Assembly (NCBI RefSeq): GCF_000026945.1
Contig: NC_012866.1
Span: forward strand, 930,001 to 994,000
Source of the DNA: Candida dubliniensis CD36
Taxonomy: Eukaryota > Ascomycota > Pichiomycetes > Serinales > Debaryomycetaceae
Length of the DNA: 64,000 bases
Direction: 5' to 3'
Positions 1-64,000 of the stretch are shown here, one piece after another. The number at the start of each line of letters is the position of its first letter. Position 1 is the stretch's first letter. The translations under genes were made by a program, and so were the position numbers. The notes under the pieces were generated by a model that worked only from the letters and a program-made list of their open reading frames with translations, was not told the DNA's origin and made no database searches.

Positions 1-1
1 T

Positions 2-616
2 AGAGCTTTGTTACCGATAACAAAGGTTGAAATACAGTCTATGATTTGTTATTACGGAACTGCACTTAAATTTTTAGATGGGCGAGACGTATTATCTCCT
101 CCATGTCATCCAAGTACGTATTGTGACGACACTTTTACCTTTTTTGCCCAGTTTATATTACCATGTTTATTCAGAAAGGAAGTGAGCAATTTCAATATGC
201 AAATATTACTACAAAATGTCAGAGAATTTCTTGACGATTCCAATCATATATATTATCCCATTTTTAGTAGATTGCCAATTTTAAGCGGATACCCGTTGCT
301 CATTGAAATTGCTCCTCAGTACTTACAGTGCAACTACCTGCCAAACAACTTACAAGGCAAGATCGTTATCACAAATAGGTCTGATGTTGCTGCTATTGTT
401 CTTGGGACTTGCAGCGACAGCCTGTTGTATCAGGTCTTGAATGCATATGGTGAGCTAGAGCAACTCCGTGACACTTCATTTACAGTAGTGGACAATGTTT
501 CCACCGAAGAGGTTGAAACATTTATTGAATTGGTTGGCTTGGCAAATTTGCTATACGTACGAATTAAAGGTGTAAGTTTGAAAGAAGGTGAGGAACCTAG
601 ATTTATAATAGAATAG
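2..616 (+). CDS. 3' part of an unidentified protein-coding gene (5' end outside window)
   Basis: An open frame runs from the window edge to the stop at 614-616, giving about 204 residues. The first in-frame start-like codon is a TTG, which yeast would not normally use, and the frame stays open to base 2, so the true start lies upstream. The visible protein is a mixed, mostly soluble sequence without a membrane segment, signal peptide or motif I recognise. Its C-terminal third is acidic and leucine-rich. It lies 217 bases upstream of the SSQ1-like gene on the same strand. I do not recognise the family and give no function. Coding status is well supported by length and normal amino-acid composition. 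Confidence 0.75.
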   Translation, partial: RALLPITKVEIQSMICYYGTALKFLDGRDVLSPPCHPSTYCDDTFTFFAQFILPCLFRKEVSNFNMQILLQNVREFLDDSNHIYYPIFSRLPILSGYPLLIEIAPQYLQCNYLPNNLQGKIVITNRSDVAAIVLGTCSDSLLYQVLNAYGELEQLRDTSFTVVDNVSTEEVETFIELVGLANLLYVRIKGVSLKEGEEPRFIIE

Positions 617-833
617 AACAAATATAGTAGAGTGTATAGGATGTATGAACACTGTTTCCTGGCCATACGTTTGAAGTGTGTCGCATTGACTTAGTCATTC
701 CACAACAACAACCGCTGCCAAAGCAACCGCAAGCGAAAGATTATAGAAAAAAAAAAAAAAAATTACAACGGACAAGAAAACCGAGTTGTGCCCGCAACTA
801 CTGTTGATCTTGCAACCTTACAACAATTGAAGA

Positions 834-2753
834 ATGCTAAGACAAAATATCGCCCGTATAACATTCAGAAGGTACAAACACCATGTACTTGGAATTGATT
901 TGGGAACAACCAATTCTGCTGTTGCAGTTATGGGATCAGACCAAGAGCCACATATAATTGAAAATGAAGAAGGCAAACGTACTACACCATCAGTTGTGGC
1001 ATTCAGCAAAGAGGGTGAAACATTAGTTGGTCTTCCTGCAAAGAGACAAGCTGTAGTAAATCCCGAAAACACTTTTTTTGCAACAAAGAGATTAATTGGG
1101 AGAAAGTTTGAGGATGCAGAAGTACAAAGGGATTTAAATAATGTCCCTTATAAGATAATCCCTAACAAACAAGGGGATGCAATGTTGTGCTCGCATAGTG
1201 GACAAACCATATCGCCATCTGAAATTGGAGGACTTATTTTACAAAAGTTACAGAAGGTTGCAGAGAATCAGTTGAAAGAAAAGATCAACAATGCTGTTGT
1301 CACTGTTCCAGCATATTTCAATGACTCTCAAAGACAGGCTACAAAGAATTCGGGGAAACTAGTAGGCTTGGATGTATTGCGAGTGATCAATGAGCCGACG
1401 GCTGCAGCATTAGCCTATGGTTGTGACAAGTCGAGGGAGGATGGGATAATTGCAGTATTTGATCTCGGTGGTGGGACATTTGATATATCTATTTTAGAAA
1501 TAGATGAAGGTGTGTTTGAAGTAAGGGCAACAAATGGTAATACCCATTTGGGAGGTGAAGATTTTGACATTGTTATAATGAACTATATCTTGGAAAATTT
1601 CAAAGCGGAAACAAGAATTGATTTATCTAGTGACAGGTTTGCTGTACAACGTATTAGAGAAGCTGCCGAAAAAGCAAAAATAGAGTTAGATCACTCGGAG
1701 GAAACACAAATCAATATACCATTTATATTTCAAGACAAGCACATCAAGCAGACTTTGACATCGGAAGAATTCACCAAGATGGTGATGCCCATTATAGAAA
1801 AGACCATTGATCCAGTCAAACGATGTGTGCGGGATGCTGAGCTAAAGTTCAAGGATATCGATGAAGTTTTGTTAGTTGGTGGTATGACAAGAATGCCCCA
1901 GATTAGGAAAATGGTTCAGGACTTGTTTGGCAAAAAACCAAGTACCGCAGTGAACCCTGACGAGGCAGTTGCGTTAGGTGCAGCAATTCAAGGTGCAGTA
2001 TTATCTGGACAAGTTAAAAATGTGGTATTACTAGATGTTACACCGTTATCTTTAGGGATCGAGACTTACGGGGGAATTTTCACTCCGCTAATACCCCGTA
2101 ACTCTGCTGTTCCAATTAAAAAAGAGCAGATGTTTTCCACCGCTGTAGATGGCCAAACTGGAGTAGAAATAGGTGTCTATCAAGGAGAACGAACATTAGT
2201 CAAAGATAATAAGCATATTGGTCAATTCAAACTATCAAATATCCCTCAAGGGCCAAAGGGGACCCCACAAATTGCCGTGTCTTTTGAAATTGATGCTGAT
2301 GGCATTATAAATGTCACTGCAACAGACAAGACACCGTATCCAAAGGATCTGGAACACTACGGGAAACCAAATACCGTGGCAATACAAGTAACTGAAGTTG
2401 GATTGACCGATGCTGAGGTTGAAAAAATGATCCAAGAAAGTAATCGGAATAAAAGAGCTGACGAGGAAAAGAAACGGTTATATGAACACGCTTCTCGTGC
2501 AGAAATTTTATGTACAGACACCGATACTGCATTGATCCAATTTGGAGAATTGATGGAGGAGGATGAAAAAGTGACAATTAAAGAGTATGCCGATGCCATT
2601 AAACAAATGATCAATGAAATAAGATCGGGAGAAAAGTTGCATCATCCTAATAATCTTAATCAAAAAGTAAACGAGATGCAAAAGGCTTGCATGGAGGCAA
2701 TACAGAAAGTTGCATTAAAGCAGCACCAACTAGCCAAAGAGAGTGAAAATTAG
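834..2753 (+). CDS. SSQ1: Mitochondrial Hsp70, SSQ1-like
   Basis: A 639-residue DnaK-family chaperone. The first 17 residues are Arg-rich with no acidic residue (MLRQNIARITFRRYKHH), as in a mitochondrial presequence, followed directly by the ATP-binding signature GIDLGTTNS. The second phosphate motif (DLGGGTFD) and the third (LLVGGMTRMP) are intact, and the substrate-binding domain and C-terminal lid follow. The sequence is clearly mtHsp70 but has diverged from the very conserved SSC1 type, notably in the beta-sandwich and lid. It also lacks the Asn/Gln-rich SSC1 tail. I therefore favour SSQ1, the specialised chaperone that helps Jac1 and Isu in Fe-S cluster biogenesis. SSC1 itself is less likely. 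A CTG codon at 2349-2351 falls where SSC1 has Ser in a KDS motif, which fits CTG-to-Ser decoding. It is convergent with PRE5. Confidence 0.8.
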   Translation: MLRQNIARITFRRYKHHVLGIDLGTTNSAVAVMGSDQEPHIIENEEGKRTTPSVVAFSKEGETLVGLPAKRQAVVNPENTFFATKRLIGRKFEDAEVQRDLNNVPYKIIPNKQGDAMLCSHSGQTISPSEIGGLILQKLQKVAENQLKEKINNAVVTVPAYFNDSQRQATKNSGKLVGLDVLRVINEPTAAALAYGCDKSREDGIIAVFDLGGGTFDISILEIDEGVFEVRATNGNTHLGGEDFDIVIMNYILENFKAETRIDLSSDRFAVQRIREAAEKAKIELDHSEETQINIPFIFQDKHIKQTLTSEEFTKMVMPIIEKTIDPVKRCVRDAELKFKDIDEVLLVGGMTRMPQIRKMVQDLFGKKPSTAVNPDEAVALGAAIQGAVLSGQVKNVVLLDVTPLSLGIETYGGIFTPLIPRNSAVPIKKEQMFSTAVDGQTGVEIGVYQGERTLVKDNKHIGQFKLSNIPQGPKGTPQIAVSFEIDADGIINVTATDKTPYPKDLEHYGKPNTVAIQVTEVGLTDAEVEKMIQESNRNKRADEEKKRLYEHASRAEILCTDTDTALIQFGELMEEDEKVTIKEYADAIKQMINEIRSGEKLHHPNNLNQKVNEMQKACMEAIQKVALKQHQLAKESEN

Positions 2754-2899
2754 ACATGTATATATAATCATCGAAAAACTACAATTTGTTTTGTATCTTC
2801 TTTTTTTTTTCTGTTTTTGGTTCTATATTTTTCTTGCCCTCCACCCCCAGAAGGCAACTATGTAAGCGTAACCCATGCCCTGCTCTGGTTCTCTCTATA

Positions 2900-3754
2900 T
2901 TACTCATCAGTTTCCATTCTGTCTTCTGCTGGGGCTTCGGTACCTTCTCCTTCTTGGGCTTGGGTTGCATTGCCCTCTTCTTGTTCATCCCCATCATCGT
3001 CATCATCGTCACCATCTCTATTTCTAGCGTTTGAGACGGAATCTAATTTATCCAACCATTGTTGCACATTCTCATCATCATACGACACAAAACTTTGATC
3101 TTTACCAACAATTGAAACACTGGTGTTTTTAAATGTCAATTCAACATCTTGAGACAAAGTATCTCTCAAAGCATATAACCCATGAAGTACTAACTTCTCA
3201 ACATCATCACATTTCTTTATTTCTTCCAAATTTCTTTCTAAATATGTACGAGCTGCTTGAGATCTTGCTCCTATGGCTGCCCCAAAATATTCCAAAACGC
3301 TTCCACTAGGTTGAAACTCAAAAAGGTGGGCTCCTGTTTCATCATATCCAGCAATCAACAATCCAACACCATATGGCCTTGATCCATAACTTTGTGTATT
3401 TTCTTGGGCTTTATCAGCAATTGACAAGACTGCCTTATAAGTTTGAATTGGACGATTGAAAACCATTTTACATTGCATTGCTTGTTTTCTTAAGAAGTTA
3501 GACAAAACTCTAGCATCCGGTGCCAAACCAGCCAATGCCACTCCCATATGATCATCAATTTTTATGATTTTCTTCTGGTAAGATCCTAATTCCTCGGCAT
3601 TTCTTTTTAGAGCCACTAACACAACATAATCATTCGAAGTTAACCCAACAGCTGCACTTCCTTGTTTAATAGCTTCTAAAGCATATTCAACTTGAAATAA
3701 TCTACCTGTAGGTGAATATGTAACAGAATCGTTGTCGTAATTATTTCTAAACAT
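2900..3754 (-). CDS. PRE5: 20S proteasome subunit alpha-6
   Basis: This 284-residue protein begins MFRNNYDNDSVTYSPTGRLF, the N-terminal alpha-subunit signature, and continues with FQVEYALEAIKQGS and the RPYGVGLLIAGYD region, matching yeast Pre5 along its length. Alpha subunits form the outer ring and gate of the 20S core and are not catalytic. The family is usually about 234 residues. This copy has an extra tail from about residue 240 that is strongly acidic (a run of six Asp, then Glu- and Gly-rich sequence ending METDE). The tail carries no recognised domain and resembles in character the acidic tail of alpha-7 (Pre10). The ATG at 3754 matches the conserved N terminus exactly. A PACE-like site lies 80 bases upstream. 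The gene is convergent with SSQ1. Confidence 0.95.
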   Translation of the reverse strand: MFRNNYDNDSVTYSPTGRLFQVEYALEAIKQGSAAVGLTSNDYVVLVALKRNAEELGSYQKKIIKIDDHMGVALAGLAPDARVLSNFLRKQAMQCKMVFNRPIQTYKAVLSIADKAQENTQSYGSRPYGVGLLIAGYDETGAHLFEFQPSGSVLEYFGAAIGARSQAARTYLERNLEEIKKCDDVEKLVLHGLYALRDTLSQDVELTFKNTSVSIVGKDQSFVSYDDENVQQWLDKLDSVSNARNRDGDDDDDDGDEQEEGNATQAQEGEGTEAPAEDRMETDE

Positions 3755-3833
3755 AGTTCAATTGATCTGATCTGGTGGGAGATATGAAATCGTATACAAG
3801 CAAGTTGGTGATATAAATTCACTTTTTCTTCTC

Positions 3834-3842
3834 TTTGCCACT
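3834..3842 (-). promoter_or_regulatory. PACE-like Rpn4 site upstream of PRE5
   Basis: On the minus strand this reads AGTGGCAAA, one mismatch from the budding-yeast proteasome-associated control element GGTGGCAAA bound by Rpn4. It lies about 80 bases before the PRE5 ATG, a usual position. Candida proteasome promoters are reported to prefer a slightly different GGCAAA-containing site, and the core GGCAAA is present here. Confidence 0.45.
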
Positions 3843-4038
3843 GATTATCTGGCGCACACCAAAAACTCAAATAGAGAGAGAAAAAAAAAAAAATTGAGTA
3901 AACAACGACAGGTAGTGTACTTACTACGATTATGAAGGAGACTCCATCAAGAGGTTTCAACCTAAATGAAAACTCTTGTCAAATATGCTGTATTGTAATT
4001 TGTGTACACTGTATTTTTGTTACTTCTTCTATACTAAC

Positions 4039-6981
4039 TTACATTATCTCTCTTAATTTTTCGACGGTGTAACTGTCATTCAATTGAATAAAATTGTTGA
4101 AATCGGCATCACCCAACTGTTGTCTCAAACCACTCATACATTCCTTTAAAAGCAGTAAAAGATTCACAGAATAAACCCGATCAAACTGATCTAATAATGC
4201 ATGGTATCTCAATTTTTCACCGTTTGCTTTGATATCAGGGTCCAAATAAGAATAATCATCAATATCATCATAAATCAAGTTGGAATTGTATGAATCACAT
4301 CGTCCACTTGCATCTTCATTTACTTCTTCCAAGAAGAACAAAGTGTTTTTAATTATCTTGGGAGACAACTCCCACAACACCTCTATTCTTTGCGGAACGG
4401 AATAAGACAAAACAGAAAGCAACCCCAACAAATTAATCTTTTTGTTTCTTGGGTTCCCATTGTGGTTGTAATACTCTAACCATCTCTCAAAAAACAATTT
4501 CAAGTCAACAGAAGTGACATCTAAAATTTTAAGAAAATACTCTCTCACGGCAATTCTTGAAAACAATAAATACATTCTAGCAATTAAAAAGTTGCTCATG
4601 TTATCATCCAACACATAGCGAACCATGGAGTTGAATAGACCACTTGAAACAATTCTATCTATCATCTCGTCTCTTGGATTGATCAACAATATATCCATCA
4701 ACACAATAAAAATGGCATACGCATCATCTCTCATTTTACTTAGATAGTCCCCAATAACTTGGAATATTTCTGACGCCAAATCTTCAGAAAATACAGCTGG
4801 GGCATACAAGGCATAACTTCTGATAATTGACATGATTGTTGGAAGAATCTCAGTTGAGTTTCTTAATCCAACTGGGATCAATTGAAACAATTCCACCAAC
4901 TCTGAATTCAAATTCTGTGTGACAGGACAAAATTGCAACAAGGCTAGCCATAAATCATATCCATCCTCAGAGACAAGCAAATAAATATCCAGATTTTCAG
5001 AACAACATGCCCTGATGAGAGGAATGGCAATCTGGTGTGTTTCTATAGAATTCTCATTTAACGATACAACCAAACTTCTCAATAACCTCAATAATGACGT
5101 CTTGATGATCTGCTCGTTTTCAGTAGTTTCCCAATTTGGAGGAATGATTTGCAAAATATCAAGCAACGTTTGATAATCAACCAATGGGTTACACTTTTCA
5201 ATGACTTTAGACAATGTGTTTAGCATGTATAATTTGGATTCTGTAAACTTGAATTCATCAAGCAACCCAATAATCAACTTAACAAAATCATTTAAAAACG
5301 GTTGAAAATCAGTTTTGCTGAAATCCCAATCGTCTACAACAGCACACAATGCTTGAACAGCTGAAATCTTGACAATCTTATCATTGATCTTATTTGTTGG
5401 TTGTAAGAAATTTAACAATAACTTGTAGATGGATACTCTCAGTTCTCTTGAACATTGGATACTGACCCATTCTGAAATAATTAAGCAAACTCTTCGTTTT
5501 AAGATCTTGTTTTCAACTAAGTCATTCTTCAACCCTTCTGGTATAAAAACGGTTTCCAACAAATTATCAAAATTCACATGATCACTAATGGCGTGCCCCG
5601 AAAGTTGGAAAGTACACAATATAGAGTCTCTGATCAAGATCTTGTCAACAGACGCATTTTCCATCAATCCAGTGCTAATCTTATTCAAAACAAACTCAGC
5701 TAGGAAGTCTGGAAAATATTTAATCAAATCTTGATAAAAGTTTTCTGCACAAGGACGGATTTGATACTCCCAACTAGATGAAAACTCTTCATTACACCAT
5801 TCTTCTGGGTCAAGCAACCAACTTTCCAAATCCGATGGCTTCAATCGAAGGTACCAATTTATTACAAGGTCGCAAAGGTTCTGAATTAAATCAGGAGTGA
5901 AAAAATGACCAGATAATTTGTTTCTAGCTGTCTGAACTTCCATTTTGTCGTTTTTTTGTTTTAAAGTGACCGCGCCGGCTCTATAAATATATGCCAAAAC
6001 TTTCTTCAATATACTAAAACTCCGCAAAGCCAAAATTTCCCAAAAATCGTTTTCTTCAGATGAATTGTAGATCACTTCAGCTTTTTGCTCTAATATCGAA
6101 AGAAATGTTGTGAGTATTTTTTCACAACAAGGCAACAATATAAAGCTAGTGGGGTTTGTTTTGATCAATGATACGTATAGCTTGCTATAGCACTTGACAT
6201 ACCGTTCCAACAAATCTGTGTTAAATTTATCATGTTCCAGCACTATCATTTGCAAATGGTCAATTGTATTGTTTAAAAATTCAACAATGTCGTGGTCCTT
6301 GTGTGGTTGCTCAAAACCTTCAGGTATAATTCGCCTCAAATTTTTCAAGCACAAATAACAGATCTGCATTATAGTGAAATCCAAATTTGATGTCCACATA
6401 GTGAAGAACTTTGAATACAATTTGACCAAGACATTGACAACAATTGGTGCCTTTGCTTGCATAGCATGGCGTGCTCTTCCAATTTTAACTGTCGACAATG
6501 TTTTTATAATCCGATTCAAAATAATCAACATATTATTTGTGGCCACGAGATTATTCTCAACAAAAACGTATTTCTCCAAACTGCTAATTATATCATCAAA
6601 CAAATTTGGCCAATCCAGGGGGAAGTCAAATCGGGCAATTTTTGAAATCGAATATGCATTTTGTAACATCAATTGGTTATTCTTTTCATTTATCAAATCC
6701 ATACTTTTTGCAATTATTTGTTGTTTTTCCTGTTTTTGAATAGAGTTGTTTCGTGAACTCTTCCAATATTTATCAACACCATTTTTGAAACAAATTATCG
6801 CCAACCAACGGATTTGTAAAGGTAGCTCGGTGTTCAAATACACTTCTTGTAATAAATAATGGTATCCAGGAACAATTTCCCAATTCTTCAATTGAGCCTC
6901 TGCATTCTGTTGTTCTAAACTTCTTTCTGATTTACTTGCAAAAGTCAAAACAGACACCAAATTTTGATTGTTTAACTCCAT
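4039..6981 (-). CDS. KAP120: Karyopherin/importin-beta family nuclear transport receptor Kap120
   Basis: A 980-residue all-helical HEAT-repeat protein. The N-terminal region carries the importin-beta N-terminal domain pattern (residues about 20-100, including QIRWLAIICFKNGVDKYW), very close to yeast Kap120. Later segments such as SKIARFDFPLDWPNLFDDI are also shared. Kap120 imports ribosome-assembly factors and other cargoes into the nucleus. The open frame extends 29 codons upstream to a non-ATG codon through a poly-Lys stretch. I chose the ATG at 6981 because MELNNQNLVSVL matches the family N terminus and the upstream part is low complexity. The 260-base gap to NPT1 carries A-rich tracts. 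Confidence 0.93.
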   Translation of the reverse strand: MELNNQNLVSVLTFASKSERSLEQQNAEAQLKNWEIVPGYHYLLQEVYLNTELPLQIRWLAIICFKNGVDKYWKSSRNNSIQKQEKQQIIAKSMDLINEKNNQLMLQNAYSISKIARFDFPLDWPNLFDDIISSLEKYVFVENNLVATNNMLIILNRIIKTLSTVKIGRARHAMQAKAPIVVNVLVKLYSKFFTMWTSNLDFTIMQICYLCLKNLRRIIPEGFEQPHKDHDIVEFLNNTIDHLQMIVLEHDKFNTDLLERYVKCYSKLYVSLIKTNPTSFILLPCCEKILTTFLSILEQKAEVIYNSSEENDFWEILALRSFSILKKVLAYIYRAGAVTLKQKNDKMEVQTARNKLSGHFFTPDLIQNLCDLVINWYLRLKPSDLESWLLDPEEWCNEEFSSSWEYQIRPCAENFYQDLIKYFPDFLAEFVLNKISTGLMENASVDKILIRDSILCTFQLSGHAISDHVNFDNLLETVFIPEGLKNDLVENKILKRRVCLIISEWVSIQCSRELRVSIYKLLLNFLQPTNKINDKIVKISAVQALCAVVDDWDFSKTDFQPFLNDFVKLIIGLLDEFKFTESKLYMLNTLSKVIEKCNPLVDYQTLLDILQIIPPNWETTENEQIIKTSLLRLLRSLVVSLNENSIETHQIAIPLIRACCSENLDIYLLVSEDGYDLWLALLQFCPVTQNLNSELVELFQLIPVGLRNSTEILPTIMSIIRSYALYAPAVFSEDLASEIFQVIGDYLSKMRDDAYAIFIVLMDILLINPRDEMIDRIVSSGLFNSMVRYVLDDNMSNFLIARMYLLFSRIAVREYFLKILDVTSVDLKLFFERWLEYYNHNGNPRNKKINLLGLLSVLSYSVPQRIEVLWELSPKIIKNTLFFLEEVNEDASGRCDSYNSNLIYDDIDDYSYLDPDIKANGEKLRYHALLDQFDRVYSVNLLLLLKECMSGLRQQLGDADFNNFIQLNDSYTVEKLREIM

Positions 6982-7241
6982 CCTTAATAATGCCAAGTTA
7001 CAAGATATTTTTCTTTTTTTTTTTTTTTTCAAAATTATATGTGTTTGTTTATTTAAATTGTACCTCAACGTTTCATAAGTATAACAATCTCGAACTAGTT
7101 TTGCCAGAAGTGCTTACTGTTCGGATAAAAAAAGTATACTCATCTAGTCATTCGGAAAAGAGAGAGAAAAAAAAAAAGAAGAATCATTCAACTGTTTGGT
7201 AGGGCTTACACACATTAAATTCGAATACTATACACGACCCC

Positions 7242-8507
7242 CTACTTAGTCCATCTATGGGTTTCGTCTCCTTCAGACCATGTCTGCTCTGTATATCCCA
7301 ATTCTCGTTTGACTCTATCAACAGTGGCTTGATCACCCATATTCTTTCCAATATTGTCACTAATTTTAATGGCTGGCTTGCCATTTGCCTCCTTAATTTT
7401 AATGACAATGTTCATTGGCTGAGACTTTTCACCATTTGACAACTTATTGAAATCGTTTGTGAAAAACGTACCAATTCCAAAAGTGCTAATCAATCCCAAT
7501 TTATCTGCTGTATTTTTGTATTTTAAACATTTTTCAACGTTCAAGGAGTCACTGAAACAAATGATCTTGCTATTTTTCGCTATACCCAATTTTTCGTAGT
7601 GGCCAGCTATTTTCTCAGCATACAATTCAGGATCCCCCGAATCTTGTCTAACACCAGCGTATTCATTCACATAAGGAGCAACAAACATTGTCAAGTAGTT
7701 GTCTGTTCCAAAAGTATCTGTCAAGGCCAACCCTGCATATTTAGCACCAAAGGTATCGATCCAATAATCCATGGCCAATTTATTTGCATGAACATAATCT
7801 TGTGTGATTGATGCGATTCCCATATACCATTCATGTGCAACAGTGCCAATGGGTGGTAAATCATATTTCATAGCAAAATAAACGTTCGATGTACCAGCGA
7901 TGAACTTTGATTGTGTTTCTATTTGCACATCTTTGATTGCCTTGATAACAATTTCTTGTGACTCATATGATCTTCTTCTTCTAGTTCCAAATTCACTGAA
8001 ATTACATTCATTGGTAATAAGTTCCTTGGTCTTTTCTTGTGCTAAAGCGTACTGCCCTTCGTAATTCCAGTCAGTGTCAACAAACTTAAAATACGCTTCG
8101 GACACTAATGCCAATAATGGAATCTCGTAAAGTATAGTATCATTCCACTTACCAATAATTTCCAACTCAAAGTCATCATTATTGTTATCCAAGTACTTGA
8201 TCTGTGACGAAGGGTCCAACTTGAAGTCAACCAAATATTCTAAATACTCGGATGGTAATTGTGGCAACACTTTGTGCAAATACAGAATCTCTTCAGCAGA
8301 AAATCTTAAATTGCCCAAATAATCAATTTGCTTTTTCAACCACGATATAGCTTTGCCATTCAATTTCAATTGAGGAGTTCTATTTGTATATCTGTATTTC
8401 ACAGGGACATCAGGAAACTGCTTATTGACTGCTGCATGCATAAACAATTTGTATAAATCCGTATCCAACAAGGATTTAATGACTGGCTTATCAGCATTTC
8501 CATTCAT
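7242..8507 (-). CDS. NPT1: Nicotinate phosphoribosyltransferase
   Basis: A 421-residue enzyme that joins nicotinate and PRPP to make nicotinate mononucleotide, using ATP, in the NAD+ salvage (Preiss-Handler) pathway. The family N terminus [14 protein letters not shown] is followed by the [11 protein letters not shown] motif (about 170-180) and [11 protein letters not shown] with His225, which corresponds to the phosphorylated catalytic histidine. The RQDSGDP and SDSLNVEK loops and the C-terminal [11 protein letters not shown] are also present. Length matches the yeast enzyme (429). The frame begins at a TTG three codons upstream, so the first real ATG at 8507 is used. It is divergent from HLJ1 across a 529-base spacer. 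Confidence 0.96.
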
Positions 8508-9036
8508 AGTCAACAACTGTTACTTATTTTGCTTCAATGATAGGAGGAAAAATATTTGCTGAAGTAACTAGATTTGGATAGTATAGATTGCTAGTTTTTT
8601 TTTTAAAAAAACGTTGAGCTTTTGATAAAGCTAGTTCGGCACGGGCACGGGCAGGAGAAAAAGAAAACGAATCCTGCCAGAATGCTAAAAAAGAGTTAAA
8701 CTTTTTTGGGCCCAAATGGAAGGAAAAAAAAGGGCCAGAAGTTTGAACATCTACCTCTACCCAACAAATAATTAGCATATAGATGTTGAGCATTATGTGA
8801 ATGATATAAATCATACTAGAGGCTCACTATCTTAAAAAGCATTTCAAATTTTCATATTTTGTAAGATCATGGGTTTCCATTGATAACACCTAATTTTCTT
8901 TTTTTGCCTCTCGTAACGTAAAAGTTGTGTTAAGATTGAGAACAGAAATTTTTTTTTTTTTTTTTCTCTGTTGTTCTCTGCACTTTTCCATTTGACATAA
9001 CAAGTGTTCAATATATTTTATGATAAACATTACATT
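8508..9036. other. Divergent promoter region between NPT1 and HLJ1
   Basis: No gene is seen in these 529 bases. The stretch holds a G/C-rich block with a tandem gcacgg repeat near 8639-8652 and a long T tract at about 8950-8965, just upstream of HLJ1. Both are typical of yeast promoters. I see no tRNA or other RNA gene. Confidence 0.6.
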
Positions 9037-10038
9037 ATGTCTTCATCCTATACAAAAGAGCAAGAATCAATAGTGTTAAAAGTATTGTCGTACAAGCCTC
9101 ATCAGTTTTATGAAATATTGTCGGTGGAGAAATCCGCCAGTGATGGCGAAATAAAAAAATCGTACAGGAAACTAGCAATAAAGTGCCATCCTGATAAAAA
9201 CCCTCATCCAAGATCATCGGAAGCTTTCAAGATATTGAACAAAGCATGGGAGGTGTTGAGTGATCCACAAAAGAAGAAGATATTTGACCAAACTGGTTCA
9301 GACCCAACCTCGAGAATCAATAACTCCAGCGCGGCGTCTGGTGGGTTTACAAGTAGTTCATTTTCTGGAAGATCTGGGTTTGCAAATAATCCGTTCGAAG
9401 ATGAATTGTTCAATATGTTTTTTGGTGGTGGTGGCGGCGGTCCACGGGGCAGTCCTTTTGCATCAGGGCCAACATTCACATTTGGTGGAAATGGATTCAC
9501 ATTCCAATCATTTGGAAATGGGGGTGCTGATCCATTCATGAGGCACAGAAGAACAACAAGAAGACCCAGGGCCCAATCGCCCAATGGAATGGGACAAACT
9601 GGTCCTAATGGAGAAGAACAACCACCATCTTTGTTTGAAGCATTAAAGGGTCTATTACCTATTTTGATGCTTTTAATTGTGCCAATATTGTCAACCATAT
9701 TTTCGAGCGACACGTCGCCAGAGTATTCTTTTGTTCCATCTCAGGAATACAATATACAAAGAAATACACCTAAGTATAATATACCATTTTATGTTACTGA
9801 CAAATTCCAAGAAAAACATGGTTCGAAGTCCAAAAGACAATTAAGAAATTACGACTCCAAAGTAGAAAACTTGTTTATATCAGATAAGCGTGCCAAGTGT
9901 TCAAAGGAGCAAATACACAAAGACCAATTGATTGAAGATGCATATGGCTGGTTTAGCGTTGATAACGAGAAATTGCAGCGGGCAGAAAATTTCCCAACAC
10001 CAAATTGTGACATATTGAAAGGCTTAAATTTACTTTAG
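9037..10038 (+). CDS. HLJ1: ER membrane J-protein (DNAJB12/14 type), Hlj1
   Basis: A 333-residue protein with an N-terminal J domain at residues about 22-87, HPD at 51-53, then a Gly/Phe/Ser-rich linker. A hydrophobic segment (about 204-223, LLPILMLLIVPILS) is the single membrane anchor. The remaining ~105 residues match the DUF1977 domain found after the membrane anchor in DNAJB12/14. Yeast Hlj1 (224 residues) ends just after its membrane anchor, so this orthologue keeps a domain S. cerevisiae has lost. Hlj1 is tail-anchored in the ER with a cytosolic J domain and helps cytosolic Hsp70 in ER-associated degradation. The open frame starts at a GTG 11 codons earlier; the first ATG is at 9037. 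Confidence 0.9.
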   Translation: MSSSYTKEQESIVLKVLSYKPHQFYEILSVEKSASDGEIKKSYRKLAIKCHPDKNPHPRSSEAFKILNKAWEVLSDPQKKKIFDQTGSDPTSRINNSSAASGGFTSSSFSGRSGFANNPFEDELFNMFFGGGGGGPRGSPFASGPTFTFGGNGFTFQSFGNGGADPFMRHRRTTRRPRAQSPNGMGQTGPNGEEQPPSLFEALKGLLPILMLLIVPILSTIFSSDTSPEYSFVPSQEYNIQRNTPKYNIPFYVTDKFQEKHGSKSKRQLRNYDSKVENLFISDKRAKCSKEQIHKDQLIEDAYGWFSVDNEKLQRAENFPTPNCDILKGLNLL

Positions 10039-10289
10039 AGAATGGTCTAGTTAATACAATATAAATTCATGTAACGTTGAAGAATAAACTAGGGACAGAG
10101 CGAATCTCTAAATCAATGAGGATTTCGGTCTTCTTTGTTGTATAGTGTTGATTCTGGGTTGCAAAAGTCAAGATAAAGGAAATGCAAAAATCAACACACC
10201 ACTCTTTTTCTAAGACAACCACACGTTAGTCTTTTGTTTTTTTTTTTTTTTGTTTTTGTTTTTTTAACTTTATTTTTGATTCTTGGTTG

Positions 10290-10364
10290 ATGTACATGGA
10301 TGAGTATAGATGCAAAGTCCAAGTGAATTTACAGAAGCATTTCTGCTCTTTATTGGTCGCGTGA
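10290..10364 (+). other. Overlapping upstream ORFs at the start of the RED1-like gene
   Basis: Three ATGs (10290, 10296, 10300) lie within 20 bases before the main ATG at 10310, all out of frame with it. The first opens a 24-codon ORF ending at 10364, inside the main gene. The third opens an 8-codon ORF ending at 10326. Such a cluster would be expected to reduce translation from 10310, or it may mean transcription starts inside this region. Confidence 0.5.
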
Positions 10365-12058
10365 GTGGTGTGGGCGACAAATCACCAAAACTATACAATA
10401 ACGAAATGTCAACTTTGAACACGTTGCTAATTAATATTGAGGATGAACCATTGACAGGGGTTGGTAAATGCAAACCCTTGTTAATCGATTGTATTGACAA
10501 GTTCTTGCAAATAATCATTCAACAAGAACATGTCGATGACAGATTGAGTTGGTTCGCAATAAATTTATATCTCAGTAAGTTCATTAGGTTGGTTATATAT
10601 CCTGAAATCCAGATGATTTGGCCAATATTGCTCAGAATCACAGTTTTTACCCATGATTTTAGAGTTTTGCACAAGGTTATTGAATGCTCATTATGCGAGA
10701 ATCCCGTTGTGTCTTGGATCAGTTCAAAAATCTTACTGAACATGATTCAAGTGGATTCCTTGTTCTGGTTGGTAAAGGAATCATTAAACACAAAGGAAAA
10801 TATAAAAAAATTTAGAAATTTGCTTTGGTTAAATAGTGGAATAACTACCCTCATGAACTTAATTTCATTGTTTGTCCATTTGGAGCTAGAACTCGAATTT
10901 ATTCCAAACTTGGTCACACCTTACATTCGGTATATCCATTCAGTCAACCCCAAATTTTCCGATTTTATCCCGTGTTCAGTTATTTTGAAAAATCAAATTA
11001 TCAATAAACAGGCGAGGTTTTATTTGCAACCGATAAACCGTTCGCTTTTAATTTTATGGCATCAGCTAAAAGAGGATCAAACAGAAACATACTATATCAA
11101 TTTGGTCACATTGAGTAGCTTCAGAGCGTTACCTAATTGCGTTCTAAAGTTAAACTTCCAATGCAGCAACGAACGCCAATTGCGATCTGAGGCAATGCTG
11201 ATATACAAATACATGAAAAAATTCTCCATTAAAATTGGAGACCTTGACATTCTGGATACTTGCTTAGAAATAACTTTAAAACACAATACTCATTATAATT
11301 GGTTGGTGAAGTTTTTTAAGGTTATCTCCCCAAGAAGAAAAATATCTGTAAACTCCAAAATTCAAGTTCCCCTGAGCCAAAAAGAAAGTTTAGACCCCAA
11401 CTGTTCCCAGAATGATTCAAATAATATGATGGTAGTCGCTGCAAAAAGACGCAAAGTATCGAGATCAGAACCATGGGATTTCTTTGACATATCTGAAATG
11501 TCGCGAGCAAGAAAGAATCGTAAATATGAAGTTAGCAGAGATATGCATAAACAGAGTAATGTCACTAAGATTTGTTTGGATTCTGAACAGATTGGTGATG
11601 GTAGAAATTCCAAAAATTTGCTATTTGTACAAGAAGAATCGGATGACATTGAAGAATCTAGTTTTTCATCGCAGAATAATGCCAATCCTAAAGAGTACAA
11701 CAATGGCAATTGTGATCAATTTGATTTGGATACCGCAACGGGAGAGACAACAAAGGACGAAAACCAAAATGTAACTTGTTCCGTGGTAAAACCTTTGAAC
11801 AGAGAGTTAGATATAACGCCTATATGTCAAGATAATGCCACACCAACGAGCGATTACAACTATATAAACGAGAGCTTAATTCTATTCTCTTCCAATATTG
11901 TGAATAAGTTGAAAACCATCGAGTACAATGTGCTTCAAAAACGGAATGAATTACAAAACGAATTGGATCTGGAATTTGCTAGAATCTTTGCCAAGCACAA
12001 ACAGAAATTGCATGAAATACAGCAACACATAACCGGAGAGTTAAATAAACTAAAGTAG
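10310..12058 (+). CDS. Candidate meiotic chromosome-axis protein (RED1/SYCP2-like), tentative
   Basis: A 582-residue protein with no signal peptide or membrane segment. Residues about 1-230 are helical and leucine-rich, like an armadillo-type fold. Residues about 240-320 have alternating strands (RFYLQPINRSLLILW) that could be a PH-like domain. A central region (about 365-500) is polar and disordered, with a basic KRRKVSR cluster that could be a nuclear signal. The last ~55 residues form a predicted coiled coil rich in Lys, Gln and Glu. Armadillo plus PH plus linker plus terminal coiled coil is the architecture of RED1/SYCP2 axis proteins, and I infer that possibility from layout only. It could instead be an unrelated CTG-clade nuclear protein. 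The ATG at 10310 is the first in frame. Confidence 0.35.
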   Translation: MQSPSEFTEAFLLFIGRVSGVGDKSPKLYNNEMSTLNTLLINIEDEPLTGVGKCKPLLIDCIDKFLQIIIQQEHVDDRLSWFAINLYLSKFIRLVIYPEIQMIWPILLRITVFTHDFRVLHKVIECSLCENPVVSWISSKILLNMIQVDSLFWLVKESLNTKENIKKFRNLLWLNSGITTLMNLISLFVHLELELEFIPNLVTPYIRYIHSVNPKFSDFIPCSVILKNQIINKQARFYLQPINRSLLILWHQLKEDQTETYYINLVTLSSFRALPNCVLKLNFQCSNERQLRSEAMLIYKYMKKFSIKIGDLDILDTCLEITLKHNTHYNWLVKFFKVISPRRKISVNSKIQVPLSQKESLDPNCSQNDSNNMMVVAAKRRKVSRSEPWDFFDISEMSRARKNRKYEVSRDMHKQSNVTKICLDSEQIGDGRNSKNLLFVQEESDDIEESSFSSQNNANPKEYNNGNCDQFDLDTATGETTKDENQNVTCSVVKPLNRELDITPICQDNATPTSDYNYINESLILFSSNIVNKLKTIEYNVLQKRNELQNELDLEFARIFAKHKQKLHEIQQHITGELNKLK

Positions 12059-12221
12059 GATATGTTAATATAAACATATAATTTATCATATATGAATATT
12101 ATAAAGAATTGTAGCAGCAATACAAGTGGGTATCATTTATGTATTTTGGTGAAACTATTTTTGATATACATAGAACAGAATATATGGTATTCTAAAACAA
12201 AAGCTGTAATTTAAAGCCTTT

Positions 12222-12665
12222 TTAATGTCCCCCCAATAAACCTTTAATGAATTTGACTTTTTCTCCGATAATATTACCGATTATACCACCACCGCCGTAA
12301 CCCCCTGAACCACCATTACCTCCTGAGCCACCTTCAGTTTCGCATGGAGTAGGTTGAGCAGGTGGAGTGTCGCATGGAGTAGTTGGAGCAGGAGGAGTAT
12401 CGCAAGGAGTAGTTGGAGCAGGAGGAGTATCACAAGGAGTAGTTGGAGCAGGAGGAGTATCACAAGGGGTAGTTTGAGCTGGAGGAGCTGGAGGAGCTGG
12501 AGGAGCTGGAGGAGCCGGTGGTGGTGGAGCTGGAGGAGCCGGGGTATCACATGGGGCTTCATTATTACCACCTTTCAAACTCCCGCCAAGTTTTAAAAGT
12601 GGAAGAAAGGTAGCTTCAACGGAACAAGCAATAAAAGCTGCAGCGGCAATTGTAGAGAATTTCAT
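12222..12665 (-). CDS. Small secreted Pro/Cys-repeat protein (PCDTP family)
   Basis: A 147-residue protein with a clear N-terminal signal peptide (MKFSTIAAAAFIACSVEA). A proline-alanine block follows (about 43-64), then four 10-residue TTPCDTPPAP-type repeats (65-104), a Gly-rich spacer (112-127) and a short amphipathic, cationic C terminus (128-147). There is no hydrophobic GPI-attachment tail, so it is more likely soluble or held in the wall by disulphides. It shares the start, the (W/L)KGG motif and the Cys-Asp-Thr-Pro repeat with the gene at 14112-14807 on the same strand, so the two look like tandem paralogues. I know no family function. The single Cys in each repeat could cross-link the protein to itself or to wall proteins. 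Confidence 0.75.
   Translation of the reverse strand: MKFSTIAAAAFIACSVEATFLPLLKLGGSLKGGNNEAPCDTPAPPAPPPPAPPAPPAPPAPPAQTTPCDTPPAPTTPCDTPPAPTTPCDTPPAPTTPCDTPPAQPTPCETEGGSGGNGGSGGYGGGGIIGNIIGEKVKFIKGLLGGH
12354..12473 (-). repeat. Four tandem 30-bp coding repeats
   Basis: Four nearly identical 30-base units encode the 10-residue repeats of the secreted protein at 12222-12665. Such in-frame repeats commonly vary in number between strains through slippage or recombination. Confidence 0.85.
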
Positions 12666-13300
12666 TCTGATTGGATGCTAGTGTTGTAATGGTATTGATT
12701 AGTGATCTTAGAATTCATGAATAAAATTGGGGAGGAAATTCATGTCAATTTATAGTTGAAAGAATGTGAGTGGACCATTGTTGTTTGATCTCCATGTCAA
12801 TAGTATATCTTGCTCTTTTACACATACTTTGCAATGAGCGGGCCCCTTCTTTTCTTCCCTTTCAGCTATAATTACCTATTAGAATTACTAATTGGGATTA
12901 ATTGACTACAGATATGGAAAATCGCAAACGATTTATGTTTATGCTTTTTTTTTCTTTTAGTTTAGTTTCATATATTACTGTCTACGATCATCGGTTTTAG
13001 TAATTGATAAATGGTTTTTAAATTTACAGAAAGGATGGAAGTATAACTGTTTCAGCAATGTTTTCTTCTAGAAATACTATTTAGGGGTATTTTAGGTTGC
13101 TGCAAAATAGACTTAAATGGCTATGTTTTGCATTGCAAATACTTTTTCAAAAAATTTGAATAGTAGCGAGTTTTATCAAAATATTAGGATCACTATTGAT
13201 TGCCTCTCTTTTGCACGGGTCCAAATAACCGTGATCAATGAAACCTGTTGAACTTTATTCTTGCTAAATTCGCCCTAACAATACTGTGAAGATCAGCGCG

Positions 13301-13334
<34 letters not shown>

Positions 13335-14111
13335 ATTCGTCGCTGAAACCTAACAACATTAGTTTGATGATAAACTGAATTTGCTGTGACTAACAATGAA
13401 ATAGATTTGCAGTAACAGTAAACATCCATTCACAAACACTTCTTTCTAATTTTGTTCCATAATATTCCTTTTTGGAACAAATTTCCTTTTTTCTATACAA
13501 ACGTTTATGTTTTGATCAGTATTGATTAATCACATCACCCACAACTGTACTATAATAAACATTCAATAAATTCACATTTAGTGTCTACCCCAATGATAGG
13601 CCAATTTCTATGTAAACCTGACCCCTCTCAAAGCAAATATCGTCATCAGTTAGTAAACTAAAACTGATTATTATTTTCTCTATACTTGAGAGTTCTATAT
13701 AGCAACCTATCTACCCTAGCTATACTTGCCGCAAAACCATACAGCCGTAAAGATAATTGCTCACGATGGACATATTTGTTAGATTAATCTAAGAAATCAT
13801 ATTTCTACGCAACTACTATTACTATCCAAATTAGAGTCTGTACAACGTAGCTTTGATTTGATTTTGTCAGTTTGGAGATCTGTTTTGGTCTGTTCAAAGT
13901 TAGCATCAAATACTAAAGTCAGTAAACTGGAATAGAAAACACATAATATACAAACTCTTTGCAATAAAAAAATACAAGGCCATAATAATTGTATATTGAC
14001 AGCATATAAGCAACTTATCTTAAAAATAATATGGGTGATCCTGAAACAAAAAATAATCAGAAGAACTAAACTAATGAACAAGAGGATTTATCCAAAAAGA
14101 TTGAAGAATGC
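12666..14111. other. 1.4-kb intergenic region between the two PCDTP genes
   Basis: I see no convincing gene. The stretch carries a ~27-base T tract at about 13305-13332 and T-rich runs near 12946-12955. Short open frames here read through these tracts and look random. As both neighbours are on the minus strand, it should hold the promoter of the 12222-12665 gene. Confidence 0.6.
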
Positions 14112-14807
14112 TTAACAATCGTCATCGGAGTTGTCACCAGCATCGTTGTCGGAATCACTGTCAGAATCATTGTCAGTGCCGTTTCCATTATCATCATCAC
14201 AATCGCTGTCGTCATCTGAATGATCGCCAGCATCGTTGTCGGAATCATTATCTGAATCGTTGTCGGTTCCATTTCCATCATCATCACAATCGCTGTCGTC
14301 ATCTGAATTATCACCAGCATCGTTGTCAGAATCATTATCAGAGTCATTATCGGTTCCGTTTCCATCGTCATCATCACAATCATCCCCGGAACCACATTTC
14401 TTATCACCTTTCTTACCTCCTTTGTCACCGCCATTATTACCAGAAGGAGCAGGAGCAGGAGTATTAGTTTTACAAGTTTCACAAGTAGTAGTGGCTGGTG
14501 TTGGTGCTTGAGTATTTGGTGTGTCACAAGAAGTAGTAACTTGTGTTGGAGCTGGAGCTGGAGTGTCACAAGTAGTGGTAGTTGGAGCAGGAGCTGGAGT
14601 GTCACAAGAAGTAGTGGTTGGAACTGGAGCTGGTGTATCACATGGAGTGGTGGTTGGAACTGGAACTGGAGCTGGAGCCTTTGGTGTATCGCAAGGTTCT
14701 TCACCACCTTTCCATCTTCCTCCTCCTCTCTTGTCTAAGTTTGGAACAGCAGCAGATTCAACAGAAGAAGCAATACAAGCAGCAGTGATGACTTTAGTAA
14801 ATTTCAT
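14112..14807 (-). CDS. Secreted protein with PCDTP repeats and an acidic Asp-rich repeat tail
   Basis: A 231-residue protein. Residues 1-20 are a signal peptide, and Lys-Arg at 26-27 (NLDKR) is a likely Kex2 site that would release a short propeptide. Residues 38-112 hold five Cys-Asp-Thr-Pro units separated by Ala/Pro/Thr stretches and end in CETC. A Gly/Lys-rich hinge follows (about 113-137). The last ~83 residues (149-231) are three repeats of about 29 residues, almost wholly Asp, Asn and Ser with one Cys each. The DxDxD spacing recalls calcium-binding repeats such as thrombospondin type 3, but this is only a resemblance. There is no GPI tail. The Thr/Ser-rich region may be O-mannosylated. 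It is paralogous to 12222-12665, and its function is unknown. Confidence 0.8.
   Translation of the reverse strand: MKFTKVITAACIASSVESAAVPNLDKRGGGRWKGGEEPCDTPKAPAPVPVPTTTPCDTPAPVPTTTSCDTPAPAPTTTTCDTPAPAPTQVTTSCDTPNTQAPTPATTTCETCKTNTPAPAPSGNNGGDKGGKKGDKKCGSGDDCDDDDGNGTDNDSDNDSDNDAGDNSDDDSDCDDDGNGTDNDSDNDSDNDAGDHSDDDSDCDDDNGNGTDNDSDSDSDNDAGDNSDDDC
14115..14363 (-). repeat. Three tandem ~87-bp repeats encoding the acidic tail
   Basis: Three in-frame units at 14277-14363, 14187-14276 and 14115-14186 encode closely similar Asp/Asn/Ser-rich blocks beginning GNGTDND. The last unit is shortened and ends at the stop codon. The second and third differ by only a few substitutions and a one-codon insertion, which suggests recent duplication. 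Confidence 0.85.
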
Positions 14808-16179
14808 TTTTGTTGTAGATTAAACTATAGTGTTGGTTAGTTGTTATAAGACTTCTATTGATCAAAAAGTGGAAAAGGTTGTCCCCCATTTATACCTTTG
14901 AGAAGGTTGAAAGAATCAGGAGATTCAGAGTTCATGAATCAGTTGAATATGTTGGGTATTTGCTATCGTTGACTCGTTTTTATCCTTGAATCTGCTTGTA
15001 ATCGCCAGTATTTTTGTTTGAAATTGACCAATTTTTAAGACTTTTTTTACCCAAAAGGTTGCAAAGAGGAGGGTTGCCGCTTTCTTATTTACAAACTCCC
15101 TAAGAGAATTGTAATTCCTTCTACGAGTTGCGCAATATTTGACATTTGCAATCATGACAAAGGTCTCCCGTTTTGGCGTGTTCGATTTCTTGGCAAAATT
15201 TCCCTCTGATTCACTCCTTCGGAAGAACTAACCGAGACGTTATACAAGCTAATTACGTCCATAATTGCATTTCTACATATGTAATTACCTGTCATATGTG
15301 CTTTGGCATAAACCTCAATAATTGGGAAAAATATAGGATACACTTCATTTTATTTAATTAGCAACCATTATGTTTTCAAAAAGTGTACTCAATACTTGTT
15401 GTCAAAGCCCGAAAATGGGCTTAAACAAAAGCAAGGCTAATGAGCAACATATTCGCAACTATCAACTTTTTTTTTTTTTGCATTCAAAGCTGAAACTTTG
15501 TAAGAGAAAAATGATGATGATGATCAGAAGCTCCAGTGAAACAACCACACACACAACATTACTAAAATTAGTCTTTTTTTGTACGAACTAAATGTGAACG
15601 TGTTAGAGACAATGTATTGAATATGCAACCATACGCCTTGCTAATAATCACCTTATTCTCATGATTGTATGTAATTGGAATTTTCTGTATCAAAAATGAG
15701 GTAAATTGAAGTAGCGAGTGAATAATCTCGTATAAACCAATAAAGCAAGAGCTTTATTATAGCAACGAGACGTCTGGAACTGCTATATTTTGCAATACAT
15801 TCCAACAATGCTTAGGTGAAAATAAAAATCACTGCAACTTGTATGATGATAGAACATGGATACTCATATGTAGTTGCAAAGTTCTGATACTAAGTTCGCG
15901 TGAGAATGTAATTATTCAAACAATCACTAAAAAATGTTCATGTCAAAAATTAACACAAATATGGTTTCAACAACTTCTTTCCATTCCGCCAAACTCAACA
16001 AATGTACGAGCCAATGTTCGGAACTCAGTCAAACAACAACAACAACAAATGTTACAAACTTAAACTTTTACAGACAGAAAAAAAAAAAAATATCTCAAAG
16101 CAGCATTTCACAGTAGTAATATTATTGCCACACATACAATAAACATGTCATTAATTAAATCTATCTATCTATACATGCT
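14808..16179. other. 1.4-kb intergenic region
   Basis: No gene is supported. A T tract lies at about 15470-15479 and an A tract at about 16079-16090. A CTAT-type short repeat at 16161-16172 precedes the 3' end of the hydrolase. Open frames here are short and mostly start at non-ATG codons. Confidence 0.55.
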
Positions 16180-17529
16180 CTATGTTTTACCTTTCTTAAA
16201 CTTTAAAAATTGAAAAACAACTTTAGCGAATTCTGGTGGATTGTCAAGGTAAAGATGGTGACCAGCATTGGATATGATATGAAAACTGGCAAGTTTTTCG
16301 GAATTCTTCCTGATTGATAAATCGTTTATTTCATTTGTCATCTCTAATCCAGCCTCGTCATTCATCCAGTCTTTATCACCATATAACCACAACGTTGGTA
16401 GTTTCATTTTGACAAACTTTTCCGGACATCTATCTATTAAGGGCAATTTCGCCACTGCACCAACATCTAATACCCTAGTGATTGCATATTCACCCGACCC
16501 TTTACCATTAAAGATCCTGTATATGTAATCATGGATATTTTTAAAGTGTTGCTCATCCTGGTAGTAAACGTGTGAAAATCTATGTGTTGTCCACCTTGAT
16601 ATGAGTTTAGACTTGAAAGGACCAGCATTTCTAATGATTGCAAATGACGAGTAATTATGTACCCACATGTACTCCAACAATCGTCTTGTTCTAGTTCGTG
16701 GATCTTGTTCGATTTCATTGCCGTGCACTATATCTTCTTGATCAACCAATAATTCCTGTTCGGGAGACACTTGTGGAGTAAGGTTTGTTTCTTTTTCCAA
16801 CAACGAATACTGACTTCGCTCAACACCAACAGGACTTATAAGTATCAACTTTTCAATCAAATTCAGCGATATCCCACGGTCAATAATCTTTTTATTATAT
16901 TTCAAGGCATATGCGCAACTCAAATATCCACCAAAGGAATGTCCCATCAAAATGAATTTCCCGATATTACGTTTTTTTCTCCACGATTCCAAAGAATCAA
17001 TAAACCAATCCTCCACTTTATAAATATCTTGTTTTGTTTTTGATGGGAATTGCGGGAATTTCGGTCTTGAACTCAAGCCAAATCCAAGCAAATCTATCGC
17101 ATGAATTTTAATCCCTGGTATCCTCGATAATGAATCAAAGTTGTCTATAAATAACCCCAAGGAAGCAGCGTACCCATGAACCAAAACAATCTCCTTTGTT
17201 GTTGCGGCATCCTTTGTTGTATCCTTTTCTAAATTCTCAATAAACAATTCATGAATATAGTTCCCATTTCCAATATCCGTGTTGATTATACTTGCACGGC
17301 GCCGACCATCTGACTCAGGGAAAAACGGCAAATATGAAAGCAATCTTTTTTCAACCTGCTCATCAGCATATGAAGGTTTCAAGCTTTGTTTAAACCAGTC
17401 GGTGGCACTTTGGAGCCAGGGATAGGATGGCGTCTTTCTACCATCGTTGAATTCACTTACTTTCTGGCGTTTGCTTGTTGAGGGACTAGCAGTGGTGGTG
17501 GTCGTGGTGGCTACTGTTTCAGTCGACAT
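16180..17529 (-). CDS. Alpha/beta hydrolase of the ICT1/CLD1/ECM18 (ABHD4/5) family
   Basis: A 449-residue protein with an alpha/beta hydrolase fold. LVHGYAAS (about 116-123) supplies the oxyanion region, GHSFGG has nucleophile Ser198, GDKDW has Asp386 as the likely acid, and GHHLYLD has the catalytic His. The HHLYLD segment (424-429) also fits the HX4D acyltransferase motif of ABHD5/Ict1 proteins. In yeast this family includes Cld1 (mitochondrial cardiolipin deacylase) and Ict1 (lysophosphatidic acid acyltransferase). I cannot decide between them from sequence. The open frame extends 17 codons further to a TTG, but the first ATG is at 17529. The first 35 residues are Thr/Ser-rich with few basic residues, so a mitochondrial presequence is not obvious. 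Confidence 0.82.
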   Translation of the reverse strand: MSTETVATTTTTTASPSTSKRQKVSEFNDGRKTPSYPWLQSATDWFKQSLKPSYADEQVEKRLLSYLPFFPESDGRRRASIINTDIGNGNYIHELFIENLEKDTTKDAATTKEIVLVHGYAASLGLFIDNFDSLSRIPGIKIHAIDLLGFGLSSRPKFPQFPSKTKQDIYKVEDWFIDSLESWRKKRNIGKFILMGHSFGGYLSCAYALKYNKKIIDRGISLNLIEKLILISPVGVERSQYSLLEKETNLTPQVSPEQELLVDQEDIVHGNEIEQDPRTRTRRLLEYMWVHNYSSFAIIRNAGPFKSKLISRWTTHRFSHVYYQDEQHFKNIHDYIYRIFNGKGSGEYAITRVLDVGAVAKLPLIDRCPEKFVKMKLPTLWLYGDKDWMNDEAGLEMTNEINDLSIRKNSEKLASFHIISNAGHHLYLDNPPEFAKVVFQFLKFKKGKT

Positions 17530-18352
17530 GTGTTGTTTCTTGATGACATAGAGATCAAAAGAAAAAATAGAAAACAGCAAGATTTCAATCTTGTATTTAT
17601 ATGATGACTAAGTACTGCAAAAAAAAAATATAAGCCCCCAATTGATAAAGGAAAAACAGAAGCGGAAAGAACGTGTACAACAAGGAAGAAAAAAAAAAAA
17701 GAAATTTTCGGCCATCAGGTTATATCCGTTGGGTGGAAATCGGCAAAAGGAGTAAACCCAAAAAATTTATTGTCGCTTGGCAACCGTCCTCCGTTACCCG
17801 TTTTTGGTAAATACCCGAAACCAACAAAAGAAATATAAAGAGCCATATTTAAACAACTTTCATATAATGGTCTCCAGTAGATGTTCTAAGAAAAATCGAG
17901 AGCTCTTGTTTGTTAGATGCTGTTGCCAAAGTGTGATATTGACAATTTAGTACCGAAATTAGCCTAAGTTGATGCCATTTTAAAAAGTAAAATCCGTAAA
18001 CGCTGAAAAAGAACTCAACATGCTTCGTAGAAAACAATGAAAAACGTGTTTGACAAGCAGGCTGTTTTGACGTTAAATCGTTCAAACAACTGCATCTTTA
18101 AACTTTATATTGTTCTGCTTGTTTCTCTTTGATAATAACAAATGATTTGATATTTGAGTTTTAATTGAGCTGGTGGTGGTTATTTAGGTTGAAATTGCAA
18201 CCAAATAATTACGAAATATAAAGGAATTGATAACACGAGTGGAGCTATCCTTTTTAAAGTTATACAACGGCCATAGAGACATTCATTAGATTATTTCCAA
18301 CATTAAGCTGCAAAAAAAAAAAAGAATTATTTAAAAAACTCTATTACTGTTG
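17530..18352. other. Intergenic region upstream of the hydrolase gene
   Basis: About 820 bases without a convincing gene. Two A tracts (about 17620-17628 and 17690-17701) lie close to the hydrolase start. The far end, near 18311-18321, has an A tract that reads on the minus strand as a polypyrimidine stretch ending in CAG, discussed with the neighbouring small ORF. Confidence 0.5.
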
Positions 18353-18640
18353 TTATGAGATACCTGCGGCAACAAATAAAACTAAACTACAAAAGCAATA
18401 GAACGGTGATACTTTCACAGACTCAAATACAATTTCAACAGAGGCATTTCTTCCAAGTTGTACAATGTACCATAACAATTTTGAGTTGTTCCACTCCACT
18501 CTAGAACGTGGATACATTTTAACAAATGTTAACAAAAGCCTCCATGATACTACATTTCCATAGAAACCATACACGCTAGATTCATTTTGATATCGTTTCA
18601 AATGATCGATATAGTTTCCAATTTGCTCATATATTCTCAT
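18353..18640 (-). CDS. Hypothetical small protein overlapping the MED9-like gene end
   Basis: A 95-codon frame starting at an ATG inside the last codons of the MED9-like gene and overlapping it by 14 bases in another frame. Composition looks protein-like (aromatic-rich, one hydrophobic C-terminal segment from about residue 80, no CTG codons). No family is recognised. At its 3' end GTATCT follows GCCGCAG, and a pyrimidine tract ending in GCAG follows about 50 bases later, so a small intron is conceivable. Either form stops within a few codons. Eukaryotic mRNAs rarely use such an overlap, so this may be only a chance frame in the MED9 3' UTR. Confidence 0.3.
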   Translation of the reverse strand: MRIYEQIGNYIDHLKRYQNESSVYGFYGNVVSWRLLLTFVKMYPRSRVEWNNSKLLWYIVQLGRNASVEIVFESVKVSPFYCFCSLVLFVAAGIS

Positions 18641-19211
18641 TTAAACTAACATTATTTTTGAAATTTTGTAGAAAAGTTTCCTTCTTCACATTGTTCTGTT
18701 TCAAACTCTCAATTTTACCCAAAGTACAAGTTAACGTTTCATTAATACCTTCAACCTCCTGCATTAGATTTTTCAAATTACTCAACTTCAACCGTAGACT
18801 ACCCAAGTACTTATCAAAATCTTTTGGAGTCACCAGGCTGTTTTCTTCATTATTCAAATCATATAACAAATTAAACAAATCCGGTAAGATTTCTAATGAT
18901 CTCATTTTCTCAATAGGATCAATTTCTGGTTCAGTTTCTTGGGTAAACTGTTCTGGTTGTTCAGACTTGACCTCAATTTGATCTGGATCCAATTCATTAC
19001 TAGTTGGTATTATTTCACTTTTAATCTCATCATCCACTTCCATATTATCATTTGTTGACAAATCTTGCTGTTGACTTTGTTGTATTACCGAATTATCAAT
19101 TGTTATGTCAATTGGGGCACCTATATTAATATCACCCAACATCGACGTATCGTTAGACAACATTGGGGATGGGATTTTTGAATTAGAATCATTAGCTTGA
19201 GGACTACTCAT
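18627..19211 (-). CDS. MED9: Mediator subunit 9-like protein
   Basis: A 194-residue acidic protein. The first ~110 residues are Asn/Ser/Gln/Asp-rich and probably disordered. Residues about 115-190 form two helices, beginning ILPDLFNLLYDLNN and continuing as a coiled coil with a conserved KLSNLKNLMQEVEGI segment. This matches the C-terminal domain of Med9/Cse2, a middle-module subunit of the RNA polymerase II Mediator. The domain is short and the match is by pattern, so it is a probable call. The frame extends 9 codons to a TTG; the first ATG is 19211. The gene is divergent from ENV7 across about 205 bases. Confidence 0.6.
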   Translation of the reverse strand: MSSPQANDSNSKIPSPMLSNDTSMLGDINIGAPIDITIDNSVIQQSQQQDLSTNDNMEVDDEIKSEIIPTSNELDPDQIEVKSEQPEQFTQETEPEIDPIEKMRSLEILPDLFNLLYDLNNEENSLVTPKDFDKYLGSLRLKLSNLKNLMQEVEGINETLTCTLGKIESLKQNNVKKETFLQNFKNNVSLNENI

Positions 19212-19416
19212 TATCAAATAATATGAAAACACAATCAAGTTGGAATAACGCCAGATTTTTCTGTTTGATTTTTTGATTTTTTTTTCTCTATCCTTTCATT
19301 TTTTTCTTGCACCTCAGACAAGCAATTGACTACGAATACAGAAACACAAAATTAATTAATCCTTTTTCACTTTCAATCAATCAATTCACGACCATCACTA
19401 CGATACCTATCAAGCT

Positions 19417-20505
19417 ATGGATTTATTACTATCCATTTTTGGAACCTGCTTACCTTGCTTCCCAACGTTATCCTCGCCATCAATTGTAATAAATAACAAC
19501 AAATACCGCATCATCAGACTATTGGGCGAAGGTGGGTTTTCATATGTCTACTTGGTATCTTCTCAAAGTCAATCATCATCTCAATATGCTTTAAAGAAAA
19601 TTCGCTGTCCTTATGGAGTCCAGGATGACAGTTTTAAAAACGCCATCAGGGAAATTAGGAACTATCATCGATTCAAATCACCTTACATTATTTCAACTAT
19701 CGACGAATTAATACAACTGGAAACTGACGGGTCAAAAAGTATTTATATTCTATTGCCATTTTTCCAAAAATCTTTGCAAGATATCATCAATGAGTTGGTT
19801 TTAAACAATTCAAGAATGGACGAATCAGAAATCCTAAGGGTTTTCATTGGGACTTGCCGTGGATTGAAAGTCATGCACAACTACAAAAAAACAGCAACTT
19901 CAACGACACGATTGGATGATGATGAACAAGACGTATTATTACCAACCAGTGAAGATGACGAATATGAGGATTTTACCAACAGCAATGATAATAGCAACAC
20001 TGTCCAGATGCAAGAGTTGGTTCCATTTGCTCATCATGACTTAAAGCCAGCGAATGTAATGTTATCTGCTGAAGGTTTACCAGTACTCTGTGACTTGGGA
20101 TCGTGTTCAAGAGCTAGAATATCTGTTCGCAATCGTCAACAAGCATTGACTGTGCAGGAGTTTGCCCAAGAACACTGCACTTTACCATATAGAGCTCCAG
20201 AGTTGGTTGATGTTGCCACTAATTGTGAAATTACTGAAAAGACAGATATTTGGTCATTAGGATGCTTGTTGTATTGCTGTTGCTTTGGCTATTCTCCATT
20301 TGAGAAACTAGAGATTGAACAAGGAGCAAATTTGAACTTGGCAATCCTACAAGGGAACTACGAAATACCGAAAGGCAATAATGGCTACAATCTAAAATTA
20401 ATGGAATTGATAAAAAAGTGTTTACAATTAAATCCTGACAGTAGACCTGATATAGACGAATTGCTAAATGACGCCTTGGAATTAACAAGACAATTGGGAG
20501 TATAA
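19417..20505 (+). CDS. ENV7: Ser/Thr protein kinase, Env7/STK16 (NAK) family
   Basis: A 362-residue kinase. The N terminus has Cys11 and Cys14 in a FGTCLPCFP context, like the palmitoylation site that anchors yeast Env7 to the vacuole membrane. The Gly-rich loop LGEGGFSYVYLV (about 36-47), ATP-binding Lys60 in ALKKI, and catalytic loop HHDLKPANVM with Asp208 are present. The DFG motif is DLG (226-228) and APE is at 260-262. HHD for HRD is a small variation; DLG is usual in STK16 kinases. An acidic, Asn-rich insert of about 45 residues (158-202) separates the subdomains before the catalytic loop. Env7 acts as a negative regulator of vacuole fusion in yeast. Confidence 0.88.
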   Translation: MDLLLSIFGTCLPCFPTLSSPSIVINNNKYRIIRLLGEGGFSYVYLVSSQSQSSSQYALKKIRCPYGVQDDSFKNAIREIRNYHRFKSPYIISTIDELIQLETDGSKSIYILLPFFQKSLQDIINELVLNNSRMDESEILRVFIGTCRGLKVMHNYKKTATSTTRLDDDEQDVLLPTSEDDEYEDFTNSNDNSNTVQMQELVPFAHHDLKPANVMLSAEGLPVLCDLGSCSRARISVRNRQQALTVQEFAQEHCTLPYRAPELVDVATNCEITEKTDIWSLGCLLYCCCFGYSPFEKLEIEQGANLNLAILQGNYEIPKGNNGYNLKLMELIKKCLQLNPDSRPDIDELLNDALELTRQLGV

Positions 20506-20703
20506 ATAGCACAATGGCGAAAGCAATACCACACATATAGGTAGGATTTTTGTTTTGTATTTTTGGTTGTAGAATGGATTCCCATACATAATTGTTTGTG
20601 CGGTGTTTGCAGTAAACAAAAATACAACACGTAATTCATTGTTTTTTTTTTTTTTTTTTTGAGCAATAACATTTTCCAACATTTCTTTAACTCACTGATT
20701 ACC

Positions 20704-21111
20704 ATGACTTTAACTAAATACCAAAGAGGCGACCATATAGATGGTTGGAACGATTGCCCTGTACCTTTAGCTCATAAAGAACCAGCACAACATGGAAGCC
20801 TCCAACAAGAAATAGACACACACAAGACGATCGATATAATACACAAACTATTCAAATGTAATATCGACTTGCCAGAACGTGAATTAAGACATTATGAAAC
20901 AAAATTAGTCAGCAGTGTCGAGAAAATGTCCAACACCAACATCAATTTCATATATCATATTTGTGAAAGAATTCTACAGTATCAGAGCATGGGTGGCTAC
21001 TCGGATGTGAGGAATGAATTGAAAAACGAAGTTGTTGAATACATGATGGTGCATAAAGGAGTTAGCACTTGGTGTTCACCATTAAAGAAAATAATTACCA
21101 GCATAAATTAG
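20704..21111 (+). CDS. Small SRA1/Sec31-type domain protein
   Basis: A 135-residue protein. Near the N terminus it has DGWNDCPVPL, like the GWNDPP motif at the start of SRA1 and near the Sec31 C terminus. The rest is a helical bundle ending HKGVSTWCSPLKKII, similar in pattern to the end of the SRA1 domain. SRA1 (steroid receptor RNA activator protein) is a cytoplasmic or nuclear protein of poorly known function in fungi. The same fold occurs at the C terminus of COPII coat protein Sec31. At this length it is a stand-alone SRA1 protein. The frame extends 15 codons to a TTG within a T tract; the ATG at 20704 is the first. Confidence 0.6.
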   Translation: MTLTKYQRGDHIDGWNDCPVPLAHKEPAQHGSLQQEIDTHKTIDIIHKLFKCNIDLPERELRHYETKLVSSVEKMSNTNINFIYHICERILQYQSMGGYSDVRNELKNEVVEYMMVHKGVSTWCSPLKKIITSIN

Positions 21112-21259
21112 TAGCCTTATATATGCATATACATTCAAGATATAATCACTTTGCTACTATACATAGATGATAATACACAATGCAAAAAAAAAAAAAAAAA
21201 AAAGAAAGTTGAAACAGAAACCCAAAGCTATTGTAATAGTAAATAAATGAAAAGTTTGA

Positions 21260-22114
21260 TTAGAACTTCTTTCTCTTCCCGATTTGGGCTTGGAACCCAG
21301 TCTTGATTGAAGACACTGATCTGGTAGAACCACATGCCTTACAACTCAAGAAATGTAAACGGTTGGCACTTTCCCTCTTCAACTCGGTATTCATACTCTT
21401 ACAAGTTTTACAAGTGACGTATTCAATGATGTATCTTCTCAAAACAGATTCCATTTGTTTTGGTTGGAATTTACCTTTTAATATCAATCTCTTTTCCCCA
21501 TCAATGGAACCGGTGGTACCCAATTCTGCAAACAAATATTGAATTAAATGTTCTGGGCTTCTTTGCAAAACGGTGGCAATTTCTTGAACATTGGCAAACA
21601 ACGTCTTTTTCGAACCTTCTCTTTGAACTATAGGTGGAGGAATACGGAATTTTGGACCAGATCTATCACCAGCCAATTCAGGATTGTTCTTCTTCAAAAT
21701 GTCAAAGAAACGTGATAACAAGTCTGGATAAGATAATCCAATGGCTGATTGATCGTTTTTGACACTATTGGTAGTTTCTGTATTGTCTTCCACACCTGCC
21801 TCTTCCAATTGTTGCTCGAACTCATTGAGATCCAAGCTTTTAGTGGACTTTTTCTTTTTCTTCTTTAAAGTTAAGTCACCCAATGACGACGATAAGTCTT
21901 CATCTACTGACGGCGACCCTGATTCTTCTGCTGACTTCTTAGACGACGACTTTTTCTTTTTCTTCAATCCAGAAAACAAATCATCAACCGATGCGTCACC
22001 TGGTTGTGGTGTTGATTCCTTGGAATCTGTGTCATCTGCTGCACCCACCGCAGACACAACCTTCTTGGACTTTTTCTTCTTTTTCAAAGTTGGATCAAAA
22101 CCTAAATCAGACAT
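21260..22114 (-). CDS. SUI3: Translation initiation factor eIF2 beta subunit
   Basis: A 284-residue protein with three lysine blocks near the N terminus (about 11-15, 51-55 and 84-89), which bind eIF5 and eIF2B-epsilon. The conserved core begins about residue 125 and contains KFRIPPPIVQREGSKKT. A C-terminal zinc ribbon has Cys235, Cys238, Cys258 and Cys261. eIF2-beta is part of the ternary complex that brings Met-tRNAi to the ribosome and takes part in start-codon selection. Length matches yeast Sui3 (285). A long A tract (about 22181-22199) and an RRPE-like element lie in the promoter. Confidence 0.96.
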   Translation of the reverse strand: MSDLGFDPTLKKKKKSKKVVSAVGAADDTDSKESTPQPGDASVDDLFSGLKKKKKSSSKKSAEESGSPSVDEDLSSSLGDLTLKKKKKKSTKSLDLNEFEQQLEEAGVEDNTETTNSVKNDQSAIGLSYPDLLSRFFDILKKNNPELAGDRSGPKFRIPPPIVQREGSKKTLFANVQEIATVLQRSPEHLIQYLFAELGTTGSIDGEKRLILKGKFQPKQMESVLRRYIIEYVTCKTCKSMNTELKRESANRLHFLSCKACGSTRSVSSIKTGFQAQIGKRKKF

Positions 22115-22211
22115 GTTTTATTAGTTTCTGTTTGCTTTTAAAGGCGTAGTAAGTTTGGTCAGTTGAAAAATTTATTGCCCAAAAAAAAAAAAAAAAAAAC
22201 AAGAAAATATA

Positions 22212-22221
22212 AAAAATTTTC
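22212..22221 (-). promoter_or_regulatory. RRPE-like element upstream of SUI3
   Basis: The plus strand reads AAAAATTTTC, about 100 bases upstream of SUI3. It matches the ribosomal RNA processing element core that controls growth-linked genes, but A/T content makes chance matches likely. Confidence 0.35.
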
Positions 22222-22422
22222 TTTTAGTCATTCTTGCACGTACCTAGGAAAAATGATTGAGGGTCGTGCGAAGACACCAACCATATCAGAGAATTAGAGT
22301 ATGTGAGCCACTCCAAATCTTACTGGTTTTATTTATCATCAATAAGTTATGACTGCGCTCTACATTGTAAACATTGAAGCCGTATTAGTGTCAAGAATTA
22401 GATATATTATTGTATTCCCACT

Positions 22423-23070
22423 CTATTTCTCATCTATGTTCAAGGCTTGTGTTTTTTGTTCTAAAGTATCACCTTCACTGTCTTTGCTGTCCAATCTGGA
22501 CTTAAACACAGCATCCCTGGCCTGATCATCTGCCAATTTACTTTCCTTTCCTGGTTGATAAGTAATTTTCGTTGTTCCTTCTGCTTCGTTTTCTTGCACA
22601 TCAAAAGCATCTTCAGGAGTAAATTTCTTCAAGTACCAATTCTCAACTTCAGTTTGCCCACTCAGCTCGGCTTCATAAATACAATCGTGTCCAGATTTGT
22701 TTTTAATAAATGGGTCTGCATTTACTTCCTCTACCAAGTATTTAACCACTTCCAAATGCCCATTATAAGATGCCCAATGTAATGCGGTGTTTCCGTTCTC
22801 ATTCTTTGCCTCGAGGAGCTGTTTGACATCATCTTTATCTAATAGCAGTATTAAATATTTGACCACTGGTAAATGTCCGTTAGCTGCAGCCATATGTAAT
22901 GGTGTACTTAAAGTGATATCGTCTTTGATTACGGTTAATGTTTTCGGGGTAATCAATTTTTCCAGGTCAAAGATTTCTTGTAATGTTTCTAGGTCCCCCA
23001 CTCTGGAATCGTATATCACCACATCCATTTCCTCTTGAGTCAATTTAGTTATTTCTTTGGTGTCCAGCAT
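22423..23070 (-). CDS. YAR1: Ankyrin-repeat protein Yar1
   Basis: A 215-residue protein with two full ankyrin repeats, seen as STPLHMAAANGHLPVVKYLI and NTALHWASYNGHLEVVKYLV, plus degenerate flanking repeats. This is followed by an acidic C-terminal tail. Yeast Yar1 (200 residues) is the dedicated chaperone of ribosomal protein uS3 (Rps3) and keeps it soluble during import for 40S assembly. Both length and ankyrin arrangement fit. The promoter has a PAC-type GATGAG core, as expected for ribosome biogenesis. It is divergent from RTP1 across 165 bases. Confidence 0.85.
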   Translation of the reverse strand: MLDTKEITKLTQEEMDVVIYDSRVGDLETLQEIFDLEKLITPKTLTVIKDDITLSTPLHMAAANGHLPVVKYLILLLDKDDVKQLLEAKNENGNTALHWASYNGHLEVVKYLVEEVNADPFIKNKSGHDCIYEAELSGQTEVENWYLKKFTPEDAFDVQENEAEGTTKITYQPGKESKLADDQARDAVFKSRLDSKDSEGDTLEQKTQALNIDEK

Positions 23071-23109
23071 TATTGTCGATGTGTGTTTGGCCCTAGAAAG
23101 AGAAGAGGA

Positions 23110-23115
23110 GATGAG
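23110..23115 (+). promoter_or_regulatory. PAC-type GATGAG core between YAR1 and RTP1
   Basis: The sequence GAGATGAGAT, holding the PAC core GATGAG, sits about 40 bases upstream of the YAR1 ATG. The same extended GAGATGAGAT string recurs before UTP18. PAC is the Dot6/Tod6 site of ribosome biogenesis promoters. Confidence 0.45.
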
Positions 23116-23235
23116 ATTGAAATAAATTTACCAGGAAAAAAAAAAAATAAAAATCTACAATTTATGATTACGTAACCACAAATTCTTTATGTTTCTATTT
23201 CCTTTCTTTTTATTTATACACTATTGAATTTGACT

Positions 23236-26139
23236 ATGACACCTCCCAAGATTGAAGAACTTCCAGACGAAGAACCAAACGTAGTAGGGCCACCTAAGAA
23301 GAACCCGTTTGCATTGCGCCCTAAAAAGACAACTATTCAAAGATCTGTTGATGAGGTGTACCCATTACGAAAAGGTCTCAATAAACCTGAGATCAAGAGC
23401 ACCAAACCAATCGATTTGTTATTTGAAAAATTGGAGAATATGTTAGACTTGGACTATGATCAATTGACTATAGATGTTTTGTACGAACGTTTGTTTAAAG
23501 ATAAACCAGAGCCTGATAGTTTAACAAAACGGTATGAAGTTACTGAGCAATTGTTGGATTATTTGCTTGAGATACAGCAATTGTCTATGAATTCCATTAA
23601 ACACGACGATAAAAATCTTATGGCTATTTCGTTGCACGACCTCAAGACATTTAGCAAGTTACTCAACGTCATCATCATACATGGCGTGTACCCCCCTTTG
23701 AATATACTCCGCATAGGCATACAATTTGAGAAAAGGCAACTAAAGAATTTTTCAAACAACAAGAATTTGATCAAGATTGACAAGTTGCCTCTGGCTGATT
23801 TTACGTATTTGGAGAAGCTTTTGACTTTAATTTATACAAAACTTTTACAGGTTCTACTGATAAAATCTGATGTAGCCAGCTTATTATTGAAGGGGACAGG
23901 TTACACTGATTTTTTGGTTGTCGCAATAACATTAATTGTAATTCCTCAGTTTGACTCTAGTGGTATTGACTTTGCCAAAATTGAAAACATAGCATCGACG
24001 TTTGAGTTATACCAGACATATTCGTTGTTGTTAACTACACCATCTCAAGCTATTTTCAAAAAGTTTATAATGTCGCATTTAGGATCACTTCACTATTCAA
24101 GACCAGATGGTATGCTAACACTAATTGAGTTTGTTCTTGGTTTGCGAGATCAAGAGGAAATAAACATTGAAAAGTTTGAAAATGTCGCAAATGTTGTATT
24201 GCAAAAACCAGCCAACATCGACACCAAGAGTTATTTCACGTCAATTGGGAATCAAATGTATGATTTGTTGATTAATATTAACCGACCAACTGTTACTTCG
24301 TGTGTGGCTTATGTTTTGGAAAAATTATGGCTGAGAAACAAATTGGTGGTTAGGGACTTTGTTTTGAAAAGAATATGGGATAATTTCAATCCTCCTCCAA
24401 GAGGTGAAGGCATATTAGTGACTGAAGCTCAGTTGAATAACAATATTAATGTGATATTATCATTAACCAAAAAGGGGTTGGAACCTGATTTATACCAAGC
24501 TGTCATTCAACCTATATTACTACCACTTTGGGCGTACTATCTATTTTTGAAACAAAATGGTAAAGATGTTGGGATTGTATTGAATTTTATGACCAGCTAC
24601 TTTACACTAATGAAGGATTTTGGGGATCTGGGATTGCTAGATATAGCCAAGAATCTACTTTATAAGCATGGAGAAAACTGGAAATATGAGATTGGAGATA
24701 ACGACTTGACCCAAATAGTAGTAAGAAAGCCCGAGTTTTTATCCCAGAGCAAAGAGTCCCAGATCAATAAATTCTTGAATGATTTGGATTTTGCATGTGA
24801 ATCGTTTGTTAAGGTATTGGAGGAGTTGGATGATAGTTTAATTCAACAACTTTTTGTAAAAATCTTGAACAATTGGTTAAACAACGACACCCAGGTTTTG
24901 GGAGATGATGAGAGAGATCCATTTTTAATGCTTCTTGATTTACGTTTATTGGAAAAGATAGGTGAGAAGTTTAAAGAGAATTTGGCAACTAACCCAACTG
25001 ATATGTTGGAATTGGTACAGAGTTTTCTCAGCTCTTATAAGCCAAATAGCCCGGGAAACAAAGAAGCTGATGATGATTCCGACGACGAAATAGATGAAGA
25101 GGGGCTGGAGTTCAATCTGGATCAAACTATAACTATTCTTCTCCAGTTATTGTCAGCCATTATTTCTGAAAACGATATTATCATTGATGACAAAAGTTCT
25201 GAATTATTGTCAAACATCAAAAAAATACTATCCAACTTGAATTCCAAGTTTCAATCTGGCTCACTTAAAAGTTCAGCAAATGCATTATGCACAAGAATTG
25301 AGAATTTGCTATCCAACAATAGTGATACACTTCCTGTGAACGAATCAGAAGCCCAGAAACAAATCTTGCAGCGGGCAATAACCAATTTAAATGACCCATT
25401 AGTGCCTATTAGAGCCCATGGATTATACTTGTTGAGACAATTAATTGAAATGAAAAGCTCAGTAATTACATTGGATTTTGCGATAAATTTGCATCTCGTC
25501 CAATTAAAAGACCCCGAACCATTTATATATCTCAATGTGATCAAGGGACTTGAAACTTTAATTGAATGGAACGAACCACTAGTTTTGCACAATTTGTGCA
25601 GATTGTATTTACAGGATGATGTTGAGTTGGACGAAAAATTAAGAATTGGAGAAGTGATTCTTCGCTATATCCAAAGGGCAGGACAAAAATTCACCGGAGA
25701 TTCTGCTAGATTGATTGTAGAGATGACATTAGCAGTGATTAGAAGAGCGGGCAATAATAGAAAAGACGACAGATTGAGAATGTCGAGTATGTCACTTTTG
25801 GGGACATGTTGCAAAGTCAACCCGTTGGGAATGATTGATAGTTTGGGCTACGCGTTGGATGCAAGTATAGGTATTTTAGAGCTAGAAACCGACAAGGATC
25901 AAGCTATAATAAGACGTGCAGCCATTATGTTGATATATGACTTGATACTAGGAACATCAGAGACTGACAAAGTTGAGTTCCCTCAGCATTACAAGAGCAA
26001 AGTTATAACAGTATTGAAGTATATCGCTGAAACAGATAACGATTTATTAGTCAGAGAACAGGCACAAAAAGTGTTGGCAACAGTTGAAGAGTTGATTGAA
26101 TTAGCCATGGAATTATATAAAGAGGAAAATCAGATATAG
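23236..26139 (+). CDS. RTP1: RNA polymerase II nuclear-import assembly factor Rtp1 (TANGO6 family)
   Basis: A 967-residue all-helical ARM/HEAT-type protein. An acidic block (about 615-640, DDDSDDEIDEEG) separates an N-terminal half from a C-terminal region. The latter contains LNDPLVPIRAHGLYLLRQLI, typical of the RTP1/TANGO6 C-terminal domains. The last third has paired HEAT-like helices. Yeast Rtp1 (YMR185W, about 980 residues) helps cytoplasmic assembly and nuclear import of RNA polymerase II and contacts nucleoporins. Length and domain order match. Several CTG codons occur in this gene and would be read as Ser in the CTG clade. The frame extends 4 codons to a TTG; ATG 23236 is used. Confidence 0.87.
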   Translation: MTPPKIEELPDEEPNVVGPPKKNPFALRPKKTTIQRSVDEVYPLRKGLNKPEIKSTKPIDLLFEKLENMLDLDYDQLTIDVLYERLFKDKPEPDSLTKRYEVTEQLLDYLLEIQQLSMNSIKHDDKNLMAISLHDLKTFSKLLNVIIIHGVYPPLNILRIGIQFEKRQLKNFSNNKNLIKIDKLPLADFTYLEKLLTLIYTKLLQVLLIKSDVASLLLKGTGYTDFLVVAITLIVIPQFDSSGIDFAKIENIASTFELYQTYSLLLTTPSQAIFKKFIMSHLGSLHYSRPDGMLTLIEFVLGLRDQEEINIEKFENVANVVLQKPANIDTKSYFTSIGNQMYDLLININRPTVTSCVAYVLEKLWLRNKLVVRDFVLKRIWDNFNPPPRGEGILVTEAQLNNNINVILSLTKKGLEPDLYQAVIQPILLPLWAYYLFLKQNGKDVGIVLNFMTSYFTLMKDFGDLGLLDIAKNLLYKHGENWKYEIGDNDLTQIVVRKPEFLSQSKESQINKFLNDLDFACESFVKVLEELDDSLIQQLFVKILNNWLNNDTQVLGDDERDPFLMLLDLRLLEKIGEKFKENLATNPTDMLELVQSFLSSYKPNSPGNKEADDDSDDEIDEEGLEFNLDQTITILLQLLSAIISENDIIIDDKSSELLSNIKKILSNLNSKFQSGSLKSSANALCTRIENLLSNNSDTLPVNESEAQKQILQRAITNLNDPLVPIRAHGLYLLRQLIEMKSSVITLDFAINLHLVQLKDPEPFIYLNVIKGLETLIEWNEPLVLHNLCRLYLQDDVELDEKLRIGEVILRYIQRAGQKFTGDSARLIVEMTLAVIRRAGNNRKDDRLRMSSMSLLGTCCKVNPLGMIDSLGYALDASIGILELETDKDQAIIRRAAIMLIYDLILGTSETDKVEFPQHYKSKVITVLKYIAETDNDLLVREQAQKVLATVEELIELAMELYKEENQI

Positions 26140-26487
26140 TCAAGAGTAGGAATAACATTATACTGAAATAAGAAGAAATATCCTCAAGGATATGTACAAA
26201 TGATAGCTCTAGCCAGGAAGCTGTGTCTTCTATAATTGTTGTCAACTAAAGTTCCCCCCACCATAAGTATTGCATCATCGCACTAAAAGAACCACCACAA
26301 TTTCGCACAATCCATATTTATCAGGTATTCTCTCTACCCAGCAAAACCAAGGCAGACTAGCTTTGTTTCTTTCCTTTAATCTACTGTTTTGTTTATTCTT
26401 TTATAAGATATAAAAGCTAGGTTATTTTTCCTTTTTATTTACTGTATGTGCTAGTTGTTGCAATTATTTACAATTTGATGCCACACC
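26140..26487. other. Promoter region of the SOA1-like permease
   Basis: About 350 bases with no gene. A TATA-like TATAAGATATAAAAG lies at about 26401-26415, some 75-85 bases before the ATG. I saw no CACGTG or other sulphur-regulation site. Confidence 0.5.
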
Positions 26488-28143
26488 ATGACTGCTACCA
26501 AATTATCGCGCTCTCTGTCGAGTTCCTCCACCACACCCTTGCTTAAAAAAGATGATTACACAATCACTATAGTACCATCAAACTCGTCTTCTGAAAGAAA
26601 CGAAATCAGAGATAACCCATTTTTGGATCCGAAAGTAGAAGAATATTATCGAGAAGTATACAAAACATCAAAATATGAATGCTATTGTGTCTTTGATCCT
26701 CAGTTTGAATGGGCAAAAGAGGAAGAGGATAATGTCATTAGCAAACTTAATTATAGAGTGGCTTTAGCAGCATGTCTTCTTTTCGTTGGCTTGCAAATCG
26801 ACAGAGGAAATCTTCAACAAGCAATCAGCGATAATATGCTCAATGATCTAGCACTAACAACTAATGAATACAACACGGGCAACACTTTATTCTACAGCTG
26901 TTTCTTATTGGCAGAGGTACCTTCACAGCTAATTTCAAAAAGTTTGGGACCAGATATTTTTATCCCGATCCAAATGTGTGCTTGGTCAGTTGTTGCAATC
27001 AGCCAGGCGGCATTATCAGGGAAGACATCTTTCTATTTGACAAGAGCATTGATCGGGATGTTGGAAGGTGGTTTCATTGCTGACTTGGTACTATGGCTAA
27101 GCTATTTTTTCACCAGTAAAGAATTGCCAATTAGATTATCCTGGTTCTGGACGACTTTAGCGATAGTTCAAATTTGTTCTTCATTGTTAGCATGTGGTAT
27201 TTTGAGAATGAGAGGCATTGGTGGGCTAGAAGGGTGGAGATGGTTATTCTTAATTGAAGGTGTAATCACTTTTTTCATTGGAGTTTCAGCATTTTATTTA
27301 ATGGTACCTTCAGCAGTTGAGACAAAGAACTGGATGCACCCAAAGGGTTGGTTTAGTGACCGTGAAGAGAAAATTGTTGTTAACCGAATCTTGCGTGATG
27401 ATCCGACAAAGGGATCAATGAATAACAGACAAGCACTTAGTGTCAAGGAATTAGGGGCTAGTTTGATGGACTATAATCTTTGGCCAATTTTTGCTCTTGG
27501 ACTTATCGCGTATATTGGGAAATCAACTATGGGGACATACTTTACGTTAATCAACAAGGAGTTGGGGTTTTCAACATTCGAAACAAATTTATTAGCCATA
27601 CCGCCATCTATTTTGCATATTTCGTTTTTATTGGGAATTACTTGGTTATCTGAGAAAACAAACGAGAGATCTTTGGTGTGTTTGATAGCCCCATTATACG
27701 CAATTCCACTAATAGCAGTCATTAGATGGTGGCGTGGATCAGGTAAGCAGGTGTGGGCAACATGGATGTTATCGACTTTATTTTTAGGACAACCATATAT
27801 CCATGCAATATGTGTTGCATGGGTTTCACGTAATTCAAACTCTGTGGGGTCAAGATCAATATGTTCTGCACTATACAATATGTTTGTTCAAATGGGGGCG
27901 ATAATTGGTCTGAACATTTATCAAGAAGACGATTTCCCATTGTATAAAAAGGGGAATACCATAATATTCTTGATTGAAATGCTGCTAATCCCGTTGTTAT
28001 TGCTTACAAAAGCATTTTATATTTGGAAGAATATGCAAAAAAGTAAAATCTGGAATAAGATGACTGAGGAGGAAAGGGAGTATTACCGCAAACACAGCAC
28101 TGACAGTGGCAACAAAAGGTTAGATTTTGTATTTGAACATTAA
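26488..28143 (+). CDS. MFS permease of the allantoate/anion family, Soa1-like (sulphonate/sulphate transporter)
   Basis: A 551-residue integral membrane protein with about 12 predicted membrane segments between residues 90 and 520 and long cytosolic ends. Family features include ALIGMLEGGFIADLVLWLSY, the GWRWLFLIEG signature of the anion:cation symporter (DAL5-type) family, and VNRILRDDPTKGSMNNRQ. The spacing and these motifs closely follow yeast Soa1 (YIL166C), which takes up sulphonates, sulphate, sulphite and thiosulphate, and the C terminus (RLDFVFEH) matches Soa1's RLDYRFIH. CTG-clade yeasts have several DAL5-type permeases, so substrate choice is inferred. It is a stand-alone gene near the cysteine synthase-like gene only in the broad sense (9 kb away). 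Confidence 0.72.
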   Translation: MTATKLSRSLSSSSTTPLLKKDDYTITIVPSNSSSERNEIRDNPFLDPKVEEYYREVYKTSKYECYCVFDPQFEWAKEEEDNVISKLNYRVALAACLLFVGLQIDRGNLQQAISDNMLNDLALTTNEYNTGNTLFYSCFLLAEVPSQLISKSLGPDIFIPIQMCAWSVVAISQAALSGKTSFYLTRALIGMLEGGFIADLVLWLSYFFTSKELPIRLSWFWTTLAIVQICSSLLACGILRMRGIGGLEGWRWLFLIEGVITFFIGVSAFYLMVPSAVETKNWMHPKGWFSDREEKIVVNRILRDDPTKGSMNNRQALSVKELGASLMDYNLWPIFALGLIAYIGKSTMGTYFTLINKELGFSTFETNLLAIPPSILHISFLLGITWLSEKTNERSLVCLIAPLYAIPLIAVIRWWRGSGKQVWATWMLSTLFLGQPYIHAICVAWVSRNSNSVGSRSICSALYNMFVQMGAIIGLNIYQEDDFPLYKKGNTIIFLIEMLLIPLLLLTKAFYIWKNMQKSKIWNKMTEEEREYYRKHSTDSGNKRLDFVFEH

Positions 28144-28299
28144 TGATAATGTTGGATATGCAATATTTGATTTGTAGGTCTTTATCTTCTGTTTGTAGAA
28201 GTAGTGAACAAACTTTTTGTTGGGCGAAAAGTTGTAACAAAGTAACGCGCGGATTTCTTTTCATCTCTTGTCATATAACCAATAATTGAAACACTAACG

Positions 28300-29125
28300 A
28301 TGAACAACCTCAATGGTATGTGCCAACCTCTTTATTACCTCCTCCCCTCCCCCCCAACTATACAACTAACAAGTGATAGACCTTTTTGCGCAGATTGTAT
28401 CATGTAATGATAAATTGGAATTGCACAAGATCCAAACTGAGCTTGAGGATGTGACCAAGAAAACAACAGAACCAGATCAACCTGCCTATATTCAGAAACT
28501 AGCTACAGATAAACTTAAAATATTGAATAATCTTCTACAATCAAAACAAAACCAGCTAAGCAAAAAAAGATTTGAATTCAAGGGAGAGCCGGTACCACCT
28601 ATATCAAACTCATTGGTGGTTAATGACCAGACAGTTCCTGACACATCCAAATCAATTCAAAAAGTTGATAATCAGATTTTTGAAATATCACTGAATGAGC
28701 ATATGGTAGTTGATTGTTTTAGCAATTCTTACTTACAAACTACAAATGAGATACCATCCATCCATCTTAAAAGTGGTAATAGATCCATATGCAAGTTAAC
28801 AGTCCAAGGTCCAGTGTTTATTCATGATGTTGAAAATAGTATACTAATTTTATCATGTCACCAAGCAAGACTACACAATATTCACAACTCATTAGTGGTT
28901 ATGGAATCTGTGCAGAATAATCGAATTATTATTGAAAACTGCAATCAAATAAAAGTCAATTCTGGATTTGAAATTGACGATTTCAATTTTCCGACGAAGG
29001 AAATAAAAAATCCCCATTTTGAAGTTTTAATGAGAGAGAAATCAAATGAAGTGTTGGCTGCAGTGGGAAGAATTGCACAAACAGGCGATATTGAAACCGT
29101 TATCAATAAGTACATTGAAAACTGA
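28300..29125 (+). CDS. CIN2: Tubulin-folding cofactor C (two exons)
   Basis: The unspliced open frame (28373 on) has no ATG at its start. Joining exon 28300-28315 (ATG plus four codons and one base) to exon 28380-29125 gives a 253-residue protein starting MNNLNDLFAQIVSC. The protein has an N-terminal helical region and a C-terminal C-CAP/TBCC beta-helix domain (about 130-220), including PVFIHDVENSILILSCHQARLHN. Cofactor C stimulates GTP hydrolysis by beta-tubulin in the cofactor complex that releases folded tubulin dimers. The yeast CIN2 gene also has a 5' intron. Coordinates span both exons and the intron. The 3' splice site is fixed by frame: the other nearby AG would give a stop after a few codons. 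Confidence 0.8.
28316..28379 (+). other. Spliceosomal intron of CIN2 (64 bases)
   Basis: It begins GTATGT and has a branch-point-like ACTAAC at 28365-28370, preceded by a pyrimidine-rich stretch (about 28338-28358). It ends in TAG at 28377-28379. Removal places the ATG at 28300 in frame with the cofactor C domain. Without removal the ORF from 28300 stops before the domain. Confidence 0.8.
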
Positions 29126-29583
29126 TGAGCAGCTGCCATAGTTTGTTACGATATCAACAAATTGCTTTCTACGAAATCCGCTAGTTTTGTTTTTGGGGTT
29201 ATGAAGAAGTTTTCGTTGCTATAAGAATTAGCGCCGAATTCCCCGTTTTGATTAAGGCAAGATCCGGTACAAAAAAAGAAAAAAAAGATTTCGGGTACTT
29301 TTTGGTTCCCCACTGGATACTAAATCCCTACAATAAATACATCTTTTTTTTTTTTGTTGTTGTGGCGGTAAACTTTTTCAAATTGTTGAGATTGCGGGGC
29401 GGCGGGGACCTCTGCTCACTTAAATCTTGGGGTGGGGAAATCTGTTTTGAAAATTTACCGAGGGGACGGTCAAGAGTTGGGGGTGCCAGTATTTGATGAT
29501 ATAAATAATGTTCAATATCTTTCTCTTGCTAAGATGTTCTTTGGCTTGAATAAGAACCTCGCGCATATACCAAATAAACAACC
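29126..29583. other. Promoter region of the FAA2-type gene
   Basis: About 460 bases without a gene. It has a T tract (29343-29355), a GC-rich block around 29394-29410 that is unusual for this AT-rich DNA, and the CCGAGG site listed separately. A TATA-like GATATAAATAAT lies at 29498-29509. Confidence 0.5.
29458..29463. promoter_or_regulatory. CCGAGG (FarA/Ctf1-type) site upstream of FAA2-type gene
   Basis: CCGAGG (CCTCGG on the other strand) lies about 120 bases before the ATG. In filamentous fungi and Candida this hexamer is the site of the FarA/Ctf1 zinc-cluster factors that switch on fatty-acid use genes. The match to an acyl-CoA synthetase promoter makes it plausible, though one copy of a hexamer is weak evidence. 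Confidence 0.45.
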
Positions 29584-31824
29584 ATGACAAAGTTACCATC
29601 GATTTCAGAAACTGATACCGTCTATGCAGACGACAATAAACCATATATTTTTGAAAACCCAAATGATTACCCAATAGAAACTTTGGTTAATCATATTTTG
29701 CCCTTCCCACAAGAAGTTGCAGGTGAATCTGTCAAAATCCCCGGTACTGCTGAAAAAGGATTTTCAGAAATATACCGTAACGCAGCCACTCCCAATGGAA
29801 TCAAATCTGGTTTAATTCAAGGGTTAGATACCTATCATGCTATATTTGAGAATTCAGCTCAAGTTTACCCCGATGAACCATGTCTTGCTTTCCATGAGTA
29901 TGATTACGAGAATTCTCAGCATTTAGAACGATACGCTTCAATCAGCTACAAAGAAGTCTACGAAAGGAAAAACAATTTGGCAGCAGGGTTATTCTTTTTA
30001 TTATCTGCTAACCCTTTTAAGAATAATTCATTGGAGTCACATCGCAAGATTGATAACCATAGCAGAGATTATAAAACTTATGATAGTGAGAATTTGTCTT
30101 TTATTGTGACATTCTACTCGGGTAATAGAGTCGAATGGATCTTGTCAGATTTGGCATGCTCCTCAAACTCAATCACATCGACTGCCTTGTATGACACTTT
30201 GGGACACGATGCATCCAAATATATTTTAGAGTCTACTGAATCTCCAGTTATTATTTCCTCAAAAGAACACATTCGTGGGTTAATTAATTTGAAAAAAGAA
30301 GATCCTCAGGCATTAGCTTCAATTATTTTGATTGTGTCTATGGAACCGTTAACGCAAAAGGATCAACACTTGGTTGACTATGCTGAGTCAAACAACATAA
30401 AATTATATGACTTTTCTCAAGTTGAAAGAACTGGGGCAATCTTCCCTCACAAAGAATGCCCTCCAAATAGCGAAACTGTTTTCACAATTACCTTCACTTC
30501 TGGGACTACTGGAGCAAATCCTAAGGGGGTTCTTTTACCACAAAGATGCTGTGCTTCAGCAATAATTGGCTACAGTGCATTAGTGCCACATCATAAGGGA
30601 ACCAAAGAGTTTGCCTTTTTACCATTGGCTCATATTTTCGAAAGACACATACTGTCAGCAATGTTTTTATTTGGAGGTTCAGTAGCATTTCCGAGATTGG
30701 GCGGAACTCCATTGACTCTTTTTGAAGATTTGAAATTATGGAAACCGACATTTATGGCGAATGTACCCCGAATCTTTACCAAGATTGAAGCTGGAATTAA
30801 AGCAACCACAGTTGACTCTACTTCATCAGTTACACGTTCTCTTTATAACAGAGCCATTGAGACTAAACGTAGCAGACAAGTAAAAGACGGTGAAAGTGGT
30901 GGTCATTTCGTTTATGACCAATTATTGATTAAGAAATTGAGAAAAGAGATTGGTTTCGACAATATGGAATTTTGCTTTACTGGAGGTGCTCCAATTTCAC
31001 CAGATACTATTAAGTTTTTAAAGGCAAGCTTAGGTATTGGTTTTGCTCAAGGTTACGGTAGCAGTGAATCTTTTGCTGGGATGTTGATGTCATTGCCATT
31101 CAAGCACTCGTCGGTAGGAACATGTGGAGTTATTTCTCCAACAATGGAAGCCAGAATCAGAGAGTTGCCATCGATGGGGTACAATTTGAACGATGTGGGT
31201 GGGCCTCGTGGTGAGTTACAGCTTCGTGGAGCACAATTGTTTACCAAGTACTACAAAAACGAGGAGGAAACAACCAAGGCAATTGATAAAGATGGTTGGT
31301 TTTCCACTGGTGATGTTGCACAAATCACCGACGATGGGTTGTTTAAGATTATTGACAGAGTAAAGAACTTTTTCAAGTTGGCACAAGGTGAATATGTGAC
31401 TCCAGAAAAGATTGAAGGGGTTTATTTGTCATCGAATTCCTTATTAACCCAACTATTTGTTCATGGAGACTTTTTGCAGACCTATCTTGTGGGAATTGTT
31501 GGTATAGACTCTGTTGGCATCCGCAGTTACATAAAAAGTACGTTCCAAAAAGAAATCAGCACCGATGAAGAGATTATTGCTTTTTTTGAATCCCCCAAAA
31601 ATAGAAGAATCTTGTTACAAGATATTAATGGAAACGTTGCAGGTAAACTTCAAGGGTTTGAAAAGCTACATAACATAGAAGTTGCATTTGAACCGCTAAC
31701 ACTTGATAGAGGAGTTGTTACACCAACAATGAAAATAAGAAGACCAATATGTACCAAGTTCTTCAAGAAGGATATTGAAAAGTTGTACAACGAAGGATCT
31801 TTAGTTAGAAATAGCAACTTGTAG
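29584..31824 (+). CDS. FAA2: Long/medium-chain fatty acyl-CoA synthetase, Faa2 type
   Basis: A 746-residue AMP-forming ligase that activates fatty acids with ATP and CoA. The AMP-binding P-loop TFTSGTTGANPKGV (about 303-316), FLPLAHIFERH, QGYGSSESFAG and the GWFSTGDVAQI motif are all intact. The protein aligns with yeast Faa2 along its length (744 residues), including the ending NEGSLV. Faa2 is peroxisomal and feeds medium-chain acids to beta-oxidation. The C terminus is SNL, which fits a relaxed PTS1 (S-N-L) though not the classic SKL. The relation to Faa1/Faa4 is more distant. Candida has several FAA2 paralogues and I cannot say which this is. Its end is 48 bases from the convergent UTP18. 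Confidence 0.88.
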   Translation: MTKLPSISETDTVYADDNKPYIFENPNDYPIETLVNHILPFPQEVAGESVKIPGTAEKGFSEIYRNAATPNGIKSGLIQGLDTYHAIFENSAQVYPDEPCLAFHEYDYENSQHLERYASISYKEVYERKNNLAAGLFFLLSANPFKNNSLESHRKIDNHSRDYKTYDSENLSFIVTFYSGNRVEWILSDLACSSNSITSTALYDTLGHDASKYILESTESPVIISSKEHIRGLINLKKEDPQALASIILIVSMEPLTQKDQHLVDYAESNNIKLYDFSQVERTGAIFPHKECPPNSETVFTITFTSGTTGANPKGVLLPQRCCASAIIGYSALVPHHKGTKEFAFLPLAHIFERHILSAMFLFGGSVAFPRLGGTPLTLFEDLKLWKPTFMANVPRIFTKIEAGIKATTVDSTSSVTRSLYNRAIETKRSRQVKDGESGGHFVYDQLLIKKLRKEIGFDNMEFCFTGGAPISPDTIKFLKASLGIGFAQGYGSSESFAGMLMSLPFKHSSVGTCGVISPTMEARIRELPSMGYNLNDVGGPRGELQLRGAQLFTKYYKNEEETTKAIDKDGWFSTGDVAQITDDGLFKIIDRVKNFFKLAQGEYVTPEKIEGVYLSSNSLLTQLFVHGDFLQTYLVGIVGIDSVGIRSYIKSTFQKEISTDEEIIAFFESPKNRRILLQDINGNVAGKLQGFEKLHNIEVAFEPLTLDRGVVTPTMKIRRPICTKFFKKDIEKLYNEGSLVRNSNL

Positions 31825-31872
31825 TTCAATAAAAATGTACAATATTTATTATTTGTTTTCTCTATATCCATA

Positions 31873-33564
31873 TTAATAATGGTTCAAACGCCACAAGGTT
31901 ACTTTACCAGATTGGTTTCCAATGGCCAACATTTCGTTATTTGGCGAGAATGCAATGCTTGTAACTTTACCTAATGGAGTACCACTGGTTGGCCAGTTGC
32001 TGTAGACAGAACCACTTGGTAAGTGCACCAACCTTAAAGCATCACGTTTGGCTCTTGATGCAATACATAACAATTGTCCGTCAGGGTTGAACACCAACGA
32101 CGATATTGATGTGATTAAGTTTTCCACTGTTTTGATTGGCTTGGGATGAGCCGTTTCGGGAATGAATCCCAATCGATCATAAATGTTGACTATCCCATTA
32201 TTATTACCAATAGCAACCCAACGATTGTTTTTACCACCAATTTGTAACTTGGTAATTCCTACACCACCATCATCATACCATTTCCGAATGATCTTATTAG
32301 GGGTTTTGGAAGTGATTTTCCCTTCAAGAGCAAACTCCCACACTTCACCAGCGGAATTTATAATCATAATAAAGGATTCATCGTTGGCAAATGCAAAATC
32401 AACTATTGTCCCTTCAATTTTAAATCCATGAATCCAATGTCCGGTTTGGGCATTTAATAGATTGCACCACCCATTGTTACCAGTTAATCCAATGTATGTA
32501 CCTCGGGGACTTATTTTAAAGTACTCAAACGATTTCTGTGTTTGCTCATGCCCATATAATCGGCTGATTTTCTCTATTTCTCCAGTTGATAAATTAATTT
32601 TATTCATGTATCTTCTTCGGCCACTGGCATATATTAAGTTACTGTTTTTGGCATCATCGCCAGATTTACTTGACAACTGTGGATAGAAGCTAGCTTGCAT
32701 TATTGGACAGTTTTTCAAAAAATATGAAGTAATAAAGTTGTTTGATTTCCCGTCAATTTGATAGATTCGAATGGTTTTATCAAACCCACCTGTTAGCAAA
32801 ATTGGGTAGTTTGGATGGAAATCAATTGTTTGGATACCCGATTTCCCAATTCTTTTATAGTTTGCATCTTTCAATCTTGTTATAGATATTTTATTGGCAG
32901 AAATTAGCTTCAATTGTTTTGTATTTATAAATTTTTCTGTGCTTGACAAAATATTTAATAATGCAGTTGTTGACCCTAATCGTCCTTCCTCATCTTCATT
33001 GTCAATGTCAACATCCGACAATTCCTTCTCCTCATCACTGTTGTCTTCTATATCCTCTATCCATTGAGGTCTTGGGTATATCTTTTCAAATTGGGATCTC
33101 AATCTAACAATATATGACTTGCCAGATATAACTGAATCCTGTGGTGTTTTCCTCAATTTTTTTAATTTATCTGAGGTTAATAGAGAGATGTTGATTTTTT
33201 CATCATCGCTATCCTCCCATGCATTATCTGAATCCTGATCAAGATCCTCTTCCTCGTCTTGCTCCTCATCTATTTCCATATCATCAACATCATGATGTTC
33301 TTCATTATTTCCATCATCAATAAAAAATAAATCTTCATCTTGCAAATCTTCGATATCTGATGCGTTCTCCAGACCGCCTTCCTGGTCATTCAAATTCTCA
33401 TCTACCTCTTCGTCCTCATCTGATGAATAATCATACAAATTGTCTAACTTTTTCAAATTGTTCTCAAATCCTGCTGCATCTCCAAACACCAATTTCTCCA
33501 ATAATATTTCTTCTTCATCTTTAGGAGGTATTATGACTTCTTCCCCTTGTATGTTTGTAGGCAT
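31873..33564 (-). CDS. UTP18: U3 snoRNP (SSU processome) protein Utp18
   Basis: A 563-residue WD-repeat protein. The N-terminal ~175 residues are very acidic and disordered and contain EDLFFIDD (about 79-86). This fits the arch-interaction motif (LFxhD, h hydrophobic) by which Utp18 recruits the Mtr4 helicase and exosome to the 5' ETS. The remaining ~330 residues hold about seven WD repeats, such as GIQTIDFHPNYPILLTGGFD and VTSIAFSPNNEMLAIGNQSG. Utp18 acts in early 18S rRNA processing in the nucleolus. Length fits yeast Utp18 (594). PAC and RRPE motifs lie upstream. Confidence 0.92.
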   Translation of the reverse strand: MPTNIQGEEVIIPPKDEEEILLEKLVFGDAAGFENNLKKLDNLYDYSSDEDEEVDENLNDQEGGLENASDIEDLQDEDLFFIDDGNNEEHHDVDDMEIDEEQDEEEDLDQDSDNAWEDSDDEKINISLLTSDKLKKLRKTPQDSVISGKSYIVRLRSQFEKIYPRPQWIEDIEDNSDEEKELSDVDIDNEDEEGRLGSTTALLNILSSTEKFINTKQLKLISANKISITRLKDANYKRIGKSGIQTIDFHPNYPILLTGGFDKTIRIYQIDGKSNNFITSYFLKNCPIMQASFYPQLSSKSGDDAKNSNLIYASGRRRYMNKINLSTGEIEKISRLYGHEQTQKSFEYFKISPRGTYIGLTGNNGWCNLLNAQTGHWIHGFKIEGTIVDFAFANDESFIMIINSAGEVWEFALEGKITSKTPNKIIRKWYDDGGVGITKLQIGGKNNRWVAIGNNNGIVNIYDRLGFIPETAHPKPIKTVENLITSISSLVFNPDGQLLCIASRAKRDALRLVHLPSGSVYSNWPTSGTPLGKVTSIAFSPNNEMLAIGNQSGKVTLWRLNHY

Positions 33565-33633
33565 GGCTGATGGGCTATAGTATTGGAAGGTGTACGTAAT
33601 TCTCTTTTTTTGCCAAAAAAAAAAAAAAAAAAA

Positions 33634-33679
33634 AAAAATTTCAGTTTTGTTAGTGCGAGATGAGATTTATGATGATGAG
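33634..33679. promoter_or_regulatory. RRPE and two PAC cores upstream of UTP18
   Basis: AAAAATTTCA at 33634-33643 (TGAAATTTTT on the minus strand) is an RRPE-like element. GATGAG cores at 33659-33664 and 33674-33679 are PAC sites. They lie 70-115 bases before the UTP18 ATG, in the usual joint arrangement for ribosome-biogenesis genes. Confidence 0.6.
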
Positions 33680-33818
33680 GTCGTGTAATGGCGTACCATC
33701 AATGATTGCAAATATATACGGGATTTAAACTATTAACAATTTTTTATAAAATATGAAAGCTGAAAAAAAAAAAAGGTATATATGCTATAAAATAATGTAC
33801 GTACATTTTGTGTTGGCT

Positions 33819-36800
33819 TTATTTCCCATTTTTCATTTTGTTGATAAAATTAATAAAATACTTTTTGAAATCTTTCAAATCCAAATTATGCAAGTTCAAG
33901 CAAAAGTCATTACATAAATCTTGAGATAATCCCATATTCAACAAATAATTACTCAAGACAACTATAAATTCATCATGTTTTTTCAATTCAAAACTCTTCA
34001 ACAATACGGCAATTTCTTGTGCAATTAATCGATATTGTGCATCGTTCAAATTAAATTCTTGTTTTTGAAATGGCAATTCAAACGAAAGATTGATTACTTT
34101 GTTGATCAAGAATTCATCTATACCTTCAATTGGTGGTAAATTTTCGCTGTATTTGTCCTCTTTATCGTCCAATTTACCTCCACTTCCACCAAAAACATTA
34201 ACAAAATTGGTCAATTGGACAATGGCTAATTTTGACGTGGCCGTATCGCCCAAATCGTAAGAATATTCAAACACTTTACCAATGATTTCTGGCAATTCTT
34301 GTTTATTTGACTCAGTGATCAACAAACTTGAAAGATGATTCATAACGATTGAACTGATAAAGTTTAAAATTGCTCGTTTAAGGGAATTCTTATCTCTAAT
34401 GATATCTGGTCGCAAATTCTCGTCTTCAATTACTGGGCTTTGCAAAACCAGAAATATTTTTTGAAATAATGGTGTTATAAAGTTATTTAACAACTGGTAT
34501 ATGTTGTCGTCTGTTTTAAAGTTATGAGCTATTTGTCCAAGAAAACTTAAGAAATCACTATATTCACTAATTTTCAAATTTGATGATGACCAAATAACAG
34601 TTATCAATTTCGACAAGTGTTGGCTAATTATTAAATTGTTCTTGCCATTATTATCATTGTCGCTTTTGAAAATTGGAATAAATCTGGCAAAGGCAAATCT
34701 AGTAGCGTCCCTAATCATTTCGTGGCTCGAAAAGTTTTCCAATGTGATTAAAACAACTTGAGCGGCATTGTCTATTTTGGCAACGACATCAGGCAAAAAC
34801 TTTAACCCCGACTCATAATCATATCCTCGTACTAAGGTACCAATTGCTTGTAAAGAGTGGTGTGCCTGTAAAATAACAATTGGTTCTCGTTGCGATTCAG
34901 GGATAGAAATACACTTTTCTAGGTCGCTGAAAATTGGCTGGAAAATCAAATCAATCAACTTCAGTTTTAATTGAGACAATTCATTAGGGATCAAAGATAT
35001 CAACAACCCCATTGTTTCAAATAGATATTGTTGATTGTTGAAATTACCATTCTCAACAATATCATCGTCTTCATCTTTTGTTGGCAACTCTGCCTTAATC
35101 ACCAATAATGGTTGCATCTTCACCACTATCGATTCAATCAATGTTTCATTATCCAATTTAGGCTTGGTTAATTTGATGAACCGGAAAAACAAATACCAGC
35201 TTCGAATACGAACTTTTTCATTGTCATTAAACAATCCCAATGGACTTGTGAAAATTTGTAGAATCTTGATAATCAATTGAAAATTTGATTCTCGACTAAC
35301 CAAGAAATTATAATGCTTGACAATTAATTCAAAAAAGTTTGATTGAATCATAGGATGGTTTATTTTCAAGATTAAATCGGAATTAATCAATTTGATTAAG
35401 AATTCCTGGAAAATCAAGTATGGTTTGCTTTGGTTAATTTCATTTCTCGATATTTGGAAAACGTTGTTTCTAATGCTATCGGAGAACCCATTCAATTGAT
35501 ACAATCCCAATTCTATTTTTCTCCAGTTGACGTTATTAATGTTGTCAATATTGGTTTCAAAAATAGACTCATTAATTATTATTGGAATTGATTCAAGGTA
35601 CAACTGTGGTTCTAAGAGGGCAATAGTATCCTGAAAGCTTTTTAACTTTGCTCTGAAATCCAAAAATTGAGCTTGGGAATCCTCATCCAGAACCCCATCA
35701 TCATCGTCATCAAATCTCATTTTCAATATCAATTTATTTAAGAGAGTAGACATCAAATCCACGGTATATAATTGCCGGGTTTTTTTACTCAAGGTTAAAA
35801 ACTGTTGTAAAAACGGGAACACATTTTGAGAAACGTCATCATAATTATGGTTTAAACATCCCAAAATTGCTGGCCATAACTTGAACAATTGAGCATTGAC
35901 TTGTTCCAATAAACCCGATTGATTTTCTAAAACTATTAACAATTCTTGTCCAATTTGATTTAATAATTTGGCAACAAATTCCATAAATTCAACATCTTCA
36001 TCGTCGTTGTCCTCACTGCTCTTGTCACCAGTATTGTTTTTATCAATTAAATTCAATGTACTGATAAAATCTGTCAAGTTCAACAATGAAAGCAATTCTA
36101 GTTTATTTTCTGGAGCCATTTTTTTAGAAATTATATCTATCAAAGTTTCACAAGTTGTATTTCTCAATTGCAGATTCTGTAAAAAGCTGAAAACAGTGTT
36201 GATAAATTCGGGGGAAATAAATAATGAAATCTCCATCCAACTGACATACTGCCCAACAATCTTAAGGGTATTGTTCAAAATTTCCTCTGAGTGTGCAAAC
36301 GATGGATTGGCTAAAATTTGGATCCAACTGGTCACCATTTGTTGCATATCTTGAGTACGAATGGCATCCTTCAAAAGATTATTTCTATCATGTATTTCTT
36401 GGGACCTTGTGATATACTTGTCACCAATTTCCGAGTGAATCCCAATTAAAATCCTTGTATAATAATCAATAGCCAAGAGGTTGTTGGAATTAGTGGTAGC
36501 TGGCTCAGACACATTGATCAAGTCAAGCAAGTCCTTAATGAAATTAGGATAAATATTGATATACACTTGACAAAACTGTTTTGCGAGGATTTGGGCAAAT
36601 TTATTTCTCAAATGAGCAGGATCCTGTAAATTATTATTGATATAGCATGATAAACATTTGAAAAGTTCCTGATTCAATGCAAAGACTTGTTCCTGATTCA
36701 ATTTATCGATATTCTCATCAATCACTTGGTAAACGAAAAACTTTAACCCATCGTTGATGCTTTCATTGCTTGATTTGATCAAAATATCTACACATGCTTT

Positions 36801-36917
36801 ATACCCTTCCTCTGTTGATTTAATGTGATTAATAAATTCAAATGCCTGGTTTTTCAATGTTGGATCAGCTGTCCCACTTAGCGCTATTTCAACTGCTTGA
36901 TGTATTTGTTGTTCCAT
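33819..36917 (-). CDS. LOS1: Exportin-t (tRNA nuclear exporter)
   Basis: A 1032-residue HEAT-repeat karyopherin. The N-terminal ~150 residues follow yeast Los1 and exportin-t, for instance LRNKFAQILAKQFCQVYINIYP, the exportin-1/exportin-t domain. Los1 exports mature tRNA from the nucleus with Ran-GTP. Two acidic blocks (about 305-312 and 401-409) are typical surface loops. Length fits the yeast protein (1100). ATG 36917 is directly before the conserved start MEQQIHQAVEIAL. Downstream it is separated from UTP18 (same strand) by about 250 bases with two long A tracts. Confidence 0.92.
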   Translation of the reverse strand: MEQQIHQAVEIALSGTADPTLKNQAFEFINHIKSTEEGYKACVDILIKSSNESINDGLKFFVYQVIDENIDKLNQEQVFALNQELFKCLSCYINNNLQDPAHLRNKFAQILAKQFCQVYINIYPNFIKDLLDLINVSEPATTNSNNLLAIDYYTRILIGIHSEIGDKYITRSQEIHDRNNLLKDAIRTQDMQQMVTSWIQILANPSFAHSEEILNNTLKIVGQYVSWMEISLFISPEFINTVFSFLQNLQLRNTTCETLIDIISKKMAPENKLELLSLLNLTDFISTLNLIDKNNTGDKSSEDNDDEDVEFMEFVAKLLNQIGQELLIVLENQSGLLEQVNAQLFKLWPAILGCLNHNYDDVSQNVFPFLQQFLTLSKKTRQLYTVDLMSTLLNKLILKMRFDDDDDGVLDEDSQAQFLDFRAKLKSFQDTIALLEPQLYLESIPIIINESIFETNIDNINNVNWRKIELGLYQLNGFSDSIRNNVFQISRNEINQSKPYLIFQEFLIKLINSDLILKINHPMIQSNFFELIVKHYNFLVSRESNFQLIIKILQIFTSPLGLFNDNEKVRIRSWYLFFRFIKLTKPKLDNETLIESIVVKMQPLLVIKAELPTKDEDDDIVENGNFNNQQYLFETMGLLISLIPNELSQLKLKLIDLIFQPIFSDLEKCISIPESQREPIVILQAHHSLQAIGTLVRGYDYESGLKFLPDVVAKIDNAAQVVLITLENFSSHEMIRDATRFAFARFIPIFKSDNDNNGKNNLIISQHLSKLITVIWSSSNLKISEYSDFLSFLGQIAHNFKTDDNIYQLLNNFITPLFQKIFLVLQSPVIEDENLRPDIIRDKNSLKRAILNFISSIVMNHLSSLLITESNKQELPEIIGKVFEYSYDLGDTATSKLAIVQLTNFVNVFGGSGGKLDDKEDKYSENLPPIEGIDEFLINKVINLSFELPFQKQEFNLNDAQYRLIAQEIAVLLKSFELKKHDEFIVVLSNYLLNMGLSQDLCNDFCLNLHNLDLKDFKKYFINFINKMKNGK

Positions 36918-37313
36918 ATATATATGTGAATCAATTAATGAAAATCTATGCTGGGATGTCTATAAAATAAGGAAAGAAAAAAAAAAAAAAAAAAAAGAAA
37001 GACACTTTAATCAAATGACAACAACAGACGGTTTGGAGAGTAATATCTATTTCTCTCTCTGAGCTTGCACACCAAAATCCAACAGTATCTATAAATGAAA
37101 ATATTGACACACTTTATTTGTGATTGGTAAGGAGTAATGTTCTTCTAAAACGATGAAGCTATAGGTGTTCTTATTGTTACCGTAAAAGAAAAGTGTTTTG
37201 TAATGCTGCTCAAAAAAAAAAAAAAAAAAAAATTTTTGATTTCACACAGTATTTGGTAGAGCTGAAAAAATTTTACTTGTCTATTTATACACGACTCACT
37301 TTAAAAGTGCAAC
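36918..37313. other. Intergenic region between LOS1 and MCY1
   Basis: About 400 bases, both neighbours on the minus strand, so this is the LOS1 promoter and the MCY1 3' region. It carries A tracts at about 36978-36997 and 37212-37231. I see no RNA gene. Confidence 0.55.
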
Positions 37314-38411
37314 CTAATCTAATACAGCATACTTTTGCAAATGTGGTGGAATGGCTTCGTATAATCCCTTTTCAGTTAACCATTTTTTGGAAAAGATTCT
37401 GTCGGCATACTTATGGGCCAGATCAGCTAATACGGTAACAACATTGCTTCCTTCAGGCAACAGCTTGGCTACTTCAACTGCTGCAGCTACGTTTAATGCA
37501 CCAGTGCCACCAAGATACAACCCTTCTTCATCTAATAAACGATAAACCATAGCAATTGAATCCTCGTCAGGAATCTTGACTGCATCGTCAATCAAATCTA
37601 TATCTGATTGCAAGTTGTCGGTAACTCTACCTTGACCAATTCCTTCTGTAAATGATGATCCACTCCTAATCATTTCTTTGCCCCCAGATTTAATGTGCGA
37701 GTATAACACCGAGCCTGGTGGATCGGCCAATACTGCTTTCACTTTGCCATTGGATATGTCCTTCAAGTATCTGGTTATACCAGCGAATGTGCCACCAGTG
37801 CCAGTTGAACAAGTGAAAGCATCAACTTTACCATCCAATTGTGCCCATATTTCTGGGCCCGTAGTTTCTATATGAGCTTGTCGATTGGCCACATTATCAA
37901 ACTGGTTAGTCCATACAGCATTATCCAATCTTTCTGCGTGTCTTTTGGCTTGGTGGTTGTAATTTTCTGGATCGGTGAAGGCTACAGCTGGTACTGGGTA
38001 CACTTCAGCACCTAACAATCTCAATGTCTCAATTTTATTTTGTGATTGTGTGTTGGGCATATAGATGACACATTTGTATCCACGAGCTCGACATACATGA
38101 GCCAATCCAATACCTGTATTCCCTGCCGTCCCCTCAACAATGGTCCCTCCAGGCTTGATTAATCCTTTCTGCTCAGCATCCTTAATCATATACAAGGCTG
38201 CACGGTCCTTGATGGATCCGCCTGGATTCATGAACTCCGCCTTTCCATAGATATTTCGGTCTATGCATTCAGAAATTCTTGGTAATTTCAACAAAGGGGT
38301 GTTTCCAATCGCTCCAGGGAACCCAGTTTCACTGACAAGTGGGATAAATGGGAGTTTAAGTGGGGTATTGGTAGTAATGGAAATTGACCGTTTGGCTATT
38401 CTGCCCAACAT
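37314..38411 (-). CDS. MCY1: Mitochondrial cysteine synthase-like PLP enzyme
   Basis: A 365-residue fold-type II PLP enzyme. The N terminus ([16 protein letters not shown]) is basic and Ser/Thr-rich like a mitochondrial presequence. [10 protein letters not shown] supplies Lys68 for [14 protein letters not shown] binds substrate, and [10 protein letters not shown] forms the phosphate-binding loop. The best match is yeast Mcy1 (YGR012W), a mitochondrial cysteine synthase-like protein, although the activity of Mcy1 itself has been debated. O-acetylserine or O-acetylhomoserine sulphydrylase activity is a family inference. A perfect TCACGTGA, the Cbf1 site of sulphur genes, lies about 100 bases upstream and supports a link to sulphur metabolism. 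Confidence 0.88.
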
Positions 38412-38507
38412 GATAAAGTGTAGTTTGGAAAGTGATAAGTCTGGGGTTCGACGTTCGTTTTTTTTTGGAGTATTTTTCTACGTTGATAATAAAATTAAGA
38501 TACTATT

Positions 38508-38515
38508 TCACGTGA
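38508..38515. promoter_or_regulatory. Cbf1/Met4-type E-box TCACGTGA upstream of MCY1
   Basis: A perfect palindrome TCACGTGA, about 100 bases before the MCY1 ATG. Cbf1 with Met4 binds this site in promoters of sulphur amino-acid genes, which fits a cysteine synthase-like product. Cbf1 in CTG-clade yeasts also binds ribosomal promoters. Confidence 0.6.
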
Positions 38516-41500
38516 CTTCTCCACCCAAATGACAATATAATTTCAGATCTTCCTACAGACCCTTAACTAACAAGCTCAAAGTGCTAGAGAAAAAGACTGA
38601 TGTGCACAACTGTTTGTTGAAATGGTGGAATTGCTGAAAAAAATCAAAGGGGGGGGAATTGCCATTTGACCTATTATTTTGTACAATGATGTAGCTTTAA
38701 ACTCCCCAACAGCATGAAAGAAGGGATAGAACTTGAAATGAACTAACTGCGTGCAATTAGACAGCAAAATCCCAGTGTATGGAAAAATGCTTTGCTTTGT
38801 TCTGTTTGTGTGTTTGAATTTCACCTTTCTCCGGTAAAACATGCCGCAATTATCAAAGCATGAACTATTTACACAGAAATTAGTCCTACATCTGATTATT
38901 GTTCATAAAGATTTACAAGGGTTGTCTAGTGAAATCGATATATCCACAAAACACAACCAAAAGGGACAGAAAAAAAAAAGGGAATCAAGGGAATGTTTTG
39001 GCGATCCCTTAAAAATCCCTTTTAGAATGGTGTTGGGAAATGCAGATCAAACAATACAAGAAAAATAAATGTAGAGGCTTGCATAGCTGTACTTGTCTTA
39101 TGCATATATAATAATTGCATGCAAAATCTTGAGAGACGGACGAGGTGTAAAATAATATCCTGCTAAGAAAGATTTTACATGCAAGTTTGGCCCAAACACT
39201 AGAAAATGTTGAGATTTCTCGGAACAGGCAAGAATAAACAGATACAGAGATTTATGTAAATCTAATTAGCTATTGCTATGAACGGGTGTTGGAGGGGAAG
39301 CAGGAAAGAAAGGGATTATGCAAGATAATAAGAATAAAGCTATTGTGAATCTAAACAATGAGTTTCATCGAAGATTGATATAGGAGTTTTGTATTTTTTA
39401 CAAGTATAAGTTCTGTTAAAACTCACAAAACTCTAGCTTTTGTAAATTGACTATACCTCTAGATTCATCTTGAAAAATTGCTAGTCTACCTAGTGGCTTT
39501 GATGGCTAACACAGAAAAATCCCTGCTCTAGATTCCAAACACCTAACGTGATACCATAAATGCGCGGCAATAATGCCGCTAAAATGGCCAAGATGGCAGT
39601 GATGCATACCATAGCACGGTGACCCAAAAAAATATTAGCAAGTTTGGCATGCTTAGCACCAGCTATATGGTTGTTGGTAAAAATGTTATCATTAGATCTA
39701 CATTTGACACATATGTATCTGCAGTTTTATATGGTTGTTTCTTGGTATTACTGCTACACAAGAATATTTTTCAAAAAGTGGCATGAGATATTAAACAGCT
39801 AATATTTTAATATAATTGTTTTTTTTTTGTATTCGGATTTGAAATATACGTTGAAAAATAATATTTCAAAATATTATAAGATTTATGATCAGAACGAGTA
39901 CGATAAAAATAGGCGAATTTTTTTTTTTTTTTTGGCGATGACTATTCTCTTTTTTTTTTTTTTTTTTTTTTTTGCAATGCTTTGTTGGATAAGTTTGTAG
40001 GCGTCTATTCTATATTCCATGGCTTGTTTATACGTATTAGCAGTGTACAAGTATTTAGGTAATCAATGCTAATTGAAAGTAAGGTGTAGCAGGGCTTAAT
40101 AGTCAATGTTCTGTCCTTGTCAAACTTGTGTGACTGTTTTTGTGACGAAATGCTTGCCAGTGCCGATCGCGACGGAAATCATGAAAACACAAAGATTTCT
40201 GATATCGTTCAACGCTTATGTAATCGTTTACCTTGGCATATTGCTCTTTTCCTTTCTTTCCGGTCAAAGAACTAATGATTATATTGCATGATCAACATGT
40301 CATATTAATCTCGATCGTTATGTAAAATAATATTAAATAACGCTCTTGGAGAAAGTATGATATTTTTTTCACCGTTGCTTGACGGAAAACCCCACTTTCC
40401 TTTTATGGCTATCTTCGTTATACCAGGAATATGTATGAACTACAAACAGCACCGGGTTATTCTCTGATAGAGCGTATTATAGTCACCTCATGTGAGTCGA
40501 AACTTACACTCTTGGTGTACTAAATTCCATCTCAAGATGAAATTGTAAACCAGACACTACCACAAGTATCAAAATGAGGGGTAAAGTAGAACGTCTTGTT
40601 TCATTTTGCCAGGGTGCTTGAGTGCGACCATTTTCTGACTATTGACGTTTTATTCTTCGTCAGTCGTTGTTGTCGTCATGAGAGTTTGGAAACAAATATA
40701 CATATCATTTGAGATACGCTTGTTTGGGATCTGAATCTACAACGGTTATGTATGACTATGCCTTACAATACATGTCATCTTGGAATAAGAATATCTTTTT
40801 CTCGTCAACGTATTGGATGTATTTTCCATTATTAGACTAACTTGTAGGTAACCAAATTTCATTTCATCTTTCCAAAAGCAAGTGCTCTTATTGATGAAAA
40901 TTTCAAACAAAACGAAAAGTAGATCTCATGTGAAAATTTGCTTTCTGAACATACACAACTGAGTGATATAATTAGGCAATAAAGTCATAATTTGTGGCAT
41001 TATGTTTAGGAGACATTTCTTTGAACTACAAACGAAGAAGGTGATATGAATCAGGTGATTTGATATAGAACAGAATATGGTATGAGCCAAAAAAAAAAAT
41101 CTGCACATGTTTCGATGGCTTTTAGGTTCCACAATTTCTCAAAATACGTTTACAGTTGTAATGACGGTCGAGAACTTACTATTCCATCTGTCACGCATTT
41201 AAAATTTTGCTTTCTCCGATGGGCAACGGGCACAGAAGATTGGCAGTCGTGTTTTTGGTCCATAGAGATATGAGGTGATAACTTGCGTTGGTGACGAGAA
41301 TAGATTCGGAAGCGCAAATAACTACATTTGCGGTATTTTATTTTTGTGGGTTTTTCGGAACCACACCAGTGAAGAAGAACAAAAAGAGTGTTCCGAGTGT
41401 GTTCTTTGCCTCTTTTAATCTCAACGTCTGATAATTGGAATCTCTCCTAAACACAGCAGAGAAGAATCATGCATGATTTTGTTCTATTTCCATAAATTGA

Positions 41501-42888
41501 ATGGTTATGGAACTATTTCTTTCTTCAGTTATCTCAACCATACCGAGAAAAAAAAAAAAAAAAAGGAATAAACTATCGCGGAAATTCGGATGAGTGACTT
41601 TCTATATCTTGATGGCTTTGAAAGTAAAAGACGTTTTATTTCTGGAGACATGAAAATTTATCAAAGTGGCTAAACCTAAATTGTACCAAGAGAATTTAAT
41701 AACATCAACTTATAGCTTATTCTGTTGAATTTCAATTTAACTATTGTGAGATGAAATTTTCAAAATCAAAAACAACTCAACAGAAATGAACCTATAGCTG
41801 TACCAGCAACTAAAAAAAAAAATATGATGCACACAGCTTAATACAAAAAAAAAAAAAAAAAAAAACGGGAAGAAATGATTTAGTGAGAAACTAAAAGAGG
41901 CACAGGGTTTGTAAACCCTGGCTGACATCTTTCTTCCACCAATGGTCTGTGATGCATATATGGCTATTTTGTTACACAAAAAATGTCAACATCCCATTTT
42001 CATAGCTACTTGCTCTGAACTAAACGACTCCTATAAAGACTGGAATACCAGTTAGCATCTCTACGTACTTAACACAAACCAAAGACATTAAATTAACAAC
42101 AACCTAAAATTATGTTTCATTGACCCTCTTTAATCTGAATGAAGAGAAAAAAAAAAAAAGAAATTTAAAATGATATCCAAAGGGGGAAATTTGAAAACAT
42201 ATAATATTTTTTTAAGATGTATTATGCTATCCGGATTATGTGAGAGAAGTAGAAGAAAAATAATTCAAGCTTACCTAAGTCTCTTACAGGGTTGGTTGAG
42301 AGCTCAGTTACATGTAAATTGTAAAGACAACAAACAAAGTCTTGCCTCCTTCAGAACAATAGAAGAAGGAATGTACTGTAGAAATTTGTTCATTGTTGTA
42401 CCCTTCGATTTAGAAAAGATTATTCGTAAATCCGCCAAACAAACCGAGCAAAACTAAGGTAAACGAGTAATGTTTAATCTCTCTCACTCCCGGGCCCTAT
42501 TGTGTGTTTTTTAACCTAAAGTTTTTCCAGACTAAGCCCTTTCTTAAACTTTTGGTGTTGAGTATTAGGTTAAATTTATTACCGGAGCAAAAGCTTGTTT
42601 CGTGAAGGTGGTTCTAAATGAAATACAAAACACCAAAAGTTTATGTATAACTTGAAATGGAATAATTGAAAGTATTGTCAATGCTGCCAAATAAAGGAAA
42701 CTGTGCCCGCCTTATTCGATAGTATCATAACCCCTTACAAGTACTTATCACAAAGCCAAGTCTAACAAAAAGTTTAAGAAATGGGGTTCTTCTAGTTTTC
42801 TATAGCAATGCTTGCTAAGGGGGTTTGATTAATCACTTCAAGAGACATCACAAACCTTTAACACAACTGGACCTAATTGTTATCCAAT

Positions 42889-44226
42889 GTGAGGTGGGCA
42901 AGCACTGACTTTGACAAGTCTATCCGTTTAAACTACAATCTCCAATTAAAGGTTCATCTTATTCTTCTTCAACAATAAAGAATAGCTTCGTTTAACTGAA
43001 TTAACCTTTTTATAATTTACTTGCAGAATCTTATTTTCAATGCTTTTGTAGACGTGTACTAGAATTGAGTTTAGTTAACCACAAAAACAAAGGAGTTTTC
43101 AATCTGGACTATTTCAAGAGGTGGCGGTCACATACTTGTTGTAGTTCCTAAGCTCTATTGAACGTGCTTGCTTGCCCTTTGATTTTGCCAAGTTTAACAA
43201 TTTAAAGTTGATGTCACCAGTATTTTTTGCTTTCAATACTTCAAAAATGGTTATGATTCTCTCAATTATAATGTGTGATTATTGTGGATCGTTATGAGTT
43301 TAGTTTAAACGCGGATATTTCTTCCACTACAGGCATCATAACCAATGTCTCTCAAAGCTTTCAATACTTGGCCCAAAAAGGGTAAAAAAAATATTGAACA
43401 ACATGAAACTCCTTGTTTTGAGGACATACAGTACAATCCTAAGCTATAAGAATGGATATATATTGCAATGTTAAATATAGGGCTATGGGGACAAGAAATG
43501 TGAGCTTCGGGTATTAAAAAAAAAAAACCCAGTGATGGTGTCCATATTGATCACAAGGATGTAACATTTCATCTAAACTGGAAAGAACATAAACAACTAT
43601 ATAATCCAAAGGATGCTAACTTTAATCAAAAACAGCTGATGGATCCTCCACTTTGGTTTTTCCGGAAAAGCTTATTTTTTTACTAGTGGTATTGGTTAGT
43701 TGCTGAACGTGGTACTTCGGGAAATCATTCTCGAGTGGGGGACAGCTTTTGAGTTTCAACTTGACTTTTTGTAAATGCATAATTACCTTTGTTTATTTTG
43801 GAAATCCTCCAATAGTTTAGTAGCCCACCAACAAAAAGAAATTTAAACCTAAATTATTGCTTCTCAAATCTTTGCCTTTTCTTTCCACGTCAATTTAATT
43901 TCTAAGGAATATTGTAGGTGGTTATGAGATTTGTTTACAAACTATAACCAATGTATAATATTTCCAACACTATTAATTTCAGAACAATTTTACTATTTAT
44001 GAATGGCAGGACCTCTAATAAAATAGATCCCTAGAACCTTTATGATAATTATTTCACCAAGAAAAAATCCATTAGCTTTGGTGAAGGTTATGAGCGAGCT
44101 CCAGGTGGAATTAACTAAAGAGTGTAAAATTATATGTTTCCTTGTGCATATTGTAGAAAACAACTAGGAATAAATAAATCTCTTGACCATCACATGGGAT
44201 CACAAAAATTCATAAGAAGAGGTTAA
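42889..44226 (+). pseudogene. Possible heavily decayed coding relic
   Basis: One reading frame (coordinates equal to 1 modulo 3) contains successive protein-like segments separated by many stops: 42889-42978, 43345-43449 (starting MSLKAFNTWPKKGKK), 43504-43686 (61 codons, with LNWKEHKQLYNPKDANF), 44032-44118, and 44134-44226 (with CAYCRKQLGINKSLDHHM, a Cys2-His2-like pattern). The frame is kept across segments, which argues for decay by substitutions. I do not recognise a parent family. In AT-rich DNA open runs of 60 codons occur by chance, so the call is tentative. Confidence 0.25.
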
Positions 44227-47200
44227 TTTTACCTTACTTCCGCATAGCATTTACGGAGCTCAGGACGATATGGAAATCAAAAAAAAAGAAATGGCATTCT
44301 GTTTGTGTCCAAATATCGAAGTAAGACTGCCCTGTGGAAATCGTTCCATTTTTTTTTTTTTATTGGTGACGGTTCCATAACACCAAATAACCTTTTCTGA
44401 AATTTCTACGCAAAGTCACATACAATGTTGCAATGATTATTAATCTTTGCGGTCAGCCAGACTTGTTGATGTGCACAATTTTTTGATTGCGATCTCCGAA
44501 CCCCTTTTGTGTTTTTTTTGAAACAATTAAATTATACCAGAAGTTAGACCCTTCAAAAAATCAATTACTATTAGGATCTCATTTGGTTTTTTTGATAAAA
44601 TTTAGTACAACTTTTATGAAGTAGAGATTTCATTTTTTCTACCGCCTTCAATGATTCAAATTAGAAATCCTTGTTTTTTTTTGGTGGTTTTTTACATCAA
44701 TCTCGTACCAAAAAAAAAAAATTTATCGTAAGTTTTGATAAATAGCCCCATTCAAAACAATCGCAATTGTCCGGAAAAGCATTCAATACTAGGGCTGATT
44801 ACTTAGAGAATACTTCAATGTTTCGACAATGAATAATTTTTAAATTAAAATACATCAGTTTCTTCTTGTATCAGTCCTTTGCATGCGACATCTACTTTCG
44901 TACAACATCACCTATGATTTTTATGAGTCCAAACATTAGTTATATCTATAACTCTGTAAACACAGCAACATAATGACAAATGGCTCAATAGAGTGACTAC
45001 AACAAATAACCCCATTGTTTGGTGATTGCATCCCGTCAATAGCAGATTGGTTTAGCCTGGTCCTGTCGTACCACAGTTTATCCGGATTGTACGATTATTC
45101 CTTTTCTCTTGTCTAGATTTACATGTTTTAGTTTTGTGACATTTTCAATCTGACAAGAGAATTCCGTAAAATAATTATACGATCTTTTAGATGAATGGAC
45201 GATCACTAACCTGCATCTCAATTATCCAGCAACATCAGCTTTGATTCAAATCAATCAAACTTGGTCTACAGTGATACCCAAAAAGAAAAGGCGTGTTTGG
45301 CCACTCAAGTTCTTTTTTGTCAATGACTTTTCTTTGCTATTGTTTCTTTCTTCGTGAGACGATTGACCTTCCTTCCCTAATTTTAGGACTTTTTTTTTTT
45401 TTTCTTTGTTTCCAATCAAGTGAAGTTTCCACTCCGAATTTTTTGGGCTTTAAACAATAACATGGTTATTTTATTGTAAGACATTGAATTTGTAGTTAAA
45501 CAGTGAATACCAAACTATCACAAAGTGCACAGTCTTGATTGTTCAACAAGAGAGAATATACGCGAATTGTTATCTGGTGCATCGTGCATATCCATGGCAA
45601 AAGCATGAATCCCTTATTTACAAGTCACTATGGACATTGCTACCTCCCTAAATAACACTTTAGCTGGGTATAAGAAGTTGTGATAAATATGAATTATACT
45701 CTCGGTTCAACAAAGAATAAAGGAAAATGTCAAACCCAAAATAGAATCCTGGTTTTGCGTGTTTTTGGCCTTCCCTTCTATGTCAACATATCTTGACATT
45801 AAGCAATCTAATCGTATGATGATTAACACTGCAATCGAGAAATGATAAGTTAATATCTTGAACAATTACATGTCTGTTGACAAGCAGTCAGTATTTGCAC
45901 CACGAAACGATTTATTTTAGTTTGAAGTCAATAAGCATTAATCTCTGTCGTCAGCAAATTACATTTATAAAGCTAAGAGCATATACCTGCAGCACATGTT
46001 CTGCCAACCCAAATTCTTCTCACAGGTTTGAACCTTGGTTTTTGCTAAGGAAAGTTTTACGCTTCTTTTTGATTTTTGGTAGATCCATTGCAAAGACTTG
46101 GTAGATAATATTCAATCGAATTTTTCTTTAGTGGACGAATACTTCCGCCATACATCTAGAAGAATTGCTTCCTTTGTTCTAATCTTACCTGTCAAGTTCA
46201 AGAATGGGCAGGAATGTGTATTAGTAGTGTGAATGTAAACAATAGAAGAATTTATATCCATGGAAGCACAAAGTATACCACTGTGGCTATTATCTCCGTT
46301 TTCCGTATCTCTTGATTTTTTCCAAAAAAAAGAAACGCCTATCTGAGTTTCTATCTTAGTACTTTGATTTGGAGAAAAAAAACGCAAAAACTTGTTTCTG
46401 AGTGGCAAAAATGACAATTGTAAAATTAAAGATGTTGTAGAGTTGCATTGTTAATGTCTCACCTGTATCCACTAAAACTAAAATTAATTTGCCATGGCTA
46501 AGTATACTAGAAGTATCAAACGTTTTAAGAATTTAAACTCATACGACCAGTAGCTTCTATAAAGGCAAAAACAAGGCGGGTCCATGACTCCGAAAAAGAA
46601 GAAGAAGAAAAAAAAAAAAAAAACGTAACATCTGCTAAGCAACCAGGAGACCAGATGTCATTAACTCAACGCCTCCAAAAAAAAAAATAGAGATCTGGTT
46701 TTAGTTTTGCTTGTTGAGTAGAGATTTAGTTAATTAATTTGGAGTTTAGGTCGCATTTTTAGTTACACAGGAACTAAAAAATTGATTTTGGTGCAATCTA
46801 CATAAGCAACAACTGTTGTTCCAAAATCCGAGCAACCCAATATCTGTTGATCTCGTAAAGAATAAACAAATTAGATAGAGACCCCAATTGCTTGGCTTTT
46901 TTCTTTAAAAAAAGCACGCCATCGTTCGTATTTAGTTAAATACTTACTTCTTGAGTATTTTTTCTGCCAAACTACTGGTGAAACACATTCATTAACATTT
47001 TCAAATTGCTGCTACTATTGTTGCTGTTAACAATGTTTGATAGCTCCCCCCACGTCTGTCTTGTTTATTATTTCTAATGAATGAAAAGTACAGGAATTCC
47101 TTGACAACACAAACTTCTGTCCTCTTTCACTGAAACTGAATATAAGGCAAGTAATAGTGTACATTTTACAGCAAGCTAGGGCGTTTATTCACAAACTCTT

Positions 47201-49836
47201 AATAACAATAGATATGCCACAATCTTTGGCAATCTTTATAATCTAGAAAAAGTATCATGTCATAAGAGGTGCACACAAAGAAAAGTCGTGTCAAGGTTAC
47301 TACGCAATAATAATGGCTTGTATTATATACAGGTTTCTTTTTAGGGGATGTGATGGTTGTTAAAGGAGATGTTGTTGAGGTTAACATCTGACGCACGGTA
47401 TTGTTGATATTAGGGGGCTAGCAACTGAGAGTTTATGCTTCAAACAAAGAATTAGTACGTTTGTTTATTTTCTTTTTATCAAAAAAAAAAAAAAAAAAAG
47501 CTGATAGTATCAGATAATATTGTAAATATAGGGAACGAGGGATCCAATGAAAGGGAGGTAGAGATGGTCCGGAGGGATTCTTTTTTTTTTCTTTTACTAA
47601 GAAAATGAAACTTGAAAGGGAACAGGGAAGAGGGTGCAATGGGAACAACCTCTTCCTGTGCTAGGTTTTTTTTTTTTTTTTTTGTTCGATGATGTTCAGT
47701 TTGCTTCGAGGGAAGATTTCTTCAGCTGCACCATACGAATATTCATCTCCTACTTCAATTGTAATTCGCTGAAAGACAATTGCACAACACAAACGTGTCT
47801 GGCAGTGAATATTAACTTTGTTGAGTTATTTTCAATATTCCCACTCACTTTGGTAACACAAATCCAGTTAAGACAGGTTAATCTTATGAGGGCAGCAAAT
47901 TGCATCTTGAGATATTCTGGTAGCTTTGTCGTACACAAAAACTCGCATGCCTGTATATAACCCCAATGGAAATGCTGTACATAGTATGATCAACAAAATC
48001 AAACGTTTTCTTTTCCAGGTGCTACTTCTGTTTCTTTATAAGTATATTTAGATCAAAGTTAGCGGAAAGAAATGTATAATACGTTTACAAGTTAGAACAA
48101 TTGATAGGTGGTATCTATTAATGTTATTTGTGCATAAAAAGAAAAATTTGTGTTCACATAACCCACGACCACTTCTTTGTAGTCATTACTGTTCGTATCA
48201 ATAACCTTGCTTCCCCTTCTATTTAGAACAACCAGAATTATAACTTAAACAATTGTAATTACCATAGTAGTATTTTATAATGAGAGCATTGATACAAACC
48301 AGATAATGCATGCAAAAAAAAAAAAAAAAAAAAAAAAAGATCTTACAATTGAAAACCAAGAAATAGAAAAAACAATACAAGATTGTCTCCCAAAAAAGTT
48401 GTCACATTGTATTCATGAAATGTAGTGTTGTTTTAGTTAGTTATGCGTACACTTTATTTCAACAAAAATGGAAGAGCGGGATAATATCTCTAGGGAAGAC
48501 CTAGCGATATCATATTCCATTATTGTTAAGGAAATTCAAGAATTGCACCACTAATGGTACAAGCTTATCGGGACATCTTGCAACTAGATTACTCTTGAAT
48601 AACAGCCTAGAGAAACGAGCTTATTCGATTATAGACAAGAGAGGACAATCTGCCTTGTTTCTCTCAAAAGCCACCGTTATTACAGCTACCAAACACAACC
48701 CTCCAACTACAACATATTTAACTTCTATTAGGTATTTGGTTCTAAAAAAAAAAAAAAACCTTGTGAATGTAACTAACAACATGCGAAAAATAATCTGCAA
48801 GAGCTACAAAAATTAAGCTCGCACTTTCATTTGGCACATAACCATGCATTAGTCCACCTACATATATATATGTATGATAAATTAATTGCTTTTTTTGTTA
48901 CACTTTTGTATAATTCTGAGTTTTGCATTGATTATTGTTTGTTGCATTTTCTTGTTAGTATTTAGTTTATTTGAATCACAAAAAGCACAAGTTGTTAATC
49001 CCATCAAATAATAAAATTGCCTTCTTGGTTTTTCTGGTTTGTTTGGATTTGTGTGACTTTTATTTGATCAAACAATAGAAACTTAAAGAATGAAAGAAAA
49101 TCGTGATTTCTTTTTATCCTGTCGATATTTGTGTAATTTAACTGAATTTCAAGTAAGTTTCCACTATACTTGGGTTTTCCCTTTATTACACATATTCTAT
49201 ATAAATCTCCATGTACATCTATCTAACTAGTGGTGGATCCAAAGGTATAAAGATATGAAGATTTCCCTCTGTTTTTTTTTCAGCCAAATTTTAAACTACT
49301 TGATTTTTCCTTTTTCCTTTTTTCTAATATCTATATTATATCATCCACTTCAAACTTACAACAATTAGGGATTGTTAATATTATTATTATCGTATTCAAC
49401 CCCGTCTTCACTTTCTTCTTAATTTTACAGACGTTACACATTAAGAACTGTTATAATAATTAGTAATAACTTGTTTCAATTTTCAGGTTACTATTTGTTG
49501 ATATTATATTTTTGGTTTTAGCTGCTAAATAATTTAATTTGAAGAGAAATTTTTTTTTTTTTCTTTTGATTATAATAAATTCAATTGCAAAAAAAAAAAA
49601 AAAAAAACTTAGAGAAAAAAATTATCACCTATCTTATTATTTACAACTAAGAATTAAAAATAACAAAAATAATCCTACTATCTACTAAGACTTTTATTAC
49701 AGAAATTGCTTACAAAGAACCTTGTTGTTTAAAGTATCTTCCAGAATCTGAACCAGGTATTATATAAATAACAACTAGAATCATCATCCAAGTTTTCTTT
49801 TGCTAGTTTCATTAGATTCTCATACTCATCACAAAT

Positions 49837-50796
49837 ATGCTTTATCAACAATCATATCCAATAACAAATAAATTGTTAAATGCTGACACTGCTGGTAGTA
49901 CCTCCACATCTTCTATCATGGACGGTGGGTGTACTTTGTCCAAACCTGGTAATGCTAAAACAAAATCAGCAACTTCATTACCTTCATTCAATGAACTACT
50001 TACCTCCATCCCATTACCAAATGAGTTTAAGCCAGCAACCAACAATACTAAACAAGGAACGTCACCAACTACAGTGACATCTCCTTATAGTTATTACATG
50101 GGTCCACCAGTTCAACATCGTTTACCAACACCACCACCATATCCAACAAGCTCCCCAACAATAGCAACGGCTGCCACTCCGTTACCACAACACTCGCCCT
50201 ACTTACAGCCGCAACAAACACTACAACAACCTCAACCCTACCATCAACAGTACTACAACTATCAATATGCTGCTACTTCTGCTTCTGCTGTTGCTGCTCC
50301 ACCTCCTTATCCTCACTCCACCCAAGTGAGCTCTATTCCACCACCACCATTACCAACAACATATCACCAACGCAACCAACAACCTGTTTACCAACAGAAT
50401 GGCGGAGTACCGATTATGATCAGACCATCACCAGGATTAATCACTCCTACATCTACTACTTTTGACCATGCCAAGATACGGTCAAATTCTACTGGAAATA
50501 TATCTAATACCACTAGTAGTCAAAGTAAAGACCCAAGAAGAAAACATGTTTGCAAAGTGTGTTCGAGGTCGTTTACCACTTCAGGACATTTGGCAAGACA
50601 TAATCGTATTCATACTGGAGAAAGAAAACATCAATGTCCTTGGCCAACTTGTGAAGCCCGTTTTGCTCGTCAAGATAATTGTAACCAGCATTACAAAACT
50701 CATACCAATGGAAAAAATAAACGAAACAGACAACAACACAGGAATGTGGGATCTTCACACGTTGCAACAAAATACAACACCAAGAGCTTAGTATAG
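49837..50796 (+). CDS. NRG1: C2H2 zinc-finger transcriptional repressor Nrg1
   Basis: A 319-residue protein. The N terminus (MLYQQSYPITNKLLN) and SLPSFNELLTSIPLPNEF are Candida Nrg1 features. A Pro/Gln/Tyr-rich middle (about 85-195) is typical of repressors that act through Tup1-Ssn6. Two C-terminal C2H2 fingers (about 230-284) begin CKVCSRSFTTSGHLARHNRIH and are joined by the HTGERKHQC linker. In C. albicans and C. dubliniensis Nrg1 represses hypha-specific genes, and its loss drives filamentation. It binds (A/C)(A/C/G)CCCT-type sites. TATA-like sequences at about 49198-49204 and 49246-49252 imply a leader of around 550 bases or more. Confidence 0.93.
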   Translation: MLYQQSYPITNKLLNADTAGSTSTSSIMDGGCTLSKPGNAKTKSATSLPSFNELLTSIPLPNEFKPATNNTKQGTSPTTVTSPYSYYMGPPVQHRLPTPPPYPTSSPTIATAATPLPQHSPYLQPQQTLQQPQPYHQQYYNYQYAATSASAVAAPPPYPHSTQVSSIPPPPLPTTYHQRNQQPVYQQNGGVPIMIRPSPGLITPTSTTFDHAKIRSNSTGNISNTTSSQSKDPRRKHVCKVCSRSFTTSGHLARHNRIHTGERKHQCPWPTCEARFARQDNCNQHYKTHTNGKNKRNRQQHRNVGSSHVATKYNTKSLV

Positions 50797-53700
50797 ATAT
50801 GATCGAATTGTACTTTTATGAAATGTTGTATTATAAAACAGGTTAAATGGATGGTTAATTGCTTACATGGGTATATTGTTTGGGTTCAAAAAAATTTTTT
50901 TTTTTTTTTTTTTTTTTTGTTATTGCTACTGATATAGGTTTTCGTTTTTATAATCTCTTTACTAATATGATTTTATCTTCAATTATAAATATAAACTTTG
51001 CCTATAGTCCAATTACATTTACTGTTGAGAGATTGTAAAAATTGAAGGTAATAACAACCTCTAGTCGTCCCTTGTGGTTCCATTTTATCCCTTTGTTCAT
51101 GACTTTGATTATTATATACTATGAAAACTGGCCGGTTTTATTTTCTGCAAATTAAACTCCGACATTTATTATCTTTCCTTTGTGTTTGTAGTAGTATTTT
51201 TTAACGCATACTGTTAATGATTATTACTCTCAAGATTCGTGCTATTGGTGTTCCTTCCTGGGCAAGTATAATCTTCCAAATACGAGAAAGTAACACCGAG
51301 GCAATTCTCAAAAAAAGTTCTGCTATTGTTTAGATCCTCTCGTCTTAAACTTGACACAAATAAAGATAAACCATATATGACAAATTGGATTTATTAAAAA
51401 GTTCTTTATATACAAACACATTTCAAAGAGTTTATATCTTATGACAACATATGATGGAGCTTTTGTGTTGCTGAAGTCAATAATAAAAGCTATCCAATTT
51501 TAGGTTTCATTTACACTTTCTTTTTTAGGGTTTTACATTCACTTGCATCATGATAGATCTTCTCCTCCCCTTATAACCCTATAGAGATAATATTTGACAA
51601 GGATTCTATTAATTCCACCCACGTGGTTTGACTGTTCTATATTTTTTTTTTATTTATTTATTTTATTGTGATAATTATTTCTTCATCTTGAAGAGTTGTG
51701 TAAAAAATATAATGTTGTTTTCCCCAAAAATGTCAACCATTCCCAAGAATAATGTCATAATAAATCAGATGTTTTATGGAGTTTATTCTGCCCTTGTATA
51801 TAATATTAGTCTGTCGTTCTAAGTCAAGTTCAAGAAAACTAGTATTCCAGTATCAATGTAACCATATCCAAATGTAACAGAATTGGTCACTAGAAAAACC
51901 CCAAACCGTGTCCATGTGATATATTGGTAGGACCACATAGTAACAATTACAACAAAAAAAAAAAAAAAAAGGTTTCAAAAGACGTTCCATTTATAGTCTG
52001 GAAACGGGGTTGTAACATGAAGTTATAATAATATTATATTTTTTTTTAGCGCTAATTATACCATCCTTTAAATACCGGATCTGGCATAACTAGAAAGCCA
52101 CCAGAAAAAAAAAAACAAAACCTTTAGAATGTCGAAGATGCCAATCATCGGTTGGAGAAGCTCCGCTATGATGTGAATTGGAAAACGAATTTACCAACAG
52201 ACCAAAATAATGATTCCTCGTTCACTGAGTATCCTTGAAATAAATTATTTAGCCAATTATATACTTGAAACAGGTGACTTTTATTATTATTTGAATTAAA
52301 ATGCTGCTCATTTATTATTCTTGACATGTAAACCCCCCCTCCTCTAATTGTACACTACCAACTAGCGAATTATTGCAAACTTTAGATTTCTTTAGCCCAT
52401 GGTGACTACCAGAAGATTAATTTATAATAATATTATTATTGCTATACGCTAATTTCGTTTGTGATGGATTGTGTTTTTTTTTTTTTTTCTTAGGGGTTGC
52501 AATATTTCTACTTCAACAAGTTACATAATTTCGCAGCCTAGTAAAAAAGAAATCATCTACTCCAAGACATTATTAGTAGGAGATGGAATAATTATGGCTT
52601 TAAACAGACAAAGCCCCTTAGTGAGATACCTTTAATATTACATTTTGCTTAATAAAACACTAAATGCTTGTAAAAGTGCTAGTCTCCAATTTGCTATTTA
52701 GAGTATTAGCGTATAATTATACAAACCTTATTTGTTAAACAAAATTATGAAATAAAGGGTTTTCTTTTTTTTTTTTCTAAAATTAAAAAGAAACACAAAT
52801 TATGAATGGCTACAATAACCTATAGGGGTAGAAATATCCTGAAAAAAAATAATATCAATAGAAAATACAGTAATATTATATAAAAGAATTATTACAACCT
52901 GGGCAGAAATATTTTCCCCTAAATGTAGTTGTTTTACTACCCCAACAATTTATTATGGTTGCTTCTTTTTGAAAACACTAAATAATAACGTTTATATTGG
53001 TGATCAGTATGGAAAATATTTTAATTTTTAGCTTCAGTCCTTTAAGATTTACAGTTTCAATATTGGCTTTTTTTTTTTTTTTATTCTCTGGTAGCACTTT
53101 GTTTTTGACACAAGGGTACAACAACGTTTACATTATATACTTTAATTGGGGGAAACAGAACCCAAAATTTTTTCTTATTATTTTATAAAAATGCATGTGC
53201 TATTTGGTCACAAAAGCTTCTTTGGTTTATAATGACTCTTTACACGACGAGACAACAACAGTGAAGGGTAATATCGTTCTCATGTAAGGAACAATAAGAT
53301 TAAGTTTGTAACAAGTGACAAAAGTTGATTTCGTCACAGGGTAGTACTTTATAATGACCTCACTTTTAGGAGAAAAAACCCAACCTCTGTTAGATAATTT
53401 CAGGTACAACAGCAGTTTCCCTATGATCCATTAAATGCAACAGTTAGAAAATGATGTTGCATTTATGTCAAAACTTCCCATGATGGTGTTTTAAACTTCC
53501 CTATTGTGCAACATTGGGTGGAGATAACCCAAAAAAAAAAAAAGGCAAAACTTGAGATGAATTTTTCCTATTTTCGTCAAGTACGGCCGTGTATCATTCA
53601 CAGTGGATACAATCCCAAGCCAAAGCTACTATTTCCTTGTAGTCAGGAAATGATCAGAAAGCAACCACAATTGTGAGTACTTAAAATAGCTCTTGAAACA

Positions 53701-56700
53701 ATAAGTTGTAATCATGCTAAGCTAAAACTTTCTATAAAGGGACGATGATCGATTGGAATATGACATAGAAACAATAGATAAATATATCTGAGAAGAACAA
53801 TACATTTTTTTTTTTTCTAAACAAAATGTTTAGTACTTACTATACTCATGTTACAATAACATTTCGAACAAAAGCAAGGGCTACAATGAAGGGGACTAGC
53901 TCCCCTCATTATAGATCTATAAAGGAAAGACAACACTCACAACCATTATTTCTGGTTTACTTTTATTGTCGTCCAGTAAACTAAAAGAACTTTGACTTTT
54001 GTAGTTTTGAAAATTTCAGGTTATTATTTTTGGGGGTTACTATTTTCTTAATTTCATTTTTGAAAACCCCAGAGCCCAATTTTGACCAGTCGAGATCTAC
54101 ATGGAACTAACAGTTGTCCCTGTTAAATAGCCAATCTCAGGAAACGACGTAATTGGTAGACACAATTCATATCGATCGTCTTTTTCTTTGATAACTGTAG
54201 TTTTGTCCTTATTGTTAGACTTATTCTCATCAAAGTATGACTAACAATAACATAGGATTCACAAGTCTAATTATTGATCTAAAAGAAAACTAAATAAACT
54301 TACCCAAATAAAATTTTGATAGTTAAGATAAAATACAACCATTTACTAAATTTCAAAAATAAAAAAGGGATGTTTTAGTCGTCAATTCTGCAGAGTTTAG
54401 TTGATAATAAATAGGTTTGTGTTGTTAGTAAAGGAATCAGAGAAGGGGAAAAAATCACAGACAAGCTCGTTCAAACCAAGACAAAAGAGAGAGAGAGAAG
54501 AAACAATACACGAAGTTTGATACGTACAAACTTGTTGGGCAAATTGGCATGATGTCAAACCAAGAAAAATATTAGGGTTTTCCGAAGAGAGCAGTCTGGG
54601 ACGGGCATAACTCGTTTGAACCCTAGATAATATATAGCCAGTTTTAAACATGTGCACACTATCTTAGGTGATTGTTGATCGCTATGTTTAGAGAATCGCG
54701 ATAACTTGAAATTTACTAATACTAATGGGTTTAATATGCTTTTGTGGTAGTGAAAGTCTAAAATCATTAGAAAAAGGGGTGAGGGGAAAAGATTTGGCAA
54801 CTACTACACGAAAAGCATTAACAAAAGAGATTTAACCCAAGAGTTTTCCATATTTTGTTCTCCGTGTAGGTTTGATATTGTTTATTGTTTCTATGCAAAA
54901 AACTTGGGTAGAACCCAACTAGGTAAATGTAATTCAACTCTAAAATTCCAAAGATAACCAATTTGTCCTCATGGTACATGTAGAAAAATAGAATTCGGCT
55001 AGTGTTTGTTGGTAGCGAAATAATTAGAAAAGGTCACCATAGGGTATGCCTTGTTTCAGGGGTGAATTTGTAGTGTTTGATTGGTTGGTTGCATATACCG
55101 AGTTGGCCAATGTTAAGGGCGGGATCTTGCTGGGTTGATCTTGCTTTCCATTTTCAAGGGGTTACAAAAACAGATTGGGAGCAATATATCTTTAGTGAAT
55201 AGTCTTAAAACTAAAAATAGACTTCAAGATACTAGTCCTGAAATTATTGCTACTATTTTTTCCCATCTCACCCTCACTATTTATACAGATTATGAGCCCC
55301 CGCGGTGATGGGTCTTTTAAGGGTCATACCGCTAGCGGAAATGAGTAGTGCAACCCCGAATAAACTAAACTAAACTAAATTCACCCAAAGGGTTAAAACT
55401 TCTAGACTTGTCCTTAAATCGGGGTCACACTCATTGGAACAACAAAAAATCACCTTTACCTTGCACAGAGACAAACTTCATCAATGATAGTGTAATAGAA
55501 ATCATGGAATCTCGTAGCTGCAAGAGCTCTACTAACCAATCCACACTCACCACGTGTTTTATAAAATATTCCCAATCATGATGTAAGAGTTGAATAGTTT
55601 GTATGTGGTTGTTAGAATTGAACTCTTTTCAATTTCTTTTTTTGGGGGAGGGGGGGGGGGGATTATTTGCAATGTGGGACACACAACTTTAGTTTCTTTG
55701 TTGAACATTATCCTAAGAAACCTTCTATCATTAGTATGTGTTTGGATATAGACTGCACTATTATCTCGCTATATTCGGTGAATCTAAATTTGTCTCTTTT
55801 TGTCTACCATTACGTGTCTTCCTTGAAATTATGTTGGGCGATTTGAGAATGTTGGCTTTGAATTGAAAAATGGGACCATTACCAACACTTGAGTTAGCAA
55901 CCAAGTTGAAGAGTGAAACAAAATAACCGTCGATAGTATTGTTCTCGATTACGTAAACTTTCTTTGTTTCCCTCTTACTAGAACGCACTTGTTCTGACCC
56001 ATTACTTGTATTGTTTTTTCAATCTGGGCTGTTCTATAATATATTGTACTATATTTTCTATTGTTGCTTTTTGGTTTTCAATTCGAACATTCCAGATTGA
56101 TGCGGGAATTTGTTTTGGTTCTTTAATTGTTTTAGGGTCGATAGATTATGCATAATTGATGATATTGATTAAGTTGTAGCAAGGATGAAATGATAAAAAA
56201 GAAATTTGTTTAGTAAACTAAACTAAAACTTATTACGCAAATTGGTTTGATGTTCCGCTTACGTTAGTCAGTATCTGGACAGTTTTTATTTGATGATACA
56301 AAACCACTAACAAAGAAAGAAGCAAGCGGACTATCACTCCTATAATCCGCAACCTAGTGAACAAAAACAAAACAATCACCCGCCACTTTTTTGCAATACT
56401 TGTTTGAAAACTGGTTGTCAAGTCAATTAAATTAAATTATTACCTGATTACTTTAATCGTATTCAGATTGCATACTATGCTTGTTCTTCAAGATTCAAAA
56501 ATCTCAACAGTCCTCGTAAATAGATCTCCGTACCACAGAGGTAAAAGAAAAAAAAAAAAAATACACGCTTTAGAGTAGTTAAACATCAACCACAGTATCC
56601 GCCTCAAGAGAAAAAAAAAAAAAAAAAAAAAAACACATGTTTGTAAGATCTATCTTGGAACTAAAACAATATTTTGTGGCATAAGAATAGGTAAAGTATA

Positions 56701-57161
56701 GAGCTATGCTCTATTTGCAAACGTTTTAGCAATTTTTAGAGTTCTGAATTTAAATAGAGGTCAGATTAGTCCAAAACTTGTTGAATTATACATGTACATC
56801 CTAGATCCTAAAAGCATGAAGGAATAACACAAACAGACAATAGCTATTGTTATTTTAAACAAAAAGAAAGCAGTACTTTGTTTCTATATTTTTCCTAATC
56901 CGTACAAATTTATAACTAGAATACCTTCTCATTTTCTTTTTAAAACAATACAGCACTAGTAACAAAATTCTCAGAGCCTATTCATTAGTTTATCTATTCT
57001 ATTGTATTAAAATCTAATTCTTGTAAGCCAATTCTTGGGACTCCCTCTAATCAGGATATATAAGTTTTGTGCTATTAATAACTGCTCAATTGAGCATCAT
57101 ATACGTTTGACCCAAATCCAAACAAATTGGTTAGGCAAATATGTTTCTTTTCTGGTCCTTA
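50797..57161. other. 6.4-kb region without convincing genes, downstream of NRG1
   Basis: NRG1 and the F-box gene converge across this gap. No ORF of note is present: the longest frames are under 90 codons and lack homology I can recognise. Contents include long T/A tracts (for example 50895-50918, 51955-51971 and 56609-56632), a run of 12 G at 55650-55661 and a GC-rich patch at 55294-55338. No tRNA was found. A gap this long between two gene ends needs more than two 3' UTRs to explain it. Confidence 0.55.
55294..55380. other. GC-rich patch with palindromes and a TAAAC tandem repeat
   Basis: In AT-rich surroundings this stretch has CCGCGG (55300-55305) and the perfect palindrome CCGCTAGCGG (55329-55338), followed by about four TAAAC units at 55361-55380. 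A TATTTATA sequence lies just before it (55279-55286). It may be a fragment of a retrotransposon LTR, but I cannot define TG...CA ends or a target-site duplication. Confidence 0.25.
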
Positions 57162-58931
57162 TTAGTCATATACATTTTGATAGAAATGGGTCCCGTTGGT
57201 TTCTCTATCTATAATATAATTGAATCCATTAATGATCAACTTTTTCATATTTAGTTTGAACCCTAAATCGCCTCCATCTTTTAATACATTACTGATATCC
57301 ACGCTCTCTGCATTACCACGATTCAAGTTGACAATCTTCTCAATTGTTTGATTTACATAATGCCCCACGCTTTTAGGAATTCCTTGATATCTAACCTTGT
57401 TGAATCGACAGGTTTTTGGTGAATTTGGTTCGGGTTCATAATCCACCTCATCATACTCTCCTTGATCGATGGTTTGTATGTCATAGCATTTGAACACTTT
57501 GTTGTTGGTGTTTGTATGAAAATCCCAAAGAACATTAACTAGTGGGAACGACAAATGGTTCAATTGTGTCAATAGCTCATCTTGTACCATTCTATAATTC
57601 AACTGTTGACCGATTTCACTCAACAAATGCAGAGCATTCATGTCTTTGTATCGTTTCGCATTCGCAGATGCATCATAGTACTTATGATACATCATAAACT
57701 CATCCAAATCGCCAAGGTAAATCTGGCAATGTTTGCATTTGCACCCATTAAACAAGACTGTGTTCATATATTGTTCATAACCAGCAAACGATTGGAACAA
57801 GTTGGGGAGAATGAGCACTATATTATGAGAATTTATAATTTTCGGTAAAGTCTGCATAAACATTTCCGAACGACGATAGTAATTACCTTCGCTCCCATCT
57901 TCCAAATTGCCAATGTTGGGGATATTATGTTTAATAGACAAGTATTTTAAATCGCATATAGCTAATAGATTTGTAAGGAAATTGAAAACGTTCAAATCAA
58001 ACAATTCGTTCTCTCGGTGGGTCGAATATGTATCCCCCTGAACTATAGAAAGCTTCTTAAGGTTGGGTGTTGCAGGAAGCATATTAAAACAATCAATCAC
58101 ATAATCATCATCATCATTGCCAGGAGTATATGCAAGTATCAATTCCAATTGAGTGATTTTCCTCCAGTTTATCAATCGCATCAATTTGGAATTCAAAGCC
58201 ATATCTAAACTAAAGACAAGTTTGAATTTCGTTAATTGCAAGACTTGGTTGTTGAGAGGGAAAACATTTTCAATTATCCATGCCCAGTACTTTTCCGTAT
58301 TATTGGGCAAGATCAATGATGTTAGGTTAGGGACAAATTGGTGGAAATTGTTCAAGTGGGTGTTTTCTCCAATGAGTAGCTCCTCGATATTATTACTAAA
58401 TGTAACTGGGAGCTTGTCAACAACGATGGATCTGAGTTTCAACTGTGTCAAATCAACATGTTGTCTGATATTGTAATCACCAATATAAAAAACATCCAAG
58501 TCGTCAAGCAAGTCGACTAAATTTTGCAATTCTTCAATAATCAGTTCATTGAAATCAGACATCTCCCCTAATATATGTATCTGTTTTATATACCCGATTA
58601 ATTCTTGATTGATGGTCAAAGATTGTCGTAATACAACCAACCTAGCATATATCATTTTCAAATTCAATTCTTTGCTCACCACCTTACCATCTGGATTGCT
58701 GAACCCATATATGACTGTTCTTGTAGAGTCCTGGAAATCCTTTTCCCGATCTTTTTCATTAGGTCTTAATGGTGGGTTGCACTGGATCGTGATATTCTTA
58801 TACAATTGCTGTAAACATGGTTGATAGAATTCAAAGTTTGTCAAAGATAAGTTTATAAGTGCTTGTTGCGGTAGATATTTGATTATTGAGTTCTTAATGG
58901 ATATGGGTAACTCAATTAAACTCAAACCCAT
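57162..58931 (-). CDS. F-box protein with leucine-rich C-terminal region
   Basis: A 589-residue protein. Residues about 3-48 (LIELPISIKNSIIKYLPQQ and the following Leu/Phe pattern) fit an F-box, the Skp1-binding domain of SCF ubiquitin ligases. The middle (about 130-380) is an irregular leucine-rich sequence of alternating strands and helices, the usual place for substrate binding. CKCKHCQIYLG (about 394-404) has three clustered Cys and a His that could bind a metal. CTG-clade yeasts have a group of such F-box proteins without S. cerevisiae orthologues. I cannot name the substrate. The gene is isolated: 6.4 kb and 3.2 kb of sequence without genes lie on either side. Confidence 0.75.
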   Translation of the reverse strand: MGLSLIELPISIKNSIIKYLPQQALINLSLTNFEFYQPCLQQLYKNITIQCNPPLRPNEKDREKDFQDSTRTVIYGFSNPDGKVVSKELNLKMIYARLVVLRQSLTINQELIGYIKQIHILGEMSDFNELIIEELQNLVDLLDDLDVFYIGDYNIRQHVDLTQLKLRSIVVDKLPVTFSNNIEELLIGENTHLNNFHQFVPNLTSLILPNNTEKYWAWIIENVFPLNNQVLQLTKFKLVFSLDMALNSKLMRLINWRKITQLELILAYTPGNDDDDYVIDCFNMLPATPNLKKLSIVQGDTYSTHRENELFDLNVFNFLTNLLAICDLKYLSIKHNIPNIGNLEDGSEGNYYRRSEMFMQTLPKIINSHNIVLILPNLFQSFAGYEQYMNTVLFNGCKCKHCQIYLGDLDEFMMYHKYYDASANAKRYKDMNALHLLSEIGQQLNYRMVQDELLTQLNHLSFPLVNVLWDFHTNTNNKVFKCYDIQTIDQGEYDEVDYEPEPNSPKTCRFNKVRYQGIPKSVGHYVNQTIEKIVNLNRGNAESVDISNVLKDGGDLGFKLNMKKLIINGFNYIIDRETNGTHFYQNVYD

Positions 58932-61900
58932 GGTTGTTGGTGGGTTACTTCAAGTGTTTTCCAATATGTAGTTTTTTTTTTTTTTTTTCAAACTGCAGAT
59001 CGCACCACATTGCTTGCCCAACAAAATAGCTTCTGGCACGTGCACTGTACGACATGCCACCAACAAAAGTGGGTGCAAAAAGAAACAGCCTAAAATGAAG
59101 TAGAAAAGTATTTTGTTGCTTTGCAGAAAAGGAATATTTGCATGTCCCCACCAAAAGTGTAAATGGAAATTTATAATAAGTTTTGTGTTCGGTTATGCTT
59201 CAAGTCAAGATAATGTATTGCCACAATTGTTGCTACACAATCAAAACCCAATCTATAACTGGTCCACAGCAGCAAAACAGTGTTTTCTTGAACATTTGCA
59301 AGTTCGGATAAGAAGGATTCATTGACATCAAAAGTTTTGTACTTAAAATTCTTTATAGTGTGGCGGTGCATATTGGATAAAACCAAATCTAATCCTTTAG
59401 CATTGTGAGTAGGACTTCTTGTTTTATCGGTATAATAGCAGATAAAGGTATGCGCCCAAAACCAATTTTAGTACTTTAGTTGTAGTGATTTACCAAACAT
59501 CTACGAATATGTTCATTTTTAGGATCATTTATCAGCAAAGAAACATTTCTTGCTGAATTTACTGAACCAACCAAGAATACAATCCTTTGCTTATCACAAA
59601 CAATAGAAGAATAAAGATAAAGGTACGCAGGAGTACTAATACTTGAGTATGGCTTACTTCTATGTTTGTCTGTTTCTCTGAATCTATCATCATATCCGCG
59701 CTATCGGTAATAAATCCGAGATGCACAATCTAAAATATATTTGTTTGTGTAACATGTCATTCAAGGTCAAATCTGAATAAAACATGAAAATGAGATTCAC
59801 TCAACGAAAGCGCAAATACTACAAAACTATTCCAATAAAGCAATCAAAGTCTTCTTACGTCATAGATATAAGAAAAAGACATTACTAGAAAGTTGAACAA
59901 TAAGCCTAACTCTGAAATGTTGATTAGACACGGCTATTTTTCAACAACCTTTTCACAAGCGCTGAGTACGTTTTGGGATTTGAGGCTTGAGCTGTGGCAA
60001 CAATCATCACTAACTGAAGTTTAATTTCTGTCACTTATTGTTAACTTTTGTTTTTATTGCTTTGGTCAACACTGCCATGTCATTTATGAAATTACTTTTT
60101 CCTAAACCTTTGCTCTGAAATTTAGCAAAATTACGTAGGATTACATATACGATTGTTAAATCCGTTACAGCCACAAGGCTGACATCAAACACAAAGACAA
60201 TTAGGAAAATTCATAACGAAACAAAATTGGAAAAATTATTTGAGCTCGGTTTAAGTATTCCTAGGAAAAGGGGGGTGTTACAAATACACAACTAACATAA
60301 TACTTTTTCTGTTGACGTATGCTTGACGTACTAATCTCAAGACAAAAACGATGAGCTGCATTTAGTACTTCTAAACTGTGGAGCGATCAGGAAGAACCGT
60401 CCTTATTGTTATTGGTAGCCAATTTCATATGTAATTGGGCTTTTAAGAATAACCCAGATAACAAAGATTCGACATGTGAAAGCTTGTGATATGAGACTTT
60501 AGTTGTCAGCCTAATGAGCTATAAAGTATCGCTAGGAGAGTAGAAAACTGGTAAAAACTCATTTCAGTATTGATATCTATAAATGCTTTTGTGCAACTTG
60601 TGGCACATAAATATCTGCAAAATTACATTTTTTTATGTTGATAAGTATATCATTGCTAATATTAACGATAAAAACGTACCTGCCATTCTTGTTTTATTTT
60701 ACGTTATCGATTTAGTTATCATTTTGTCTATTCGTGTTTGTGGATATTTTAGTACAGTAAATCACGTCATAAATGGAATAATGACACGCTTGGTAAAAGA
60801 TCCCACATTAATTTCTTGGACTGGTCTATTGTACCTTCCTTGTTTACCCCTGGTTGTTGTGTCTCCGTTATTTAGTCCTTCTCTTGTCAAAGATTGACAG
60901 AATTACCGGTATTCGAAATGTAGAGTAGATTCAACATCAAAAATAACCTTATATATGTTGTGGTGGTTTGGGTCTTTCTTCGGTGGCTGTTTCAATTATT
61001 TGGATGAGTTATTTGTTCAGACCGATAACAATTATTCCAGAATTGATTGAAAAGGTTTGATATTTGCTGTTCCCAATCGAGTAATCAATATTATTTAACT
61101 TGGAACTAAAAGAAAAACAATAAAAGATTAAAACATTCTTTAGTTTTAGTCCAATCGTAAGACAGTAACAATAGAGCATCTTTGCCAAAAAAAAAAAAAG
61201 TTCGTGTACTAGTGACAAACATGTGTTGCTTTAAACTCGAAGAGAAATCAAAAAAAAAAAAAAAAAAAAATCTCGAAAACACCAACTGTTGCTTACAGGT
61301 ATCGGTGGATCTGACCAAGGTAGAATGCTATTTTCACGGCTAGTTTGTGGGAAATAGATCTCATGGCAACAAGAATATTTACAAGAGATACCGTCTATTC
61401 ACAAAACTATTTCATCAAGTGCACATTCGTAAGTTTGATACCCGACATTGCTGTGTATTTCAGTTGATCAATCCATGTGAAATTGTATTGCGTCAATACG
61501 AAAGTTGCTTTCAGACCTCAAAATGGATTACTCGGAACGTATTGTTACCATTATACTGACATTGGATGCGAGATTTAAAAAGTTGCTGTTAACTTATTTT
61601 TGAAATTGTCGTTGTTTGATACTTTATTGGAACTGTGGATGATAGACAAGATTGCATTTCAGGTTTACAATAGCGATTTATTGTACGAACCAGTGCAATA
61701 ATACAGATACGGTCAGATTCACAATTCGAAGTTATTAAATTATCAGCTGTTTCTGCTTCTTTTTTTTTTTTTTTGGGAAGTAAGCTTTCTCGACTAAATT
61801 TTAGACGTGTTAACTCCGCGCCTTATTGTTGATATTGCGCAGTTAATTATACTTTGGTTCCAGTCCTTTGTGGTTTTTGTGATCATCTTTATCTGAATTT

Positions 61901-62180
61901 TTTGCAGTATCAATAAGAAAACTTATTCAAGAACGTGGATATCACAATTGCAGTAACTTTTGGTGTCAAATTGGATAACAAATGCTTGATAAGAGGAAAT
62001 GTACACCACAGTGCTCTCATTGTTTCTTTGAAATTTGACAGTATTTTAATAAGAGACCAGTTTACAAATCTCAAGTATAAATATAACAGAATATCCTCCA
62101 TGGTAATTGGTTTTATCATCTATAATCAATCAACAAGAGAAGAACAATTCTACTTTAACCTTCAATTTTTAATATCAACA
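58932..62180. other. 3.2-kb region without convincing genes
   Basis: Frames here are short. The longest with an ATG (60583-60897, 104 codons) is hydrophobic and AT-driven with no recognised family. A T tract at 58972-58988 lies before the F-box gene, an A tract at 61251-61270, and a T tract at 61759-61774. A TATA-like TATAAATATAA at 62075-62085 lies about 100 bases before the small secreted precursor gene. No RNA gene was found. Confidence 0.5.
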
Positions 62181-62495
62181 ATGAAATTTACTCAAGTCTT
62201 TACTGCAGGATTATTTGCTTTATCCACTCAAGCTGCTGCTATTCCAAAAGAGTCAAACACTGAAGTCAACAAAAGACTTGACGCTGGGTTTGATGCTGAA
62301 GGTGCTGCCGATCTTTTCCATCTTATCCAACTTGGCGGTGGTGTTGGCGCAAATGTCTCTGTTAAGAGAGATGAATCTGCTGATACCGTCGAAGAATCTA
62401 AGAGATTTGACGCTAACATTGATGCTGAAGGTGCTGCAGACTTTTTCCATCTTGTTGATGTTGCTGGCAGTAACGAAGCAAATATTTCTGTTTAA
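62181..62495 (+). CDS. Small secreted precursor with two Lys-Arg-bounded peptide modules (Kex2-processed repeat protein type)
   Basis: A 104-residue protein with a signal peptide (MKFTQVFTAGLFALSTQAAA). Lys-Arg pairs lie at residues 31-32, 62-63 and 74-75. The segment 33-61 and the segment 76-104 are each exactly 29 residues and identical at 17 positions, sharing DAEGAAD, FHL and AN(V/I)SV. A 10-residue acidic spacer (64-73) separates them. This is the layout of fungal Kex2-processed repeat proteins: Golgi Kex2 cleaves after KR and Kex1 trims the basic pair, releasing two related peptides. Neither module has Cys or a farnesylation motif, and they differ from the alpha-type pheromone. Function is unknown. 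The frame extends far upstream from a non-ATG codon; the ATG at 62181 places the signal peptide at the N terminus. Confidence 0.82.
   Translation: MKFTQVFTAGLFALSTQAAAIPKESNTEVNKRLDAGFDAEGAADLFHLIQLGGGVGANVSVKRDESADTVEESKRFDANIDAEGAADFFHLVDVAGSNEANISV
62277..62492 (+). repeat. Two 87-bp coding repeats of the peptide modules
   Basis: Units at 62277-62363 and 62406-62492 encode the two 29-residue modules. Their middle parts (GATGCTGAAGGTGCTGC and flanking bases) are nearly identical, the ends more diverged, so the duplication is not new. Confidence 0.75.
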
Positions 62496-63323
62496 GTTGA
62501 TGCTGTTGCACGTACAATCAATACCGACGATACTGCAAGTGTTTTAAAAAACAGTCTGCTCAACTATTTCTTTATTTGCGTGAATTTTTCTAACCTCTTT
62601 ACATCTATCTTGATGATAAAATGATTTTAATTTTGAAATTTTATCTCCTAATTTGTTTTTTTTTTTTTTATGTGGGAGAATGACATTGATTTGTAAAGCA
62701 ACATGCTTTTATGGAAATCAGTCTATTTTTTTAGTTATACCTTCGTGAACATTCACATTTATATTTTCGGTTCTATGCTTCTATATCCAATAGTGTTTTT
62801 TTAGTGAATATATTTTCTATAATAATTACTTTGTATGATAATGCTGGCTTTTGTTTTGTTGAAACGTGAATACAGACTTTGGTTAGACGTAAACTTTTGA
62901 TAGTTGCTAATGTTACATACACATCACGTTTTTCTTACTAGTGTTGTCAAATACTTGCATCTGCTTTAGTAAATGCTCGTTAGGTGATTATTGGGAGTAA
63001 TGTATAATTGTTTTTAATGAGGTTTCGCATTATTTGTAACAGAAAAAGTTTTTGTTTGTTGCAAATCACGGCTCTTTCAACTAACAAAGAAAATGGAATA
63101 TTGAAAACACAGTGGAGAGGTATTCTTATTTGCCAGTTTTGGCATGTGAACGCCACAAAGATGGAGCTTTCACACTAGCCCTTATTTTTAACCCTAAGAA
63201 TCTAATGTAAAGATAAAGAGGGAGAATATTCCTACAAAAGTAGTGCAAAATAGAACACTTAACTCCTCACATGTAAGCTACTAAAAATTGGTCCATGCTG
63301 ATTAGTAATCTAATAGCAACACA

Positions 63324-63348
63324 GTCGGCACAAAATTATATAGCCGAC
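63324..63348. promoter_or_regulatory. Inverted repeat GTCGGC-N13-GCCGAC
   Basis: A perfect 6-base inverted repeat with CGG and CCG cores, typical of Zn2Cys6 transcription factor sites, about 350 bases upstream of the transporter start. Confidence 0.4.
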
Positions 63349-63596
63349 ACGGCTACATTTACTTTTCACATTCAAATCACAGCCCCAGATACGATTTCAC
63401 ACTGTCTACCAAGATCTTTCTTTCGCCACATGTCACACCTCACAAAGGTGGCAACTCTCGTATCGTAGGCGCTATAGGATGCTAATAAAAGTCCCACGGC
63501 TGTCTCCCCCCCCCCCCACACGTCACTTTCTTGTGGCCGCGCGGCTGTTTCAGTTTATTACCGAAAATTTCAAAAATAGAAAAATATTTGTAACCA

Positions 63597-63621
63597 GCGG
63601 AGATACGAAATATATATCCGC
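63597..63621. promoter_or_regulatory. Inverted repeat GCGGA-N15-TCCGC
   Basis: A perfect 5-base inverted repeat with CGG (63598-63600) and CCG (63618-63620) cores, just before the TATA box. It is a second candidate zinc-cluster site in the same promoter. Confidence 0.4.
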
Positions 63622-63697
63622 CACTATAAATGCCACAGCTGTCGCCATAATTTAAAATTTGGCTATGAATTCTTCTGTCTGTTTTTTTCTTCAAGCA

Positions 63698-64000
63698 ATG
63701 TCTACCAAAGCCCCATCTATATCTAGCGAGGAACAATCAGTAGCTGTGAAACCGTACGAAGGGATTTCCGGTGAACAGTTCATCCAAGACACTAGTGAAA
63801 ATGAAATTTTACAAATTGAATCTAATGTCGAAGCATCAAGAGCATTGTCGAGAATAATATCAGATAGTGACGCTGTTTTAGAACGTTCGCTATCTTCAAA
63901 CGAGCCACTTCCTCCGATGGGTGGTGGTAGAACTTATCCCCCATTATTAGGATCCCGTGACCCATATGTCGTTACATTCGATGGTCCCGATGATCCTGGG
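63698..64000 (+). CDS. 5' end of a DHA1-family MFS transporter (TPO2/TPO3-like)
   Basis: The frame is open to the window edge (101 residues seen). The protein starts MSTKAPSISSEEQ, has a polar Ser/Glu-rich cytosolic N-terminal region, and reaches RDPYVVTFDGPDDPG at residues 87-101. The PYxVTFDGPDDP motif comes just before the first membrane segment in polyamine and drug:H+ antiporters of the DHA1 family such as Tpo2/Tpo3 and Flu1. The membrane part lies outside the window. An in-frame ATG at 63665 would add 11 residues (MNSSVCFFLQA); I prefer 63698 because its start is polar as in the family, but cannot exclude the longer form. Gene order next to NRG1 suggests a TPO2-type gene. Confidence 0.8.
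   Translation, partial: MSTKAPSISSEEQSVAVKPYEGISGEQFIQDTSENEILQIESNVEASRALSRIISDSDAVLERSLSSNEPLPPMGGGRTYPPLLGSRDPYVVTFDGPDDPG

What the first reader, a model, noticed from the sequence alone, without database searches (positions are those of the whole stretch)
62181..62495. Probable Kex2-processed precursor releasing two related 29-residue peptides
A signal peptide is followed by two modules of exactly 29 residues, 17 positions identical, each preceded by Lys-Arg, with a short acidic spacer ending in another Lys-Arg. The second module ends exactly at the stop codon. This symmetry is hard to explain except as a peptide precursor. It matches the general plan of fungal Kex2-processed repeat proteins, some of which are pheromones, repellents or lytic peptides. 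I do not recognise this peptide family.
Basis: partly seen in the sequence, partly recalled or inferred. Interest (0 to 1): 0.75.

Follow-up and report, generated by a model that had tools for sequence, protein, structure and literature searches.

The report
Two-peptide secreted precursor in Candida
A small yeast gene encodes a secreted-looking precursor that is built to be cut at Lys-Arg pairs into two related 29-residue peptides, and it belongs to a family of such precursors in Candida-type yeasts whose job outside the cell is still unknown.

Summary
Window 62181-62495 (+) encodes 104 residues: signal peptide, Lys-Arg, 29 residues, Lys-Arg, 10-residue acidic spacer, Lys-Arg, 29 residues, stop. 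The two modules share 17 of 29 residues; 0 of 20,000 shuffles reach that, best 11. The Kex2-precursor reading is supported. The same genome holds a 315-residue paralogue with five more 29-residue modules between KR sites, plus four of a second type. Homologous precursors occur in Candida maltosa and in unnamed records. Of 17 A-type modules in six proteins, 16 are exactly 29 residues. Flanks on both sides match the paralogue's, so a whole gene was duplicated. A published C. albicans protein, CA0365, cut to peptides by CaKex2 in vitro, is probably a relative; its sequence could not be checked. Processing in vivo and function are unshown. The peptides are acidic, not unusually amphipathic, and lack alpha-pheromone features, so the lytic and pheromone readings are weak. 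Best guess: secreted surface-acting peptides. It is a new member of a known kind.

The parts
62181..62495 (+). coding sequence of the 104-residue precursor (P0001), stop TAA at 62493-62495
   Evidence: homologues
62181..62240 (+). signal peptide, residues 1-20 (cleavage after ...QAAA by the -3,-1 rule, by eye; no predictor available)
   Evidence: sequence; 19 of the first 22 residues identical in the C2 paralogue; pN/pS 0.30 over residues 1-32
62241..62270 (+). short pro-segment, residues 21-30
62271..62276 (+). Kex2 site 1 (KR, residues 31-32)
62277..62363 (+). module A1, residues 33-61, 29 residues, net charge -4
62364..62369 (+). Kex2 site 2 (KR, residues 62-63)
62370..62399 (+). acidic spacer, residues 64-73, 10 residues, net charge -5
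62400..62405 (+). Kex2 site 3 (KR, residues 74-75)
62406..62492 (+). module A2, residues 76-104, 29 residues, net charge -6, ends at the stop
62076..62082 (+). TATAAAT, 105 bases before the ATG, inside the stretch shared with the paralogue's upstream region (TATAAAT 143 bases before its ATG)
62020..62159 (+). 5' flank homologous to the 5' flank of the C2 paralogue
   Evidence: (400 bases): score 50; 0 of 1000 dinucleotide shuffles reach it (max 35); best of 47 other 400-base stretches of 38500-57000 is 28. Halves tested alone are weaker: 110 bases before the ATG 2 of 1000, distal 290 bases 4 of 1000. Alignment
62552..62680 (+). 3' flank homologous to the 3' flank of the C2 paralogue
   Evidence: (200 bases): score 33; 0 of 1000 dinucleotide shuffles (max 28); best of 93 other 200-base stretches is 21

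Best explanation
The gene encodes a secreted peptide precursor. Signal peptidase removes about 20 residues, the Golgi kexin (Kex2) cuts after the three Lys-Arg pairs, and a Kex1-type carboxypeptidase trims Lys-Arg from the first module and the spacer. The second module needs no trimming because it ends at the stop. This releases two 29-residue acidic peptides with matching ends, plus a 10-residue acidic spacer. The gene is a short, diverged duplicate of a longer precursor on contig C2. Role, inferred and much less certain (about 0.35): the peptides act at or near the cell surface, as proposed for CA0365 by analogy with the Ustilago Rep1 repellents. The confidence given is for the precursor and processing model. 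Sequence anatomy, homology and duplication are shown; cleavage, secretion and role are inferred.
For: KR dyads, module length and order are kept in the paralogue and relatives: 16 of 17 A-type modules in six proteins are exactly 29 residues (A-type assigned by eye). Residues 23 onward alone are homologous to the same part of the C2 paralogue, C. maltosa G210_1802 and P0010: 0 of 1000 shuffles each. All 37 KR sites examined in the six proteins have an acidic residue within P1'-P4', 32 of 37 in P1' or P2' (no composition control run, and sites in repeats are not independent), in line with the excess of acidic or small residues reported at cut sites of fungal kexins (PMC2515848, passages). The genome holds one P_proprotein (kexin-type) match and four Peptidase_S10 matches. 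Between this gene and the C2 paralogue dN is 0.289 and dS 0.678 (no significance test). CA0365 of C. albicans, described as three conserved repeats each with an internal Kex2 site and no terminal fragment, was cut to peptide size by recombinant CaKex2 (passages); that description fits the layout of P0003 plus P0004.
Against: No cleavage product, transcript or peptide was observed. The identity of CA0365 with this family is inferred from a description, not a sequence, and some C. albicans proteins with good sites stayed uncut in the same study. The modules evolve faster than the signal peptide: pN/pS is 0.63 and 0.61 for A1 and A2 against 0.30 for residues 1-32, so constraint on the released peptides is modest. 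No orthologue of this short two-module copy was found in another named species (in 15 and 34 only the 7998 candidates sharing most words were scored); P0002 is the same protein. The structure model has mean pLDDT 42. For the surface role: neither module is more amphipathic than its own shuffles (155 and 270 of 500 reach it).
Confidence: 0.82

Rival explanations
1. The released peptides are mating-type or quorum-type signals, that is, an alpha-pheromone-like precursor.
For: Same general plan of signal peptide and KR-bounded repeats.
Against: No Pfam match to the alpha-factor families (only DUF6616 at E 0.24, below its cut-off). None of the 37 KR sites examined is followed by the XA or XP dipeptide that Ste13 removes. 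At 29 residues the modules are longer than the 9-24 reported for alpha pheromones (PMC6339444, passages).
Confidence: 0.08
2. A candidalysin-like membrane-active peptide precursor.
For: Same group of yeasts, same processing plan, similar peptide length (31 residues for candidalysin, abstract of PMC5784256 in the listing); the longer paralogue's A modules are fairly amphipathic (24-36 of 500 shuffles reach them). Candidalysins are helical and amphipathic (PMC11323794, passages).
Against: Both modules are acidic (-4, -6) and contain no Lys or Arg; their amphipathicity is not above shuffles (155 and 270 of 500). Ece1 itself was not fetched or compared here, so homology to it is untested.
Confidence: 0.1
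3. A relic: a short, decaying copy of the longer C2 precursor without a function of its own.
For: The C2 paralogue has nine repeat modules, this copy two; the modules are less constrained than the signal peptide; no orthologue of the short copy was found in another named species.
Against: The frame is intact, all three KR sites are kept, dN/dS is 0.43 overall, and both modules keep 29 residues. The 145 bases after the stop show no resemblance to the paralogue's modules (346 of 500 dinucleotide shuffles reach the score), so there is no sign of a recent loss of repeats; homology with the paralogue's 3' flank starts 56 bases after the stop. Upstream sequence with the TATA element is also kept.
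Confidence: 0.2
4. The KR pairs are not cut and the protein works whole, for example as a small wall protein.
For: Some C. albicans proteins with well-scoring KR sites remained uncut by Kex2 in vitro (PMC2515848, passages).
Against: The model shows no confident fold that would shield the sites (pLDDT 42); three KR pairs are placed exactly at module borders, and this is conserved in relatives.
Confidence: 0.1

Closest known systems
C2 paralogue in the same genome (L002:823-1770, minus strand, 315 aa)
   Same: Near-identical signal peptide, first module starting at residue 33, 29-residue A modules between KR sites, acidic spacer after A1; flanks homologous on both sides.
   Different: Five A modules plus four modules of a second type (27-29 residues); modules more amphipathic and, for the A modules, less acidic.
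Candida maltosa G210_1802 (P0009) and unnamed P0010
   Same: Same plan; A modules of 29 residues (3 of 3 and 2 of 3, the remaining one 28); 3 of the 5 modules aligned carry AAD-x-L-H-L, close to this gene's AADLFHL.
   Different: More modules, second-type modules, and a shared non-repeat C-terminal segment that this gene lacks; whole-module identity to C. maltosa is lower (9 of 29 for A1, 6-9 for A2) than A1 has to the C2 modules (12-14).
CA0365 of C. albicans (Bader 2008, PMC2515848; abstract, passages and section 27 seen)
   Same: Conserved repeats with Kex2 sites, no terminal fragment; cut to peptide size by CaKex2 in vitro.
Ece1 (candidalysin precursor) of C. albicans
   Same: Kex2-processed secreted multi-peptide precursor in the same group of yeasts.
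   Different: Modules here are acidic and contain no Lys or Arg. Sequences were not compared.
Rep1 repellent precursor of Ustilago maydis
   Same: KR-separated repeats, linear peptides of similar length (37 residues, PMC6339444, passage), no Ste13 signature (passage).
   Different: Ten repeats and a terminal fragment; PMC2515848 notes no sequence homology when likening Ece1 and CA0365 to Rep1. Not compared here.

Membership tests
KEX2-processed repeat proteins (KEPs, PMC6339444) | signal peptide | tested here: inconclusive
   MKF...AAA reads as a classical signal peptide and is conserved in relatives, but no predictor was run.
KEX2-processed repeat proteins (KEPs, PMC6339444) | internal repeats with KEX2 sites between them | tested here: met
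   Two modules, 17 of 29 identical, KR at each border.
KEX2-processed repeat proteins (KEPs, PMC6339444) | at least three similar fragments (minimum of the published pipeline) | tested here: not met
   Only two similar fragments (criterion in passages). The C2 paralogue has five A modules and would pass. So it works like a KEP and is kin of one, but falls outside the operational definition.
Candida precursor family defined here (C2 paralogue, C. maltosa G210_1802, P0003, P0004, P0010) | 29-residue A modules bounded by KR, first at residue 33-35, with conserved A10, L16, G22 | tested here: met
   A10 and L16 in 15 of 15, G22 in 14 of 15 aligned modules (the exception, S, is A2 of this gene); homology without signal peptide 0 of 1000 shuffles against three members.
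Candida precursor family defined here | that CA0365 belongs to it | not testable with these tools
   Its sequence is not in the main text and supplements could not be opened; only the layout fits.
Ascomycete alpha-pheromone precursors | MF_alpha or MF_alpha_N domain | tested here: not met
   No such Pfam match at E up to 10.
Ascomycete alpha-pheromone precursors | XA/XP Ste13 dipeptides after the KR | tested here: not met
   0 of 37 KR sites examined in six family proteins.
Ece1/candidalysin precursors | sequence homology to Ece1 | not tested
   Ece1 was not fetched.
Ece1/candidalysin precursors | amphipathic helical released peptide | tested here: not met
   Hydrophobic moments 0.27 and 0.26, reached by 155 and 270 of 500 shuffles; helices over the modules in the model are at low confidence.
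Ustiloxin-type cyclic peptides | UstYa/DUF3328 gene near the precursor | tested here: inconclusive
   No PF11807 match in the whole genome, but the control genomes rang in none either; PMC7329392 reports none in Saccharomycetes (passages).
Rep1-type repellents | surface-active amyloid-like fibrils | not testable with these tools
   Needs synthetic peptide.

The most novel reading that the evidence does not exclude
A secreted peptide family confined to CTG-clade yeasts, in which a short duplicated precursor supplies acidic 29-residue peptides that act as partner or antagonist of the more amphipathic 29-residue peptides of the long precursor. The retained upstream sequence would allow the two genes to be made together, giving a two-component extracellular assembly or signal of a kind not described for kexin-processed peptides in the papers seen here.
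Probability: 0.1. Interest if true: 0.72.

Novelty: new member of a known kind. Interest (0 to 1): 0.42.

Why it matters
Kexin-cut repeat precursors in yeasts include the alpha pheromones and the candidalysin precursor, and Bader and colleagues note that fungal kex2 mutants have many-sided phenotypes while few substrates were known (abstract). A conserved family with a fixed 29-residue product, present in two genes of one Candida genome and in relatives, adds defined, synthesizable candidates. The published survey's three-repeat minimum would pass over two-module members such as this one, so such precursors may be undercounted in yeasts (inference).

Tried and rejected
Longer array cut short by the stop: the 145 bases after the stop were aligned to the paralogue's coding sequence and were no better than shuffles (228 of 500 mononucleotide; 346 of 500 dinucleotide), so this is not supported, although translated matches run 11 codons past the stop at E 4.07 with C. 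maltosa and 8 codons past it at the end of the match with the C2 protein.

Precursor on contig C1 (L006:1501-1986): looked like kin at E 0.02, but only the signal peptide matches strongly (0 of 1000 shuffles); the rest matches weakly (11 of 1000 reach the score) and its module does not match the C2 paralogue (471 of 1000). Treated as a separate case, though 11 of 1000 leaves distant kinship open.

Pfam matches of the C2 paralogue (Phage_connect_2 above its cut-off, DUF7849 just above its own) were taken as effects of repeated alanine-rich sequence; not tested further. No solved-structure relative at E up to 10. No relative among the prokaryote genome contigs. No Rfam family in 59000-64000 at the gathering score. 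The bacterial promoter scan is not meaningful for a yeast. The structure model was too poor for a fold search. Full-text search for six module strings found 0 papers; search for six locus names around the gene found only a paper naming NRG1; neither covers most subscription papers or supplements. CA0365 sequence or orf19 name: not found in the main-text passages seen. PMC10989805 and PMC12578311 were looked at in passages and hold other Kex2 substrates.

Rows left out of the module and KR counts: P0002 (same protein as P0001 with the upstream extension), P0005-P0008 and P0011-P0015 (short or frame-broken), and the 9-residue end fragment of P0003 from the module count. P0003 and P0004 share one identical module, which was counted in both for the length count and once in the 15-module alignment; the 28-residue third module of P0010 was left out of that alignment.

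Full report
Setting. The window lies at 930001-994000 of contig C8 in a genome of 14,618,422 bases in 8 contigs. From recall this size and number fit Candida dubliniensis CD36; no tool names the organism. A gene at 49837-50796 with C2H2 zinc-finger matches, all below Pfam's curated cut-offs, reads as NRG1 (recalled; NRG1 is CD36_73890 in PMC3626690, passage), and a frame that looks like a transporter by eye follows at 63665. The precursor's translation is the same under tables 11 and 12.

Anatomy. The 104-residue frame 62181-62495 has a signal peptide (by eye), a 10-residue pro-segment ending in KR, module A1 (29 residues), KR, the spacer DESADTVEES, KR, and module A2 (29 residues) to the stop. 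Identity of A1 and A2 is 17 of 29; in 20,000 shuffles the best was 11. Three or more KR dyads occurred in 3 of 50,000 shuffles. Past residue 23 there is no Lys or Arg outside the KR pairs. The net charges of A1, spacer and A2 are -4, -5 and -6.

Relatives in the same genome. A search of the whole genome gave six matches at E up to 10: the gene itself, four on contig C2 that belong to one 315-residue frame, and one weak match on C1. The C2 protein cuts at KR into five 29-residue A modules and four modules of a second type (27, 29, 29, 27 residues), with an 8-residue acidic spacer after the first A module. Its first A module also begins at residue 33. Searching with the C2 protein, or with C. 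maltosa G210_1802, returned only these two loci, on C2 and C8.

Relatives elsewhere. The protein search with P0001 gave 7 of 31 candidates at E up to 10. P0002 is this protein with the upstream extension; P0003-P0008 share the C2-type signal peptide and module type and are unnamed (C. albicans is my inference, because they differ little from the C2 protein). The C2 protein found C. maltosa G210_1802 alone, and the alignment search gave 14 proteins, among them P0010, unnamed, 205 residues; in both searches only the 7998 candidates sharing most words were scored. In the six proteins used, 16 of 17 A-type modules are exactly 29 residues; the exception is 28. In 15 aligned modules A10 and L16 are invariant and G22 is kept in 14. 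From residue 23 on, this protein matches the C2 protein, C. maltosa and P0010 with 0 of 1000 shuffles reaching the score in each case. A1 of this gene shares 13 of 29 positions with P0010's first module, 12-14 with the C2 modules and 9 with each C. maltosa module; A2 shares 10, 6-9 and 6-9. The short core AADLFHL is closer to C. maltosa and P0010 than to the C2 gene, while over the whole module A1 is closer to C2 than to C. maltosa; whether this copy kept an older core is therefore open.

Duplication. The 400 bases upstream of the two genes align with score 50 (0 of 1000 dinucleotide shuffles, max 35; best of 47 other stretches of the window 28), including a TATAAAT. Tested apart, the 110 bases before the ATG and the distal 290 bases are weaker (2 and 4 of 1000). 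The 200 bases downstream align with score 33 (0 of 1000, max 28; best of 93 others 21). The copy therefore most likely arose by duplication of the gene with its flanks. Overall dN is 0.289 and dS 0.678. pN/pS is 0.30 for residues 1-32 and 0.63 and 0.61 for A1 and A2, on small numbers of sites and without a significance test. No trace of further modules was found after the stop.

Processing. All 37 KR sites examined in the six proteins have an acidic residue in P1'-P4' and 32 have one in P1' or P2', without a composition control. Bader and colleagues report an excess of acidic or small residues there among cut sites (PMC2515848, passages). They also report that CA0365 of C. albicans, with three conserved repeats each holding another Kex2 site and no terminal fragment, is cut rapidly to peptides by CaKex2 but not by ScKex2, and that other proteins with good sites stayed uncut (passages). 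P0003 and P0004 share a module and, read as overlapping, show such a layout, so CA0365 is probably a relative; its sequence is not in the main text. The genome has one P_proprotein match and four Peptidase_S10 matches, so enzymes of the right kinds are there; which S10 gene is Kex1 was not determined.

Function. The alpha-pheromone reading fails two tests: no Pfam domain and no Ste13 dipeptide at any of 37 sites. The lytic reading is weak for this gene: acidic, no Lys or Arg, hydrophobic moment not above shuffles (155 and 270 of 500), whereas the C2 A modules reach about the upper 5-7% of their shuffles (24-36 of 500). AlphaFold gives mean pLDDT 42 with low-confidence helices over the modules, so no fold is claimed. 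What remains best is a linear secreted peptide acting at the surface, the role that Bader and colleagues proposed for CA0365 by analogy with Rep1; I put this at about 0.35, with signalling, partner or antagonist of the long precursor's peptides, and decay as alternatives.

Against this reading. No transcript or peptide evidence exists here; the only other record of the short form found is the same protein (P0002); the modules evolve faster than the signal peptide; the link to CA0365 is indirect; and by the published three-repeat rule (PMC6339444, passages) this gene is not a KEP, though its paralogue would be.

Verdict. The family is not new in kind, and part of it was probably seen in 2008. 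The two-module copy and the fixed 29-residue module were not met in the listings and passages that I saw, and a full-text search for module strings found 0 papers.

Noticed in passing
L006:1501-1986 (contig C1, 2167980-2168465, +): A 161-residue secreted-looking protein ends in two 31-residue modules that are 30 of 31 identical, separated by KR and an acidic spacer, the second ending at the stop: the same layout as the finding in a sequence that matches strongly only in the signal peptide.
   Followed up: partly
12222-12665 and 14112-14807 (minus strand): Two neighbouring secreted-looking proteins with related N-termini and CDTP repeats, one with a long Asp/Ser-rich tail; no Pfam family above its cut-off.
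   Followed up: partly
P0006, P0007, P0008, P0011-P0015: Several unnamed records carry C2-type modules in frames that look broken at different places, two of them (P0011, P0013) from contigs of the same length; this could be sequencing error in repeats or real variation.
   Followed up: no
L002:823-1770 (minus strand): In the C2 paralogue A modules and second-type modules share a core like ANILNLIQ, unlike the A modules of C. maltosa and P0010, which may point to homogenisation between module types within the gene.
   Followed up: no
38412-49836: An 11-kb stretch upstream of the NRG1-like gene holds no frame of 100 or more residues read from ATG under table 12.
   Followed up: no
L020:6081-6488: A further secreted-looking 135-residue frame lies close to the two-module gene on contig C1.
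   Followed up: no
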